Below are positions 1-61,485 of a DNA stretch of 61,485 nucleotides, one piece after another. Below the pieces are notes generated by a model. That model saw nothing but the letters and a program-made list of their open reading frames with translations, made no database searches and was not told the DNA's origin. Position 1 is the stretch's first letter. Every line of letters begins with the position of its first letter. Source of the DNA: Clostridia bacterium (GTDB lineage: Bacteria; Bacillota; Clostridia; Oscillospirales; CAG-272); assembly GCA_017472695.1 (NCBI GenBank), contig JAFUOQ010000032.1, positions 1-61,485 of the forward strand, written 5' to 3'. The translations under genes were made by a program, and so were the position numbers.

Positions 1-2
1 AG

Positions 3-104
3 AAGTTGGAAGAATATATACATTACTACAACAACGAAAGAATTTCCTTAAAACTAAAAGGAATGAGCCCAGTGCAATACCGAGCTCATTCACAACAAAT
101 TTAA
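3..104 (+). mobile_element. IS3-family transposase, C-terminal end (partial)
   Basis: The last 33 codons of a DDE transposase of the IS3/IS150 group are read from the window edge. The segment has the typical YIHYYNNERIS and KGMSPVQYR motifs that close the integrase core (OrfB) of this family. The rest of the gene lies outside the window. A second, slightly different copy lies in inverted orientation at the other end (61381-61485). The stop codon is followed within 10 bases by the element's terminal inverted repeat. Confidence 0.88.
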
Positions 105-114
105 TATTTAATTT

Positions 115-139
115 TGTCTAAACTTTTGGGTTCACTTCA
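115..139. repeat. IS3-family terminal inverted repeat (right end of left copy)
   Basis: The 25 bases at 115-139 read, on the minus strand, TGAAGTGAACCC then AAAAGTTTAGACA. They are identical to the bases at 61345-61369 in the opposite orientation. The position just after a transposase stop and the TG...CA form fit the terminal repeat of an IS3-family element. Target duplication cannot be judged because only one end of each copy is present. Confidence 0.8.
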
Positions 140-157
140 AATTTCGTCGCCTTTTAT

Positions 158-946
158 TTATATAAATAATTTTACTATTTCCTTGATCCATACAAAAATA
201 GTAGGTACATTTTGGTCTAATAAATTTATAATCTCTTGTCGATTTTTAGTGGTTATATTGGTAGCTTCATAAAGTGTTCCCACAGCTTCGCTCTTTCCGA
301 TTGCAATAGCAGCCCTTGCTTCATCCCCTATGGCAAAATAATTGCCGATTGATAAGGCTCCCACAGAAAATTCTCCAATTGCAACAGCACCAATGCTTAA
401 AAGCCCAACAGAAACAGCACCGAAAGAAATAGCTCCTATCGAGATAGCACCAGCGGAGATGACACCGAATGAAAACGTACCAAACGAAAGCAATCCTAAT
501 GCAACTAAACCAAAAGCGAGAAAGCCAAGTGAAAACATGCCAAATGAAAAAATGCCGAGTGAAAATACACCGAGAGAAACAATTCCTTTAGCACATAATC
601 CTATGGCAAAAACACCTTTTGCTGTTCGACCAAGCCCTATATTAATATGATACAAGGGTAATCCTTTAATTGTTTTCTTGCTTTTTCTTTCAAAATGAAA
701 AGATTTGAGATTAAATGAATTTTGAAGAGTAGGTGTTTCTTGTGTTTGGTTTTTGTCCTTTAATAAATAATCCATAGAACACTCGTATAACTCACCAAGC
801 TTGATTAATTTATCTGTTTCTGGATATGCAATATCAGATTCCCATTTGCTAATAGACTGTCTTGAAACATTTAAAATGTCCGCAAGTTGTTCTTGTGTAT
901 AATTTTTTTCTTTTCGCAATTTTGTAAGCTTTTCGCCAAGTGTCAT
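158..946 (-). CDS. XRE-family regulator with glycine pentad-repeat tail
   Basis: This is a DNA-binding protein of 262 aa with an unusual C-terminal repeat domain. Residues 1-66 form a Cro/C1-type helix-turn-helix (LGEKLTKLRKEKNYTQEQLA, then SRQSISKWE). Residues about 112-201 are 18 uninterrupted five-residue units of the form x-[F/I/L/V]-[S/A]-x-G, such as VFSLG, IFSFG and AISIG, which probably make a solenoid or a membrane- or self-associating stack. The start at 946 was chosen over the longer frame because AAAGGAG lies 9 bases upstream and the extra 23 residues resemble nothing. Similar XRE plus repeat proteins occur in Clostridia, but their role is not established. A dyad overlapping the -10 suggests autoregulation. 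Confidence 0.82.
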   Translation of the reverse strand: MTLGEKLTKLRKEKNYTQEQLADILNVSRQSISKWESDIAYPETDKLIKLGELYECSMDYLLKDKNQTQETPTLQNSFNLKSFHFERKSKKTIKGLPLYHINIGLGRTAKGVFAIGLCAKGIVSLGVFSLGIFSFGMFSLGFLAFGLVALGLLSFGTFSFGVISAGAISIGAISFGAVSVGLLSIGAVAIGEFSVGALSIGNYFAIGDEARAAIAIGKSEAVGTLYEATNITTKNRQEIINLLDQNVPTIFVWIKEIVKLFI

Positions 947-966
947 TTGAAGTATCTCCTTTACTT

Positions 967-994
967 TAATACCTGTATTATAATATATTAATAC
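967..994 (-). promoter_or_regulatory. Promoter -10 and dyad operator of the XRE gene
   Basis: On the minus strand a TATAAT (977-982) is embedded in the palindrome TAATAC-CT-GTATTA (967-980). A third half-site TAATAC lies at 989-994. Half-sites overlapping the -10 suit self-repression by the adjacent XRE protein. This is inferred from position and symmetry only, and no good -35 box is apparent. Confidence 0.4.
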
Positions 995-1091
995 TAAAAT
1001 CGCCACCAACTTCAAAGTTCTTTATGTAAACTCTTGGTTGCATTACATATTATAACAAAAGAATTACAATTTTTTCAAGTCGTTTTTCTTT

Positions 1092-1440
1092 ATAAACAAA
1101 AAGCAGACCAAAGTCTGCTTAAATAAGAACCGTAGAAACGGGAAGGTTTCCGACGGAACTATTTTCATCTAGCCTCTTGTGAGCAAGCTCCCATCGGCTT
1201 TAGCTGAAAATGCGAACACAATTCAAATCAAAGATTTGAAGACATGCTCTTCGTTGTTCCTCGTCATAAACAAAAAAGCAGACCAAAGTCTGCTTAAATA
1301 AGAACCGTAGAAACGGGAAGGTTCCCGACGGAACTATTTTCATCTAGCCTCTTGTGAGCAAGCTCCCATCGGCTTTAGCTGAAAATGCGAACACAATTCA
1401 AATCAAAGATTTGAAGACGTGTTCTTCGTTGTTTCTCGTC
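1092..1440. repeat. Two tandem ~174-bp units of tRNA-tail/terminator repeat
   Basis: Units at 1092-1265 and 1266-1440 are nearly identical. Each begins (plus strand) with the hairpin AGCAGAC-CAAA-GTCTGCT, followed by a stretch whose minus strand reads TTCCCGTTTCT, identical to the 3' tail of the adjacent tRNA-Leu. Next comes the core GTGAGCAAGCTCCC (1179-1192 and 1354-1367). The third hairpin copy is the real terminator of the tRNA gene. No open reading frame of note is present. This explains the gene-free stretch from 1016 to 1479. Confidence 0.75.
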
Positions 1441-1445
1441 ATAAA

Positions 1446-1472
1446 CAAAAAAAGCAGACCAAAGTCTGCTTT
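1446..1472 (-). terminator. Rho-independent terminator of tRNA-Leu
   Basis: On the minus strand, AGCAGAC-TTTG-GTCTGCT is followed by a run of seven T residues, starting a few bases after the encoded CCA of the tRNA. The same hairpin without a long T run recurs in the two upstream repeat units. Confidence 0.75.
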
Positions 1473-1479
1473 TTGTTTA

Positions 1480-1563
<84 letters not shown>

Positions 1564-1592
1564 ATATAGTGGTTTTTCAACCTTGCCAACAT

Positions 1593-1621
1593 ATTATACT
1601 AAAACATTTTAGGTTTGTCAA
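1593..1621 (-). promoter_or_regulatory. Consensus promoter for tRNA-Leu
   Basis: The minus strand shows TTGACA (1616-1621), a 17-base spacer and TATAAT (1593-1598), an exact sigma-70/SigA consensus positioned 30 bases before the mature tRNA 5' end. Confidence 0.85.
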
Positions 1622-1684
1622 TACCTTTTTACAAATTTTTTCAACTTTTTAAAGGGAATATAACGCCTTGAAAATATTCAGCAA

Positions 1685-1718
1685 ATAAAAAAGGTCAACG
1701 TGAGGTTGACCGTTTTTT
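1685..1718. terminator. Bidirectional hairpin terminator
   Basis: GGTCAAC (1693-1699) and GTTGACC (1705-1711) form a 7-bp stem flanked by A-rich and T-rich tails on both sides. It lies directly after the stop of the small membrane protein on the minus strand. Confidence 0.8.
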
Positions 1719-1725
1719 ATGTAGA

Positions 1726-1971
1726 TTAGTCAGCAAGAACTGTAACCTTGTCAGATGTGAGCTCTGTGATAGCATCAACGATACCAAGAATTCCAGCAAG
1801 GCCAAGAACGAAAGAAACAATAGCAACAACAAGTGTAACTGTGTTCTTTGTCTCAGTGAAACGGAATACACGGTAAAGAGGGCTCATAATACCACCTACG
1901 AGAAGGAAAATAAAGAACTTAAGCCATTTGTTAAGACCTTCAATCTTTGCTGTGATTGTCTCGTTTGACAT
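1726..1971 (-). CDS. Small membrane protein of unknown function (81 aa)
   Basis: The protein has two predicted membrane-spanning stretches (about residues 17-38, FFIFLLVGGIM..., and 45-68, VTLVVAIVSFVLGLAGILGIV). A polar N-terminus precedes them and a short acidic tail follows. AAGGAG stands 6 bases before the ATG, a good promoter lies upstream and a terminator directly downstream, so this is a real single-gene unit. The family is not recognised. Its promoter carries a palindrome near the transcription start, suggesting regulated expression. Confidence 0.75.
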   Translation of the reverse strand: MSNETITAKIEGLNKWLKFFIFLLVGGIMSPLYRVFRFTETKNTVTLVVAIVSFVLGLAGILGIVDAITELTSDKVTVLAD

Positions 1972-1994
1972 AATAAACTCCTTAAAATATATTA

Positions 1995-2047
1995 GTATAG
2001 AAGTCTATACCACAGGTTATTATAGCATAGGAGGTTGAAAAAATCAA
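1995..2047 (-). promoter_or_regulatory. Promoter with palindromic site for the 81-aa membrane protein
   Basis: The minus strand has TTGATT (2042-2047), a 17-base spacer and TATAAT (2019-2024). Just downstream, about where transcription starts, is a perfect palindrome GTATAGA-AG-TCTATAC (1995-2010). The layout fits a repressor operator; the regulator is unknown. Confidence 0.55.
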
Positions 2048-2100
2048 TACCTTGCATAAAAATTTTATTCAAGATCTCTTCTTAAAATATATAATTTAAC

Positions 2101-2129
2101 TTGAATATTTATATAAAATATGATAGAAT
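2101..2129 (+). promoter_or_regulatory. Candidate promoter of the miaB-mutS-mutL operon
   Basis: TTGAAT (2101-2106), a 17-base spacer and TAGAAT (2124-2129) lie about 30 bases before the miaB start. A TATAAT at 2138-2143 is an alternative -10 but lacks a matching -35. Confidence 0.45.
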
Positions 2130-2159
2130 TATATAGATATAATATTACTAGGAGAAAAT

Positions 2160-3557
2160 ATGGGCAATTTTGTTGATGTAAAAGAACTAAATAAGCAAAA
2201 TAAATACATACAAAACGTAAAGCTCCTTGTAGAAGGTAGAGGGCTAAAGGCGTTTGTCTATACACTTGGCTGTCAGCAAAATGAGGCTGATAGCGAAAAG
2301 ATAATGGGCACCCTTCAAAAAATGGGCTACATAATTACAGAAAATGAAGAAGAAGCCGATATTTTGATGGTAAATACCTGCGCTATAAGAGATCATGCGG
2401 AAAAAAGAGCGCTTTCCATTGTTGGTAGATTTAAGCACTATAAAGCCAAAAATCCGGATATTATTATCGGTGTGTGTGGTTGCATGAGCGCTCAAGAGCA
2501 CCAAAGAGAAAAATTAAAGCATTCATATCATTATGTTGATTTTACCTTTGGAACAGGCGCACTTCATCGCTTGCCAGAGTTTGTTTATAATGCATTAAAC
2601 AAAAAGAAAAGATATTTTGATATAGATAGTGACACCCCTGCAATCGCCGAGGGCGTTGACCCTTTGCGTGCAAGCTCATATCGTGCATGGGTTAGCATTA
2701 TGTACGGCTGTAACAATTTCTGTACATATTGTATTGTGCCTTATGTAAGAGGTAGAGAAAGAAGCCGTAAAATGGAAGATATCCTTTCAGAAATTAAAGA
2801 TTTAGTCAATAAGGGCTATAAGGATATTACCTTGCTTGGTCAAAATGTAAACTCTTACGGCAAGGATTTAGAAGAAAAAACAAATATCGCAGCTTTATTG
2901 AACGAGATTTCAAAAATCGAGGGCGAATTTTGGATTCATCTTATGACCTCGCATCCAAAGGACGCTTCAGATGAAATGATAGAGGCAATCAAAAGCTCTC
3001 CAAGGACAAGCGGTCATTTCCATCTTCCACTTCAAAGTGGCTCGGATGAAATTCTGAAGAAAATGAATCGTCATTATGACCTTGAAAAATATCTTTCAAT
3101 AATTGAAAAATTGCGTAAGGATAACGAAAAAATTACTTTGACAACTGATATAATTGTCGGCTTTCCAAACGAAAGCGAAGAGGATTTTCAAAAGACTCTT
3201 GAGGTAATTAAAAGGGTGAAGTACGATTCTATTTTCAGCTTTATCTACTCACCTCGCAAGGGCACGCCAGCCGCATCTATGGATAACCAAATTCCAGAGA
3301 GCGAAAAGCACAGAAGATATGATATCTTGTGCGATGTCCAAAACGATATTTCCAGGGAAATAAACGAGTCATATATTGGTACAGTTCAAAAGGTTTTAGT
3401 CGATGGTAAGAGTAAGAATAACGAGGGCGTATACACCTCTCGCACACAAGGAAACAAGATAGTTCACTTTGAGTGCGAAAACGATTATACAGGTACATTT
3501 AAAAACGTAAAAATCACACGTGCAGACACATTTGCTCTGTACGGTGAAATAATATAA
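2160..3557 (+). CDS. miaB: tRNA-2-methylthio-N6-dimethylallyladenosine synthase
   Basis: This radical-SAM methylthiotransferase adds the 2-methylthio group to i6A37 of tRNAs reading UNN codons. It has the N-terminal UPF0004 domain with cluster cysteines C38, C74 and C108 (TLGCQQN, NTCAIR, CGCM). The radical-SAM core follows, with C184-x3-C188-x2-C191 (YGCNNFCTYC), and then a C-terminal TRAM RNA-binding segment (about 395-465). At 465 aa it is normal family length. The start is fixed by AGGAGAAAAT-ATG. It leads a co-directional run with ylbF-like, mutS, mutL and tgt, a common arrangement in Clostridia. Confidence 0.96.
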   Translation: MGNFVDVKELNKQNKYIQNVKLLVEGRGLKAFVYTLGCQQNEADSEKIMGTLQKMGYIITENEEEADILMVNTCAIRDHAEKRALSIVGRFKHYKAKNPDIIIGVCGCMSAQEHQREKLKHSYHYVDFTFGTGALHRLPEFVYNALNKKKRYFDIDSDTPAIAEGVDPLRASSYRAWVSIMYGCNNFCTYCIVPYVRGRERSRKMEDILSEIKDLVNKGYKDITLLGQNVNSYGKDLEEKTNIAALLNEISKIEGEFWIHLMTSHPKDASDEMIEAIKSSPRTSGHFHLPLQSGSDEILKKMNRHYDLEKYLSIIEKLRKDNEKITLTTDIIVGFPNESEEDFQKTLEVIKRVKYDSIFSFIYSPRKGTPAASMDNQIPESEKHRRYDILCDVQNDISREINESYIGTVQKVLVDGKSKNNEGVYTSRTQGNKIVHFECENDYTGTFKNVKITRADTFALYGEII

Positions 3558-3575
3558 AACACAGGAGAAAACAAA

Positions 3576-3971
3576 ATGGAAATTATGGATTTAGCTGTTC
3601 AGCTTGGACAAGCAATCAAGGCTGACGCACGCATCACAAAAATGGAAGAAGCAAAGGTAGCTTACGAAAAGGATGAGGACATCCAAAAGCTTATGCTTGA
3701 GTACAACACTCAACAAATCGCTATGGCAGAGGAATACAAAAAGGAAACACCTGATCAAAAAATTATCGAAGCTATTGAAAACAGACTCAATGAAATTGTT
3801 GAGACAGTAACAGCTAACCCAACATTTGTAGCAATCAACGAGGCTCAAGAGGCAGTTCAAGCCTTGATGACAGAGGTTAATGCTGAAATTGAATTCCAAA
3901 TCACAGGTCAACGCCCATGCGCACATGACTGCTCAAGCTGTGGCTCTGACTGTGGTCATCATCATCATTAA
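3576..3971 (+). CDS. YlbF/YmcA-family protein with Cys/His-rich tail
   Basis: This is a 131-aa helical protein of the YlbF/YmcA (RicF/RicA-like) family. In Bacillus these proteins form a complex with RicT (YaaT) that affects RNase Y and carries iron-sulfur clusters. The helical domain spans roughly 1-110. The last 20 residues hold four cysteines and four terminal histidines (CAHDCSSCGSDCG then HHHH), which look metal- or cluster-binding. It sits 18 bases after miaB and 49 before mutS with its own GGAG site. Position between miaB and mutS is typical. Function in this organism is inferred from family only. Confidence 0.85.
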   Translation: MEIMDLAVQLGQAIKADARITKMEEAKVAYEKDEDIQKLMLEYNTQQIAMAEEYKKETPDQKIIEAIENRLNEIVETVTANPTFVAINEAQEAVQALMTEVNAEIEFQITGQRPCAHDCSSCGSDCGHHHH

Positions 3972-4020
3972 TTTGTAGCTCAAAAGAGCAAATTCACTGA
4001 ATTTTAGGAGGTAAGACGGT

Positions 4021-6603
4021 ATGACGTCAATGATGCTTCAATATCTTGAGATAAAGGAACAATACAAGGATTTTATACTGTTTTACCGTCTCGGTGATTT
4101 CTACGAGATGTTTTTTGGCGATGCTATAACTGCCTCGCGTGAGCTTGAGCTTACATTGACAGGCAGAGATTGTGGCGAGCCTGAAAGAGCGCCAATGTGT
4201 GGCGTTCCATATCATAGCGTTGAGCCATATATTGGGAAGCTAATTTCAAAGGGCTACAAGGTAGCTATATGTGAACAAATGGAGGATCCCTCGGAAACAA
4301 AGGGTATTGTAAGACGTGAGGTGGTAAGAGAGATTACCCCTGGCACGGTTGTTGAGGCATCGCTCCTCAACGAAACAAAAAATAACTATCTTTGCTCTCT
4401 TTATTTTGAAAGAGGCAGGGTAGGACTTTCCTTTGCCGACATTTCCACAGGTGAAATTTTGGCAACTAGTATAGATGCAGAGGCTGGCAAAATTTTAAAC
4501 GAGCTTGGCACATACGCGCCAAAGGAAATCATTACAAATATCGACAAAGAAAACGGTGATTTCCTTTCAAGCTTTGCAAAGGAAAAGCTTGGCGCTCTTG
4601 TTGAATTTGATATGGTTGATTACTATAATTATCAAAAATGCTCTGAAAGAGTAATGACTCAATTCGGCAAGGAATTTTATGATAAAAGCATGAATGAAAC
4701 AAGCGTTGTTCTTGCAACAGGAGCAATTCTTGATTACATAATTAAAACTCAAAAGACCGATATTTCTTATATAAACACACTAAATGTTTATAGCGAGGGG
4801 CAGTATCTTGAAATGGATCTCAATACCCGTCGTAACCTTGAGCTTTGTGAGTCTATGAGGAATAAGGAGAAACGAGGAAGTCTTTATTGGGTTCTTGATA
4901 AAACAAAAACCTCAATGGGCGCAAGAATGCTCCGTAATTATATTGAGCATCCGCTACTTGATGTTAAAAAGATTCTTGAAAGACAAGGTGCGGTTAATAG
5001 CCTTTACGAAAATATCGTTTTAAGAGGAGAATTATCAAACCTCTTATCAAACGTATTAGACCTTGAAAGACTTATGACAAAGGTTGTTTATTCAACCGCA
5101 AACGGCAAGGACTTAAAGGCAATTGCCTCAACTCTTTCTGTTATTCCAGAGGTTAAAAACTTACTTTATACAGTAAACACTCGTGAGCTTGTTAATATAA
5201 GAGAGGGTCTTGATAATTTAGAGGATATCACCTCTTTGATTAACAATGCCTTGGTTGATTTACCACCATTTTCGATTAGAGAGGGTGGCTTTATAAAGGA
5301 CGGCTATAGCGCCGAGGTTGACCGTTTGCGCAATATTATGGCAGATGGCAAGGGCTGGATTGAAAAAATTGAAGAGGGCGAAAGAGAAAAGACTGGAATA
5401 AAGACATTAAAGGTAGGCTACAATAGAGTATTTGGCTACTATATAGAGGTTACAAAGTCACTTATTTCACAAGTTCCTGAAAGATATATCAGAAAGCAAA
5501 CTCTTTCTAACTGTGAAAGATATATAACAGAAGAACTAAAGGATATGGAGTCGGCAGTTCTTGGTGCAAAGGATAAGCTTTGCAATCTTGAGTATGACCT
5601 GTTCTGCGAGATTAAGGATAAGGTTGGGGATGAGCTCAAGCGCATTCAAAGAAGTGCTAATATGCTCGCGCGCCTTGATGTTTACCTTTCTCTTGCCGAG
5701 GTTGCAGTTAAAAATTCATACGTTTGTCCTGATGTTGACCATAGCGATGTTATTGATATTAAGGACGGTCGTCATCCCGTTGTTGAAAAGTTTGTAAAAG
5801 ATAGCTATTTCGTTCCAAACGATACCTATCTAAATACAACAACAGATAAAATGGCACTTATTACAGGTCCTAATATGGCAGGTAAATCGACATATATGCG
5901 TCAAAGCGCAATAATAGTGCTTATGGCTCAAATTGGCTCGTTTGTTCCTGCAAAAAGCGCAAGAATAGGCATAGTTGACAAGCTATTCACTCGTGTCGGC
6001 GCGTCTGATGATTTGGCGTCAGGTCAATCAACCTTTATGCTTGAAATGACCGAGGTTGCTTACATTCTTGAAAACGCAACAAAAAAGAGCTTTATAATCT
6101 ATGACGAAATCGGCAGAGGCACATCAACCTTTGATGGTATGAGCATAGCTAGAGCAATTGCAGAATATACCGCGGGCAAAAAGATAGGCGCGCGCAGTAT
6201 GTTTGCAACTCACTATCACGAGCTTACAAGCCTCGAGGACGAAATAGATGGCATTGTTAACTACAATATTGCCGCTAAAAAGCGCGGTGAGGAAATCACC
6301 TTCCTGCGCAAAATAGTTAAAGGCCCAACGGACGATAGCTATGGTATTGAGGTTGCTAAATTAGCCGGTGTTCCTAACGAGGTTGTGAAGCGCGCAAAAA
6401 ATGTTCTTGCTGAAATGATTGAGAATGGTGTGGTTGAACCAAAGGTGACAAAGAAAGTGCCTGAGGCTGACCAAATGATGAGCTTTGAGGATATGGCTAT
6501 TTACGAGTCAGCTGATAAAATTAAAAAGCTCGACCTAAATACCATAACACCAATTGAGGCTATGAACTTTATCTTTGAACTAAAGAAATTATTTAATAAT
6601 TAG
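4021..6603 (+). CDS. mutS: DNA mismatch repair protein MutS
   Basis: MutS recognises mismatches and recruits MutL using ATP. The 860-aa protein starts with the canonical mismatch-recognition region (LFYRLGDFYEMFFGDA, with the Phe-x-Glu motif). The connector and lever domains follow, then the ATPase with Walker A GPNMAGKST at about 616-624, the DEIGRGTSTFDG Walker B/signature and the ATHYHEL motif. AGGAGG is 9 bases before the ATG. Length and motif order are complete. Confidence 0.97.
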   Translation: MTSMMLQYLEIKEQYKDFILFYRLGDFYEMFFGDAITASRELELTLTGRDCGEPERAPMCGVPYHSVEPYIGKLISKGYKVAICEQMEDPSETKGIVRREVVREITPGTVVEASLLNETKNNYLCSLYFERGRVGLSFADISTGEILATSIDAEAGKILNELGTYAPKEIITNIDKENGDFLSSFAKEKLGALVEFDMVDYYNYQKCSERVMTQFGKEFYDKSMNETSVVLATGAILDYIIKTQKTDISYINTLNVYSEGQYLEMDLNTRRNLELCESMRNKEKRGSLYWVLDKTKTSMGARMLRNYIEHPLLDVKKILERQGAVNSLYENIVLRGELSNLLSNVLDLERLMTKVVYSTANGKDLKAIASTLSVIPEVKNLLYTVNTRELVNIREGLDNLEDITSLINNALVDLPPFSIREGGFIKDGYSAEVDRLRNIMADGKGWIEKIEEGEREKTGIKTLKVGYNRVFGYYIEVTKSLISQVPERYIRKQTLSNCERYITEELKDMESAVLGAKDKLCNLEYDLFCEIKDKVGDELKRIQRSANMLARLDVYLSLAEVAVKNSYVCPDVDHSDVIDIKDGRHPVVEKFVKDSYFVPNDTYLNTTTDKMALITGPNMAGKSTYMRQSAIIVLMAQIGSFVPAKSARIGIVDKLFTRVGASDDLASGQSTFMLEMTEVAYILENATKKSFIIYDEIGRGTSTFDGMSIARAIAEYTAGKKIGARSMFATHYHELTSLEDEIDGIVNYNIAAKKRGEEITFLRKIVKGPTDDSYGIEVAKLAGVPNEVVKRAKNVLAEMIENGVVEPKVTKKVPEADQMMSFEDMAIYESADKIKKLDLNTITPIEAMNFIFELKKLFNN

Positions 6604-6726
6604 CCCCCTTGTAAAGGCACCCGAAGGGTGTTCATTTATGTAGAGGTGTCGCGACTTGCGACGGAGGGATTAATTTTCTTAATTCCTAAATTAACACGCA
6701 ATGATTTTGCAAAGGAGGACAAGGCA
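6604..6726. other. mutS-mutL spacer with small hairpins
   Basis: CACCC-GAA-GGGTG (6618-6630) follows mutS. A short palindromic unit starting TGTAG (6639), with stem GTCGC-GACTT-GCGAC at 6648-6662, comes next. The latter resembles other TGTAGGG-type palindromes at 22510 and 29149. The frame is open through this spacer, but the true mutL start lies downstream. Confidence 0.5.
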
Positions 6727-8745
6727 GTGGGAAAAATTAATGTGCTTGGCTTTGATGTTGCAAACCTAATAGCTGCTGGCGAGGTTGTTGACCGCCCGTC
6801 CTCGGTTGTTAAGGAGCTGCTTGAAAATGCAATAGATTCAGGTGCTTCAAGCATAATTGTAGAAATTAAAAAAGGCGGCAGTGCCTTTATAAGAATTACC
6901 GATAATGGATGCGGAATTGCTTATGATGACCTACCAGTGTCAATTTTAAGACACGCAACAAGCAAAATAAAGGATGCAGATGACCTTGATTCTATTATGA
7001 CTCTAGGCTTTAGAGGAGAAGCTTTAGCCGCTATTTCCTCAGTGTCTAAAATCCGCATAATGTCAAAGCAAAAGGACGATGAGCTTGGCTCACTTTTAGA
7101 GGCACACGCGGGCACAGTTATAAATCATATGAAAACAGGCTCTGCAAATGGCACAACTGTTATCGTTGAGGACTTATTTTACAATGTTCCCGCAAGAAAG
7201 AAATTTTTAAAGCAGGATAAAACCGAGGCACTAGCAATTTCATCTATTGTCGAAAAGGTGGCACTATCTCGCCCTGACATATCATTTAGATATATTATTG
7301 ATGGAGAATTAAAATATTTGACCGCAGGTGATGGAAGTCTTTCTAACGTTATTTATGCAATTTTGGGCAGGGACGTGTCTAAAAAAACTATAAAGGTTGA
7401 AAGAGAAGATGGCGGAATCAAGGTGGTTGGATTTATCTCAACTCCAGAGCTTAACCGAGCTAACCGTAACCTTGAAAACTTTTATATTAATTCTCGCTTT
7501 GTAAAGAGCAAAACTGCATCTGCTGCTATTGAGCAAGCTTATAAATCATATATCCCGGAGGGAAAATTCCCATTCTGTGTGCTTGATATTATTATTGACC
7601 CATCACTAGTTGACGTTAATGTTCATCCTGCAAAATTAGAGGTTAAATTCTCAAATGAGAACTTGATTTTTAATGCAGTTTATTATGCTGTGCGCACTGC
7701 ACTTTCTACCTCAATAGATAGACCTAGTCTATATAACGAGGAAAAGAATATTTCACGTGAGGCACAAAGCTTAATAAACACTATATTCCAAGCACAAGAC
7801 AAGGAAAACAACGAGTACAATGCGAATAGAATGGTGTTTGACACAAATGCAAATGTTGCGGTTGTACGCCAAAATAACACTCTTGACTATACCTCTCTTA
7901 ATAAAAAAGAGCCAGCCAAGGTTGAAATTAAAGTAACATCGGATAACTCATATACCGATGAGGATGCCTTCTCACTAAAATTTCCTAAAAAAGAGGAGAA
8001 AAAGCAAGAGGTTAACGAGCTAAAGGCTTCAGCTTCTCCAAAAGCAAGTGAGCAAGTAAAAATATCCTTCGGCACACCTGAAACACAAAAAACAGCCGCA
8101 CCTGTGGCTGAAACTGACAAAAATGAACAAAAAAATAGCACACCTACAATACAACAAAGGATAGTTCCCGACTATAAAATTATCGGTGAGCTATATAACT
8201 CCTATGTTATTGTCGAGCTTGGCGATATCGCTTACATAATTGACAAGCACGCGGCTCATGAGCGTATAATTTTTGAGGATTTAAAATCCAAGCTAAATGA
8301 AACCGAGCCGTCATCTCAAATTCTTCTTTTTCCTGTTGAAATAAGCCTTACGCAAAATGAGCTTTCAGCAATTTATGAGTGGGGAGAGGATATAAAAAAG
8401 ACGGGGTTTGGCTACACCTTAAATGGCAATATTGCATCAATTTCTGAAATTCCAGCAGAAATTGAGCCAAGCGCAGTTGAGGACTCATTTGTTACCTTGC
8501 TTGATAAGCTAGCAAGTGGTGAGGCAGATGCAGAAAATTCTAGATATCAAAAATTTGAAAAGGCACTTTACCAATGCTCCTGCAAAGCAGCAATAAAAGC
8601 GGGGAGAGTGTACGAAAAAGAACATATTAAGTGGATTTGTGACAGAGTTTTGACTCTTGATAATATAAAATATTGTCCACATGGCAGACCTATTGCCTTT
8701 GAAATCACAAAGCACTTTCTTGAAAAGCAATTTGAAAGGAAATAA
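6727..8745 (+). CDS. mutL: DNA mismatch repair endonuclease MutL
   Basis: MutL is the GHKL ATPase and nicking endonuclease of mismatch repair. A GTG start at 6727 is preferred because AAAGGAGG lies 8 bases upstream and the protein then begins at the conserved KINVLGFDVANLIAAGEVV. The extra 33 codons upstream are spacer. N-terminal ATPase motifs are LLENAIDSGA, DNGCGI and TLGFRGEAL. After an acidic linker (about 380-470), the C-terminal domain has the metal motif DKHAAHERIIFE (about 505) and CPHGRP (about 650), so this is the nicking type expected in bacteria lacking MutH. It ends 3 bases before tgt. Confidence 0.95.
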   Translation: MGKINVLGFDVANLIAAGEVVDRPSSVVKELLENAIDSGASSIIVEIKKGGSAFIRITDNGCGIAYDDLPVSILRHATSKIKDADDLDSIMTLGFRGEALAAISSVSKIRIMSKQKDDELGSLLEAHAGTVINHMKTGSANGTTVIVEDLFYNVPARKKFLKQDKTEALAISSIVEKVALSRPDISFRYIIDGELKYLTAGDGSLSNVIYAILGRDVSKKTIKVEREDGGIKVVGFISTPELNRANRNLENFYINSRFVKSKTASAAIEQAYKSYIPEGKFPFCVLDIIIDPSLVDVNVHPAKLEVKFSNENLIFNAVYYAVRTALSTSIDRPSLYNEEKNISREAQSLINTIFQAQDKENNEYNANRMVFDTNANVAVVRQNNTLDYTSLNKKEPAKVEIKVTSDNSYTDEDAFSLKFPKKEEKKQEVNELKASASPKASEQVKISFGTPETQKTAAPVAETDKNEQKNSTPTIQQRIVPDYKIIGELYNSYVIVELGDIAYIIDKHAAHERIIFEDLKSKLNETEPSSQILLFPVEISLTQNELSAIYEWGEDIKKTGFGYTLNGNIASISEIPAEIEPSAVEDSFVTLLDKLASGEADAENSRYQKFEKALYQCSCKAAIKAGRVYEKEHIKWICDRVLTLDNIKYCPHGRPIAFEITKHFLEKQFERK

Positions 8746-8748
8746 CTA

Positions 8749-9885
8749 ATGTTTGAGGTACTAAAAAAAGAGGGTAGAGCCAGACGCGCAAGACTCAAAA
8801 CAGTTCACGGTACTATCGAAACGCCTGTTTTTATGAATGTCGGCACCTGTGCCGCAATTAAAGGTGGCGTATCAACTACTGATTTAAAAGAACTTAAATG
8901 TCAGGTTGAGCTCTCAAATACCTATCATTTACATCTTCGTCCAGGTGATAAGCTTATCCACGACCTTGGCGGTATACACAAGTTCTTTAATTGGGATAAG
9001 CCTGTTTTGACTGATAGTGGAGGATTCCAGGTGTTCTCACTTTCACAGCTCCGTAAAATTACCGAGGAGGGTGTGAAATTCGCCTCGCACATAGATGGCA
9101 AGCGTATATTTATGGGTCCTGAGGAATCAATGCAAATTCAGTCAAATTTGGCGTCCACTATCGCTATGGCTTTTGACGAATGTATTGAAAATCCAGCACC
9201 ATATGACTACACCAAAAAATCCTGTGACCGTACAGTTAGATGGCTTGTTAGATGTAAAAACGAAATGGCAAGACTCAACTCCTTGCCTGAAACTATAAAT
9301 AAAAATCAAATGCTATTTGGCATCAACCAAGGTAGCACGTATGAGGACTTGCGTGTCGAGCATATGAAGCAAATTGCCGAGCTTGACCTTGATGGCTATG
9401 CAATAGGTGGACTTGCTGTAGGTGAGTCAACTGAGGAGATGTATCGTATTATTGATATAGTTGAGCCACATATGCCAGAAAATAAGCCAAGATATTTAAT
9501 GGGCGTTGGAACTCCTTGTAATATTTTAGAGGCGGTTCATCGTGGAATTGATTTTTTTGACTGTGTAATGCCATCAAGAAATGCACGACACGGCAATCTC
9601 TTTACTTGGCACGGCAAAATGAATATAATGAACGAAAAGTACCGTGATGACTCTCGCCCAATTGACGAAAATTGTGGCTGTCCTGCCTGTCGCGACTATT
9701 CACGCGCATATATAAGACACTTAATCAAGGCAAAGGAAGCACTTGGTATGCGTTTAGCAGTGCTTCACAATCTTTATTTCTACAACGATTTGATGGAAAA
9801 AATCAGAGAAGCATTAGATGGCGAATACTTTGAAAGCTTCTATCAAAAATATAGAAATATTTTAGGCGAAAGAAGCCAAAATTAG
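8749..9885 (+). CDS. tgt: tRNA-guanine(34) transglycosylase
   Basis: The enzyme exchanges guanine-34 for preQ1 in tRNAs with GUN anticodons (queuosine pathway). The 378-aa protein has the DSGGFQVFSL active-site loop, the second conserved patch around FDCVMPSRNARHG, and the zinc site CGCPAC...H near the C-terminus. The start codon lies 3 bases after mutL and there is little room for a separate ribosome site, so translation is probably coupled. Confidence 0.96.
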   Translation: MFEVLKKEGRARRARLKTVHGTIETPVFMNVGTCAAIKGGVSTTDLKELKCQVELSNTYHLHLRPGDKLIHDLGGIHKFFNWDKPVLTDSGGFQVFSLSQLRKITEEGVKFASHIDGKRIFMGPEESMQIQSNLASTIAMAFDECIENPAPYDYTKKSCDRTVRWLVRCKNEMARLNSLPETINKNQMLFGINQGSTYEDLRVEHMKQIAELDLDGYAIGGLAVGESTEEMYRIIDIVEPHMPENKPRYLMGVGTPCNILEAVHRGIDFFDCVMPSRNARHGNLFTWHGKMNIMNEKYRDDSRPIDENCGCPACRDYSRAYIRHLIKAKEALGMRLAVLHNLYFYNDLMEKIREALDGEYFESFYQKYRNILGERSQN

Positions 9886-9924
9886 ACACATGTCGTCACT
9901 TTTTATATTTTAGGGAGATATTTT

Positions 9925-10760
9925 ATGTTTATGAATAATGATTTTATGTTGTATCCAGGATTTAAGGTTAAAGCGTTGACCTTTAGCTATGATGACGGCC
10001 AAAGGAAGATAGACATTTTATTGAGCTTCTAAATAAATATGGCTTGAAGGGTACATTTAATTTAAATAGTGGCATAATGCCTGAAAAGAAAGATGTAAAT
10101 GACAAGGTTTCTCTTGAAGAAATCAACTCACTTTACGAAGGACATGAGGTGGCAGTTCACACTGTTCATCATCCATTCCTTGAAAAAATGCCTATAAGTG
10201 TCGTTACAACAGAGATTTTAGATGATAGACGCAATCTAGAAAAGCATCTAAATTACCCAGTTCGTGGAATGGCTTACCCATTTGGCACATATGAAAAGCA
10301 CGTTTTTGATGCTTGCCGTGCTTGTGGAATTAAGTATTCAAGAACAACCGAGGCACACCATAACTTCATTCTTCCAACTGAATGGCTAAAAATGCCCACA
10401 ACCTGCCACCATGCAGATGCAAGACTTTTTGAGTTAGCTGAAAAGTTTGTTAATAGTGAGCCAAAGAAAGAAAGCCGTTTCACAACTCACGGTTGGCTAT
10501 TCTACGTTTGGGGACACACATATGAATTTAGAACAGATGAGGACTGGTCGCGCCTAGAAAAATTCTTTGAACTTGTATCTAATCGCAATGATGTTTGGTA
10601 TGCAACCAATATCGAAATATATGATTATATCGAAGCATATAGAGCCCTTGAATACTCAGTTGATCTTAGTAAGGTTTACAACCCAACAGGCATAGATGTT
10701 TACATTATACATAATGAGAAAAACTACAAAATCCCAGCAGGAAAAACAGTTATATTTTAA
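9925..10760 (+). pseudogene. Polysaccharide deacetylase-type protein, frameshifted
   Basis: A ribosome site (AGGGAG) and ATG at 9925 open a frame that encodes KALTFSYDDGQ, the start motif of NodB-type carbohydrate esterases. It stops after 35 codons. The rest of the protein (ELLNKYGLKGTFNLNSG..., VAVHTVHHPFL, RGMAYPFG) continues in another frame to 10760. One missing base near 10001-10006 (AAAGGAAG) would restore a 278-aa protein. The metal residues (D-D of the first motif, HxxxH of the second) remain recognisable. It could be a true pseudogene or a sequencing or assembly error. Confidence 0.8.
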
Positions 10761-10797
10761 TATAAAGAAGGAACGGAAAATCCGTTCCTTCTTTATA
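10761..10797. terminator. Strong bidirectional terminator
   Basis: A 17-bp perfect stem (10761-10777 with 10781-10797) and 3-base loop contain GAAGGAACGGA/TCCGTTCCTTC with A/T-rich flanks. It separates the plus-strand deacetylase from the convergent DUF11 gene. Confidence 0.9.
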
Positions 10798-10811
10798 TCG
10801 AAATAATTTAG

Positions 10812-11666
10812 TTAAATTGTGCCTGTTACAATTAAGGTGCTTGTGCCTGGAGTGATACTCCATACACCTGTTACTGGGTCTTGAGTATAGGTTGCCGCAG
10901 GAACAGTTACTTGCCCCTCAACTGTTTCAAAAAATCCTGTTTGTTGGTTGTAATTATACTCTGTACCTTCTGTCCATGTTGCACCGTTAAAGGTTACACC
11001 AAGATTTGTTAAAATAGGATCAAAAAGGTCTGTTATAACTGCATCATCAGTCGCAACAAGAGGCGTATTGCCTGTATTTTGAATTAAGAAGGTGTAGGTT
11101 ACAGTTTCACCCTCGGCAACTGGAACAGGACTAATCGATTTTGTAATTGATAGATTAGGACCCAATTCGGCATTAACAGTTTCTTCTACTAAAACTGGAG
11201 TGATACACATTCCGCTTATGGTTGCTGTGTTTGTGATTTCGCCGCCAACATTAAGAGGTGCAAAGGCATTTGTTGAAACCTCGTAAACTAAAATTGCATT
11301 TCCACCGGCAGGAATATTGATGCCGTTAATGGTTATAGAATCTGGATTTACATTTACTGTTGGACTGGTTTGTAAAACACCATTAACATAATATCTCAAT
11401 GTGCCTTCAGTATAGTTAAGAGGTGTAAGTGTACCTGTGCCAAAGGGATAACTTCCAAGATTGTCAGTTAAGGTTAAATTATTAAAGCTCGACGAGCCAG
11501 AATTTATAATACTTATAATATAGGTTATAGTGTCGTTTTGTCCATAGGTCGCATTGATAGCAGTTTTGGTTGCAGAGATAACCTCTAAGATTTCACCAAC
11601 TGCAATGTTTGAGTTGGTTACAGTGTTTCCATAGGACAAGGTAGCTTGATTAGTAAATTGTGCCAT
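10812..11666 (-). CDS. DUF11 repeat protein without signal peptide
   Basis: This 284-aa all-beta protein has two DUF11-type (conserved repeat domain B) modules. The first, at about 25-150, contains TAINATYGQNDTITYIISIINSG and NGINIPAGGNAILVYEV. The second, at about 170-284, contains LSITKSISPVPVAEGETVTYTFLIQNTGNT. DUF11 modules usually sit in cell-surface proteins, but this one begins directly with MAQFTNQATLSYG and has no signal peptide, membrane anchor or sorting motif. Close relatives of this stand-alone form occur in Clostridia; an association with spores or surface layers is only a guess. AAAGGA precedes the ATG, and the gene sits alone between terminators. Confidence 0.82.
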   Translation of the reverse strand: MAQFTNQATLSYGNTVTNSNIAVGEILEVISATKTAINATYGQNDTITYIISIINSGSSSFNNLTLTDNLGSYPFGTGTLTPLNYTEGTLRYYVNGVLQTSPTVNVNPDSITINGINIPAGGNAILVYEVSTNAFAPLNVGGEITNTATISGMCITPVLVEETVNAELGPNLSITKSISPVPVAEGETVTYTFLIQNTGNTPLVATDDAVITDLFDPILTNLGVTFNGATWTEGTEYNYNQQTGFFETVEGQVTVPAATYTQDPVTGVWSITPGTSTLIVTGTI

Positions 11667-11795
11667 ATTATATTCCTTTCAGAAATTTGAGGGCATAAAG
11701 CCCTCGCTATATAATATGATAATATTTTAAAAATGTCACATTTTGTCATATATATGAACATATGTGCAAAATATAATATAAAATGCCAAAAATAA

Positions 11796-11818
11796 GGGAG
11801 GAATTTATCCTCCCATTT
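11796..11818 (-). terminator. Terminator of the atp operon
   Basis: The minus strand reads GGGAGGA-TAAAT-TCCTCCC followed by TTATTTT, directly after the DUF6440 stop codon. Confidence 0.75.
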
Positions 11819-12001
11819 TTACTTATTTTCGATTGGAGTTATAACCACGTTGCCGTCTTTATCAAGCAACGGAGTCAATCCACCAGAATATCCACTTATG
11901 TGGTATATATAATTTACACCGGTTTCAGTATCGACCCAAATTTCAGTAACATTTAGTGAGCCTTGAGTATATACTTTTTCAAATCGTTCTTTTTTAGCCA
12001 T
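11819..12001 (-). CDS. DUF6440-family small protein
   Basis: This 60-aa protein (RFEKVYTQGSLNVTEIWVD and GVNYIYHISGYSGGLTPLLD) matches the DUF6440 family, small soluble proteins of unknown role in Firmicutes. It starts 3 bases after atpC, with its ribosome site (AAGGAAT) inside the end of atpC. It precedes the operon terminator, so it is the last cistron of the ATP synthase transcript. Confidence 0.8.
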   Translation of the reverse strand: MAKKERFEKVYTQGSLNVTEIWVDTETGVNYIYHISGYSGGLTPLLDKDGNVVITPIENK

Positions 12002-12004
12002 TTC

Positions 12005-12268
12005 TTATTCCTTAAATTTAAAAGTTCCTGCAAGCAATGTAGCTCCGTTTTTATCAACTGTTAAAAGCCCACCATCTAGGATTGCCTCCTTTGGAGTGTC
12101 CTCGTCAAGCCAAACCTTACAAGGCGCGCTTTTGATAGATGTTACAAATGGGATATGTCCTGCCATTATCGCTAGCTCACCCATAACACCCCTAACATCA
12201 AGCTTGTATATTTCACCATCAAAAATATTTCCATCAGGGGAAGATACAGTTAAATGAAATGTTTTCAT
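12005..12268 (-). CDS. atpC: F1Fo ATP synthase epsilon subunit, short form
   Basis: Epsilon couples the c-ring to the gamma shaft. Only the N-terminal beta-sandwich is present: FHLTVSSPDGNIFDGEI, RGVMGELAIMAGHIPFV, GGLLTVDKNGATLLA. The protein stops at 87 aa, whereas usual forms have about 130-140 aa including two C-terminal helices that inhibit ATP hydrolysis. The stop is followed at once by DUF6440, with no sign of a frameshifted remainder. The subunit should therefore still assemble but lack epsilon-type inhibition. Confidence 0.93.
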   Translation of the reverse strand: MKTFHLTVSSPDGNIFDGEIYKLDVRGVMGELAIMAGHIPFVTSIKSAPCKVWLDEDTPKEAILDGGLLTVDKNGATLLAGTFKFKE

Positions 12269-12270
12269 TT

Positions 12271-14522
<2,252 letters not shown>

Positions 14523-14525
14523 AGC

Positions 14526-16016
14526 TTACACCCTCATTTCTTGCAAAATGGACTTTAGGTCTTCAATATCAGACTCATCAAAATATCCATCTTCAATGCG
14601 TTTTAGCCACCCAGTGTGCGAGTTTTCTAATTTCGCATATAGATTCTTTTCGTATTCTGGCACGTCTTTAACGGCAACAGAATCAAGATAACCATTAATT
14701 ACTGCATAAACAATAGCAACCTGACAGCCAACTCTTATTGGTGCATTTCTTCCTTGCTTTAATACCTCAACAATACGTTCGCCAAGAGCTAAACGCTTTT
14801 TGGTGTCCGAGTCAAGGTCACTGCCGAATTGCGCAAAGGATTGGAGCTCTCTGTATTGTGAGTAGAGAAGCTTTAGTTCTCCTGCTACCTTTTTCATACC
14901 CTTAAGCTGTGCTGATCCACCAACACGGCTAACTGAAATACCTGGGTTAATAGCTGGCATAATTCCCGCATGGAAAAGCTCGGTTTCAAGGAATATTTGT
15001 CCGTCAGTAATGGAAATAACGTTTGTTGGTATATAAGCAGAAACGTCACCTGCTTGTGTTTCGATAATCGGCAATGCAGTAATAGAACCACCACCATAAG
15101 CCTCGTCAACACAAGCTGCACGCTCAAGAAGTCTTGAGTGTAGATAGAATACATCACCAGGATAAGCCTCACGGCCTGGTGGACGACGGATAAGCAAGGA
15201 GAGAGCTCTGTACGCAACTGCGTGCTTGCTCAAATCATCATATATAATTAATACATCCTTGCCTTGTTCTCTAAAGTATTCTGCCATAGCACAACCACTG
15301 TATGGCGCGATATATTGAAGTGGGGCACTCTCTGCTGCTGTTGCTGAAACTATAATAGTGTAGTCCATAGCACCATTTGCTTGTAGCTCGGATGCAAGTT
15401 GAGCCACAGATGTGCTCTTTTGACCAATAGCAACATAAAGACAGATAACCCCTGTATTTTTTTGATTTATAATTGTATCAATTGCAATTTCAGTTTTACC
15501 TGTTTGACGGTCGCCAATGATAAGCTCACGCTGACCACGGCCAATAGGAATCATACTGTCAATAGCCTTAATGCCTGTTTGCAGAGGAACACAAACACTC
15601 TTTCTCTCAATTATGCCAGGTGCTTCAGACTCGATAGGACGGTATCCGTTATTTTCAATAGGGCCCTTACCATCAATTGCTTCGCCAAGAGCATTAACAA
15701 CTCTGCCAAGGAATTTTTCTCCCACAGGAACGGATAAAACCTTGCCCGTTCTTTTTACAATAGAGCCTTCCTTAATATTGTTTTTGTTTGACAAAACTGC
15801 AACAGATACAGTTTCCTTTTCAAGGTTTTGAGCCATGCCAAAGCTACCATCATCAAACTCAAGTAGCTCATTCGCCATACAGCTTTCAAGCCCGTAAACT
15901 CTTGCTATGCCATCACCAACAAGAATAACCTTGCCAGTTTCTAGCATTTTAGCTCTTTCCTTGTAATTTTCTATTTGCAATTTGATTACATTACTAATCT
16001 CTTGGGGTGTACTCAT
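14526..16016 (-). CDS. atpA: F1Fo ATP synthase subunit alpha
   Basis: Non-catalytic nucleotide-binding F1 subunit, 496 aa. Walker A GDRQTGKT is at 168-175; the conserved VYVAIGQK-type strand appears as [13 protein letters not shown], and [33 protein letters not shown] follows. Order and spacing in the operon are standard, and the start is one base after atpH ends. Confidence 0.97.
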
Positions 16017-16541
16017 TTAACCAATCACTCCCTTAATGTTATTTAAGCAGTTTATAAGCGAGCCGTCAAGCACCTTGCCATCAAGCTCTATTTTAATTCC
16101 GCCAATCAAGCCCTTGTCCTCAATGTATACAGGCTCAATCTCTTTTTTTGTTATAGCTTTAAGCTTACTCTTTAGCTTTTCCTTTTGAGAAGGCGAAAGC
16201 TCAAATGCATAATAAATAGTAGCAATTACACGATTTTCAAGCTCACGACAGAGAAGACCAAACTCTTTAATACAGTCATTCAAAGACGCAATATGTCCGT
16301 TTTCACACATAAGCTTCAAAAACGAAACAACATATTCACAGCTTTTCCCAAAAGCCTCGTCAATCAAATTGTGCCTTATCGACAAAGCAATAGCGGGAGA
16401 AGCGAGAATTTCAAGATAGCCCTCGTTTTCGTCAAGAGCAGACTCAATTTCAACAAGCTCCTTCTTAACTCTGTCAAGAATTTCCTTTTCATAGGCAAGA
16501 GAAAATAAGGCAGAGGCGTATTCCTTACTCAAATCTGCCAT
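16017..16541 (-). CDS. atpH: F1Fo ATP synthase subunit delta
   Basis: Peripheral stalk cap (OSCP-like), 174 aa: an N-terminal helical bundle (KEYASALFSLAYEKEI) and the conserved C-terminal strand region DKGLIGGIKIELDGKVLDGSL. It starts on the stop codon of atpF (one-base overlap), so translation is coupled. Confidence 0.93.
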   Translation of the reverse strand: MADLSKEYASALFSLAYEKEILDRVKKELVEIESALDENEGYLEILASPAIALSIRHNLIDEAFGKSCEYVVSFLKLMCENGHIASLNDCIKEFGLLCRELENRVIATIYYAFELSPSQKEKLKSKLKAITKKEIEPVYIEDKGLIGGIKIELDGKVLDGSLINCLNNIKGVIG

Positions 16542-17050
16542 TATTCTTCTCCTATTCCATCAATAAAGGAGTCAACAAGATCCTTGTTAGATTCCATATC
16601 AATTTCTCTTTCAAGTAGCTTCTCGGTTAGCTTGGTTGAAACATCAACGATTTCGTCCTTGATAACCTCTTGTGCCTTTTTAATCTCAAGCTCGGCATTT
16701 TCCCTAGCTTGCTTTACTATTTGCTCGGATTCCTCTTTAGCACTAGCGACAATTTCCTTCTCGCGTGCCTTGGCAGTAGCCACCGCATTTTTTATAATGT
16801 CATCCGCCTCGCTCTTTGCACTATCGAGCTTCTTTTCATATTCTTCCTTGTTTTTTTCTGCAGCCTCCTCAGCATCCTTTGCCCTTTGATAGTCGGCATC
16901 AATCGTCGCTTGACGGTCAGCTAACATCTTTTTTACAGGCTTGTAAAGGAATTTTTTTGCAAGCAAAAACAAAATAACAAGGTTTAAAAGTGAAAAGAGA
17001 ATAGACCAAAGGTTTAAGGAAATGACACCTAAGGTAGTTTCCGTAAACAT
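16541..17050 (-). CDS. atpF: F1Fo ATP synthase subunit b
   Basis: Peripheral stalk, 169 aa. One membrane helix near the N-terminus (WSILFSLLNLVILFLLAKKFL) precedes a long charged, Ala/Glu/Lys-rich coiled coil (about 35-150). Position between atpE and atpH is typical. Confidence 0.94.
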   Translation of the reverse strand: MFTETTLGVISLNLWSILFSLLNLVILFLLAKKFLYKPVKKMLADRQATIDADYQRAKDAEEAAEKNKEEYEKKLDSAKSEADDIIKNAVATAKAREKEIVASAKEESEQIVKQARENAELEIKKAQEVIKDEIVDVSTKLTEKLLEREIDMESNKDLVDSFIDGIGEE

Positions 17051-17069
17051 CTTTTTTATTTCCTATAAA

Positions 17070-18284
<1,215 letters not shown>

Positions 18285-18292
<8 letters not shown>

Positions 18293-18704
18293 CTTTGTCC
18301 CTCCTTTTCTTTATCATTGAAGCAAGAGGTCTAAACATAATTGCAATTCTTGGAAACAAGAAAGGAATAACGACTGCGATTATGTTGAACACAGGAATGA
18401 AATAAGCTGCTAAAGCAACAACGAAAAGCATAAGAATACGACCAAGCTGCGATAATCTCATAAAATTCGCTGCATCCTTTTCCTCCTTGCCGAGTGCCTT
18501 TTGAACGGTAATGCACATTAAAAAGAAGTTGCCGACTGCAAAAATATAGCCAAGCAAATTGCCTAAAATAACAGTATAATCCCAAGCACCCTTAACCCAA
18601 TGGCTAATTATTAGAAAAACAGATTGCATAAGTACACTTAAAATGAGTGAAACAAGAGCAACAAAGCCGGTCTCCTTCCATATAACAGGCTCAATCTTTT
18701 TCAT
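18285..18704 (-). CDS. ATP synthase I-like membrane protein
   Basis: First gene of the atp operon; 139 aa with four membrane helices (about 15-35, 45-65, 85-110, 112-130). AtpI-type proteins help c-ring assembly or ion uptake for the ATP synthase. Sequence conservation is weak, so the call leans on position and topology. Start at 18704 has AAAGGAGG 6 bases upstream; the longer frame adds five unneeded codons. Confidence 0.8.
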
Positions 18705-18743
18705 AGTACCTCCTTTCAAAAAAGCTCAAACTATACGAATAAT

Positions 18744-18772
18744 ATTATATAATAATATTAACTTCATGTCAA
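18744..18772 (-). promoter_or_regulatory. Consensus promoter of the atp operon
   Basis: The minus strand has TTGACA (18767-18772), a 17-base spacer and TATAAT (18744-18749), an exact consensus 40 bases before the atpI start. Confidence 0.85.
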
Positions 18773-18798
18773 GCCCATTAAATACTTTTAATAACCTA

Positions 18799-18827
18799 TT
18801 TACATTTTTGACATAAAGTGATAAAAT
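18799..18827 (+). promoter_or_regulatory. Candidate promoter of pepD
   Basis: TTTACA (18799-18804), a 17-base spacer and TAAAAT (18822-18827) lie 35 bases before the pepD start, divergent from the atp promoter. Confidence 0.5.
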
Positions 18828-18861
18828 AAGTCATAGAAAGATGTAGAGAAAGAGGTATCAA

Positions 18862-20292
18862 ATGCTAAATACAATCAAGGGCATAAAAAACGAAAAGCTT
18901 TTTTATTATTTTGAACAAATTTCAAAAATTCCACGCGCTTCAGGCAACGAGGGTGAGATTGCAAATTATATAGTCAATTTTGCAAAGGAACGTGAATTAG
19001 AATGTTATATTGATGAAGCAAATAATGTTTTTGTGACCAAAAACGCGACACAGGGTAGGAAAAATGAGCCATCGGTTATGCTCCAAGCACATACCGATAT
19101 GGTTTGTGAAAAGAATGTAGCCACTGTTCACAATTTTGAAAAGGACGAGATAGAATTAATACAAGAGGGCAATATTTTAAAGGCGAACGGAACAACCTTG
19201 GGTGCAGACGACGGCTTTGGCGTAGCTATTATGTTAGCCGTTTTGGACGATAATTTGCTCTCTCATCCAAAAATAGAGTGCCTTTTTACCTCTAGTGAGG
19301 AAATTGGGCTTGTTGGTGCTGGTAGGTTTGATTATGCCAAGGTTCAATCAAAGCAAATGATAAACCTCGATTCTGCTGAAGAAAATACAGTAATTATCGG
19401 ATGCTGTGGCGGGGTAAGAACCGAAATGACTTTGCCAGTGGAGAAGATGCCAAATAATAAAACCGCATATAAAATCACCATAGGTGGTCTTTGCGGTGGT
19501 CACTCTGGCGAGGACATTGATAAAAAGCGACTCAATGCTCATATACTAATGGGTAAAATTCTTTCAAGCATAAAAGATGTAACCGACTTTAATCTTGCCT
19601 ATATCTCGGGAGGAGATAAGGATAATGCAATTCCTCGTGAATGTGTTGCTATTATAGTTCCCGAAGAATGTGAAAAGTTAGAAAAAGAATTTGAAAAAAT
19701 TAGAGGAAAAGCACTTCATAGAATAGTAGCCAAGGAAGACGCAAATTTAACTATTAATATTGAAAAAACAGACACTTGCTCGACATTTTCTCAAAATGAT
19801 ACCGAAAAAATCTTGAAAGTGCTTTCAATTCCTAACGCGGTTTTGAAATATAGAGAAATTGCACCAATGTTGCCATCAATTTCAAGAAATTTGGCAAGAA
19901 TAAGAACAAAGGAAAGTGAAATTAAATTCGGATTTTCCTCTCGCTCCTATACCGAGGACGGACTTGAGTATTCAATGAGTGAGCTTGAAAAGCTCGCCAA
20001 CGATGTAGGAGCTGACTACTATCACCACGAAAAATACCCATCATGGCAGGACGGAACCGACTCACCCCTTGTTTTAAAATGGCAAGATGCATACAATAAA
20101 GCAACTGGCAAAAAAACAGAGCCTACTCTTATCCACGCAGGACTTGAATGTGGAATTATCACATCGCGAGTAGAGGGACTTTCTGCAATTTCAGTTGGTC
20201 CAAATGTACACGATTTGCATACACCGCAGGAAACTATGGAAATTGACTCTATGGATAGAATTTACGACACAGTGTGCGAGTTTTTATCTTAA
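18862..20292 (+). CDS. pepD: Aminoacyl-histidine dipeptidase (M20 family)
   Basis: Zinc peptidase of the PepD/M20C type that cleaves Xaa-His and other dipeptides in the cytosol; 476 aa, normal length. Metal ligands are in LQAHTDMV, LGADDGFGVA and SSEEIGLVGA, with the closing histidine in IHAGLECG. The ISKIPRASGNEG start is characteristic. It stands alone, divergent from the ATP synthase operon. Confidence 0.95.
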   Translation: MLNTIKGIKNEKLFYYFEQISKIPRASGNEGEIANYIVNFAKERELECYIDEANNVFVTKNATQGRKNEPSVMLQAHTDMVCEKNVATVHNFEKDEIELIQEGNILKANGTTLGADDGFGVAIMLAVLDDNLLSHPKIECLFTSSEEIGLVGAGRFDYAKVQSKQMINLDSAEENTVIIGCCGGVRTEMTLPVEKMPNNKTAYKITIGGLCGGHSGEDIDKKRLNAHILMGKILSSIKDVTDFNLAYISGGDKDNAIPRECVAIIVPEECEKLEKEFEKIRGKALHRIVAKEDANLTINIEKTDTCSTFSQNDTEKILKVLSIPNAVLKYREIAPMLPSISRNLARIRTKESEIKFGFSSRSYTEDGLEYSMSELEKLANDVGADYYHHEKYPSWQDGTDSPLVLKWQDAYNKATGKKTEPTLIHAGLECGIITSRVEGLSAISVGPNVHDLHTPQETMEIDSMDRIYDTVCEFLS

Positions 20293-20500
20293 TAAGCTAA
20301 TAATTAATCGTTAATTTGAAAATTTTTCTCCTTTTTTACTAAATTTGACAGAATTTTGAGGGGATTTTGTTATAAAAACACTCTTATATAATAGAAGCAT
20401 AAAAAACAATTTCAATCAATTTGCAACCAAATGGCTGATTTTTCTGTCATAATTTTGATGGTAGAAGCTATTTAATTTTGCTTCAAAAGGAGGAAAAAAT

Positions 20501-22453
20501 ATGAAAAAAATTCTTTCACTCACACTAATTTTATTAATGCTTGGTTGCTTGCTCATCGCCTGTACACCTGCCGACACCGATTTAGATAGTGATACAGATA
20601 CTGCAACTGACACAGAGCTCGGGTCGGATGATGAAATTAATGATAACACTGATACTGAAGAAGCAAGTGATACAAGTAAAGAAACGTCGAAGGATAGTGA
20701 AACCGATACGGAAACAAACACCGATACAGCGACCGACGCTTCAACAGACATAGAAACCGATACGAAAACAAACACGAATACAACAACTGACACCTCGACT
20801 GATACTGCAACCGATACATCAACAGACACAAGCACCGAAACTGAAATGCCTAGCACACCGTCGGAAAATACACAAACAATTACTTGGCAATTTAACTACG
20901 ATTACGGATTTCATGAAGAAAACCTTGCAACCTTGCTTGTTGATTATAGTAAGTTAACACATGGCTTTGAAAACGTTACAATACCGGACGATATAGTAGC
21001 AGGCGATACTATCACTATTGAGTACACAGGTGATATGTACACTCTTGAAATCTATCCGGGCATAACCGAGCTATATGGAGAGGTAATTTCATATTCCTTT
21101 AAATACGCAAGCGTTACTAAAGATGTTTTAACTGCAAGCACTATTGACAGGATAAGGGCGGAGTATGATATAAAGGATGAATATGTTATCATCAATAGAG
21201 GCGGTGAATATAAGACTTTAGAGGAGTGTATGGGAAGATACATTTACCTCGTTACCGACCAAAAAAGAGCAAAGGAACAATCCGACACCCAAAAGCTTCC
21301 GATTGCATCTATATATATTTTTGATCCACGCGACCTAAAATCAGGCTTATCGCCTTTTGAACCACGAAACGAAAAGGTTTCCTTCGATCTTGACTATCAT
21401 CTTTTAGACGACGAGCTTGAAAAGGAAGATTATAAAGAAGACCCAACAAAATTTGATTTTGGATATATATGCAATGATCAAAATGGAAACGAATTTATCG
21501 CGTACGCACCAAATTTATATAGCTACACAGTTTTGATAGAGTGTACGGAAGAAAATGCCGAGGCATACAACGGGATAAGAAGTGTTTTAAATCAGTTCAA
21601 CCCGTGGAATAGCACGGATAGAGGAGATATTGACATCGATGCTCAAGACCTTCCCAATAATATGATTTTAATTACGTTCCCCGATTTTGATACTTATTTT
21701 ACCTGTCAAGACGAGCTTTTAGATAAATTAAGTGTGCTTGAGTGCGTTAAAAAAATTCACGTCAGCTATATAAGCTCACAAAACGGAACCTATTCTCCAA
21801 AGAATCCATATGAAGTTTACGCAGATGCGGGAAGCAGTTATCACAAAAATGATGTATTTACAACCTACGAGGAATATGTAAACGCACTTGGCACTTGTAT
21901 CGAAAATAGCGCGGGACTGCAAAAAATAACAGAGAGCATATTTGAAAACAACTATGTTTTCGTTGTAACAAATTGGCACTGGCGTGAGCTCGAAATAAGT
22001 GATGCAAGGCTTGTTGGCGATACGGTTTATTTCACAAATAATGCATATCAAGCAAAGGGACAGCTCCACGATATGATAGGATATGAAAATTCATGCGTCA
22101 TAGTCGTGCCAAAGAGTGAAATAGGTGAGCTCCCCGAAAACGTGACAGTAAAAACAGTAAACGCTACAGTTTACATTGATGGACTCGCGAATTTGACAAA
22201 GATAGATGAGGGCGATGCTATCACCATTGCGTTTGCGCATTTCTATGCAAACTATAACCCAACCACCGAGGAGGGATTTGCTTACGTAGCACAATCCATA
22301 GACGGTGAAAACGCTAATTACTGGTATATACTTATTCATAAAAAGTATGTAGGCAACACCGATGAATATGATTATGTGGTTAAGGGCGGAGGATTCCTAT
22401 ATACTATATCTAAAAATAGCGGAGAAATTATTTCTATTGAATTAGGCGAATAA
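20501..22453 (+). CDS. Lipoprotein with Asp/Thr/Ser-rich linker, unknown function
   Basis: A 650-aa exported lipoprotein. The signal peptide MKKILSLTLILLMLGCLLIAC ends in a lipobox (LIAC). Residues about 24-125 are a low-complexity linker of D, T, S and E repeats (DTATDTELGS..., TDTSTDTATDTST). The remaining 500 residues are folded, without a recognised domain. AGGAGG-type site precedes the ATG. Gene-free flanks and a strong terminator show a single-gene unit. The linker is typical of Clostridial surface lipoproteins and may span the cell wall. Confidence 0.85.
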   Translation: MKKILSLTLILLMLGCLLIACTPADTDLDSDTDTATDTELGSDDEINDNTDTEEASDTSKETSKDSETDTETNTDTATDASTDIETDTKTNTNTTTDTSTDTATDTSTDTSTETEMPSTPSENTQTITWQFNYDYGFHEENLATLLVDYSKLTHGFENVTIPDDIVAGDTITIEYTGDMYTLEIYPGITELYGEVISYSFKYASVTKDVLTASTIDRIRAEYDIKDEYVIINRGGEYKTLEECMGRYIYLVTDQKRAKEQSDTQKLPIASIYIFDPRDLKSGLSPFEPRNEKVSFDLDYHLLDDELEKEDYKEDPTKFDFGYICNDQNGNEFIAYAPNLYSYTVLIECTEENAEAYNGIRSVLNQFNPWNSTDRGDIDIDAQDLPNNMILITFPDFDTYFTCQDELLDKLSVLECVKKIHVSYISSQNGTYSPKNPYEVYADAGSSYHKNDVFTTYEEYVNALGTCIENSAGLQKITESIFENNYVFVVTNWHWRELEISDARLVGDTVYFTNNAYQAKGQLHDMIGYENSCVIVVPKSEIGELPENVTVKTVNATVYIDGLANLTKIDEGDAITIAFAHFYANYNPTTEEGFAYVAQSIDGENANYWYILIHKKYVGNTDEYDYVVKGGGFLYTISKNSGEIISIELGE

Positions 22454-22465
22454 CTAAAACAAAAC

Positions 22466-22496
22466 AAAAAGCACTTGCAATCGCAAGTGCTTTTTT
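22466..22496 (+). terminator. Rho-independent terminator
   Basis: GCACTTGC-AATC-GCAAGTGC followed by TTTTTT lies 13 bases after the lipoprotein stop; A residues on the other side make it work both ways. Confidence 0.88.
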
Positions 22497-22509
22497 CAAT
22501 GAGTAAATT

Positions 22510-22538
22510 TGTAGGGACAGGCGTCTCGACTGTCCGCC
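22510..22538. repeat. Short TGTAGGG palindromic unit
   Basis: TGTAGGGACAGGCG... has the stem GGACAG/CTGTCC (22515-22520 with 22530-22535). The unit resembles those near 6639 and 29149, suggesting a small dispersed REP-like family in intergenic sites. Confidence 0.45.
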
Positions 22539-22557
22539 AGCTTTACAACAGGATTAT

Positions 22558-23925
22558 TTAAAAATTAAAATATTTCTTCGCATTCTCGTAAGAAATACCA
22601 CGAATAATCTTTTCAAGCATAGCTTTATCGTTTGGATATAGTCCCTTTTCTACCCAATCACCGATTAGGTTGCAAAGGATTCTGCGGAAATAATCGTGAC
22701 GAGTGTAGGAAACAAAGCTACGTGAGTCGGTTAGCATACCAACAAAGGAGCCAAGAACACCAAGATTGCCAAGCGCCTTTAATTGCTCCTCCATGCCGTC
22801 CTTTTGGTCGTTGAACCACCAGCCTGAGCCAAGTTGGATTTTTCCTCTTGCTTCAGTTCCTTGAAAACAACCCATAAGAGTAGCTAAAACATAATTATCC
22901 TTTGGATTTAAAGAGTAGAGAATAGTTTTTGGCAAAGAATCGTCCATTTCTAATGTATCAAGTAGCTTTGCAAGATTTTCACCGAGATTTGTTTCAGCAA
23001 TGCTGTCATAGCCTGTGTCTGGACCAAGCTTTTTATACATTCTTGTGTTGTTGTTTCGTATAGCACCAACGTGGATTTGCATACACCAGCCACGCTTTGC
23101 ATATTCCTTGCCGAAGAAAACAAGCAAGTCAGTCATATATGCATCAATTTCTTCTTTAGTTAAAGTCTCTCCCTTGAGAGCCTTATCAAATATAACTGAA
23201 GCATTACCAATTGTGTAAGGTACAAAATCAAGACCATGGTCAGATAAGCGACAGCCCTTTGAGTGGAAGAAGTCAAGACGGTTTGAAAGCCAAGCCTTTA
23301 ATTCTGCATAGCTCTTAACCCCTGCTTTTTCAATGTAAGGCAAAAATGTTTCCTTGTGGATATTTACCGCCTTGTCAGGACGGAATGCAGGGAGAACCTT
23401 TACACTATAACCACTCGCTTTGATTTGGTCGTGATATTCAAGAGTGTCAATAGGGTCGTCAGTTGTGCAAACAACCTCAACATTTGAGTTTTTAATTAGA
23501 TTGCGAGCAGAATATTCATCAGTTTTTAATAGAGCTGTGCATTTTTCGTAAATCTCGTCTGCATTTTCCTCGCACAAGGCCTCGTCAATTCCGAAATATC
23601 TCTTTAGCTCTAGATGAGTCCAGTGGTAAAGAGGATTGCCAATAGCGTATTGTAGTGCCATAGCAAATGCCTTGAACTTTTCTTTAAATGAAGCATTGCC
23701 TGTTACATATTTTTCGTCAATTCCAAAGGAGCGCATCATACGCCATTTATAGTGGTCGCCACCGAGGAAAAGCTCGCCTAAATTGTCAAACTTATAGTCA
23801 ATTGCAATGAGCTTTGGGTCAAGATGACAGTGATAGTCGATAATTGGCATATCCTTTGCAATCTCGTATAGCTCCTTTGCAGTTTTTGTATTTAGTAAAA
23901 ATTCATCATTAATTATAGTTTTCAT
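22558..23925 (-). CDS. uxaC: Uronate (glucuronate/galacturonate) isomerase
   Basis: Converts D-galacturonate to tagaturonate (and D-glucuronate to fructuronate). The 455-aa protein has the amidohydrolase-like metal motif DYHCHLDP near residue 30 and conserved blocks YHWTHLELKRYFGI and GSGWWFNDQKDGMEEQL. Its ATG overlaps the uxaA stop by 4 bases. It is the third gene of uxaB-uxaA-uxaC. Confidence 0.95.
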   Translation of the reverse strand: MKTIINDEFLLNTKTAKELYEIAKDMPIIDYHCHLDPKLIAIDYKFDNLGELFLGGDHYKWRMMRSFGIDEKYVTGNASFKEKFKAFAMALQYAIGNPLYHWTHLELKRYFGIDEALCEENADEIYEKCTALLKTDEYSARNLIKNSNVEVVCTTDDPIDTLEYHDQIKASGYSVKVLPAFRPDKAVNIHKETFLPYIEKAGVKSYAELKAWLSNRLDFFHSKGCRLSDHGLDFVPYTIGNASVIFDKALKGETLTKEEIDAYMTDLLVFFGKEYAKRGWCMQIHVGAIRNNNTRMYKKLGPDTGYDSIAETNLGENLAKLLDTLEMDDSLPKTILYSLNPKDNYVLATLMGCFQGTEARGKIQLGSGWWFNDQKDGMEEQLKALGNLGVLGSFVGMLTDSRSFVSYTRHDYFRRILCNLIGDWVEKGLYPNDKAMLEKIIRGISYENAKKYFNF

Positions 23926-25289
23926 AGTGTAACTCCGTCCTTGAAAATTGAAATTTCACGATATCCGTTTTCTTCATTCTTGGTTTCTTTTCCGCTTGCT
24001 ACATTTAGTACATAGTCAAAGAATTCATTGTCTAAATCCTTGCCGCAAAGTGTAGGCGAGGCATCAAAATCAATCCAAGCTGATTTTTTTGTAGCTAAAT
24101 TATTGTTTGTCGCAACCTTAATCGTCGGCACAGGCGCACCAAGAGGCGTGCCACGACCAGTGGTAAAGAGTATCATATGCACTCCACAAGCGGTTAAATT
24201 AGTAATAGCCACAATGTCGTTGCCGGGTCCGTTTAAAAGAGAAAGCCCTGATTTTTTTATAGTATCGCCATAGTCAAGCACATCGCGTACAACACAAGCG
24301 CCACCCTTTTGAACGCAACCAAGGGACTTTTCCTCAAGCGTTGTAATTCCACCAGCCTTGTTGCCAGGGGAAGGGTTTTCATAAACCACTTGATTGTGTG
24401 AAACATAATAATTTTTAAAATTGTTAATTAGCGAAACAGTATTATCAAATACCCCTTTGTTTTCAGCTCTCTCCATCAAAAGATGCTCTGCACCAAACAT
24501 TTCAGGCACCTCTGTAAGTACGACAGAGCCACCAAATGAGGTAAGCGTATCGCTAAAACGACCAAGCAAGGGGTTCGCTGAAATTCCACTATAGCCATCA
24601 CTACCACCACACTTAAGACCTACACGTAATTTAGATACAGGTACGGGCATTTTTTCGAATTTTGAGGCATAGACCTTTAACTCATTAATGAGCTTAACAC
24701 CCTCGTCTAACTCGTTTTCATAGTCTTGACAGTTAAGAAACTTAACTCGATTATCATTCCAATCGCCAAGCACCTTTTTAAACTCGGCAATATTGTTGTT
24801 TTCACAGCCAAGACCAAGAACAAGTACACCTCCTGCGTTTGGATGGTTAACAAGTCCTTTAAGAATTAATTGTGTTGTTTTTTGGTCGTCACCTAACTGT
24901 GAGCAGCCAAAGGGGTGAGTGTATGCAAAAGTGCCAGTCAAACTAGCTATCTTTTCGGCAATTTTATTTACGCAACCGACAGTTGGCACAATCCATATCT
25001 CGTTTCTTATACCAAAATCACCGTTTTCGCGCACATAGCCTAAAAACGTCTTATCACTCTGGCTATAAGAATAGCTAGCACCACCCGAATACTCATATGT
25101 AAGCTCACCGGAAAGGTTAGTTTTCATATTGTGGGTGTGCACGTGCTCACCCTTTTTTATATCGGCAGTTGCGTGTCCTATTGGATTGCCGTATTTTATA
25201 ACATTTTCGCCCTCTTTTATATCACAAAGAGCATACTTGTGCCCATTGTTGAGGTTAACCTCAACATTGTCAAGCTTGTTAATTATCAT
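23922..25289 (-). CDS. uxaA: Altronate dehydratase
   Basis: Dehydrates D-altronate to 2-keto-3-deoxygluconate. The protein joins an N-terminal SAF-like domain (ALCDIKEGENVIKYGNPIG) with the large catalytic domain (GYVRENGDFGIRNEIWIVPTVGCVN, THPFGCSQLG, LKCGGSDGYSGISANPLLG). Start at 25289 is supported by AGGAGAAATAGA-ATG and gives 455 aa; the longer frame only reads into uxaB. It overlaps uxaB by 4 bases and uxaC by 4 bases, showing tight coupling. Confidence 0.95.
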   Translation of the reverse strand: MIINKLDNVEVNLNNGHKYALCDIKEGENVIKYGNPIGHATADIKKGEHVHTHNMKTNLSGELTYEYSGGASYSYSQSDKTFLGYVRENGDFGIRNEIWIVPTVGCVNKIAEKIASLTGTFAYTHPFGCSQLGDDQKTTQLILKGLVNHPNAGGVLVLGLGCENNNIAEFKKVLGDWNDNRVKFLNCQDYENELDEGVKLINELKVYASKFEKMPVPVSKLRVGLKCGGSDGYSGISANPLLGRFSDTLTSFGGSVVLTEVPEMFGAEHLLMERAENKGVFDNTVSLINNFKNYYVSHNQVVYENPSPGNKAGGITTLEEKSLGCVQKGGACVVRDVLDYGDTIKKSGLSLLNGPGNDIVAITNLTACGVHMILFTTGRGTPLGAPVPTIKVATNNNLATKKSAWIDFDASPTLCGKDLDNEFFDYVLNVASGKETKNEENGYREISIFKDGVTL

Positions 25290-26545
25290 TCTATTTCTCC
25301 TAATAAATCGGATAAATCTGTGCCCCATAGCTTGTCGTTGGCGAGTGCCTCAGCAGTTGTTGCTTGCTTTAAGAAAGCGCAAATTTTTGGGTCGTCATTT
25401 GTCATATCGGTTTTGTAAAACTCAAGTAGCTTTTTAAGGGCAAAAACAAGAGTTTTTGGGTAAACTCCGAAGCGCTTTTTGTATTCAAGAATAGAAGGTA
25501 ATACCCTAACCTTGAACTTGCTTACAGAATTAAGCGCGATAGAGCTTAAATAGTGTTTGATATAAGGGTTAGAAAAGCGCACTAAAACGTTTTCTGCATA
25601 CTCTACAAGCTCGTCCTTTGGTAAATCAAGTGTTGGGATAATCTCGTCAAAAACACATCTTCTTATATAAGCATTCATATCAGCGTTATCAACACAGGAT
25701 TTAACAGTATCAAAGCCTGAAAGCAATGCAAAAGGAACGAGTGAGGTGTGCGCACCATTTAAAATACGCACCTTACGAGTTCTGTATTTTTCAAGCGCAT
25801 CAGGAGTAACTATAACGTTAAGTCCAGCCTTTTTGAATGGTAGCTCCTTTTCTAGGTCATAGTCAGTTTCAATTACCCAAAGATGGAAAAATTCAGATGT
25901 GTTTACCATCTTGTCATCAAATGTAAGCTCAATCTCCTCGCCCTTAGGATAGCCTGTGTTAATTCTGTCAACCAATGTGTTGGTAAACACATTTTCCTTT
26001 TCAACCCAAGACTTAAAATTGTCGCCATAGCCCCAAAGGTCAGCGTATTTTAAAATACAAGCTCGCAAGTTATCACCATTGCGGTCAATAAGCTCACATG
26101 GGAGAAAAATAAAACCGTCAAGCCCAAGGTCAAATCTCTTTTTTAAAAGAAGTGTGACCTTTGCAGGGAACGAGGATGGAGGTGCATCAGTATCCTTATC
26201 GCCCTCGACATATGCAATACCCGACTCGGTTGTATTTGAAATAATATATCTTAATTCAGGCTGACTAGCAAGTGCAATGTATGAATCAAAATCATCATAT
26301 GGCTTTACACAACGGGAAATAACGTCAATAACACTTGATTCATACCCCTCTTCACCACGAATTAAGTGAGTATATTTGCAATCTTGACTTGAAAGCATAT
26401 CGCAAAGTCCATCTTTTATTGGTTGAACCACAACAACGCTACCCTCAAAGTCAGTTGAATCATTCATTTTTTGAATCATCCAATCAGCAAAGCCACGCAA
26501 AAATCCGCCCTCGCCAAATTGAATAAACTTTTCTGTTCTTTTCAT
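25286..26545 (-). CDS. uxaB: Tagaturonate reductase
   Basis: NADH-dependent reductase that turns tagaturonate into altronate; long-chain mannitol dehydrogenase family. The N-terminal Rossmann segment is FIQFGEGGFLRGFADWMI; the catalytic-domain motif RKVRILNGAHTSLVPFALLSG is intact. Start at 26545 (GAGGTTTATT-ATG) gives 419 aa. It leads the uxaB-uxaA-uxaC operon and is divergent from the GH4 gene. Confidence 0.94.
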   Translation of the reverse strand: MKRTEKFIQFGEGGFLRGFADWMIQKMNDSTDFEGSVVVVQPIKDGLCDMLSSQDCKYTHLIRGEEGYESSVIDVISRCVKPYDDFDSYIALASQPELRYIISNTTESGIAYVEGDKDTDAPPSSFPAKVTLLLKKRFDLGLDGFIFLPCELIDRNGDNLRACILKYADLWGYGDNFKSWVEKENVFTNTLVDRINTGYPKGEEIELTFDDKMVNTSEFFHLWVIETDYDLEKELPFKKAGLNVIVTPDALEKYRTRKVRILNGAHTSLVPFALLSGFDTVKSCVDNADMNAYIRRCVFDEIIPTLDLPKDELVEYAENVLVRFSNPYIKHYLSSIALNSVSKFKVRVLPSILEYKKRFGVYPKTLVFALKKLLEFYKTDMTNDDPKICAFLKQATTAEALANDKLWGTDLSDLLGEIE

Positions 26546-26604
26546 AATAAACCTCATAAGAATTTAATATATTTATATTTTAATATAAATTATTAAAAAA
26601 AGGT

Positions 26605-26632
26605 AGTATATTTTGATAAATAATTGAAACAA
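26605..26632 (-). promoter_or_regulatory. Candidate promoter of uxaBAC
   Basis: The minus strand has TTGTTT (26627-26632), a 16-base spacer and TATACT (26605-26610), 60 bases before uxaB. Confidence 0.45.
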
Positions 26633-26660
26633 CTTTTAAATTTTTATACCAAAAACATAA

Positions 26661-26674
26661 AATTGTGCTATAAT
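26661..26674 (+). promoter_or_regulatory. Extended -10 promoter of the GH4 gene
   Basis: TGC-TATAAT (TATAAT at 26669-26674) is an extended -10 with no good -35. It is divergent from the uxa promoter, so both could share one regulator site in the 160-base gap. Confidence 0.5.
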
Positions 26675-26708
26675 TAACGTATAAATCAAATATTTAAAGG
26701 AGCATATT

Positions 26709-28094
26709 ATGATTTTTGAAGGAAACAAGGCTAGAGAGCTTAAAATTGCATATGTAGGTGGCGGCTCTCGCGGTTGGGCTTGGGGGCTAATGAGTGACCT
26801 AGCTGCAAACGAGGATATGAGCGGTGATGTTTACCTATATGATATAGATTTCGAGGCTGCAAAGGCTAATGAAATTATAGGTAATAAATATAACTCTTGC
26901 GAGGGTACTAAATCCGAGTGGAATTACCACGCAGTAAAAACACCAAAGGAGGCATTAACTGGTGCTGACTTTGTTGTTATTTCAATCTTGCCTGGTACAT
27001 TTGACGAAATGGAGAGCGATGTTCACGCTCCCGAAAAGTATGGTATTTATCAATCTGTAGGTGATACAAGTGGCCCTGGCGGAATTGTAAGAGCAATGCG
27101 TACTATTCCTATGTTTGAGGAAATTGCAAATTACATAAAGGAATACTGTCCAAAGGCTTGGGTTATCAACTATACAAACCCAATGACCTTGTGTATAAAA
27201 ACACTTTATAGAGTGTTCCCAGAGATTAAAGCATTTGGCTGCTGCCACGAGGTTTTTGGTACTCAATGGCTACTTTGCCGTGTTGTTGAGGAATACCTTG
27301 GAAAGAAAGCTACACGTGACGAAATTAAGGTAAACCCAGTAGCGGTTAACCACTTTACTTGGCTTACAAGCGCAAGCTACCAAGGCATTGATTTGTTCCC
27401 ATATTATAAAGAATTCTGCGAGAAATATAAGGACGGCTTACCAACTCAAACCGATAATAACTGGATGAACAACTTTTTCACAAGCCAAGATAAGGTTAAG
27501 ATGGAGCTCTTTAGAAAGTTTGGATGGATTGCTGCCGCAGGCGACAGACACCTAGCAGAATTCTGCCCAGGTAAATGGTATCTTGAAAATCCAGATAGAG
27601 TTTATGAAATGAAATTTGGTCTTACTCCAGTTTCATGGCGTAAGCAGGATTTAAAGAACAGACTTGAAAGAAGCCGTAAGCTTGTAAGTGGAGAAGCAGA
27701 GGTTGCAATTTGGAAAACAGGTGAAGAGGGCATTAATCAAATGCGCGCACTTCTCGGTCTTTCCGACCTTGTTACAAACGTAAATATTCCTAACGTAGGA
27801 CAAATTCCTAACCTACCTTTAGGTGCAGTAGTTGAGACAAATGCAGTATTTACATCTGACTCTCTCCGTCCAGTCATGGCAGGCAATATTCCAAATGAAA
27901 TTTATCCATTAGTATCAAAGATTTGTACCGAACAAGAGGCTGTTTCTGATGCTATTGCAAAGCGCGATATTGAAAAGATATTCAATGCATTTGCATCCGA
28001 CCCGCTCGTTACTTGTAATGTTAGCGATGCAAGAAAGCTCTTTGACGAAATGGTAGATAACACTAAAAAATATTTACAAGACTATAATTTGTAA
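26709..28094 (+). CDS. GH4 alpha-galacturonidase (LplD-like)
   Basis: NAD- and Mn-dependent glycosidase of family 4. The N-terminal dinucleotide fold is IAYVGGGSRGWAWGLMSDL; key motifs are YQSVGDTSGPGGI, WVINYTNPM, FGCCHEVFG (metal Cys/His) and NHFTWL. The whole resembles Bacillus LplD, known to act on alpha-galacturonides. It lies head-to-head with uxaBAC, so the pathway runs from oligogalacturonide to galacturonate to 2-keto-3-deoxygluconate. At 461 aa it is normal length, with AAAGGAG before the ATG and no signal peptide. Confidence 0.92.
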   Translation: MIFEGNKARELKIAYVGGGSRGWAWGLMSDLAANEDMSGDVYLYDIDFEAAKANEIIGNKYNSCEGTKSEWNYHAVKTPKEALTGADFVVISILPGTFDEMESDVHAPEKYGIYQSVGDTSGPGGIVRAMRTIPMFEEIANYIKEYCPKAWVINYTNPMTLCIKTLYRVFPEIKAFGCCHEVFGTQWLLCRVVEEYLGKKATRDEIKVNPVAVNHFTWLTSASYQGIDLFPYYKEFCEKYKDGLPTQTDNNWMNNFFTSQDKVKMELFRKFGWIAAAGDRHLAEFCPGKWYLENPDRVYEMKFGLTPVSWRKQDLKNRLERSRKLVSGEAEVAIWKTGEEGINQMRALLGLSDLVTNVNIPNVGQIPNLPLGAVVETNAVFTSDSLRPVMAGNIPNEIYPLVSKICTEQEAVSDAIAKRDIEKIFNAFASDPLVTCNVSDARKLFDEMVDNTKKYLQDYNL

Positions 28095-28095
28095 T

Positions 28096-28121
28096 AAAAA
28101 GCGCCTAAATGGGCGCTTTTT
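28096..28121 (+). terminator. Rho-independent terminator of the GH4 gene
   Basis: AAAAAGCGCC-TAAAT-GGGCGCTTTTT directly follows the stop codon. Confidence 0.88.
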
Positions 28122-28165
28122 GTGTTTGGTAATTAGCAATGTCGCTTTTTTGCGACACTATAATA

Positions 28166-28194
28166 TTGACAATATACGCGAAATATAGTATAAT
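28166..28194 (+). promoter_or_regulatory. Consensus promoter of the 5'-nucleotidase gene
   Basis: TTGACA (28166-28171), 17 bases and TATAAT (28189-28194) give an exact consensus 36 bases before the start. A small palindrome GTCGC-TTTTTT-GCGAC (28141-28155... arms) lies just upstream. Confidence 0.8.
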
Positions 28195-28229
28195 TAATTC
28201 AGAAATCAAGAAATCAAGGAGCAAAAATT

Positions 28230-29141
28230 ATGGCACTTTCGTTAGATGATAAATTGGTTGTTGGTATTTCCTCTCGCGCACTTTTCGATTTAGAGGAGGA
28301 AAATAAGATATATGAGGAGCAGGGCTTAAAGGCTTATTCTGACTACCAAATCGAGCACGAAAACGATATTTTAAAGCCTGGTACAGCATTCCCACTTGTT
28401 AAGGCACTGCACAACCTTAATTGTAAGGATAAGCATATGACCGAAATAATAATTATGTCAAAAAACAGTGCCGACACAAGCTTAAGAATTTTCAATTCTA
28501 TAAAGCACTACGGGCTTGATATTTCTCGCGCCGCACTTATTGGTGGCAACTCAATAGCGCCATATCTTAATACCTTTAAAACAGATTTGTTCCTATCTGC
28601 AAACGAGGAGGACGTGCAAGAGGCAATTAACGCAAATATAGCCGCAGGAATTATCTGCTCACACGCTAATTTGCCAATAAATCCAAGTGAACCAACCCCT
28701 CAAATTAGAATTGCATTCGATGGCGATGCTGTTATTTTCTCTGACGAGTCCGAAAAAATCTATAAGGAAAAAGGACTTGAGGCTTTTGCCAAGCACGAGG
28801 AGGAAAACGCAAAAAAACCATTACCGGAAGGCCCATTTGCAAAGCTTTTAAAGACAATTTCTTTAATTCAAAATCAGTTCAAGGACACAAATGAAATGCC
28901 GATAAGAACAGCCCTTGTAACCGCGCGCAATACACCAGCGCACGAAAGAGTTATAAGAACACTGCGCGCATGGGATGTAAGAATTGACGAGGCTTTTTTC
29001 CTCGGTGGAATAGAAAAAAGCGAAATTTTAAAATCCTTTGGCGCAAATATCTTCTTTGATGACCAAAGCGTACATACCGATAAAGCATCAAGACTTGTCC
29101 CATCGGCACGAGTACCATATAAGCAAACAGAAAACAAATAA
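28230..29141 (+). CDS. Cytosolic 5'-nucleotidase I family protein
   Basis: A 303-aa protein of the 5-nucleotidase (cN-I-like) family that removes phosphate from nucleoside monophosphates. It carries paired HAD-like strands: VVGISSRALFDLEEEN near the N-terminus and IAFDGDAVIFSDESEKIY in the middle, then TARNTPAHERVIRTLRAWDVRIDEAFFLGG and FFDDQSVH. The canonical DxDGTL nucleophile appears here as FDGDAVIF. It stands alone between its promoter and a convergent terminator. Confidence 0.88.
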   Translation: MALSLDDKLVVGISSRALFDLEEENKIYEEQGLKAYSDYQIEHENDILKPGTAFPLVKALHNLNCKDKHMTEIIIMSKNSADTSLRIFNSIKHYGLDISRAALIGGNSIAPYLNTFKTDLFLSANEEDVQEAINANIAAGIICSHANLPINPSEPTPQIRIAFDGDAVIFSDESEKIYKEKGLEAFAKHEEENAKKPLPEGPFAKLLKTISLIQNQFKDTNEMPIRTALVTARNTPAHERVIRTLRAWDVRIDEAFFLGGIEKSEILKSFGANIFFDDQSVHTDKASRLVPSARVPYKQTENK

Positions 29142-29148
29142 TTAATAA

Positions 29149-29174
29149 TGTAGGGGAGGGGCTTGCTCCTCCCG
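29149..29174. repeat. Short TGTAGGG palindromic unit
   Basis: TGTAGGGGAGGGGCTTGCTC is followed by CTCCCG, so GGGAG and CTCCC can pair around the GGGCTTGCTC centre. It resembles the unit at 22510, and both lie between genes. Confidence 0.45.
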
Positions 29175-29180
29175 TAATTT

Positions 29181-29206
29181 AAAAAGGTGTCCAAAAGACA
29201 CCTTTT
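29181..29206. terminator. Bidirectional terminator
   Basis: AAAAAGGTGTC-CAAAA-GACACCTTTT lies between the convergent nucleotidase and aminotransferase genes. Confidence 0.88.
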
Positions 29207-29208
29207 AA

Positions 29209-30402
29209 TTATTTTCTATATTCCTCAGCCAACGTCTTAAACGCAGGCAAAGCACCAAGAACCGTCCCTTTTGATGTGCAATAAGCAATTCTTACATAGC
29301 CAGAAACACCGAAATCGTCGCAAGGAACGACCAAAATCTCGTGTTTTTTAGCCTTTTCGTAGAATTTGTAAGCATCAGGCTCTAAAGCCTTTACAAAGAG
29401 GTAGAATGCGCCATCTGGCTTTACGCACTCATAACCATATTCGGTTAGATTATCGTAAAGCAAGTCGCGGTTTTCCTTGTAAGCCTCAATGTTTACCTTC
29501 GCGTTTAGGCAATTTTTAATAACCTGCTGGAATAGGCTAGGTGCACAAACATAGCCAAGTGAGCGACCCGCACCACAAACGCACAAATAAACGTTTTGAG
29601 CATCCTGCATTTTGGGGTTAACTGCAATATATCCAATTCTCTCTCCAGGCAAGGAGAGGGACTTTGAATATGAGTAGCAAACTAAAGTATTGTCGTAATA
29701 GTTCATAAGATAAGGAACGTCAACACCTGAATAAACAAGCTCTCTATATGGCTCGTCAGCAATCAAATAAATTACCTTGCCATATTCCTCGCTCTTTTTC
29801 TTTAGAACCTCGCAAAGTGCTTTAATTGTTTCCTCTGAATAAACAACTCCACTTGGGTTGTTAGGAGAGTTAACAATAACGGCTTTTGTTTTTTCGTTTA
29901 TCTTGCTCTCAAAATCCTCAATGTCAACCTGGAAGGTCTTTTTCTTAGGTGCGCTAACAACAATTTTGCCGCCTGCGTTTTCAATAAACACTCTATATTC
30001 TGTAAAGAAGGGAGCAAAAACAATGCACTCCTCATCATTGCCTTCAAATACAGCCTTTAGACAGATGGAAAGAGAAGCCGCAGCACCACAGGTCATATAA
30101 ATTAGATTTGGGTTAATTTCGGCACCAAATCTTTCATTAATATTATTAGAGATAGCAGTCCTTACACCCAAATCGCCTTGAGCTGATGTGTAACCGTGTA
30201 AAAGCACAGAGCTTTCAGTTTTAAGTAAATTAGCAATAGCCTCGTTTACCTCACTGGGTGCTGGCACGCTTGGGTTGCCAAGGCTGAAATCATAAACGTT
30301 TTCAGCACCGATTTCCTTTGCGCGAGATTTGCTGTATTCAAAAATTTCTCTGATTATTGAGCGCTTGCTACCAAGAGCAAACATTTTTTCATTATATCCC
30401 AT
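29209..30402 (-). CDS. PLP-dependent aminotransferase, class I/II
   Basis: Aspartate-aminotransferase-fold enzyme, 397 aa. Visible are the substrate-side FSLGNPSVPAP, the PLP-binding NSPNNPSGVVYS, the LIADEPYRELVY aspartate and the Schiff-base lysine in YSYSKSLSLPGERIGY. The substrate cannot be told from sequence; aspartate or an aromatic/branched amino acid are all possible. GAGG precedes the ATG. It is transcribed away from the serine hydrolase gene upstream on the same strand, with a 65-base gap. Confidence 0.9.
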   Translation of the reverse strand: MGYNEKMFALGSKRSIIREIFEYSKSRAKEIGAENVYDFSLGNPSVPAPSEVNEAIANLLKTESSVLLHGYTSAQGDLGVRTAISNNINERFGAEINPNLIYMTCGAAASLSICLKAVFEGNDEECIVFAPFFTEYRVFIENAGGKIVVSAPKKKTFQVDIEDFESKINEKTKAVIVNSPNNPSGVVYSEETIKALCEVLKKKSEEYGKVIYLIADEPYRELVYSGVDVPYLMNYYDNTLVCYSYSKSLSLPGERIGYIAVNPKMQDAQNVYLCVCGAGRSLGYVCAPSLFQQVIKNCLNAKVNIEAYKENRDLLYDNLTEYGYECVKPDGAFYLFVKALEPDAYKFYEKAKKHEILVVPCDDFGVSGYVRIAYCTSKGTVLGALPAFKTLAEEYRK

Positions 30403-30467
30403 AATAAAGCCTCGATAAGTTAAATTAAGTTAAATATAAAAAATTATAGCACAATATCTATATGATG

Positions 30468-31952
30468 TCAATGCTTTGACATTTTGCCGTAAGCCTGACC
30501 ATTATAATTCCATAAAAAGTCCTCGGCGGTTTTATAAAAGGTAACTGTAATTCTATCATCATTAAAGCCGAAGCGCATAGAAACGTTTCCAAAATAGCGG
30601 TCAATGATTTGTGAGAAAATCATAATTTGGTTGTTACAAAGCCAAGCACCAGAGGTTGCCATATCATATTTTGAGCCGTCAAGCGTACGTGTGTTGCCAA
30701 TATCTTGTGAGTAGCCAAGCTCAGGAAACTTGCCAAAGTAGTTTTTATTTAAAAGAAAAGGCAAAACCATCTCGCCATTTTCATTTGTATAGTGTAGCTC
30801 ACCACCAATACCATTAAAATTAAAGCACAAGTCCTTTAAGCCTAATTCGTTTTCAGAAAATACATATTTTATGCCATTGATTTTGTCCTGCCAAGACGAG
30901 GTCTCTTGTCCCTTTATTGCAAAAAGGGATAGACCCTGTGTCGCGTTTTGCATATCAGTAAAAGCTTCATTATTTTCGGACAGGGGCGCATTTTCAAGGT
31001 TTTCAACGATAATATCAAAAAAGCTTGACATTAAAATTTCGCGAGAATATCCACAGCCTTGGTTGTCAGCTGTGCAAACAAAAATCAAATCATAGTCAGG
31101 CAAGCAAATTGTAAGCTGGTCGCCCATTCCAACAAAAGCAAATCCATTTTTCTCGGTTCTCCAAATTTGATAACCGTAGCCGTGTCCAATAACATCCTCA
31201 AAAGCGGTTTCTTGGTTATCAATTAAATTCGAGGTTGCTTCTCTTAAATATCTTTCGCTCAATAGTCTTTTGCCGTTCCATTCGCCAAGATTCATAACAA
31301 AGCGAGCAAATGAGAGCATATCACGAGAGGTGCAAAGAAGAGCAGAGTCACCCCAGCTCTCCCCAGTTGGAATTTTCAAAATTGTCGCATTTTTAAAAGT
31401 ACCAAGATGAGAGAATATCTTTTCGTTTAAGTAATCGAACAATGGCTTTTTTGCTAGCTTTTCAACAAGAGCACATAGAATCTGTGAGCCTTGACTATCA
31501 TACTCCCAAATAGTACCAGGATATCTCACATTATTAGGTCTTTTATTAAAATATAAATGGCATCTATCCTTGTCGCTATTTCCAAACCAGTTTTCACCAT
31601 AACCAACGGTTGACATCATTAGCATATTGCGAATGGTCTGATTTTTTATGGATTCGCATGGGGAAGTGTCTATTTTTTCAGGGAAATAGTCAATGATTTT
31701 ATCATCGAGTGACAGCTTTCCCTCATCAAGCAATAAGCCGATCGCCACTGAAACATAGCTTTTAGTTTCGGAATACATTCTATGTAAAAAGTCCCTGTTA
31801 AAGGGTGACCAGTAAAATTCACCAAAAATATTAGTGCCTCGGCACAAAATTACGCTGTGCATATGTAGCTTTCTTTTCTCAAGGCGTAAAATAAAATCCT
31901 TCACATATTTTGAGCTTATACCAATAGATTCCGGTGTTACGTTTTTAAACAT
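30468..31952 (-). CDS. Serine hydrolase, class C beta-lactamase fold
   Basis: A 494-aa protein with the penicillin-binding/beta-lactamase-like domain in residues 1-310. The SxxK nucleophile motif is in YSETKSYVSVAIG, a YxS-type motif is in WEYDSQGSQILCAL, and the third-motif region is GHGYGYQIW. The C-terminal 150 residues form a separate beta-rich part. There is no signal peptide, so it is probably a cytosolic esterase or peptidase rather than a resistance enzyme. GAGGAATTAAT-ATG fixes the start. Confidence 0.87.
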   Translation of the reverse strand: MFKNVTPESIGISSKYVKDFILRLEKRKLHMHSVILCRGTNIFGEFYWSPFNRDFLHRMYSETKSYVSVAIGLLLDEGKLSLDDKIIDYFPEKIDTSPCESIKNQTIRNMLMMSTVGYGENWFGNSDKDRCHLYFNKRPNNVRYPGTIWEYDSQGSQILCALVEKLAKKPLFDYLNEKIFSHLGTFKNATILKIPTGESWGDSALLCTSRDMLSFARFVMNLGEWNGKRLLSERYLREATSNLIDNQETAFEDVIGHGYGYQIWRTEKNGFAFVGMGDQLTICLPDYDLIFVCTADNQGCGYSREILMSSFFDIIVENLENAPLSENNEAFTDMQNATQGLSLFAIKGQETSSWQDKINGIKYVFSENELGLKDLCFNFNGIGGELHYTNENGEMVLPFLLNKNYFGKFPELGYSQDIGNTRTLDGSKYDMATSGAWLCNNQIMIFSQIIDRYFGNVSMRFGFNDDRITVTFYKTAEDFLWNYNGQAYGKMSKH

Positions 31953-32034
31953 ATTAATTCCTCGCTAAAATTGAACTTGAAAATATTTTACCATAAAATT
32001 ATGCATTTTACAATATAAATGGCAATAATTAATA

Positions 32035-32063
32035 TTGAAATTATCCTTTAAATATGATAAAAT
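32035..32063 (+). promoter_or_regulatory. Promoter of the flavodiiron-ZIP-rubredoxin operon
   Basis: TTGAAA (32035-32040), 17 bases and TAAAAT (32058-32063) lie 26 bases before the chosen fprA start. The -10 would overlap an upstream in-frame ATG at 32054, which supports the later start. Confidence 0.65.
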
Positions 32064-32089
32064 TGAAGCATAAAATCAAGGAGAAATAT

Positions 32090-33247
32090 ATGAAGGTTAC
32101 AAACGATATAAAATATATTGGAGTCAACGACCACGAAATAGATTTATTTGAAGGACAATATGATGTGCCAAATGGCATGGCGTATAATTCGTATGTGATT
32201 TTAGATGAAAAAATCGCAGTTTTCGATACAGTTGATGCTCGCTTCGGCAAAGAGTGGCTTGACAACTTAAAGGGCGCGTTAGATGGTAAAAGCCCTGATT
32301 ATTTGATAGTTCAGCATATGGAGCCTGACCACTCCTCAAACATCACGACATTTAAAAACGAATATCCAAATGCGATAGTAGTTGCAAGTGATAAAGCATT
32401 TGTAATGATGAAGCAATTTTTCGGTAGTGATTATTCTGATAATAGAATAATAGTAAAGGATAATGACACTCTTTCTCTTGGTAAGCATAACCTCACATTC
32501 TTAACCGCACCAATGGTTCACTGGCCGGAGGTTATAGTTACCTATGATAGCTATGATAAGGTGCTATTTAGTGCTGACGCATTTGGCAAATTCGGCGCGC
32601 TCGATATAGAGGACGAGGACGGCTGGGCTTGTGAGGCTCGCAGATATTATTTCGGTATAGTTGGGAAATATGGTATGCAAGCTAGCAATCTTTTAAAGAA
32701 GGTAAGCACATTTGAAATAAATACGATTTGCCCACTTCATGGTCCTGTGCTCAATGAAAATTTAGACTATTACCTTGACTTATACAAAACTTGGACAAGC
32801 TACGAGGTTGAGAGTGAGGGAATAGTGATTGCCTATACCTCAATTTATGGCAATACTAAAAAAGCAGTTGAGCTTTTAAAGGATGAGCTATTAAAAAATG
32901 GCTGTCCCAAGGTGGTGCTGAATGACCTTGCAAGAGTAGATATGCATGAGGCTGTGGAGGACGCATTTAGATATGGTACAATGGTGCTAGCAACCACAAC
33001 CTACAATAATGATATTTTTCCATTTATGCGTGAATTTCTTTACGAGCTCCTCGAAAGAGGCTATAAGAATAGAAAAATTGCAATTATCGAAAACGGAACT
33101 TGGGCACCAAATGCAAGAAAGAGAATAAAAGCAATTTTAGACGAAGCAAAAGGGCTTGAAATTCTTGAAAATGGTGTTACAATTCGCTCCGCTATGACAG
33201 AAGAAAGCAAGAAGGAAATAGAGGAGCTTGCAAAAATACTTAAATAA
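32090..33247 (+). CDS. fprA: Flavodiiron protein (oxygen/NO reductase)
   Basis: A-type flavoprotein that reduces O2 or NO with electrons from rubredoxin. The N-terminal beta-lactamase-like di-iron domain has HMEPDHSSN (H-x-E-x-D-H), the later histidine in MVHWPE, the D in FSADAFG and the H in CPLHGP. The C-terminal flavodoxin domain (about 245-385) begins IVIAYTSIYGNTKKAVELL. Start at 32090 has AAGGAG 6 bases upstream; length is 385 aa. A rubredoxin gene lies two genes downstream. Confidence 0.95.
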   Translation: MKVTNDIKYIGVNDHEIDLFEGQYDVPNGMAYNSYVILDEKIAVFDTVDARFGKEWLDNLKGALDGKSPDYLIVQHMEPDHSSNITTFKNEYPNAIVVASDKAFVMMKQFFGSDYSDNRIIVKDNDTLSLGKHNLTFLTAPMVHWPEVIVTYDSYDKVLFSADAFGKFGALDIEDEDGWACEARRYYFGIVGKYGMQASNLLKKVSTFEINTICPLHGPVLNENLDYYLDLYKTWTSYEVESEGIVIAYTSIYGNTKKAVELLKDELLKNGCPKVVLNDLARVDMHEAVEDAFRYGTMVLATTTYNNDIFPFMREFLYELLERGYKNRKIAIIENGTWAPNARKRIKAILDEAKGLEILENGVTIRSAMTEESKKEIEELAKILK

Positions 33248-33260
33248 AGGAGATTAGCCT

Positions 33261-34016
33261 ATGGATGTTGTACTTTTAACCGCACTGGGTGTAGGTGGTG
33301 CTACTGTTTTTGGCGCACTTATTGGATTTCTTATAAGAAAGCCGTCGCATAGGTTTAATGATATCGTCCTTTCCTTTGCCGCAGGTGTTATGCTATGCGC
33401 CGCGGTAATTGGTCTTATTGTCCCATCGCTCACTGATAAAAATGGCTCCTTGATAGTTACAATTATTGGTGTTTTGGCAGGAGCTGTTTGCCTTAATTTA
33501 ATTGATAAATTAGTTCCTCACCTTCATAAAATAACAGGGGTGGATATTGAAAAGCATCCGCACAAAAACGCAAATCTCAGTAAGGTTTTGCTTTTTGTAA
33601 TTGCCATTGCTATACATAACCTGCCCGAGGGAATTGCCGCAGGCGTTAGCTTTGGCTCTGAAAATACCGCACACGCACTAACAATTGCAGGTGGTATTGC
33701 ATTGCAAAACATTCCGGAGGGTATGATAATAATAGCACCAATGCTTTCTGCTGGTGTTACAAAAAGGCGCACATTTTTAATTGCACTTTCAACAGGTATA
33801 ATAGAGGTTATAGGAACTCTCATCGGTTATTTCGCAGTTAGTATTTCCCAGGCAATATTGCCATTTGCACTTGCATTTGCGGGAGGTACTATGCTTTATG
33901 TAATAAGTGATGAAATGATACCCGAAACTCATTCTCATGGAAATGAAAGATACGCAACCTATTCGTTGCTTGTTGGCTTTATACTAATGATGGCTTTTGA
34001 TTTTTTACTTGGTTAA
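33261..34016 (+). CDS. ZIP-family metal transporter
   Basis: A 251-aa membrane protein with eight predicted helices. The metal-binding helices carry AIHNLPEGIAAGVSFGS and GIALQNIPEGMIIIAPML, the paired HNxPEG and QNxPEG motifs of ZupT-type Zn/Fe importers. It sits 13 bases after fprA and before rubredoxin, so it probably supplies iron (or zinc) to this iron-rich oxygen-defence unit; that link is inferred from the operon. Confidence 0.93.
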   Translation: MDVVLLTALGVGGATVFGALIGFLIRKPSHRFNDIVLSFAAGVMLCAAVIGLIVPSLTDKNGSLIVTIIGVLAGAVCLNLIDKLVPHLHKITGVDIEKHPHKNANLSKVLLFVIAIAIHNLPEGIAAGVSFGSENTAHALTIAGGIALQNIPEGMIIIAPMLSAGVTKRRTFLIALSTGIIEVIGTLIGYFAVSISQAILPFALAFAGGTMLYVISDEMIPETHSHGNERYATYSLLVGFILMMAFDFLLG

Positions 34017-34058
34017 AAATGATTATTATAAAATTATAAAATTTAGGAGGAAACAAAA

Positions 34059-34214
34059 ATGAAATACGTATGTGATGTATGTGGATACGAATACGATGAA
34101 GCGGTAGGCGATCCAGATAACGGCATCGCCCCTGGCACAAAATGGGAGGACTTACCTGAGGATTTTGTATGCCCACTTTGCGGAGTTGGCAAAATTAGCT
34201 TTTCAAAGGAATAA
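34059..34214 (+). CDS. Rubredoxin
   Basis: A 51-aa one-iron electron carrier with both CxxC knuckles: [12 protein letters not shown] and [10 protein letters not shown], plus the conserved [20 protein letters not shown] loop. TAGGAGG lies 8 bases before the ATG. Likely the electron donor to the flavodiiron protein of the same transcript. Confidence 0.97.
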
Positions 34215-34218
34215 AAAA

Positions 34219-34247
34219 ATCGCCACGAAGCTCGTGGCGATTTTTTC
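34219..34247 (+). terminator. Rho-independent terminator
   Basis: ATCGCCACGA-AGC-TCGTGGCGAT followed by TTTTT right after rubredoxin; also serves the convergent gene. Confidence 0.92.
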
Positions 34248-34251
34248 TTTA

Positions 34252-34785
34252 TTATTTGTTGTACACTCTGCGTAGTGCTAAAAGGAAAGCATCAATATCT
34301 CTTAATTTAAATGCATAGTCTATGTTTGTGCGAACAATAAACTTATTAGAAATTAGTTGAGTGCTTGTAATTTGAGAGAATGGGATGCTAGCTAGTGATT
34401 TTTCAATAGGTGAGCCGTTTAGCATAAAACCAACGGAGGTTTTTGTGATATAAACTATGCCGTTGGTATCCTTAAAGCTTCCAACATCAGCAAATACCAT
34501 ATTGTCGTTTTCATTTACAAGCTGTTGCATTTTAGCTTCATGTATTCTTACCAATTGACTTAAAAGAATCTTTAATAACACAAGTGGAATAATAGAGAAC
34601 ACACCAGCAAACAATACTGAAAAAACGATACCACCGATAATTCCAAGATAGCCTAGGCCATGGGGCGCTAAAAGTAAGTACATAATTGCACCAAAGGATG
34701 CACCACCAAATAAGCTGAGTAATATAACTATCGTTAATATAATGATGACAGCTGTTTTAAATATTTTTTTTGCATGCTTACGCAT
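34252..34785 (-). CDS. Membrane protein of unknown function (177 aa)
   Basis: The protein has two membrane helices (about 10-35 and 45-75) followed by a soluble C-terminal half. That half looks like a small beta-rich domain (VYITKTSVGFMLNGSPIEKSLASIPFSQITSTQLISNKFIV), reminiscent of PH-like domains, but the family is not recognised. Start at 34785 has AGGAGG 7 bases upstream. It follows the HgdB-like gene by about 46 bases on the same strand, so it may be part of that transcript. Confidence 0.75.
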   Translation of the reverse strand: MRKHAKKIFKTAVIIILTIVILLSLFGGASFGAIMYLLLAPHGLGYLGIIGGIVFSVLFAGVFSIIPLVLLKILLSQLVRIHEAKMQQLVNENDNMVFADVGSFKDTNGIVYITKTSVGFMLNGSPIEKSLASIPFSQITSTQLISNKFIVRTNIDYAFKLRDIDAFLLALRRVYNK

Positions 34786-34831
34786 AAAATCGCCTCCTAT
34801 CAAAATTGATCTTGGTCGAAATTTTTTATTT

Positions 34832-36094
34832 TTATAAAAGCTTTTCCTTGGCAACCACAAGCATCAATTTTATTCTGTTTTCTTGGTTTACCTTGGTTGC
34901 ACCTGGGTCGTATTCAATATCAACAATATTAAGTCTTGGGTCTATTCTTCGAACCTTGTTTATCATTCCTTTTGCAGCAACGTGACAGGGCAAACAACCA
35001 AAAGGCTGAACAATTACGATGTTTTCATAGCCGTTGTCAGCAAACTCTAGCATTTCAGCTGCTAAATACCAGCCCTCGCCCATGCTATTGCCAATTCCAA
35101 TAACGCCCTCTGCACGCTTCTTTAGGTCATTTACACGTTCAGGTGCTACAAAATTAGGGTTAGCTTCAATAGCGGATATAAGAATATCCTCCATTTTGAA
35201 CATATACTTCATAGCGAACTCTAAAATCGCTTTTTTTGCTTTGTTTCCACCATAAAGCCTCAAGTCCTCAAGTGCACCATTTGTCTTGTAAATTCCAAAG
35301 CCTAAAATGCTAGGAACATAAACCTCACAATCCTGCTCGGCTAGAAATTTTTCCAAATGGTTATTGCCAGGGGCAGAGTATTTAAGGTATAGCTCACCAA
35401 TTACGGCAACCTTTACCTTTGGAGTCTTTTCTACCTTTATGGATGCAAAATCATCTGCAATTGATTTGAGATTTTTCTTAATAGCCTTGGTAGAGAAGCC
35501 CTTGCCATTGGAGAAGCCTTTGCCAAGAGCATCGGTCCACTTGTCAATCATAGCATCCGTTTCACCCTTGTTTACCTCATATGGACGCACTTGATTACTT
35601 ACAATCATAATCATATCGCCATAAATAAGACCGGCAAGAGCCATAAGAAGTGATTTTGGAGAGAGATTGATTCCAGAATTAAGCTCAAGTCCCCAAATAT
35701 TCGCCGAAATAAATGGAACATTAGGATAGCCAGCCTTTTCAAAAGCCTTTCTCATAAGGTTGATATAGTTGCTATCGCGACAACCACCACCGGATTGCGT
35801 TATTACCATAGCAACCTTGTCAGGGTCGTATTTGCCACTCATAATAGTAGCAAGCATTTGCCCTGTTGTTAGCATAGCCGGATAACACATATCGTTATGT
35901 AAGTATTTAAGCGCAAGCTGTAATACCTCTGGGCCGTCATTTTCCATAATTTCAATCTTAAAGCCCTGTCTTAAAAGAATAGGCTTTAATATTTTAAAAT
36001 GAATAGGAGCCATGCTAGGAGAGAGAATAGTGTAATCCTTTTTCATCTTGAGAGTGAATTTAACTCTATCTCTGTAAGGTGAATTTTTACTCAT
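34832..36094 (-). CDS. HgdB-like 2-hydroxyacyl-CoA dehydratase/benzoyl-CoA reductase-type protein
   Basis: A 420-aa protein related to the C-terminal part of large BadF-type activases and to HgdB/BcrB-like iron-sulfur subunits. Possible cluster cysteines are in DMCYPAML, GGGCRDSNY and FGCLPCHVA. Such proteins use a low-potential cluster for difficult reductions. Start at 36094 (AGGAGGACGGAA-ATG) overlaps the stop of the 974-aa BadF protein by 8 bases, so the two are translationally coupled and probably form one complex. Together they equal a ~1400-aa single protein seen in other Clostridia. The family includes proteins linked to anaerobic plasmalogen synthesis; orthology is not proven. Confidence 0.82.
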   Translation of the reverse strand: MSKNSPYRDRVKFTLKMKKDYTILSPSMAPIHFKILKPILLRQGFKIEIMENDGPEVLQLALKYLHNDMCYPAMLTTGQMLATIMSGKYDPDKVAMVITQSGGGCRDSNYINLMRKAFEKAGYPNVPFISANIWGLELNSGINLSPKSLLMALAGLIYGDMIMIVSNQVRPYEVNKGETDAMIDKWTDALGKGFSNGKGFSTKAIKKNLKSIADDFASIKVEKTPKVKVAVIGELYLKYSAPGNNHLEKFLAEQDCEVYVPSILGFGIYKTNGALEDLRLYGGNKAKKAILEFAMKYMFKMEDILISAIEANPNFVAPERVNDLKKRAEGVIGIGNSMGEGWYLAAEMLEFADNGYENIVIVQPFGCLPCHVAAKGMINKVRRIDPRLNIVDIEYDPGATKVNQENRIKLMLVVAKEKLL

Positions 36095-39011
36095 TTCCGT
36101 CCTCCTTGCTTTGTTGCTCAATTGCCGCAATAAGGCTTCTTAAACGAATCTTAATAGCGCCAAGGTTTGTAACCTCGTCAATTTTTATTTGTGTATATAG
36201 ATTGCCATAGTATTCTAGTAGACTTCTTACCTCGTCTGTTGTAAGTGCATCAAGACCACAACCAAAGGATACCAAGTGTACAAGATACATATCATTCTGT
36301 GACGCAACGTATTTGGCTGCAGAGAATAGTCTTTGGTGGTATGTCCATTGGCTAAGCAGGTTAACCTTAAATTTGGGCACCATGCAAGCCACAGCATCCT
36401 CGGAAACGACAGCGAAGCCAAGTGCACAAATAAGCTTATGTATACCGTGGTTAATCTCTGGGTCTGCGTGGTAAGGACGACCTGCAAGAACAATAATTTT
36501 CTTGTCCTCACGTCTTGCCTCACTAACTATTCTTAAGCCCTCTCGGTTTATATCTGCCATATAATTATCGTATGCCAAATAAGCCTTTTTACACGCTTTC
36601 TTTACTGCACCATTTTTAAATGCACCAAAGTGCTTTTCAAGAACCTTCTTAAAGCGTTTAGCAAATTCACGTCTGTTGTGAGGACCAACATAATCATTGA
36701 TATATTTAATCTTGCCAAAGTTTAGAGTATTAGCCTCAATAACCTCAGGATATCCTGCAATAACCGCACAGTTGTAGTTGTTTTTAGCCTTCTTTTCATT
36801 GAAATTGTATGTCATACAAGGATAGAAAATCGCATCAACATTCATTTCAATTAGCTTTTGAATATGACCGTGCATCATTTTAGCAGGGAAGCATACAGTA
36901 TCTGACGGAATAGTGCCTTGACCGTTTAAATATAGCTTTCTGTTGGAGAATCCACTCATTTTAACAGTAAAGCCAAGCTCTCTAAATAGTGTATTCCAGA
37001 AAGGATACATTTCGTACATATTAAGTCCCATAGGCAGACCTATGACACCTCTTGTTCCCTCGCCCTCTGGCAAGGAAGCAAGCTTTTTAAGCTTATATTC
37101 GTAAAGATTTAACGAGTCGTCCTGCGCCTTATTGGTTACAGGCTTCTCACAACGGTTTCCACCGATAAATTTACGGCCACCACCGAAATCATTTACAGTT
37201 AACTGACATTTGTTGTTACATCCGTTACATGTAACACTCTTTATTGAATATGTAAAATTCTTTAGCTCCTCGTAAGAGAGAATAGCAGAATATCCGCTAT
37301 GCTTTTTCATTTGATTAGCATAAAGTGCCGCACCATAAGCACCCATCATACCAGCAATGTCAGGACGAATAACGTGCGCACCAATCTCTTGCTCAAATGC
37401 ACGGAGAACTGCATTGTTTAAGAATGTTCCACCTTGAACAACGATTTTTTTGCCAAGCTCATCAGCGGAGTGAACTCTTATAACCTTATAAAGAGCATTT
37501 TTAACAACGCTTATAGAAAGACCTGCTGAAATATTTTCAACAGTAACGCCTTCCTTTTGCGCCTGCTTAACAGACGAGTTCATAAATACAGTACATCTAG
37601 AGCCCAAATCAACAGGGTTATTTCCAAAAAGTCCTAGATTAGCAAATTCTTCAATAGGATAGCCAAGTGAGCTTGCAAAGGTTTGTAGGAATGAGCCACA
37701 TCCGGAGGAGCAAGCCTCGTTTAAAAATATATTATCAATAGCACCATTGCGAATTTTAAAGCACTTCATATCTTGTCCGCCAATGTCAATAATAAACTCA
37801 ACATCTGGCATAAAGTATTTAGCCGCGGTAAAGTGAGCAACGGTTTCAACAACACCAATATCAATGCCCAAGGCACTTCGCATCATATCCTCGCCATATC
37901 CTGTAACAGCACTTGATACAATTTTGATATTAGGATATTTTTCGTACATTTCTAAAAGAGTTTCTCTTACAACATCAATAGGCTTACCTTGATTTGATTG
38001 ATATTTAGAGAAAATAATAGCACCATCCTTGTCGGTGAGAACTACCTTTAAGGTTGTAGAGCCCGAATCAATACCAAGGTATGCATCACCCACGTATTCG
38101 ATTCCTTCTTTTCTTGGAACACTGTTGGCACTGTGACGCTCAATAAACTCGTTGTATTCTTCCTTGCTTTTGAACAAAGGAGAGAGGGAGGATTCAGCGC
38201 CAAAATCGGTTTTTTCACCGATTATTTCATATGCCTTGGCTAAATCCACCTTTTCTTCAGCATAGTAAGCCGCACCAAGCGCAACAAAAACAAGTGAATC
38301 CTCTGGACACACACCCTCGCATTTAAGAGTTTTGTCAAACGCGCGTCTCAATTCAGACAAGAAGGTAAGTGGACCACCAAGATATACGACATTACCCTCA
38401 ATAGGGTGTCCTTGCGCCAAGCCTGTAATTGTTTGGTTAACTATTGCATAGAAAATACTTGCAGAAATGTCCTCTTTTCTTGCACCTTGGTTAAGAAGAG
38501 GTTGAATATCTGTTTTAGCAAATACTCCACAGCGAGAAGCAATAGAGTAGATCTTTTCATAATTTTTTGCAAGCTCGTTCATTTCGCTTGTTTCAATTTG
38601 CATAAGGCTCGCCATTTGGTCGGCAAAAGCACCGGTACCACCAGCGCAAGTACCGTTCATACGAACCTCTAAATTGCCCTTTAAAAAGAGAATTTTAGCA
38701 TCCTCTCCGCCAAGCTCAATAACGACATCAGTGTCAGGGAGTCTATGACTTATAGCAACCTTTGTAGCATAAACCTCTTGAACGAAGGGCACACCCGCCC
38801 TTTCAGCAAGTCCCATACCGGCAGAGCCCGATACAGCACATACTACGGGCTCGGTTATATTAAATTTGTCAATAAGTCCCTTTATGACCTCACGGGTCTT
38901 TTCCTTTATCATTGCGAAATGACGCTCATAGCTTTTATGAATAAGGTTTCCCGCATCGTCAAGAACAACACATTTAATAGTAGTTGAGCCTATATCAATA
39001 CCAATTCTCAT
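36087..39011 (-). CDS. Double BadF/BcrA-type ATPase with DUF2229 domain
   Basis: A 974-aa protein. The first ASKHA ATPase (about 1-260) has GIDIGSTTIK, IELGGEDAK and the cluster motif CAGGTGAFADQMA at C122. A second (about 315-580) has GIDSGSTTLKVV, IDIGGQDMK and CSSGCGSFLQT. A DUF2229 part follows, with TCNGCNNKCQL and GGNRCEKP cysteines and later FYPCMTYNF. These activases use ATP to lower the potential of an electron passed to an HgdB-type partner, here the next gene. Start 39011 has AAAGGGG upstream. The two-gene set resembles plsA/plsR-type plasmalogen proteins of anaerobes. Confidence 0.88.
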   Translation of the reverse strand: MRIGIDIGSTTIKCVVLDDAGNLIHKSYERHFAMIKEKTREVIKGLIDKFNITEPVVCAVSGSAGMGLAERAGVPFVQEVYATKVAISHRLPDTDVVIELGGEDAKILFLKGNLEVRMNGTCAGGTGAFADQMASLMQIETSEMNELAKNYEKIYSIASRCGVFAKTDIQPLLNQGARKEDISASIFYAIVNQTITGLAQGHPIEGNVVYLGGPLTFLSELRRAFDKTLKCEGVCPEDSLVFVALGAAYYAEEKVDLAKAYEIIGEKTDFGAESSLSPLFKSKEEYNEFIERHSANSVPRKEGIEYVGDAYLGIDSGSTTLKVVLTDKDGAIIFSKYQSNQGKPIDVVRETLLEMYEKYPNIKIVSSAVTGYGEDMMRSALGIDIGVVETVAHFTAAKYFMPDVEFIIDIGGQDMKCFKIRNGAIDNIFLNEACSSGCGSFLQTFASSLGYPIEEFANLGLFGNNPVDLGSRCTVFMNSSVKQAQKEGVTVENISAGLSISVVKNALYKVIRVHSADELGKKIVVQGGTFLNNAVLRAFEQEIGAHVIRPDIAGMMGAYGAALYANQMKKHSGYSAILSYEELKNFTYSIKSVTCNGCNNKCQLTVNDFGGGRKFIGGNRCEKPVTNKAQDDSLNLYEYKLKKLASLPEGEGTRGVIGLPMGLNMYEMYPFWNTLFRELGFTVKMSGFSNRKLYLNGQGTIPSDTVCFPAKMMHGHIQKLIEMNVDAIFYPCMTYNFNEKKAKNNYNCAVIAGYPEVIEANTLNFGKIKYINDYVGPHNRREFAKRFKKVLEKHFGAFKNGAVKKACKKAYLAYDNYMADINREGLRIVSEARREDKKIIVLAGRPYHADPEINHGIHKLICALGFAVVSEDAVACMVPKFKVNLLSQWTYHQRLFSAAKYVASQNDMYLVHLVSFGCGLDALTTDEVRSLLEYYGNLYTQIKIDEVTNLGAIKIRLRSLIAAIEQQSKEDGNE

Positions 39012-39025
39012 AGTTTCCCCTTTCA

Positions 39026-41971
39026 TTAAATCTTTTTCATTCGACTGAGGTATCTAGTTCCTATCTTAGACCATTTAAAGCCTACATTTTTAAGCTCATT
39101 CACAGTAAACTCATTGCTCATAGGAATATTTTTCGATGTTGAAGCAATAGAGTTATAGAATGATAAAACAGCTACGTCCTTATCATCAATGGATGCCTTG
39201 AGTGACTCCTCAAATACCTCGTGCGGTACCTTTTTGATACGTTTGAAATATTTTTTCTTGAATATATCAACAGTAAATAGCTGAGGGTTATATAGGTTGT
39301 AAATATTGTTAACCCTGTTGTAAAGAGCAAGTCTGACATAAGCATCTGCACACTCGTCAACAGGAGTGAAGTCAATAGGATACTCTGCAAGCTCCTTACT
39401 ATATTTTCCAATCTTCAAAAGACCTCTAAAACGACCAATAAAGCCATTATCCTGTGAGTTCTTTTGGAACATACCATCAGACATTCTCCAGGTTAAGTTA
39501 CCAATACGGAAAATATTCGCCTTAAGACCTGCCTCTCTTGCAAGCAAGACAAGCTCCTCGGCTTTATATTTTGAGTGAATATAAACATTTTGTACGTGGT
39601 TTTGACCTATATCAAGGCTAAACTCGTCAAATGTGGCATCTGGATTCTTTTGCTCAACAGTACCAGAGCCGTGAATACTAGCGGTTGATGTGTGCTGGAG
39701 CAAAGCACCGGATTGCATACAGAAATCAATAACATTTTGAGTACCTATAACATTTGTATGCTCAAAATCCTCATATCGTCCTGCGTGATTTACGTTAGCA
39801 GCGGTGTGGATAACCATATCAACCTTTTTAAGTAGCTCGTCATAAGCCTCGTCAGACAAGCCAAGCTTTGGCTCGGTAATATCGCCAACCTTAACCTTAA
39901 ATCTAAAGTATTCATATTCTTTAGGGAAGTAGTAGCGAAGAACGCTTTTGAGCTTTTTCTCATTACGAACAAGGCAAATAACGTGCATATTTCTCTTTAA
40001 AAGCTCACGAAGAATATGAGAGCCAAGGAAGCCAGTTGCACCTGTAAGAAGAACGTATTTAACCTCATTTGTGTGTAAAATACTAGAGTTGTGCTTAATA
40101 AGCTCGTTTACATTTATGTATTCCTCGGCTTCATAGCTGCTTCTGTTAACAAGGAGAGCCTTTTCAAGCTGTTCTGCGGTTGGGTTTTCATAAATTTCCT
40201 GCGCTTGAATACCGATAAGAGCAGCAGCCTCAAAGGCAAGCAAGCTATATCCACCTAAATCAAAGAAGTTGTCCTTGATACCAATATTTTTGCGACCGAG
40301 AACATTTTCAAATGCCGCAATAATTCTTTTCTGTTCCTCTGTTGTTGGTGGAACATATACTACTGATTTATTTACAACGACCTCTTCAATCATTTTTAGG
40401 GCCTCACCACGCTTGATTTTCAATGTGGTAGTTTTTGGAAAATCTCTTGCAATAAAGTCGATAGCAACCATTCTTTTGTAAGAAGGAAGGGAAGCGTTGA
40501 GCGCCTTTACCCCTTGTCTTATGCCTTGAACCAAGTTTTTGTCGTTGATGTTTGTAGGTTGAATTGCTACGCAAAGCTTACCATTTCCATCATAAACCAT
40601 AACATCCTTAACGCCGTCAATGGTCAAAATGCGAGCCTCTAGCTCCTCTGGATATATATTTTTACCGTTATCAAGGATGATTAGGTTCTTTGAGCGACCG
40701 GTGATATATAGATATCCGTCCTCGTCAAAATAACCAAGGTCACCAGTATGTAGCCAGCCATCCTCTGTAAATGCCTCTGCTGTTGCCTCTGGATTTTTGT
40801 AATATCCAAGTATAACACCAGAGCCCTTAACAAGGATTTCGCCATCCTCTATTTTTACATCCATATAAGAAACAGGCTTACCAACAGAGCCAAATCTGTT
40901 TTCTCTTGGATAGTTAGCAGAGATAAGTGGCGCACATTCAGTCAAGCCATAGCCCTGATACATATTCACACCGAACTCGTCAAATGCCTCGGCAATCTCT
41001 GGGCGAAGAGCAGCACCACCAACGATTACATTGGTGAGGTTTCCACCGAATCTATTAAGAAGCTTTTTGTATAGTGAGCGCCTTATATTAATTTTGAAAA
41101 ATTTACAAACGCGATTGATTTTCTTTGCAATTCCTATCTTGCGCTTGTTAGCACCGGAGGAAATGCTTTCCATAACCTTTTTGTAGAATACCTCAGCAAT
41201 GGTAGGAACTACCAATATAACGGAAGGCTTGAATTTATTGAGATTTGAAACAATATTTTCGATTTTGTCGTTTATACAAACGGTTGCACCACAATAAAGC
41301 ACACCAAGGTTGTCAACAGTCAATTCAAAGGTGTGGTGAATAGGAAGAACGGACATAACAACAGGAGCCTTCTTTACATTCTGTGCAAAGTCCATTCTAT
41401 ATATGTCATTAATGTTGGATACAATGTTCTTTTGGCTGAGCATTACACCCTTACTCATACCAGTTGTACCAGAGGTAAACAAAATTTCAGCTAGTGCGTT
41501 AGGGTCAATAGCAGGGAGAGGAGCAGGCTTGGTACGAAGAATCTCACGGAAACGAGTACCGGAGAAGCTTATTACCTCTTTAACATTATTGTCAGCCTCC
41601 TCAATGCTGTGCATCATAGTCTCAAATTCCTCAGAAAGGAAGACCATATCAACATCACCCATAACCAAAAGGTTAAGGATTTCTTCCTCTGAAAGCATCC
41701 TATCAATAGGAATAACAACGTTAGCACTACATGCAATACCTAAAAATGCGGTAACCCAATGATAGCTAGTAGAGCCTATAATAGCAACGTGCTTGCCTTG
41801 TAAGCCTTTTTTGACAAACCAAGAAGCAACCGCCTCAACGTCCTTTCTAAAATCTCTAAATGTCTTGCTTACAACTGAATCCTCAACAATATATCTGTAA
41901 GCATCTCTGTCTCCATAGGCCTTCTCAATTTCCTTAATATATTCCTGTAAATCGACAAGCATTTTATTCAT
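39026..41971 (-). CDS. Long-chain acyl adenylation-carrier-thioester reductase (CAR-like)
   Basis: A 981-aa three-domain enzyme. The adenylation domain (about 1-530) has FTSGTTGMSKGVML, YQGYGLTECAP, HTGDLGYFDEDGYLYITGR and the catalytic lysine in TTTLKIKRGE. It resembles long-chain acyl-CoA synthetases more than amino-acid activating domains. A carrier domain (about 545-620) has the phosphopantetheine serine in FFDLGGYSLL. The reductase domain (about 640-981) starts VLLTGATGFLGSHIL and has the YIHSK catalytic pair. It should activate a fatty acid and release it as aldehyde or alcohol. It ends 14 bases before the BadF gene, so all three form one operon. Confidence 0.88.
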   Translation of the reverse strand: MNKMLVDLQEYIKEIEKAYGDRDAYRYIVEDSVVSKTFRDFRKDVEAVASWFVKKGLQGKHVAIIGSTSYHWVTAFLGIACSANVVIPIDRMLSEEEILNLLVMGDVDMVFLSEEFETMMHSIEEADNNVKEVISFSGTRFREILRTKPAPLPAIDPNALAEILFTSGTTGMSKGVMLSQKNIVSNINDIYRMDFAQNVKKAPVVMSVLPIHHTFELTVDNLGVLYCGATVCINDKIENIVSNLNKFKPSVILVVPTIAEVFYKKVMESISSGANKRKIGIAKKINRVCKFFKINIRRSLYKKLLNRFGGNLTNVIVGGAALRPEIAEAFDEFGVNMYQGYGLTECAPLISANYPRENRFGSVGKPVSYMDVKIEDGEILVKGSGVILGYYKNPEATAEAFTEDGWLHTGDLGYFDEDGYLYITGRSKNLIILDNGKNIYPEELEARILTIDGVKDVMVYDGNGKLCVAIQPTNINDKNLVQGIRQGVKALNASLPSYKRMVAIDFIARDFPKTTTLKIKRGEALKMIEEVVVNKSVVYVPPTTEEQKRIIAAFENVLGRKNIGIKDNFFDLGGYSLLAFEAAALIGIQAQEIYENPTAEQLEKALLVNRSSYEAEEYINVNELIKHNSSILHTNEVKYVLLTGATGFLGSHILRELLKRNMHVICLVRNEKKLKSVLRYYFPKEYEYFRFKVKVGDITEPKLGLSDEAYDELLKKVDMVIHTAANVNHAGRYEDFEHTNVIGTQNVIDFCMQSGALLQHTSTASIHGSGTVEQKNPDATFDEFSLDIGQNHVQNVYIHSKYKAEELVLLAREAGLKANIFRIGNLTWRMSDGMFQKNSQDNGFIGRFRGLLKIGKYSKELAEYPIDFTPVDECADAYVRLALYNRVNNIYNLYNPQLFTVDIFKKKYFKRIKKVPHEVFEESLKASIDDKDVAVLSFYNSIASTSKNIPMSNEFTVNELKNVGFKWSKIGTRYLSRMKKI

Positions 41972-42029
41972 AAATTCAAAACTCCATTCTCAAACATCAT
42001 GAATTTAGGGCCAAACAAAACCACCTTAC

Positions 42030-42057
42030 ATTATACTATAAATTTTAAAATTTACAA
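42030..42057 (-). promoter_or_regulatory. Promoter of the CAR-BadF-HgdB operon
   Basis: The minus strand has TTGTAA (42052-42057), 16 bases and TATAAT (42030-42035), about 60 bases before the start of the reductase gene. Confidence 0.6.
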
Positions 42058-42268
42058 TATAATTTAATAAATTATTATCAACTTTTCGCGATTTTTGAAG
42101 AATTTTATGAAAAATAACAATAGCTAAAAGCAAAATTTTCCACAAAATAATTTTCAAAATGATAAGAAATCATTGACGAGTCAACCCTAGCGCTTTAAAA
42201 TAGGGTGCAAGGCACCCACATTCAAAACAGAGATATTTTACCATATAATTGTTGAGCTGTCAACCTTT

Positions 42269-42297
42269 TTGACAAATCGTTCTTTAAGGAATAAATT
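42269..42297 (+). promoter_or_regulatory. Candidate promoter of the glycosidase gene
   Basis: TTGACA (42269-42274), 17 bases and TAAATT (42292-42297) leave a 175-base leader. The palindrome TTGAGCTGTCAACC abuts the -35, which suits repression or activation. Confidence 0.5.
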
Positions 42298-42471
42298 ATA
42301 AGCAATTTTGCAAAAGAGCTTTAAATCCTAAAATTTGTCTTAAAAATAACAAAACACATTGAAATATTTGTTGCGTTGTGTTAAACTAAATGCGTCGTAA
42401 TTTATTATACGATTACATAAAATTGTACGACTATTAATTTGCCACAATTTGGTAGATAAGGAGAGCACATT

Positions 42472-44376
42472 ATGATAAAAAATAAGCATGAAAAATACGC
42501 GCCTTTTGAGAGTAACTTTCTTTCCGTTACATTTAATAAGCAAACAGGCGGGATTGCCTTTTTGGGCATTGAATCCGGTGGGCGCGATAGAGATAAGCAC
42601 GCAAGCTACAATTTACTTATCCCTGCATATGGAGCTATTTCGGGCGCTTTAAAAAAATCGTTACCTATAAGTGTAGAGATAGATGAAAACAAAGCGCTTT
42701 TTAAAAACGCACAGGGCAGTAGCACAATTTACAATATAATAGATGACCGTACAATGAAAATTGAGCTTGAAAAAATAAACGCAAACGATATTTTTTCGAC
42801 AAGACTATCAATAAAAACCGCACCACCTACAATTTGGACAAGTGCGGAGCCAAAGCACCTAAAAAGCACGAATCCTCTAACTATCTATAAAACTAGATAC
42901 TCCTTGCCACTTATTATACATTTTCCTGATTTTGGTAGGCTTGAAATTTCCTCAACATCAGATGATGTTTTTTGTGTAGAGGAGCTTCAAATGTCAAGTG
43001 ATTTCACTGGCATTGAGCTAGGTGGTAAAAATTTTGCAGTTAACCACAATAGAATGCATGCATTACATTATGGTAGCTCGTTTTTAACCTTCAAATCAAA
43101 AAAGCCACTTGACAAGGCAGAGCTAACCTTTAAGGTATTAGATGAGTGCTATCCAAAATTTCAACATGAAAACGACGAGAAATTTAATGGCTTAAAGCGC
43201 AATTGGCTAAACGCCTTTGCTCTGAATAGAGAGCTTTTTGATATGGGTGATAATATATATTTCCACGGCACAGCTCATTTAGCAATACATATGAAATCCG
43301 ACCTGCTTGAGATAATGAACGATGATAACGAGCAATTTAAAATAATTCGCCGTGCGTTTGAAAGACAGGTAAAAAGAAGCTTTAAGCAAGCTCAAGCTCC
43401 AAGCGGAGAGGTTAGCGTTTGTTGCTTCAATAGAGAAAAGAAAAAGAGTGATGGGTGCGCAAGTGACTCAACTCCGGGTGCTATAATTTCGCTAATGGGA
43501 ATAGCAAAGTGGAATTTGCCTTTTGCAAAAAAACTACTTCCTAATGCAATAAAAGCCGCTGACTTTATTATGTCATTTGATACTGACGGAGATGGAATAT
43601 TTGAAGTACCATACCCAGGTGATTATATGTTCCAGCCTGCGGATAATGGATTTTATTGCAACTGGTGGGACAACTTTGCATTTGGTCATAAGGATATTTA
43701 TTTTAACTATCTTTGCCATCGCGCTCTTCGTGAGCTTTGTGAGCTTTTGGAAAGCCTTAATAGAAACAAGGAAGCAGAAAAATATAGACATCAGCTTGAA
43801 AAATTTGATAAATCATTCTTTGATACCTTTTATAATCCGGAAACCGAGCTTATGGCAGGCTGGATAAGTAGAAATGGAAAGGTGCACGATTACGGCTTTA
43901 CATTTGCTGTGTCTATGGGTATTAATGAGGGACTTATTTCTAAGGAAATAGGCAAAAAAATGCTAAAGAAGCTCCTTGCTATAATGAAAAAAGAGGGCTA
44001 TGGTGACCTTCGATTTGGTATCCCTGGAAATGTTATGCCAGTAGCTCAAATCGATACAATCAACTGGCCATGCATGAGTGACTGGGGACAATACGAAAAT
44101 GGTGGACTTAATGGTATGAACGGCTTCCATTTCCTAACCTCTATGTACAAGGTAGGACTTGAAAAGGAAGCGGACAAAATTCTGTTCACTATACTAAACA
44201 CCTATGAAAAGCAAATGACACATTCAGGACTTATGCCGGGCTATTGCCAAAGCGTTGACTGGCGTACCAAAAATGGCGTACCCTGTGGCTATAATTATCT
44301 GGCTGATAACTATTATTTCTTACTTTCTGTATACGCAGGAAAATACAAAATACCACACTCCGCGGTTGTTAAATAA
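42472..44376 (+). CDS. Predicted six-hairpin (alpha/alpha) glycosidase, cytosolic
   Basis: A 634-aa protein whose C-terminal 400 residues read as an (alpha/alpha)6 barrel of the six-hairpin glycosidase superfamily. Landmarks are FDTDGDGIFEVPYPGDYMF with NGFYCNWWDNFAFG, and YENGGLNGMNGFHFLTSMY. The N-terminal 230 residues are beta-rich, as in GH families with a supersandwich domain. No signal peptide, so it probably acts on imported oligosaccharides. Likely acids lie among DTDGDG, WWD and DWGQYENGG, but the exact family and substrate are not identified. Confidence 0.7.
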   Translation: MIKNKHEKYAPFESNFLSVTFNKQTGGIAFLGIESGGRDRDKHASYNLLIPAYGAISGALKKSLPISVEIDENKALFKNAQGSSTIYNIIDDRTMKIELEKINANDIFSTRLSIKTAPPTIWTSAEPKHLKSTNPLTIYKTRYSLPLIIHFPDFGRLEISSTSDDVFCVEELQMSSDFTGIELGGKNFAVNHNRMHALHYGSSFLTFKSKKPLDKAELTFKVLDECYPKFQHENDEKFNGLKRNWLNAFALNRELFDMGDNIYFHGTAHLAIHMKSDLLEIMNDDNEQFKIIRRAFERQVKRSFKQAQAPSGEVSVCCFNREKKKSDGCASDSTPGAIISLMGIAKWNLPFAKKLLPNAIKAADFIMSFDTDGDGIFEVPYPGDYMFQPADNGFYCNWWDNFAFGHKDIYFNYLCHRALRELCELLESLNRNKEAEKYRHQLEKFDKSFFDTFYNPETELMAGWISRNGKVHDYGFTFAVSMGINEGLISKEIGKKMLKKLLAIMKKEGYGDLRFGIPGNVMPVAQIDTINWPCMSDWGQYENGGLNGMNGFHFLTSMYKVGLEKEADKILFTILNTYEKQMTHSGLMPGYCQSVDWRTKNGVPCGYNYLADNYYFLLSVYAGKYKIPHSAVVK

Positions 44377-44394
44377 TCCTAAAATGAAAAGCGA

Positions 44395-44423
44395 AAGCAC
44401 CACAAAATTTGTGGTGCTTTTTG
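44395..44423 (+). terminator. Rho-independent terminator
   Basis: AGCACCACAAA pairs with TTTGTGGTGCT and is followed by TTTTG, 19 bases after the glycosidase stop. Confidence 0.88.
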
Positions 44424-44518
44424 TATAAATGTATAAATATATAAATGCGACTTTTTGGTGAAAGATAATCAAAGCTCAAAAACATCGGTCTAACTATTGG
44501 CTCGATTTTAGAAATAAA

Positions 44519-44600
44519 AACCTAAACCGAACATAAAGTTCAATTTAGGTTCTTTTTGGTCGAGATGACAGGATACTTCGCAACCTTGTTGCTCGTAATA
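44519..44600 (-). repeat. tRNA-Pro-tail/terminator module
   Basis: On the minus strand the sequence TCCTGTCATCTCGACCA (44557-44573) equals the 3' end plus CCA of a typical bacterial tRNA-Pro, but no tRNA body precedes it. A hairpin (AACCTAAA...TTTAGGTT, 44519-44552) follows like a tRNA terminator. Upstream is TTACGAGCAAC...GCGAAG, shared with 59701-59726. With the adjoining direct repeat it fills the gene-free stretch 44377-44816. Confidence 0.6.
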
Positions 44601-44601
44601 T

Positions 44602-44714
44602 TTGCCAAATTTGCAACCCTGTGTTCAAAAACAACCACAGAGTGTTGCATTTTTTCTTTTTCAGCCGTAGCATTTCTTTTAAGAACTCAAATTTTGATAC
44701 GCAGTAAACAAAGA
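44602..44714. repeat. 113-bp direct repeat, left copy
   Basis: Identical at 110 of 113 positions to 50590-50702, same orientation, 5988 bases apart. It contains a terminator-like hairpin (GCAACCCTGTG...CACAGAGTGTTGC with a T run) and ends GCAGTAAACAAAGA. The two copies bracket the accessory genes from the DUF3990 protein to the truncated gene at 50226. Confidence 0.85.
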
Positions 44715-44755
44715 TTACGCTAGAATAAAAACTGAGGCAAAATAGAAAAATAGTA

Positions 44756-44784
44756 TTGACAAAATAATTATCATAATATAAAAT
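44756..44784 (+). promoter_or_regulatory. Promoter of the HTH-DUF3990 gene pair
   Basis: TTGACA (44756-44761), 17 bases and TAAAAT (44779-44784) lie 32 bases before the chosen start. Confidence 0.7.
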
Positions 44785-44816
44785 ATAATTAGTATCAAAT
44801 GATAGGTTGGCATAAA

Positions 44817-45656
44817 ATGGATAAGTTAATAAAAAAAATTAGATTAGAAGCAAAAATGAATCAGGAACAGTTCGCGAAAGCTCTCGGAACTACTGTTCTT
44901 TCAATCAATCGTTGGGAAAACGGAAAAACATATCCTAACAAGATGGCTCAAGGCGCACTCCTGAAGTTTTGCAAGGAGCATAATATCAATTTGTTTGATT
45001 ATGTGGTAAAAAGTGCAAGTAATGAATCAAATGAGAATCTTGTGCTTTATCATGGCTCTAAAAATGGTATAGTTGGAGATATAGCACCAAAAAGTCGTAG
45101 CATGTGTGACTTCGGTAAAGGCTTCTATATGGGAACAGATCCAAGCCAGCCACTAACTCTTATCTGTGATGAGAATAAGCCGGTGTTTTATGCGGTTGAA
45201 TTCAATCTTGACGGACTTAAGGTGCTGAATGTAGATATTAACCTTGACTGGGCAATGCTTATTGCATATTACAGAGGATATATGGAAGAGGTTAAGGGGA
45301 GCGAAATTTACGAAAAGTATGCAAATATGGCAAAAGGATACGATGTTATTCTTGGCTATATTGCAAACGATAGAATGTATCGTGTAATGAAAAGCTTCTT
45401 TGAAAAGGAAATTACGGATGTTGCACTCCTCAATAGCTTATCAGCACTTGACCTTGGCAGACAATATGTGGCAATAACAGAAAGAGCCTGTAAGCAAATT
45501 AAAATATTAAATGAAAAGACATTATCTCCTCTTGAACTTGGAATATTAAAGGAAAGAAGCATCGTAAGACGAGAGGAAGGTATAGCACTTACAGAAAATG
45601 TACTTAAGCAATACAGACGAGAAGGAAAATACTTCGACGAGATTATAGGAGGTTAA
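44817..45656 (+). CDS. HTH-DUF3990 fusion (ADP-ribosyltransferase fold)
   Basis: A 279-aa fusion. Residues 1-62 are an XRE-type helix-turn-helix (IRLEAKMNQEQFAKALG, TVLSINRWENGKTYP). Residues about 72-240 match DUF3990, a family in the ADP-ribosyltransferase fold. Its three signature parts are LYHGSKNGI (His), FGKGFYMGTDPSQ and RQYVAITERA. DUF3990 genes often pair with a small DUF3791-like partner as suspected toxin-antitoxin units. Here the DNA-binding part is fused to the presumed toxin, and the next gene starts one base after the stop. The shorter start (AGGTTGG before the ATG) is preferred. ADP-ribosylation is inferred, not shown. Confidence 0.83.
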   Translation: MDKLIKKIRLEAKMNQEQFAKALGTTVLSINRWENGKTYPNKMAQGALLKFCKEHNINLFDYVVKSASNESNENLVLYHGSKNGIVGDIAPKSRSMCDFGKGFYMGTDPSQPLTLICDENKPVFYAVEFNLDGLKVLNVDINLDWAMLIAYYRGYMEEVKGSEIYEKYANMAKGYDVILGYIANDRMYRVMKSFFEKEITDVALLNSLSALDLGRQYVAITERACKQIKILNEKTLSPLELGILKERSIVRREEGIALTENVLKQYRREGKYFDEIIGG

Positions 45657-45657
45657 A

Positions 45658-46080
45658 ATGGATAAAAGCTTACAACTTGCATTAGCTGATATGCAAGGAC
45701 AACTGTTCGAGTTAAGCAAAGACTTGGGCTATGATAGCGAAAGCTTCATAAAAGCATTTATGCAATCTGATATAGCCAAAGACCTTGATTCAGAATTTAA
45801 CCATTTACAATGGGCAGGAAAAGAATATATTCTTGACAGAATAAAGGAAGAGCTTGCCGATAAGCTAATAATCGGTGGCGAAGCATACGATAAGGAAACA
45901 CTTTACTGGACTGGCTACCTCTATCGCTCGTGGCATTTCTACACAGGCGAATCAAGTAAGGAAATCTATAAGCAAGCCCCGGCGAGGACTATGAGAGTAA
46001 CCTACTTCCCATACCACACACTCAGTGTCGAGCTTGCGATAGATAGACTCAAGGAAAGCTATAAAGATAAGAAAGATTAA
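45658..46080 (+). CDS. Partner of the HTH-DUF3990 protein, possible antitoxin
   Basis: A 140-aa acidic, helical protein. The first half ends in QWAGKEYILDRIKEEL, recalling the DUF3791-like proteins that accompany DUF3990. The second half has YWTGYLYRSWHFYTGESSKEIYKQAPA, a conserved block of unknown role. Its ribosome site (GGAGG) lies inside the end of the upstream gene, so the two are translated together. An antitoxin role is an inference from pairing. Confidence 0.7.
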   Translation: MDKSLQLALADMQGQLFELSKDLGYDSESFIKAFMQSDIAKDLDSEFNHLQWAGKEYILDRIKEELADKLIIGGEAYDKETLYWTGYLYRSWHFYTGESSKEIYKQAPARTMRVTYFPYHTLSVELAIDRLKESYKDKKD

Positions 46081-46225
46081 GTCTTTTGAGTAAACAGATG
46101 AGGAATACATTAATTTTATTATGAATTGCAGTTAATAATTCAAAGATTATAGGTATCATGGAGTATATGATACAGCACCAGTTTTATCGACATTTATAAA
46201 ATCTGATAAATTTGCAACATTGAAT

Positions 46226-46252
46226 TAAAAACGAGTGCAGAAATGCACTCGC
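46226..46252 (-). terminator. Terminator of the XRE regulator gene
   Basis: The minus strand has CGAGTGCA-TTTC-TGCACTCG followed by TTTTTAATT just after the stop codon. Confidence 0.85.
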
Positions 46253-46259
46253 TTTTAAC

Positions 46260-47408
46260 TTATAAACCATATTTTTGCAACAAATCCAAGACTTTATTAG
46301 TGTGGAATCGAATCTGTTCGCTCTTAAGCTCGTTACATTTGTAAACTACAATCCCAAGGCAATCTTTTACCATTTCCTTTTGGTACTTTAAGCGGTCGGC
46401 TTTTGAATATCTATCTAAACCGTCATCGTTGAGCATTAAGCAAGAGCCTTTTGAGCCATTATTTGCAAACTCTAAATAAGCTCTTGAAGCCTCGATTAGT
46501 TCATCAAAGTATTCAACGGCACGAGCTTCATTTTCGAGCTTCAAATGCTTGCTAATAAGCCAGCAAAGCAATCTTAATTTTTGATAAACTTGGTTAAAAG
46601 GAAGATAATCCCCGCCCGATAAAAACGCATTTATAATGCGTAGCATATATTCTTCAAGCTCAATTTGTTCTTGAATGGTTTTGTTAGGTAATGACGCTAC
46701 AAGAGAAATGCTCTTGATTAAAAATCTTGCACGATAGGTAAAGCTTTCCTTGCAGAATTTTTCAACACTTGAGTAATCTCCACCAAGCTTTGCAACCTCG
46801 GCAGAGAAATAAGCTCTATCACCATATTTAAATGGCATTTTAGAAAGAGCATTATTTGCTTTTTCCTTTTGTCCTATACGCATATAAATGGAAGCCATCA
46901 AAAATCTTGCCTCTGCGTGCAAGTCAGCATCATCGCTAAATCTAAAAATACAGTTAGCAAAGCGTTCACACTCTTTAACAGTAGTGGCTTCATCAAAAAT
47001 ATCAAACTTTCCAAAGTAAAGCTCTGCCATATCAAGCAGATATTTTGCAGCTTTAGGATTTGTAGGATGCGTGCAGAAATAGTCATACATTAAGCGAAAG
47101 CCTTTTTCAGCTTCTTTTGGCTCTGGAGGCCACTTGCAAGGGCTGAGTGTTTCTATTTCCATACACTTTTTGTATATCTTTTCAAATTCTTTGGTGTCAT
47201 TATCATCTATAACACCAAGCAAAATATCCGTTGAAACATTTAATGCCCGTGAAAGTGGAACGATTTGTGAAATATCAGGCATGCCCGCATCAGTTTCCCA
47301 CTTAGAAATTGCTTGTGTGCTAACACCAATCATATCAGCTAAATCCTGTTGAGTCCAATTTTCATTTTTACGAAAAGCCTTAAGCCTTTGTCCGAAAGTC
47401 ATAGCCAT
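46260..47408 (-). CDS. XRE-family regulator with helical repeat domain
   Basis: A 382-aa regulator. The N-terminal 65 residues are a Cro/C1-type helix-turn-helix (FGQRLKAFRKNENWTQQDLADMIGVSTQAISKWE). The remaining 300 residues are helical with TPR-like spacing (KAAKYLLDMAELYFGKF, AEARFLMASIYMRIGQKEKANNAL), as in peptide-responsive or sensory regulators of Firmicutes. AAAGGAGG precedes the ATG. It stands divergent from the GNAT-HIT-PP2C run and is a candidate local regulator. Confidence 0.87.
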   Translation of the reverse strand: MAMTFGQRLKAFRKNENWTQQDLADMIGVSTQAISKWETDAGMPDISQIVPLSRALNVSTDILLGVIDDNDTKEFEKIYKKCMEIETLSPCKWPPEPKEAEKGFRLMYDYFCTHPTNPKAAKYLLDMAELYFGKFDIFDEATTVKECERFANCIFRFSDDADLHAEARFLMASIYMRIGQKEKANNALSKMPFKYGDRAYFSAEVAKLGGDYSSVEKFCKESFTYRARFLIKSISLVASLPNKTIQEQIELEEYMLRIINAFLSGGDYLPFNQVYQKLRLLCWLISKHLKLENEARAVEYFDELIEASRAYLEFANNGSKGSCLMLNDDGLDRYSKADRLKYQKEMVKDCLGIVVYKCNELKSEQIRFHTNKVLDLLQKYGL

Positions 47409-47579
47409 AATAAAACCTCCTTTGTGCTTTGTACCTTAAGTATAGCATACAAAAAACACAAAATCCACAAAACAAATGCAGAATGTAAATCCACGCTCCG
47501 TTGATTTCAATAATTCTATTGAATTGAATTCTTATAAATGGTATAATTGAGCTGTATAAGAAAAGTGTGAGGTAAGATA

Positions 47580-47996
47580 ATGAATATTCGCATTGGAACA
47601 GAAGAGGATAAAAGAACTATAATTGGCAAATATCCGCATACAAGGCAAGTACTTGGTGAAGGTGGATGTTTGGTTGTTGCAGAAGAAAACGAGAATATAG
47701 AAGCTTTTGCTTGGGCGTTTGTTCAAAAAATACCTGCACCAACAGATAAAAGCGAAATGTTTGTAAATGTTATAGAAACCTTTGCACAAAAAAATCAATG
47801 CAAAGGTATAGCAAGTAACTTAATAAAGAAGCTTATCGAGTTAGCCAAGGCACAATCATTATATCAAATTCGTGCGTATTGCGATATAAATAACATTTCT
47901 TCACATAAACTGTGGGAGAAAAACAACTTTACGATTTCACCGGTAAAAAATCAAAACGGACAAATACTTGGCTCATATGTAACGTCATTGTTATAG
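47580..47996 (+). CDS. GNAT-family N-acetyltransferase
   Basis: A 138-aa GNAT fold. The acetyl-CoA loop appears as FAQKNQCKGIASNLIKKLIELAKAQ (relaxed Q/R-x-x-G-x-A/G motif), followed by CDINNISSHKLWEKNNF, the usual motif B ending. Substrate unknown. First gene of a co-directional run of five to six genes with short gaps. Confidence 0.85.
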   Translation: MNIRIGTEEDKRTIIGKYPHTRQVLGEGGCLVVAEENENIEAFAWAFVQKIPAPTDKSEMFVNVIETFAQKNQCKGIASNLIKKLIELAKAQSLYQIRAYCDINNISSHKLWEKNNFTISPVKNQNGQILGSYVTSLL

Positions 47997-48019
47997 TATC
48001 TTAACGAGAAGGTGATAAA

Positions 48020-48469
48020 ATGGCTGATTGTTTAATTTGTAAACGAATTGAAATGATAAAAAACAATGAAAATCCCTATTTTGTGAAAGAGTTAGAAACA
48101 GGATATGTTGTTTTGGGAGATCATCAACGGTTTAAGGGCTATACATTGTTTTTGTGCAAAAAGCATGTAACAGAGCTTCATCATTTAGACCACAATTTTA
48201 AAATGAAATATTTAGAAGAAATGTCGCTTGTAGCTGAGGCTGTCCAAAAGGCTTTCGGTGCAGAAAAAATGAATTATGAATTGCTCGGTAATGGCGATAC
48301 GCATGTGCATTGGCATTTATTTCCACGAAATACAGGCGACACACCCGAAAAAGGTCCAGTATGGTGGCTTCCAAAGGAAGAAATGTGGAATGACATATAT
48401 AAGCCAACTAACGAAGAGCTGAACGCTTATAAGACAAAATTATGCAAAGAGCTTAACAAATTATTATAG
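48020..48469 (+). CDS. HIT-family hydrolase
   Basis: A 149-aa histidine-triad protein (nucleotidyl hydrolase/transferase). The triad is HVHWHLFPR at about residue 94, and a CLIC pair near the N-terminus probably binds zinc. WWLP near the C-terminus is typical of the Fhit/HINT-like bacterial branch. AGAAGG precedes the ATG; 14 bases before the PP2C gene. Confidence 0.9.
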   Translation: MADCLICKRIEMIKNNENPYFVKELETGYVVLGDHQRFKGYTLFLCKKHVTELHHLDHNFKMKYLEEMSLVAEAVQKAFGAEKMNYELLGNGDTHVHWHLFPRNTGDTPEKGPVWWLPKEEMWNDIYKPTNEELNAYKTKLCKELNKLL

Positions 48470-48483
48470 TGTGAGGGAATAAA

Positions 48484-49224
48484 ATGGCAAAATGTTTTGG
48501 TAAAAGCATTGTAGGCACAAGTGGAGTTAACGGGGATGCGTTTTACATATCATCTGACAAATCAACTATTGTATTAGCAGATGGTGCATCAGGTGCTGGA
48601 GCTGACGGAAAGGTTATAATGTCAAAATGTTGTGTTGAAAATATTGAAGCATTTCCTTTTTCAAAGGCAAACCTATCTCCAAAAGAATATATTGAAAAGA
48701 TTATTTGGAAAATCAATAACGAGTTAATTCAGCATTCTCAAAAACAAAATAAATATATATTTGGTACATTGGTTATCTGTATAATTAGCAATAATGTGGC
48801 AACATTTGCTTCAATAGGTGATTCTCCTGCGTTTCTTATTAAAGAAGGTAAAATAAAACGAGTATCAAAGACAAAGAAAACATATGATAATTTGATTCAA
48901 ATGGGAATTTTCACCGAGAAACAATTAGAAGAATATGTTCATAGATTGCCTGAACATATGTGGTCAATGTTTGATACTTTCATTCCTATGGTAGTTCCTA
49001 AATATTCATTGGAAGAGTATGAGTTGAATTTAGGCGATACTATTATTCTTTGCTGCGACGGTGTAAGCGATTATTTAAGTGATGACGAGCTGTTGGAGCT
49101 CGTTAACAGACAAGACTTACCGGAAAGCGTAAATGCAATAATATCAAAATCGAAAGAAAATGCAATAGAGGAACACAACAGAAATCAGTATGATGACATT
49201 ACAGTAGTTTTATATCATCATTAA
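48484..49224 (+). CDS. PP2C-type serine/threonine phosphatase
   Basis: A 246-aa Mn/Mg phosphatase. The metal motifs are VLADGASGAGADGK (usual DGxGG), FASIGDSPAFLIKEG, ILCCDGVSDYLSDDEL and YDDITVVLYHH. The canonical N-terminal arginine loop is reduced to GTSGVNGDAFYI, which keeps the first Asp. No kinase gene is found in the window, so the partner is unknown. Confidence 0.9.
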   Translation: MAKCFGKSIVGTSGVNGDAFYISSDKSTIVLADGASGAGADGKVIMSKCCVENIEAFPFSKANLSPKEYIEKIIWKINNELIQHSQKQNKYIFGTLVICIISNNVATFASIGDSPAFLIKEGKIKRVSKTKKTYDNLIQMGIFTEKQLEEYVHRLPEHMWSMFDTFIPMVVPKYSLEEYELNLGDTIILCCDGVSDYLSDDELLELVNRQDLPESVNAIISKSKENAIEEHNRNQYDDITVVLYHH

Positions 49225-49246
49225 GTTTGTTTTGAGGAGAAGAAAA

Positions 49247-49732
49247 ATGACTAAGACAATAGAACAGTACATAGAAGAAAATTTATTGGGAAACGACCAA
49301 AAAATCGCTTTAGAATTTGTAAGATATTTGAGAGAAAAGAATTTGGAGTTTTACAAAGATGAAGGTGCTTGTTGGAAGGACAAAATTTACTATTGGGTTA
49401 GGTATAATCAAGAAAAATGTGTTTGCTTTATAGCAATTAAAGATCCTGAAGAACCTGACAGGAATTGGACTGTTTGGTCGGATGATATTAGTTCTGATTA
49501 TCTTGCAAACTACCCAATAGAAGAAAATTTGAAAGAAACTGCTTGGAAATATGTTGATAAGTGTGGTTTATGTGGTGGTTGTAGTGGTGGAAAGCCAAAA
49601 GAAATTTTCGGCAAGAAATTTTCACGAGTATGCTGCTGCACCTTTAGAATTGATAACCCAAGCGATAAAGAGTTGCCATTTATGAAGAAAATGGTCAATA
49701 TAAAAATCGGTGAAATAGAAAATGGACTTTAA
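49247..49732 (+). CDS. Uncharacterised protein with cysteine cluster (161 aa)
   Basis: The family is not recognised. The middle is rich in tryptophan and tyrosine (KIYYWVRYNQEKCVCFI). The C-terminal third carries CGLCGGCSGGKPKEIFGK and VCCCTFRIDNP, up to seven cysteines that could bind a metal or cluster. Start at 49247 has GAGGAG 8 bases upstream. Its end overlaps the next gene by 11 bases. Confidence 0.75.
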   Translation: MTKTIEQYIEENLLGNDQKIALEFVRYLREKNLEFYKDEGACWKDKIYYWVRYNQEKCVCFIAIKDPEEPDRNWTVWSDDISSDYLANYPIEENLKETAWKYVDKCGLCGGCSGGKPKEIFGKKFSRVCCCTFRIDNPSDKELPFMKKMVNIKIGEIENGL

Positions 49733-50229
49733 TTATAAAAAAGTAATAGTCCTTGGCAATAACGGAAGTGGAAAAAGCTATTTTTCAACGAAATTGGCTA
49801 AAATAACAGGTTTACCACTTATACATTTGGATTTGTTATATTGGCAAAAAAATTGGACACACCCGAGCCGAGAGGGATGGGCAGAGATACAAAGAAATAT
49901 AGTAGCAAGTGAACAATGGATAATAGACGGAATGCATATAAGCACGCTTGAAATTCGTTTTAAGGAAGCAGATGCAATATACTTTTTAGATATTGATACG
50001 GACATTTGCCTTGAAGGTGTAAGACAAAGGGAATCACAAGATAGAACAGATTTTCCAAATCATTTAGATAAGCAACAAGGTGATTTTGAAACCTTTGAAC
50101 GCGGTGTGATTGAATTTGAAGAAAAACGCAAGCCGAGAATCATTGAATAAATATCCAAACAAGGAATTTATAGTGTTTAAAACAAAAAAAGAAATAGATG
50201 ATTATTTAATCAATGGAGTGTTACTATGA
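49722..50229 (+). pseudogene. P-loop kinase (adenylate kinase/topology-modulator-like), frameshifted
   Basis: The protein has VIVLGNNGSGKSYFSTKLAK (Walker A), HLDLLYWQKNWTHPS and WIIDGMH, typical of FlaR/topology-modulation kinases. The main frame stops at 50150 after KPRIIE. In the shifted frame the sequence continues NKYPNKEFIVFKTKKEIDDYLING and ends at 50229, a normal C-terminus for the family. The restored stop would overlap the ATG of the next gene (50226) as in a tight operon. One or two bases near 50145-50150 have been gained or lost. Confidence 0.78.
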
Positions 50230-50369
50230 AAATAGAGATATCGCCAAACGGAATATGGTATCACGGTTCGAATAAAGTCTTTACTGAATTAAGAGCCAAT
50301 AGTACCATTACACAGTGGAGAGAGCTCGCAGAAGCTTTTTCACATCAGCCTTCTCGTCTTGGTCGCTAG
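50226..50369 (+). pseudogene. Truncated gene start (47 codons)
   Basis: Begins MKIEISPNGIWYHGSNKVF and reads TELRANSTITQWRELAEAFSH, a small ADP-ribosyl-like or WYHGS-type protein start. It stops after LGR at a junction with repeat-like DNA (GCTAGGCGAACCTG, also at 59770). No ribosome site of strength is seen; coupling to the upstream kinase is likely. The rest of the gene is missing, so it was probably cut by recombination. Confidence 0.6.
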
Positions 50370-50589
50370 GCGAACCTGCGGCATCATAGTTCCAAAGCGA
50401 TGTACAATATTTTTTTTATGTGATTTTGGTACTTTTTAGTCTGGAAAAGGTGCTTTGGTGTCATCTTGTGAGCAATGTTTCCAAGTAGTCCAAGTCTGTG
50501 TATGTCTTGACTGTGGTCAGCAACCAAAATTGCACCAAAAACCTCACCCCGTGTATGATTTTTATTTCCACCACCATAGTAGCATAAAC
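50370..50589. other. Non-coding junction segment
   Basis: No convincing gene. It starts at the break of the truncated gene with a 14-base sequence shared with 59770-59783 and runs to the right 113-bp repeat. An 84-codon minus-strand frame exists (50384-50638) but overlaps the repeat and has no ribosome site. Confidence 0.5.
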
Positions 50590-50702
50590 TTGCCAAATTT
50601 GCAACCCTGTGTTCAAAAACAAACACAGAGCGTTGCATTTTTTCTTTTTTAGCCGTAGCATTTCTTTTAAGAACTCAAATTTTGATACGCAGTAAACAAA
50701 GA
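50590..50702. repeat. 113-bp direct repeat, right copy
   Basis: Three substitutions from 44602-44714, same length and orientation. Recombination between copies would delete about 6 kb of accessory genes. Confidence 0.85.
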
Positions 50703-50792
50703 AAAAGCTGAAACACCTTTTGGCTTAAAGAGAGGTTATTATTGCTTTGCGTACATAAATAATATGTTATATTATTAAAATCTGTTGACACC

Positions 50793-50821
50793 TTGTTTTT
50801 GTTATGTTTTTGTGTTATAAT
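50793..50821 (+). promoter_or_regulatory. Candidate promoter of the membrane LuxR gene
   Basis: TTGTTT (50793-50798), 17 bases and TATAAT (50816-50821). A TTGACA at 50785 is too far for this -10. Confidence 0.5.
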
Positions 50822-50853
50822 TAATTATCAAATTTACTGAAGGAGGTATAACT

Positions 50854-51804
50854 ATGGTAGTTGCGTACAGTGTTATTTTTGTATTGTCGCTTTTATTGCC
50901 GATTGGATATTACGTATTTGTACGAAAAAAGCAAAAAGAGTCTTGGCTTCTTGTGCTATACACATCTGTGTGCGTGATAAACCTTGGATACCTGCTTTTA
51001 TCACTTTCAAAAACAGTGGAGTTTGCTCTTACTGCAAACAAAATTGTGTACTTTGGTCAAGTGTTTATGCCACTTTGTATGTTTATGATAATCTCAAAGC
51101 TATCAGGCTTTATATATAAAAATTGGGTAAAGGCTGTGCTTGTTGGCGTTGCGATGCTAATGTTTGCATTAGTGCTTACCACAGGACACCTTGATTGGTA
51201 CTACAAGAGTGTAGAGTTAACCTTTGCTGGCGGTGCTGCAAAGCTTGTTAAGGAATATGGCTTATTACATCATACAAATTTAATATATGTTCTTTCATAT
51301 TTCGTTGCTATGCTTGTTGTTATAGGAATTTCACTAAAGAAAAACAAGGGGAAATCTCAAAAGCTTGTTGGCTTAATGCTTGCAGTTGTTATTGGCAACA
51401 TAGGAATGTGGATTGTAGAAAAGCTCATAACATCGAACTTTGAATTTCTTTCTGTATCATACCTAATGAGCGAATTTGTATTCTTCTTCGTATATTGGAT
51501 GCTTCAGGACTACATACATAAAAGCGACTTACCTGTGCCTGAAGAAAAGGTTTCAATTATTTTTATGGATTCAAAAGAGAGAGCTGAAAAGGTTAAGCAA
51601 ATTGTAGATAGCCTACCAGAGGGAGCTACACTTACCGCGAGACAGCTTGATGTTCTTGAAGGAATTCTTGCAGGCAAGAGCCGAAAGGAAATGGCAATTG
51701 ATCTTCACCTTTCAGAAAATACTGTGAAAATGCACACAACCTCACTGTTTAAAATACTAAAGGTTTCAAGCCGAGAAGAAATTTTCGCACTTGTAAAGGC
51801 ATAA
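50854..51804 (+). CDS. Membrane-bound LuxR-type transcription regulator (7 TM + HTH)
   Basis: A 316-aa protein. Seven hydrophobic helices fill residues 1-225, resembling the sensor part of 7TM histidine kinases. A LuxR/GerE helix-turn-helix occupies about 250-316 (LTARQLDVLEGILAGKSRKEMAIDLHLSENTVKMHTTSLFKIL). It should sense a membrane or outside signal and act on DNA directly. AAGGAGG precedes the ATG. A terminator follows, then tandem repeats before the next promoter, its likely target. Confidence 0.9.
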   Translation: MVVAYSVIFVLSLLLPIGYYVFVRKKQKESWLLVLYTSVCVINLGYLLLSLSKTVEFALTANKIVYFGQVFMPLCMFMIISKLSGFIYKNWVKAVLVGVAMLMFALVLTTGHLDWYYKSVELTFAGGAAKLVKEYGLLHHTNLIYVLSYFVAMLVVIGISLKKNKGKSQKLVGLMLAVVIGNIGMWIVEKLITSNFEFLSVSYLMSEFVFFFVYWMLQDYIHKSDLPVPEEKVSIIFMDSKERAEKVKQIVDSLPEGATLTARQLDVLEGILAGKSRKEMAIDLHLSENTVKMHTTSLFKILKVSSREEIFALVKA

Positions 51805-51813
51805 TGATAGATA

Positions 51814-51845
51814 GGCGACTACGGACACGTGGTCGTCTTTTTTTA
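51814..51845 (+). terminator. Rho-independent terminator
   Basis: GCGACTAC-GGACAC-GTGGTCGT followed by CTTTTTTT, just after the LuxR gene. Confidence 0.82.
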
Positions 51846-51860
51846 TGCAAATTTTGTGGA

Positions 51861-51928
51861 TACACCCTAAAAGCACCCTTAATACACCCTAAAAACACCC
51901 CTGCGTGTGTGAGAATGTATGGTAGAAT
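51861..51928 (+). promoter_or_regulatory. Tandem 18-bp repeats and activator-type promoter
   Basis: TACACCCTAAAAGCACCC (51861-51878) and TACACCCTAAAAACACCC (51883-51900) differ at one base and are spaced 22 bases, two helical turns. A -10 TAGAAT lies at 51923-51928, but the -35 place (51900-51905) has no consensus, as in activator-dependent promoters. The adjacent LuxR-type protein is the natural candidate activator. Confidence 0.65.
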
Positions 51929-51977
51929 TAAATTGAAAAGTATGTAATACTTTTTATTTGATACAGGAGGTGATGAA

Positions 51978-52433
51978 ATGGTGAGAAAGCGAGTCCGATT
52001 TGGTGAGTTCGAGGTTCCAATTCCAAAAGGGCATACGCAAATCATTGACAAGGACGTAAATACAGACTATTTGTTCATAAGTGCACCGAGAGAAATATAC
52101 ACTGTTTATTTCGATAGCACTATGCCCTTTTATAGTGACAAGGTTATGAATGGATATGAAGAAGGAAGCACGCTTGAACTAAAGATGAGCGATAGAAAAA
52201 TTGTTTTCTTCTGCCCGTATGGAGGTAGTGACCGAAGGGACGGCTTGTGGTTTTTCAATATTGATTTTGAAACAGGTGACAACGAGGTGCTAACCTTACC
52301 CGGACAAATCTTGGTAAACTCCGACGAGGTTTACAAAAAGACAATTTGCGGTAAACTCCCATTCGTCGAAATTCTTGAACAAATTAAATTAAAATTCAGC
52401 ACAGAAAATGCCGATTTGGCAGTTCCTGTGTAA
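51978..52433 (+). CDS. Uncharacterised 151-aa protein
   Basis: Not recognised. Soluble, mixed alpha/beta, no signal peptide; RKRVRFGEFEVPIPKGHTQIID at the start and DRKIVFFCPYGGSDRRDGLWFFNID in the middle. AGGAGGTGATGAA-ATG is a strong site. It is the first gene after the tandem-repeat promoter, 17 bases before the large surface protein, so it probably serves or regulates the exported products. Confidence 0.75.
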   Translation: MVRKRVRFGEFEVPIPKGHTQIIDKDVNTDYLFISAPREIYTVYFDSTMPFYSDKVMNGYEEGSTLELKMSDRKIVFFCPYGGSDRRDGLWFFNIDFETGDNEVLTLPGQILVNSDEVYKKTICGKLPFVEILEQIKLKFSTENADLAVPV

Positions 52434-52450
52434 AAAAGGAGGAAAATCCT

Positions 52451-55400
52451 ATGAAAACGAAAAAAATAGCAATAAGCATTTTATTAACACTTGTAATGGT
52501 GCTTGGCTTGCTTGCCATTATGCCATTTACAGCATCTGCTGCGGCAATCAACGCCGTATGGTGGACGGAAGCAAGTGACAACACTGACTTCACGGCAAGC
52601 TTTGACGACGAATGGATATCGAGCAGCGGCTGGTACAAACTAAAGAAGTACAACGAAGCAAGTGAAAAATACGTCCAAGTACAGGGTGGCTATGGCTGCG
52701 GATACGTAGGCACAAACACGCTGTTGGATTTTGAAACAGCTATCCGTCAGAACGGTAGCGGTAAGTACAAGGTTACAATTGAAACGACGTCGGGCACGAC
52801 GTATGAGAGCGCGGAAAAGACCTATACCTTTGAAGGGGCTTTGGATGCACCCCAAAACCTCCGTTGGTACGGCGAGAGCGCCCTTTGGGATTCCGTCGAG
52901 GGTGCGGATAATTACTACGTTTGTCTCTATTACAAGAGAGAGGGCGATACAAGCTTCAGACCTTGGTCATCGGCATCGCTTCAAAGCTCGAAAAGCTCTT
53001 GTGCTTTTACGGGAGAGCTCTCAAATCCCGGTACCTATTATTTCACGGTAGAAGCAAGCTCTACGGACGAAATGCTTGTAAGCTCTTCTGCCAAGAGCCC
53101 CGAGAAAACGGTTTCATACACCTATTCCGATCTGAACGCGCATTGGGGCGACGTTAGTAGGGATCAGAGAAAATACACGCTGTATTGGAATAACGTACCT
53201 GATGCAACGGGATATTACATGGTGTTATCCAAAAAGAACGGTGAGGAATATCAGCCCGTTAGTGGCTTTGAAAACAGGCTAAAAAAATTAACAGGACTTG
53301 ATCTTTACGCTGTAATGGAAGCAAATGGAGAGGGCGATTACAAGGTGGATTTCTTCGCCTTTAACACCTCGCCTACGATCCGTGTGTCAAACGAGGTATC
53401 TATCGAGATCACGTTTACCAATTGCGAGCATAGCTATACAAAGAAGATACAAGAAAGCTATTACCTTCACTCCGCAAGCAGTGATTGCACGTCAAAAACA
53501 GAGTATTACTACGCTTGTGCGCATTGCGGCGAAATGGCACCCAAGGAAGCGCAGTACGTTTACGAGAGTGATATCGTCGAGCACGATATGAGCGCAGGCT
53601 ATCAGGCAGACGGTACGACGCATTGGCTTGCCTGCGCGAAGTGCGATTACGCAGAATATCAAAGACACACCCTTGATGCAAACAACTATTGCTCAGTGTG
53701 TGACACCACAGTTTACGGTGTTTGGCTTGGAGATATACAGATCACAAGCAAGAACTGCGACGATATTACGGGTGACGGCAGCGCCTTCTATATTCCCGAG
53801 CAAAACCGCCTGTTCTTGACTAACTATACCGATCCCGATACCAGACGCGTGGGTACACCTATAACCGACCCCGATACCGGATCTGAATACATTGCAATGA
53901 TCTACGCCGAAACCGGCTTGAATTTGCGTCTCCGTGGTGAGAACTTCCTGTATGAGGATGCGGGCGACTTTGGTATGCAGTACGGCGTAGTGGTAGAAAA
54001 CGGGGATTTGAAGATCGAAGGCGCGGGTAGCCTTTACACCAACGCCACCATGGGCTTCTACACCTTAGACGGAGATATTTATATTGATAAAAACGGCGGT
54101 CTGCTTGATGTTGTAGGTTACTACGCAATCCGATGCGAATATCATAATCTTTATATAAATGACGGTAAGGTGAAGCTTCGTTCCCACGCAGGTAACGTGT
54201 ACACAAGCGCACCCGTGCTTGACGATTACGGTTGCTACTATGCGGAAATTTCCAACGACTATGGCGGAGCTGATCCTGAGGAATACAGACCTACTACAAA
54301 TATCAAATATTTCTACATTGAGCCTGCCTATACGGTAACGATTGAGCCATTTGAATGCGAGGGCGATTATATCACGGAGGTGCTTCGTTATGGCGCTGAG
54401 TACGAACTCCCCGCATGTCCGTATACGGCTCCCGCAGGCAAAACCTTTTACAAATGGGGCGTAACACCTCCGGGTAATATGTATGAAGCGGGTAAAAAGT
54501 TCACCATAACCGAAAATTTAGAGCTTATGCCTTTGTGGCAGGCAATCGCGCCTGACTCGCTTACCGCAACCTATAGCGGCACGATCCTTGCAGGCAACAA
54601 AATAGCTCCCGAAAATATCAGCATCACGCTGACCTATAACGATTCCTCAACTCAGCCCGTAAACGCAGGCGAGGTTGAATATTGGTACGGCGGCGTTAAA
54701 ATAGCAGACCCCATAAATTACGTGTTCGGCGCGGAGCTGATTGGCGACGTGAACATTACCGTTAAATACTCGGGACTTGAAACCACAATGGCTGTAAAGG
54801 TCGTTGGTCACGAGATAACCTTTAACGCAAACGGCGGTACGGGAGATATGGCAAAGACCGAATACGTTGGCGAATATACCTTGCCTACCTGCACCTTTAC
54901 CGCGCCCACGGGCAAGCAGTTCAAGGGCTGGGCTACCTCCGCTGACGGAGCTATAATAGAAGCAACGACCCATAACGTAACCGAAAACGTAGAGTTCTTC
55001 GCCATTTGGGAGGATATTCCCTCGACTCCCACAACTCCTATTACGTCCATCTCGGTTTCGGGTGCTGATCTGCCCGAGGTTGGCGAAACGAAGGACGTTA
55101 TGGAATTTACCCCTGACTCACTTACCTACGGTGGTGAATACAAAATGGTAGGCAGAGGTTTCCAAAAATACACAGGAACTGAATGGGTTGACGTTTCGGA
55201 TACTGAAAGTCTTGAATACGGTGTAAAATACAGAGTAAACCTTGTGCTTGCACCGAACGAAGGATATGCGTTTGCGGATTCCATTACCTCTGATGATGTG
55301 ACTTTTAACGGCAAAGCGGGTATATTTGAAACCTTGATATCGGGCGTTGGCTACGCATCGATTTTCTATGAATTCTCATACGAAGCACCTGCAACCGATT

Positions 55401-56749
55401 ACGGCATCACTATTGCAAAAAAGAACGGCACAGAAACCGTTGGTGTGCTTATCACCCCCGAAAACTACACCGACGTACTCGGTGACGGCACAGTTTCCTA
55501 TGATCCTACCACCAATACCTTAACGTTAAATAACTACGTTTACAATGGTGTGGGAGCGGATGATTGTGATATAGGTTACTACGGTTTGGTGGCGGACATT
55601 CCTGCTGAAGGTCTTACCATTGTTTTAGTTGGAACAAACAGTATCACGGTTAGTGGTAGCGAGTCTGCCGGTATGATATTCTTTGGTAGTGGCGACCTTA
55701 TTATTAAAGGCAACGGCTCGCTTTCAATAAATTCGGGAATGTTCGGCATAACCGTTCAAACGGATAGTGGAAAACTTACAATCGAGAATGCTAAATTTAA
55801 CATTACAACCACAGGTGCTATGGCTATTGGTGTTCAAGCAAACGATTTTGTTATGAATAGTGGTAATTTGAAAATTACTGCATCTATGATAGGCATTGGA
55901 ACTTCCGAAGAAGAGGGAATCCATATCAATGGTGGTTCGGTAGAAATCGGTACTGCCATAGGTGGATATGCTTTCATCTACGCGGAAATTACTCGTGACG
56001 TTACTTATAATCCTATCAAGCCCGACCTTTCCGGTTATGTTGGCGATTATAATATGATTGCTAGCATTGATGCAACTGGTAGCGACGCTAGTGAATTTAA
56101 CGAAGAATATTTGAGTTCTTATAAATACGTTAAGATAGAACCCCTTCACGTTCACGACCACGGTACGACTTGGGTAACCGATGCAAACGAGCATTGGAAC
56201 GAGTGTGCTTGCGGAGATAAGGCAAACAAGGCAGCTCATACAGACAGTGATACGAATGGAAAGTGCGATGTTTGTGGTGCTGACGTTCCCGTAGCGCCTC
56301 CTTCTCATACTCACGACTACGGTACTGCCTGGGAAAGCGATGCAAACGAGCATTGGAACGAATGTGCTTGCGGCGACAAGGCAAACAAGGCAGCTCATAC
56401 CGATAGCAATAACGACGGCAAGTGCGATACCTGTGAGTATCAAATGTCAGTACAAGACCCAACAGACTCAAACGACCCAATTGACTCAAACGACCCAATT
56501 GACTCAAATGATCCAATTGACTCAAATGATCCAATTGACTCAAATGATCCAACAGACTCAAACGATCCAGCTGACACAGAAGACATAGACGAGCCAGACG
56601 AGCCTGAAAAAGGACTCTCAGGCGGTGCGATTGCAGGTATTGTAGTTGGTTCAGTGGCAGTAGTCGGCACTGGCGGATTTGCTCTAATTTGGTTTGTTAT
56701 CAAGAAGAAAACTTGGGCAGACCTTATTGCAGTGTTCAAAAAGAAATAA
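52451..56749 (+). CDS. Large multidomain surface protein with C-terminal membrane anchor
   Basis: A 1432-aa exported protein. Signal peptide 1-31 (cut near TASA/AA). Fibronectin-like beta modules fill about 35-325. Zinc-ribbon-like CxxC/His segments (CAHCGEM, CAKCDYAE, CSVCDTT) follow near 350-420, then a carbohydrate-binding-type beta region (VWLGDIQITSKNCDDITGDG), repeated later as GVLITPENYTDVLGDG. InlB-like repeats (FNANGGTGDMAKTEYVGEY...FKGWAT) and Ig-like modules lie between. Two H-rich repeats HDHGTTWVTDANEHWNECA and a DPIDSN linker precede a terminal helix GAIAGIVVGSVAVVG with KKK. No LPxTG. The first two-thirds are much richer in G+C than neighbours. Confidence 0.85.
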   Translation: MKTKKIAISILLTLVMVLGLLAIMPFTASAAAINAVWWTEASDNTDFTASFDDEWISSSGWYKLKKYNEASEKYVQVQGGYGCGYVGTNTLLDFETAIRQNGSGKYKVTIETTSGTTYESAEKTYTFEGALDAPQNLRWYGESALWDSVEGADNYYVCLYYKREGDTSFRPWSSASLQSSKSSCAFTGELSNPGTYYFTVEASSTDEMLVSSSAKSPEKTVSYTYSDLNAHWGDVSRDQRKYTLYWNNVPDATGYYMVLSKKNGEEYQPVSGFENRLKKLTGLDLYAVMEANGEGDYKVDFFAFNTSPTIRVSNEVSIEITFTNCEHSYTKKIQESYYLHSASSDCTSKTEYYYACAHCGEMAPKEAQYVYESDIVEHDMSAGYQADGTTHWLACAKCDYAEYQRHTLDANNYCSVCDTTVYGVWLGDIQITSKNCDDITGDGSAFYIPEQNRLFLTNYTDPDTRRVGTPITDPDTGSEYIAMIYAETGLNLRLRGENFLYEDAGDFGMQYGVVVENGDLKIEGAGSLYTNATMGFYTLDGDIYIDKNGGLLDVVGYYAIRCEYHNLYINDGKVKLRSHAGNVYTSAPVLDDYGCYYAEISNDYGGADPEEYRPTTNIKYFYIEPAYTVTIEPFECEGDYITEVLRYGAEYELPACPYTAPAGKTFYKWGVTPPGNMYEAGKKFTITENLELMPLWQAIAPDSLTATYSGTILAGNKIAPENISITLTYNDSSTQPVNAGEVEYWYGGVKIADPINYVFGAELIGDVNITVKYSGLETTMAVKVVGHEITFNANGGTGDMAKTEYVGEYTLPTCTFTAPTGKQFKGWATSADGAIIEATTHNVTENVEFFAIWEDIPSTPTTPITSISVSGADLPEVGETKDVMEFTPDSLTYGGEYKMVGRGFQKYTGTEWVDVSDTESLEYGVKYRVNLVLAPNEGYAFADSITSDDVTFNGKAGIFETLISGVGYASIFYEFSYEAPATDYGITIAKKNGTETVGVLITPENYTDVLGDGTVSYDPTTNTLTLNNYVYNGVGADDCDIGYYGLVADIPAEGLTIVLVGTNSITVSGSESAGMIFFGSGDLIIKGNGSLSINSGMFGITVQTDSGKLTIENAKFNITTTGAMAIGVQANDFVMNSGNLKITASMIGIGTSEEEGIHINGGSVEIGTAIGGYAFIYAEITRDVTYNPIKPDLSGYVGDYNMIASIDATGSDASEFNEEYLSSYKYVKIEPLHVHDHGTTWVTDANEHWNECACGDKANKAAHTDSDTNGKCDVCGADVPVAPPSHTHDYGTAWESDANEHWNECACGDKANKAAHTDSNNDGKCDTCEYQMSVQDPTDSNDPIDSNDPIDSNDPIDSNDPIDSNDPTDSNDPADTEDIDEPDEPEKGLSGGAIAGIVVGSVAVVGTGGFALIWFVIKKKTWADLIAVFKKK
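56456..56563 (+). repeat. 18-bp tandem repeat encoding DPxDSN units
   Basis: Six 18-base units (GACCCAATTGACTCAAAC and close variants) encode DPTDSN/DPIDSN in the linker before the membrane anchor. A repeat of this form can change copy number by slippage without breaking the frame. Confidence 0.85.
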
Positions 56750-56762
56750 TTGATGTTAAGAA

Positions 56763-56786
56763 ATCCCCTTGTCTACGGGCAAGGGG
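56763..56786 (+). promoter_or_regulatory. Intercistronic hairpin
   Basis: CCCCTTG-TCTACGGG-CAAGGGG lies between the surface protein and the lipoprotein with no T run. It may protect or attenuate the transcript between the two genes. Confidence 0.5.
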
Positions 56787-56810
56787 TAAGCATAAAAGGA
56801 GGCATAAAAG

Positions 56811-59495
56811 ATGAAGAAAAAGTCACTATTATCAGTGTTACTTCTTCTTTTGATTGCCGTTTTTGCATTCTCTCTTATGTCGTGTGATGATGAAACTATC
56901 ACGCTTGAGTCATTGCAAAACGAATACGGAATCGTTGCCCAAGGTGGTGGCTTTGAAGAAGGCTCAACATTAGTAAGCAATGAAATCGCTACGACAACAG
57001 AAGAAGCAACAGAAGTTCTTGAGGCAATAGCTAATCAAGACTACAACAAAGAAGGAAACGTATATATTTTTGACATTTATGTAACCAAAGGTGGCTCAAA
57101 GGTTCAACCTAATGGAAAGGTAAAGGTTTCTGTGCCTATACCTAATGTAGAGGTTGATAGCTACCTTGTGTTCCACATTAAGGCAGATAATTCGATAGAA
57201 AGCCTTGTTTCTACTGTGGCTGACGGAAAGCTATCATTTGAAACAAGCAGCTTTTCCTATTTCATAATAGCGGAAGTGGCTCCTGCCGAACACGTACATA
57301 ACTATGTGTGGGTTGAAGGAACAGCTTCAACCTGTACCGAGGAAGGTATAGCACCACACTATTATTGTGATGGTTGTGAAAAGAATTTTGACGAAAATTA
57401 CGGTGAAATTACTTCTGTAACACTAGAAAAAGCATCTCACAAATATGGAGCAATGTACTATGCGAACACTCCAAATTTCTGGGAGGATGGAAACATTGCT
57501 TACTATCAATGCTCTGAATGTGAAAAGTATTTCGACGAGGAATATAACGAGGTTGAAAGCGTTGTTATTCCTAAACGTTCAACCAATCTCTCCATTTGCG
57601 TAAACGGAGAGCCGACAGCTCTTGTGCTTGAAGAACAAAAAGAAAGTCACATTAGCTGGACACTTGAAGGTCTTTCTGTTACCAAAGGCGACGTTATTAC
57701 AATTTGTCAAACCGATAATGATGAAATTAGTTATAATTATTTTGGTGGTGGCAACGTTGATGATGACGGAAAGATACTTACCACGGCAGATGCGGCAAAC
57801 TTATCTCTTTATGCAACACCTAACGGACTTATGCTAACAATAGACGGATATAAGTACGAAGGCGTTGTTATTGAAATTAACGGAGAGCAGTATCCAATGC
57901 ATTATGTTGCTTATCCAGACGAAACAATGACTTATATTTACGGCTACGTGAATTTTGCTGTAGGTGATAAATTCGTTATTGTTGATAACGTAAGCGGTAC
58001 TGTTTACGATTACGACGACCTTGATCCCGTTTTCGCTTGGGATACTTGGGATTTCCACCGTGGTGATAACGGAGAATTCGTGATTGATTATGATGCACGC
58101 TATGGAATTGAATTTGATGACGGTGGCAACAAGAAGATTTATATCAACAAGACATTTGCTCCTCTCGACGGAAGCTCATATGAGTTAACCTTTGAGAATA
58201 CCGACACCGAAGCAGTAGAACTCGATCAAATGCAAATTCCTTCAAATACCGAAGGATATGACGAGCTCTTATGGTACATAGCTCACAAGGATGTAGTAAA
58301 CAACGAGGATATCGTTTCCTATATCAATGAAAAGGGCTTATATGTGTATGTTGTCAAGCTTCAGTTGGAAGAAGGAATGAAGTTTAATATCAAAAACCTT
58401 ACAGCAAACAGTGTTATAAATGCAGACCACCTTGTAGAAGTATATACAGATAGCGAATGCATAACCAAGGATGGCGATTATATTAAGGTTTTAGCAAGTG
58501 GCTATTATTCCATCGTTTATATGCCTTGCTGTAACGGTTTTATGATAGAAGAAGTAGAAAATCCTGCCGATGTTTATATGTATCTTGACGGCGAGTTTAT
58601 TCCACTTCTGAAGGATGCAGATGGTGTTGTAGCCTACGAGGGTTTTGTAGCAGATACAAGCGCAAACATTATGTTTACGGATAACACCTATACAACATAT
58701 CTTCCTATTACGCTTGACAGCCAAACGAACAGTTCTATTGCTCACGTGCTTGAATACAGTGGTATGAGTATGCTGTTCTTTGATAAGGCAGGCACTTATA
58801 ATCTCACCTATAATGTAGAAACAGGTGTTCTTTCAATTGTTTCCGTCGGTGGAGACGACGATCAAGGCGATGGCTCGGAGGATAATCCTTCTGTTACTTA
58901 TAGCTATATTTTAAGTGTTGTGGATTCTACATACGGCAACCAAGGAAAAACACTTACGGTAGATCCCACAAACCCCACAGAATATTGCTATAAAGGTATT
59001 GTTATAGCCGCTAATAGCTATATGACGGTTACCGCTTTCGGCTCGGACAATTCTAATACGACTTATTATACGCTTTCGGATACTGATGCTTCGGTCGCAA
59101 CAACGATAAGTACGTTGATAATGCTCCATAAGACAGGAACGTTTGATGTTTACTTTAATACGCAAACGAAAACAGTCAGAGTTGTTTACGTAGGAGAAGC
59201 CAACACAACGACTACGCTACCTAAGGATATTTATATAAGCTATGACAATATTCTTACACTTGTCGAAAACACTGAAAATCCTGACGAGCTTTGTTATCTC
59301 GGTCTTGTAATGGAAGCGTGGGATGATTGCAGAATTCGTGACACGGACAACAACTATATTGCCGACATAACTCTTGCAACAGGCATGACGGGAGTAACGA
59401 CAAACGGTTCAGCGATTGCTTTTCAAGTAGACGGAACGTTTAATATCTATATCAACAAGACTACGCACGAGGTAAGAATTGTTGCGGCAAGTTAA
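56811..59495 (+). CDS. Large lipoprotein of unknown function
   Basis: An 894-aa lipoprotein. Signal peptide with lipobox LMSC (C25). Residues about 60-160 are beta-rich (VYIFDIYVTKGGSKVQPNGKVKVSVPI). His/Cys segments follow (HVHNYVWVEGTASTCTEEG, YYCDGCEKNF, YQCSECEKYF), like those of the upstream surface protein. Later come at least three related beta-modules (TLTVDPTNPTEYCYKGIVI and LVENTENPDELCYLGLVM). AGGAGG precedes the ATG and it follows the surface protein by 61 bases, so both are products of one operon and may act together at the cell surface. Confidence 0.83.
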   Translation: MKKKSLLSVLLLLLIAVFAFSLMSCDDETITLESLQNEYGIVAQGGGFEEGSTLVSNEIATTTEEATEVLEAIANQDYNKEGNVYIFDIYVTKGGSKVQPNGKVKVSVPIPNVEVDSYLVFHIKADNSIESLVSTVADGKLSFETSSFSYFIIAEVAPAEHVHNYVWVEGTASTCTEEGIAPHYYCDGCEKNFDENYGEITSVTLEKASHKYGAMYYANTPNFWEDGNIAYYQCSECEKYFDEEYNEVESVVIPKRSTNLSICVNGEPTALVLEEQKESHISWTLEGLSVTKGDVITICQTDNDEISYNYFGGGNVDDDGKILTTADAANLSLYATPNGLMLTIDGYKYEGVVIEINGEQYPMHYVAYPDETMTYIYGYVNFAVGDKFVIVDNVSGTVYDYDDLDPVFAWDTWDFHRGDNGEFVIDYDARYGIEFDDGGNKKIYINKTFAPLDGSSYELTFENTDTEAVELDQMQIPSNTEGYDELLWYIAHKDVVNNEDIVSYINEKGLYVYVVKLQLEEGMKFNIKNLTANSVINADHLVEVYTDSECITKDGDYIKVLASGYYSIVYMPCCNGFMIEEVENPADVYMYLDGEFIPLLKDADGVVAYEGFVADTSANIMFTDNTYTTYLPITLDSQTNSSIAHVLEYSGMSMLFFDKAGTYNLTYNVETGVLSIVSVGGDDDQGDGSEDNPSVTYSYILSVVDSTYGNQGKTLTVDPTNPTEYCYKGIVIAANSYMTVTAFGSDNSNTTYYTLSDTDASVATTISTLIMLHKTGTFDVYFNTQTKTVRVVYVGEANTTTTLPKDIYISYDNILTLVENTENPDELCYLGLVMEAWDDCRIRDTDNNYIADITLATGMTGVTTNGSAIAFQVDGTFNIYINKTTHEVRIVAAS

Positions 59496-59497
59496 TT

Positions 59498-59529
59498 AAA
59501 AATGGTGAGCTTCGACTCACCATTTTTAT
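59498..59529 (+). terminator. Rho-independent terminator
   Basis: AATGGTGAG-CTTCGA-CTCACCATT followed by TTT directly after the lipoprotein stop. Confidence 0.88.
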
Positions 59530-60168
59530 TGTATAACGAAAACCACGCGATGGTCGCGTGGTTCAAGAAGGCTAAAGCTGGTGAGGAGAAAATAAAACTC
59601 CTAATGTGATATAATGGAAGCGCGAGTCGTCAACTTGAACATAAAGCAAAAAAACACCATACCAAATGGTATAGTGCTTTTTATGGTCGAGATGACAGGA
59701 TGACTTCGCAACAAGTTGCTCGTAACACCTCACGTGGTGCCAGTGAGCGAGCTCCCCACACTCACGTGGGCTAGGCGAACCTGATTTTGCTAACGCAAAA
59801 GGCAGGTTTTACCGTCACCACAGAAAATAAAAATGACCCACTCAAATGAGTAGGTCATTTTTATGGTCGCAATGAGCCAACCCCAGTTGAACACCCTATG
59901 AAAAAGTGTGATAAACCTTTACGGCAAAAGGGGTTTTGGGACTTTTTTGAAAGGCGAAATTTTTGAGAAAAATGTAAAATCACATACCAAAACGACCTCA
60001 AAAATGGCACTTTTTGAAATTTGAGATTTTTATTTTAAGGGTGCAAAGACACAGATTTCAAGAGTGCAAAAAAGTAAAATTAAAGTTGCACTCTTTTGAT
60101 TGAAAATCAGCAGATGTGCTGAAAATTTGGCACTACTGCTTTGAGAGGAATAAATTGCTCAAATGAGA
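59530..60168. repeat. Cluster of hairpins and tRNA-tail modules, no gene
   Basis: A perfect hairpin AACCACGCGA-TGG-TCGCGTGGTT lies at 59541-59563. On the minus strand TCCTGTCATCTCGACCA (59684-59700), a tRNA-Pro 3' tail without a body, is followed by a terminator-like hairpin. The core GTGAGCGAGCTCCC (59743-59756) matches the repeats near tRNA-Leu. A further tail GGCTCATTGCGACCA (near 59864) is followed by the hairpin TGACCCACTC...GAGTAGGTCA. The remainder to 60168 is AT-rich without coding signs. Confidence 0.6.
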
Positions 60169-60197
60169 TTGTATAAGAAAAGATTTTATGATATAAT
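60169..60197 (+). promoter_or_regulatory. Promoter of the GH43-like gene
   Basis: TTGTAT (60169-60174), 17 bases and TATAAT (60192-60197), 46 bases before the start. Confidence 0.6.
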
Positions 60198-60243
60198 AAA
60201 ATATCAGTTAATCAATTAAAGAAGAAAGGTATGTATCAGTGAT

Positions 60244-61158
60244 ATGAAAAATTACGACATCCATATTCGTGACCCATTTGTTATATTTGAAAACGGACGA
60301 TACTATATGTATGGAACACGGGGCAAAAATTATGGCATATGTGTTGGAGGCTTTGACGTTTACGAATCGTCTGACCTCGTTTGTTGGAGTGAACCAAGGC
60401 AATGCTTTGATTCGGCAAAATTCAATATGAATACGGGGGCAAACTGGGCACCCGAAGTGCATAAATACAACGGAAAATATTATATGCTTGCTTCGTTTCC
60501 AACTAAAAATGAAATGTTTGGAACATACATTTTGAAATCAAGCAGTCCCCTCGGCCCCTTTGAACCACTGACGGGGGATGCAATAACCCCACACGAGCAG
60601 AGCTGCATTGATGGAACTCTGTTTGTAAATGACGGTATTCCTTACATATTTTACTCACACGATTGGCCTGATAATTATGTTGCAGACGAGGGTGCGTATG
60701 TTGGTGAGATCTGTGCAGCACAACTGAGTGCTGATCTTACTCAAATTGTTGGAGAGCCGTGGGTTGTTTTCGCATCAAACGAATCGCTTATTTCCAAGGC
60801 AACCCCTGACCACAATGTTCTCAATGGTCAAAATTGCGTGCGTTACGGCTCGGATGCGCCTTTCGTACAAAAGCTGTCCGACGGCTCATTACTTCTTACG
60901 TGGTCACCGTATTTGAATGACAACTACGTCGTTTTAAGCGCCGTTTCCCAAAATGGAAATATTAAAGGACCTTGGAAACATATTACCGAGATGCTATTTG
61001 ATAAAGACGGAGGACATGCAATGTTTTTTGATACTCGTGACGGAAAGCGCTGTATGTGCCTTCATTCACCGGAACGAAAAATGTTTGAGCGTGCTCATTT
61101 TTTTGAGGTGAAAGAGATAGACGGTCTGCTTCATGTTATCAAAGAGCTTGAAGTTTAA
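60244..61158 (+). CDS. GH43-like glycoside hydrolase (five-bladed propeller), cytosolic
   Basis: A 304-aa protein of the GH43/arabinanase-like fold. Conserved Asp is in HIRDPFVIFENGRYYMYGT, then NTGANWAPEVHKYNGKYYMLAS and SCIDGTLFVNDGIPYIFYSHDW. The usual third acidic residue is an aspartate here (GSDAPFVQKLSDGSLLLTWS) rather than glutamate, as in some subfamilies. No signal peptide, so it likely trims imported arabino- or xylo-oligosaccharides. AAAGG lies 12 bases before the ATG. It stands alone. Confidence 0.88.
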   Translation: MKNYDIHIRDPFVIFENGRYYMYGTRGKNYGICVGGFDVYESSDLVCWSEPRQCFDSAKFNMNTGANWAPEVHKYNGKYYMLASFPTKNEMFGTYILKSSSPLGPFEPLTGDAITPHEQSCIDGTLFVNDGIPYIFYSHDWPDNYVADEGAYVGEICAAQLSADLTQIVGEPWVVFASNESLISKATPDHNVLNGQNCVRYGSDAPFVQKLSDGSLLLTWSPYLNDNYVVLSAVSQNGNIKGPWKHITEMLFDKDGGHAMFFDTRDGKRCMCLHSPERKMFERAHFFEVKEIDGLLHVIKELEV

Positions 61159-61206
61159 TAGCTCGAAACTGAAAAAGCTTTAATAAGTATCAAAAATAAT
61201 GAAAAT

Positions 61207-61239
61207 GAAAAAGACTACTCTAAAAAAGTAGTCTTTTTC
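61207..61239 (+). terminator. Rho-independent terminator
   Basis: AAAAAGACTAC-TCTAAAAAA-GTAGTCTTTTT, about 50 bases after the GH43-like gene. Confidence 0.85.
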
Positions 61240-61344
61240 AAATCTCAAATTTTTATATAGGCTTATTATGAGCAAGGAAGTAAAAAGGTTGCGTGAGTAT
61301 TTAAAAAAACATTGAATTTGACAGAAAAAGCGAGTGCTAATTTT

Positions 61345-61369
61345 TGAAGTGAACCCAAAAGTTTAGACA
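61345..61369. repeat. IS3-family terminal inverted repeat (end of right copy)
   Basis: TGAAGTGAACCC then AAAAGTTTAGACA, the same 25 bases as 115-139 in reverse orientation. It marks the edge of the right IS copy. Confidence 0.8.
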
Positions 61370-61380
61370 AAAATTAAATA

Positions 61381-61485
61381 TTAAATTGATTGTGAATGAG
61401 TTCTGTATTGCACAGGGCTCATTCCTTTTAATTTCATTGAAATTCTTTCATTGTTGTAGTAATGTATGTATTCTTCCAACTTTTC
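61381..61485 (-). mobile_element. IS3-family transposase, C-terminal end (partial)
   Basis: 34 codons and the stop of an IS3/IS150-type transposase on the minus strand (KLEEYIHYYNNERIS then KGMSPVQYRTHSQ). It differs from the copy at 3-104 at three residues, so these are two related but separate insertions. The rest lies outside the window. Confidence 0.88.

Follow-up and report, generated by a model that had tools for sequence, protein, structure and literature searches.

What would be the product of an operon in which the genes for a PlsA/PlsR-type pair are preceded by a gene for an acyl-acid reductase? To our knowledge, a single enzyme family accounts for what is known of how anaerobes make plasmalogens. 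We studied such an operon in a Clostridia bacterium (assembly GCA_017472695.1, contig JAFUOQ010000032.1), in a stretch of 61,485 nucleotides that we refer to as the window. The three genes called by a first-pass annotation of the sequence proved to be where it had placed them (Table 1); the start of the PlsA-type gene was picked by its ribosome-binding site. A fourth gene, for which Pfam and NCBIfam scans returned no match, is probably co-transcribed with them. The promoter-like site ahead of the reductase gene counts for little as evidence, since the region holds many such sites (44, as compared to 24.8 in shuffled sequences), and inspection by eye of an alignment of the regions upstream of the reductase genes revealed no shared operator. 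Two neighbors were considered as members of the module and rejected: the fourth gene, which is without a counterpart adjoining the module in relatives, and a divergent gene for a protein of 634 aa, on the basis of the neighborhoods of relatives.

Table 1. Positions in the window of the operon and its presumptive signals
Feature	Position	Strand	Details
Reductase, first gene of the operon	39026..41971	-	981 aa; Pfam PF00501, PF23562, PF07993
PlsA-type protein, BadF-BadF-DUF2229	36087..39011	-	974 aa; PF01869 in two stretches, PF09989
PlsR-type (HgdB-like) protein	34832..36094	-	420 aa; its gene shares 8 bases with that of PlsA
Fourth gene, membrane-type protein	34252..34785	-	177 aa; called from sequence and ribosome-binding site
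Terminator-like hairpin, end of the operon	34213..34247	-	16 pairs, then a run of T
Promoter-like site, TTGTAA-16-TATAAT	42030..42057	-	consensus match only; about 60 bases 5' of the reductase start

The reductase has the domain order A-T-R, that is, a FadD-like adenylation domain, a carrier (T) domain, and an NAD(P)H thioester/fatty-acyl reductase domain. As judged by alignment, the adenylation motifs, the GGxS motif of the carrier, and the GATGFLG and YxxxK motifs of the reductase domain are kept in its relatives. We take these motifs, including the GxTGxxG pattern to which GATGFLG conforms, to have their usual meanings in A-T-R proteins, and with this order and all of them intact the protein has the makeup of a CAR-kind enzyme. 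Its whole-protein score against the NCBIfam carboxylic acid reductase model NF041592 was 180.6 bits, far below the cut-off of 1300, and it fell short of the cut-off of every NCBIfam model among the matches listed (25 of the 124 matched). The A-T-R order and the reductase-domain motifs are shared with CAR and with the NRPS terminal reductases AusA and MxcG, and the carrier-reductase part matched NRPS terminal reductases in a PDB search, but in alignments with CAR and NRPS proteins the identity is 24–30%. The adenylation part had been said to look like long-chain acyl-CoA synthetases, and a tree bore this out: the domain stands apart from NRPS domains, nested among stand-alone clostridial proteins resembling acyl-CoA synthetases, in a tree in which several reference branches are long and of unsure position. 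(A CAR protein, L186, and an NRPS fragment, L133, neither of which gave a BLAST match to the domain at 1e-6, were omitted from this tree.) A search for PPTases returned one match in each of four genomes (open frames of 169–182 aa), whose action on the reductase carrier is putative. The reductase thus looks, from its sequence, able to convert fatty acids to fatty aldehydes. Fatty acids are its presumed substrates and an aldehyde its presumed end product; the sequence is compatible with a stop at the aldehyde and with onward reduction to the alcohol.

An enzyme of comparable composition is ElbD of Myxococcus xanthus, which, in the portions of PMC9131029 that describe it, has FAR-like, ACS, and ACP domains by annotation and is required for most of the ether lipid. 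ElbD is therefore a precedent for an enzyme of the fatty-acid-reductase type in an ether-lipid route. Compared by annotation only, the two proteins share these three kinds of domain, but ElbD, as described there, has its FAR domain at the N terminus, has an acyltransferase domain, and acts in an aerobic pathway, whereas the window's protein is an ACS-ACP-reductase with its reductase domain at the C terminus, gave no acyltransferase match when scanned with Pfam, and is encoded beside PlsA/PlsR.

The pair itself has the composition of its family, namely two BadF domains, DUF2229, and an HgdB-like part, whether split or fused. The same content and the same two-gene split are seen in the PlsA/PlsR plasmalogen synthase of Clostridium perfringens (CPE1194/1195), from which the window's pair differs by the reductase gene that precedes it and by clade-specific residues beside the cluster cysteines of PlsR. 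In Listeria and Enterococcus, PlsA/PlsR is encoded by a single fused gene. The first-pass annotation had likened the pair to plasmalogen proteins, and our tree of PlsA proteins (like the adenylation tree, a quick search with SH-aLRT support only; it has one distant outgroup row and includes no C. perfringens or Ger protein) agrees: the window's protein is nested within the split PlsA proteins. The group concerned, which has a support of 100 and includes Subdoligranulum, has 33 rows, made up of 23 ordinary split proteins and ten members of a reductase-linked clade, and it is adjoined by a group of fused proteins that contains Listeria. All of the reductase-linked pairs form one clade (support 100). 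When ordinary PlsA-type proteins were compared with the window's PlsA, identity was 40–63% overall (48% for Listeria and 40% for Haliovirga) and 52–63% for those that are split; the window's PlsR is 51% identical to a PlsR-type protein of Subdoligranulum. The pair does not branch with 2-hydroxyacyl-CoA dehydratases. It resembles these enzymes, benzoyl-CoA reductases, and DCCP in its BadF activase domains, in related cysteine motifs, and in the predicted fold of PlsR (HAD/BCR/DCCP, in a low-confidence model), but it differs in gene arrangement and in branch and is only 21–33% identical to those fetched. Against PDB sequences, the best match of the PlsR-type protein had an E-value of 0.52. One earlier suggestion, that the split into proteins of 974 and 420 aa is notable, does not hold, because many pairs in the class are split and because plsA–plsR of C. 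perfringens, the founding case, is itself described as a two-gene operon in the part of PMC12838417 that treats it. The noteworthy feature is instead the conserved coupling of the reductase to PlsA/PlsR.

This coupling is not peculiar to the contig. Orthologs of the reductase, at 69–83% identity, are present in 11 other Clostridia MAGs, many of them from the hindgut of herbivores (sheep, deer, goat, or buffalo). (The scans of the class and the order scored no more than two candidates from any one genome, with strict limits on the E-value, and what rests on them refers to the matches listed; a scan of genome contigs used two peptide patterns only.) The order reductase–PlsA–PlsR is directly visible in 11 of the 12 genomes and is interrupted by contig ends in the twelfth. 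None of 104 loci with ordinary plsA, which represent about 88 distinct places, gave a reductase match, the full set of neighborhoods being 106 loci, or about 90 distinct places, when repeats and the outgroup loci L097 and L098 are included. In seven genomes PlsA is 82–90% identical to that of the window as compared to only 49–63% for MutS, a discrepancy that points to joint transfer of the three genes. Thus, from sequence comparison, the operon appears to have spread horizontally among anaerobic gut Clostridia. Nonsynonymous divergence (dN) of the module genes from those of the window is low, with some of the relatives' gene starts in the dN/dS calculation being approximate and with dS computable in nine of 24 comparisons (two of eight for the reductase) and near or past saturation. 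Seven of the 12 module-bearing genomes have an ordinary fused PlsA copy elsewhere; a second copy was not found in the other five, which gaps in the MAGs may explain. Among those flanking genes that are annotated, which are few, none is common to the module neighborhoods of all lineages. The distribution of the module is patchy, like that of an accessory trait.

Has the pair changed in keeping with its neighbor? In all 12 members of the reductase-linked clade PlsR has Asp107 and Cys370, which adjoin the cluster cysteines Cys105 and Cys367, whereas Ala107 is found in all 72 of the other PlsR rows and Asn370 in all 70 that have letters there. (Identical sequences were dropped before alignment, reducing PlsA from 109 to 86 rows and PlsR from 104 to 82.) The clade therefore lacks both of the residues that are otherwise invariant beside these cysteines, Ala107 and Asn370, a criterion that we derived in this analysis and not from a published definition. 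We regard the clade as a derived branch and not simply as plasmalogen synthase because Asp107 and Cys370 are present in 12 of 12. The family-invariant cysteines are kept, both in PlsR (Cys70, 105, and 367) and in PlsA (the 12 residues Cys127, 166, 439, 443, 478, 600, 603, 607, 626, 712, 753, and 923); Cys361 of PlsR is present in 66 of 72 other rows as compared to three of ten in the clade. At conserved columns PlsR has nine clade-specific changes, as against three or fewer in 42 other clades. PlsA has seven, but two nested clades of fused proteins reach ten and 11, and hence it is in PlsR only that the number of changes sets the clade apart. Ser101 of PlsR does not mark the clade alone, since one ordinary PlsR (L202) has it too.

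On these grounds we tentatively propose, with a probability of roughly 0.4, that the operon pairs an acyl-acid reductase with a derived PlsA/PlsR and that fatty aldehyde would be converted to a vinyl- or alkyl-ether lipid. In favor of this reading are the gene order, the lack of a reductase match at the ordinary loci, the discordance with MutS, the single clade of the pairs, the changes in PlsR, and the position of the adenylation domain; the sequences also show low dN, descent from PlsA/PlsR, and an intact set of adenylation, carrier, and reductase motifs. The adenylation domain would turn a long-chain fatty acid into acyl-AMP and load it onto the phosphopantetheine of the carrier, from which the reductase domain would release it, at the expense of NAD(P)H, as fatty aldehyde. 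The aldehyde could then react with a hydroxyl group on the glycerol of a lyso-lipid to give a hemiacetal. At the expense of ATP, the BadF domains of PlsA would pass low-potential electrons into the iron-sulfur sites of DUF2229 and PlsR, where the hemiacetal would be dehydrated to a vinyl ether (or reduced to an alkyl ether); ordinary PlsA/PlsR, by contrast, would reach the hemiacetal level by reducing a phospholipid ester. A review according to which long-chain aldehydes and not alcohols were used by bacteria for plasmalogens also favors the proposal (PMC9702350). The hemiacetal route requires a lyso-lipid acceptor, and it counts against this route that, among the few flanking genes annotated, no fourth gene was found beside the module in every lineage. 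We consider doubtful the more specific version, in which the operon would be a second, aldehyde-entry route to anaerobic ether lipids that joins a one-protein fatty-acid reductase to a PlsA/PlsR with a remodelled iron-sulfur site, possibly with Cys370 as a fourth cysteine ligand.

Instead, the pair could make plasmalogens in the ordinary way, from the esters of diacyl phospholipids, and the reductase could serve another end, for example the supply of fatty aldehyde or alcohol to a different lipid or the removal of free fatty acids. The domains of PlsA, its 12 retained cysteines, and its similarity to ordinary split proteins are all in accord with this, and the five genomes in which no other PlsA was seen would also fit ordinary synthesis by the module pair. 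We nevertheless think it unlikely: changes throughout the clade at otherwise invariant residues beside the PlsR cluster cysteines place identity of chemistry with ordinary PlsA/PlsR in doubt, seven genomes retain an ordinary fused copy as well, and linkage of the three genes across an apparent transfer argues for a single pathway. The altered cysteine surroundings in both catalytic parts (A107D and N370C in PlsR; P754A, V756I, and, further off, Q917H in DUF2229) could also mean that the pair has left glycerolipids and acts on the product of the reductase, or on another small acyl compound, to yield a secreted or signaling fatty product and no membrane ether lipid. The accessory-like distribution and the NRPS terminal reductases matched by the carrier-reductase part point in that direction, but the adenylation domain resembles synthetases and not NRPS domains, and no additional gene was found beside the module in all lineages (only some flanking genes being annotated); we judge this distinctly unlikely.

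More improbable still is a Ger-like role for the pair, as a glycerol ester reductase that forms saturated alkyl ethers, with the reductase supplying or recycling the chains. Ger of Thermotoga and Desulfatibacillum is, by description, the only level at which we compared it, a PlsA homolog with two BadF domains like the window's PlsA, and two PF01869 domains are linked to Ger in the sections of a 2026 paper that deal with it (PMC13274423). The same sections hold, however, that Ger and PlsA are at present inseparable by primary sequence. Moreover, PlsA of Listeria, which the part of a review concerned with it names as a plasmalogen producer (PMC9702350), matched PF01869 in two places when scanned alongside, so that the number of these domains does not discriminate. 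We rejected the count as a sign of Ger, two stretches being present also in Fusobacterium, in Subdoligranulum, in one ordinary split PlsA of the order, and in the genome's own fused PlsA.

Finally, we return to the proposed coupling of the reductase to a derived PlsA/PlsR, which suggests an undescribed, putative branch of ether-lipid synthesis in uncultured gut bacteria, with ether lipid as its presumed output. Nature has here provided a variant whose dedicated acyl-acid reductase passes from one bacterial lineage to another in company with specific changes next to cluster cysteines. It bears on two questions: whether free aldehyde can be the starting point of ether lipids in anaerobes, and what residues in PlsR determine the substrate. 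If aldehyde entry is correct, then fatty-acid reduction like that of ElbD and radical chemistry like that of PlsA would be joined in one mobile operon, which could explain the old observation that long-chain aldehydes fed to anaerobes enter their plasmalogens.

The three genes of the operon, whose number, sizes and overlap were as the first-pass annotation had described them when checked against the sequence and Pfam, are closely packed: 14 bases separate the reductase gene from that for PlsA, and the PlsA and PlsR genes overlap by 8 bases. The start codon that we assign to PlsA is preceded by a ribosome-binding site; the first ATG would give a protein of 979 residues. A strong terminator-like hairpin follows the fourth gene. 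Homologs (75-78% identical) of the divergently oriented 634-residue protein lie near the module in two relatives (loci L053 and L054).

Coordinates of the operon, of other genes in the window and of related loci on other contigs
Feature	Location	Strand	Remarks
Reductase (adenylation-carrier-reductase), 981 aa	39026-41971	minus	Pfam AMP-binding and NAD_binding_4
PlsA (BadF-BadF-DUF2229 protein), 974 aa	ATG at 39011	minus	two PF01869 stretches and DUF2229 (Pfam)
PlsR (HgdB-like protein), 420 aa	36094 to 34832	minus	HGD-D Pfam match, sub-threshold
Small membrane-type protein (fourth gene)	34252-34785	minus	after PlsR
634-aa protein	42472-44376		divergent from operon; no Pfam match
DUF3990 protein	44799-45656		N-terminal helix-turn-helix domain
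1,432-aa protein	52451-56749		one Listeria-Bacteroides repeat match
894-aa protein	56811-59495		no Pfam match; adjoins the 1,432-aa protein
Fused PlsA/PlsR homolog, 1,420 aa	L072:7304-11566		own genome, contig C3
NRPS-like protein, 2,409 aa	L131:7183-14412		
NRPS-like protein, 1,396 aa	L132:5576-9766		
NRPS-like protein	L133:6-2330		

When 86 PlsA-type proteins were placed in a tree, the window PlsA and nine others with the same upstream reductase formed one clade (support 100), nested in a 33-row group (support 100) whose remaining 23 rows are ordinary split proteins; one of these comes from Subdoligranulum variabile. Fused proteins of about 1,400-1,600 residues make up another group, with 21 rows and support 98, which includes those of Listeria, Collinsella and Acetoanaerobium and the second copy from the window's own genome; the fused protein of Haliovirga falls outside both groups (Listeria, Collinsella, Fusobacterium and Haliovirga were flagged as long branches). 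The closest ordinary relatives are 60-63% identical to the window PlsA, and the order sample (394 genomes, 256 matching at 1e-250) yielded no PlsA between 63% and the 82-93% found within the clade; in the class sample (291 genomes, 179 matching at 1e-100) the top ordinary match was 62%. Dehydratase-type sets are distant (26% identity for a Paraclostridium protein, 21-33% for a three-gene set of Monoglobus). Thus, the pair does not branch with 2-hydroxyacyl-CoA dehydratase systems, an outcome that the first-pass annotation had named as fatal to its proposal.

That annotation had also called the division into 974 and 420 residues notable, but the split is ordinary: plsA-plsR of C. perfringens (CPE1194/1195) is likewise an operon of two genes (PMC12838417 and PMC8788747). 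A single fused gene is reported from facultative anaerobes (PMC12838417); fused genes were also common in the Clostridia searched here. Against the window pair, the fused homolog of the window's own genome shows about 49% identity in its PlsA part and 39% in its PlsR part, and it sits in the ordinary fused group. It is one of 13 fused PlsR proteins (L072 and L114-L125; 12 of them belong to the window's genus and the last to a different genus in the family) with an extra cysteine beside the second cluster cysteine (GGCCRASNY vs GGGCRASNY), another clade-specific change near the cluster.

The reductase neighbor is not peculiar to this contig, since orthologs and the gene order are kept in other genomes; restriction to this contig was the other result that the first-pass annotation had said would refute its proposal. 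A full-length reductase was present in 4 of 57 neighborhood genomes; all four belong to the window's genus, which supplied 29 of the 57. A scan in which each species was represented by a single genome gave 12 loci: 11 orthologs (69-83% identity) and a Paenibacillus protein at 24%. Three of the 11 ortholog contigs had already been matched in the neighborhood scan, and with the window the total is 12 genomes. Their titles include Clostridia bacterium, Lachnospiraceae bacterium, Clostridium sp. and Ruminococcus sp., and named sources include the hindgut of sheep, water deer, roe deer, goat and water buffalo. The order reductase-PlsA-PlsR was observed directly in 11 of the 12 (contig L177 among them); in the remaining genome, the reductase is cut by a contig end and PlsA begins at base 2 of a separate contig. 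Among 391 genomes sampled from the class, only the window's own had the reductase (matches at 1e-100), and a tblastn search with the reductase at 1e-4 found no match in 106 loci. Of these loci, 104 carry ordinary plsA/plsR and two are outgroup loci; together they amount to about 90 distinct places, each 4-19 kb long. In three module loci (L106, L107 and L108), thioredoxin and pyridine-nucleotide disulphide oxidoreductase genes follow PlsR on the same strand (annotated in L107); neither was matched next to the module in L102-L105, L110 and L111.

We compared MutS of the 11 other module genomes with that of the window (one, G470, gave no match). MutS and PlsA were concordant in three (87-93% and 89-92%), whereas in seven PlsA was 82-90% identical and MutS only 49-63%. 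Moreover, the module was not found in a genome of the same genus (G012; MutS 94% identity, 87% complete), and the genes flanking it vary between lineages. These sequence comparisons fit joint transfer of the three genes among gut Clostridia that are distant from one another. dS was computable in 9 of the 24 comparisons made with the window and in two of three between L106 and L107; there it was 1.1-2.7, vs 0.05-0.12 for dN. An ordinary fused PlsA also occurs in 7 of the 12 module genomes; none was found in the other five, where gaps in the assemblies may account for the absence.

The adenylation domain of the reductase belongs to a 46-row group (support 99). The 37 rows there that do not come from the module are stand-alone proteins from the sampled Clostridia, about 500-610 residues long and 31-39% identical to this domain (four were scanned). 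Three NRPS adenylation domains and E. coli FadD, EntE, EntF, Aas and MenE lie outside; the carboxylic acid reductase that we fetched had no match to the domain and hence is absent from the tree. The adenylation motifs, the carrier motif GGxS, the Rossmann motif GATGFLG (once GATGYLG) and YxxxK are intact in the window and the 11 orthologs, as far as each contig reaches, and so the protein should be active as an acyl-acid reductase, with fatty acids as probable substrates and either an aldehyde or an alcohol as product. The C-terminal parts of three NRPS-like proteins (L131, L132 and L133), encoded in different genera of the same family or order, match the reductase at 27-30% in local BLAST; proteins of this type are a possible source of its carrier-reductase part.

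A search of literature that takes in few subscription papers found plasmalogen never together with carboxylic acid reductase or thioester reductase; plasmalogen and 2-hydroxyacyl-CoA dehydratase co-occur there in one paper. The component families are known; judged by this search, their conserved combination in three genes, with the altered PlsR, is undescribed.

What might the operon make? It is rather unlikely that the pair is an ordinary plasmalogen synthase beside an unrelated reductase, and a product other than a glycerolipid is unlikely. That the pair resembles glycerol ester reductase (Ger) in making alkyl ethers seems quite improbable; in our Pfam scan, counting BadF domains does not tell plasmalogen enzymes from those for alkyl ethers, since all five ordinary PlsA proteins scanned (L094, L072, L095, L096 and L056), including that of Listeria, have two PF01869 stretches. 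PlsA/PlsR is proposed to act on a diacyl precursor by two sequential electron reductions followed by protonation and dehydration (PMC8788747). According to a review, bacteria built plasmalogens from long-chain aldehydes and not from alcohols (PMC9702350), and ElbD, an ether-lipid enzyme of myxobacteria, has annotated FAR-like, synthetase, carrier and acyltransferase domains (PMC9131029). The genes, their order, apparent transfer, descent and residue changes are supported at the level of sequence; we infer the substrate, aldehyde, hemiacetal and ether product. The simplest model joining the published statements, to which we give a probability of about 0.4, is that the reductase would provide an aldehyde, that this would attain the hemiacetal level without reduction of an ester, and that the derived PlsA/PlsR pair would then finish the ether.
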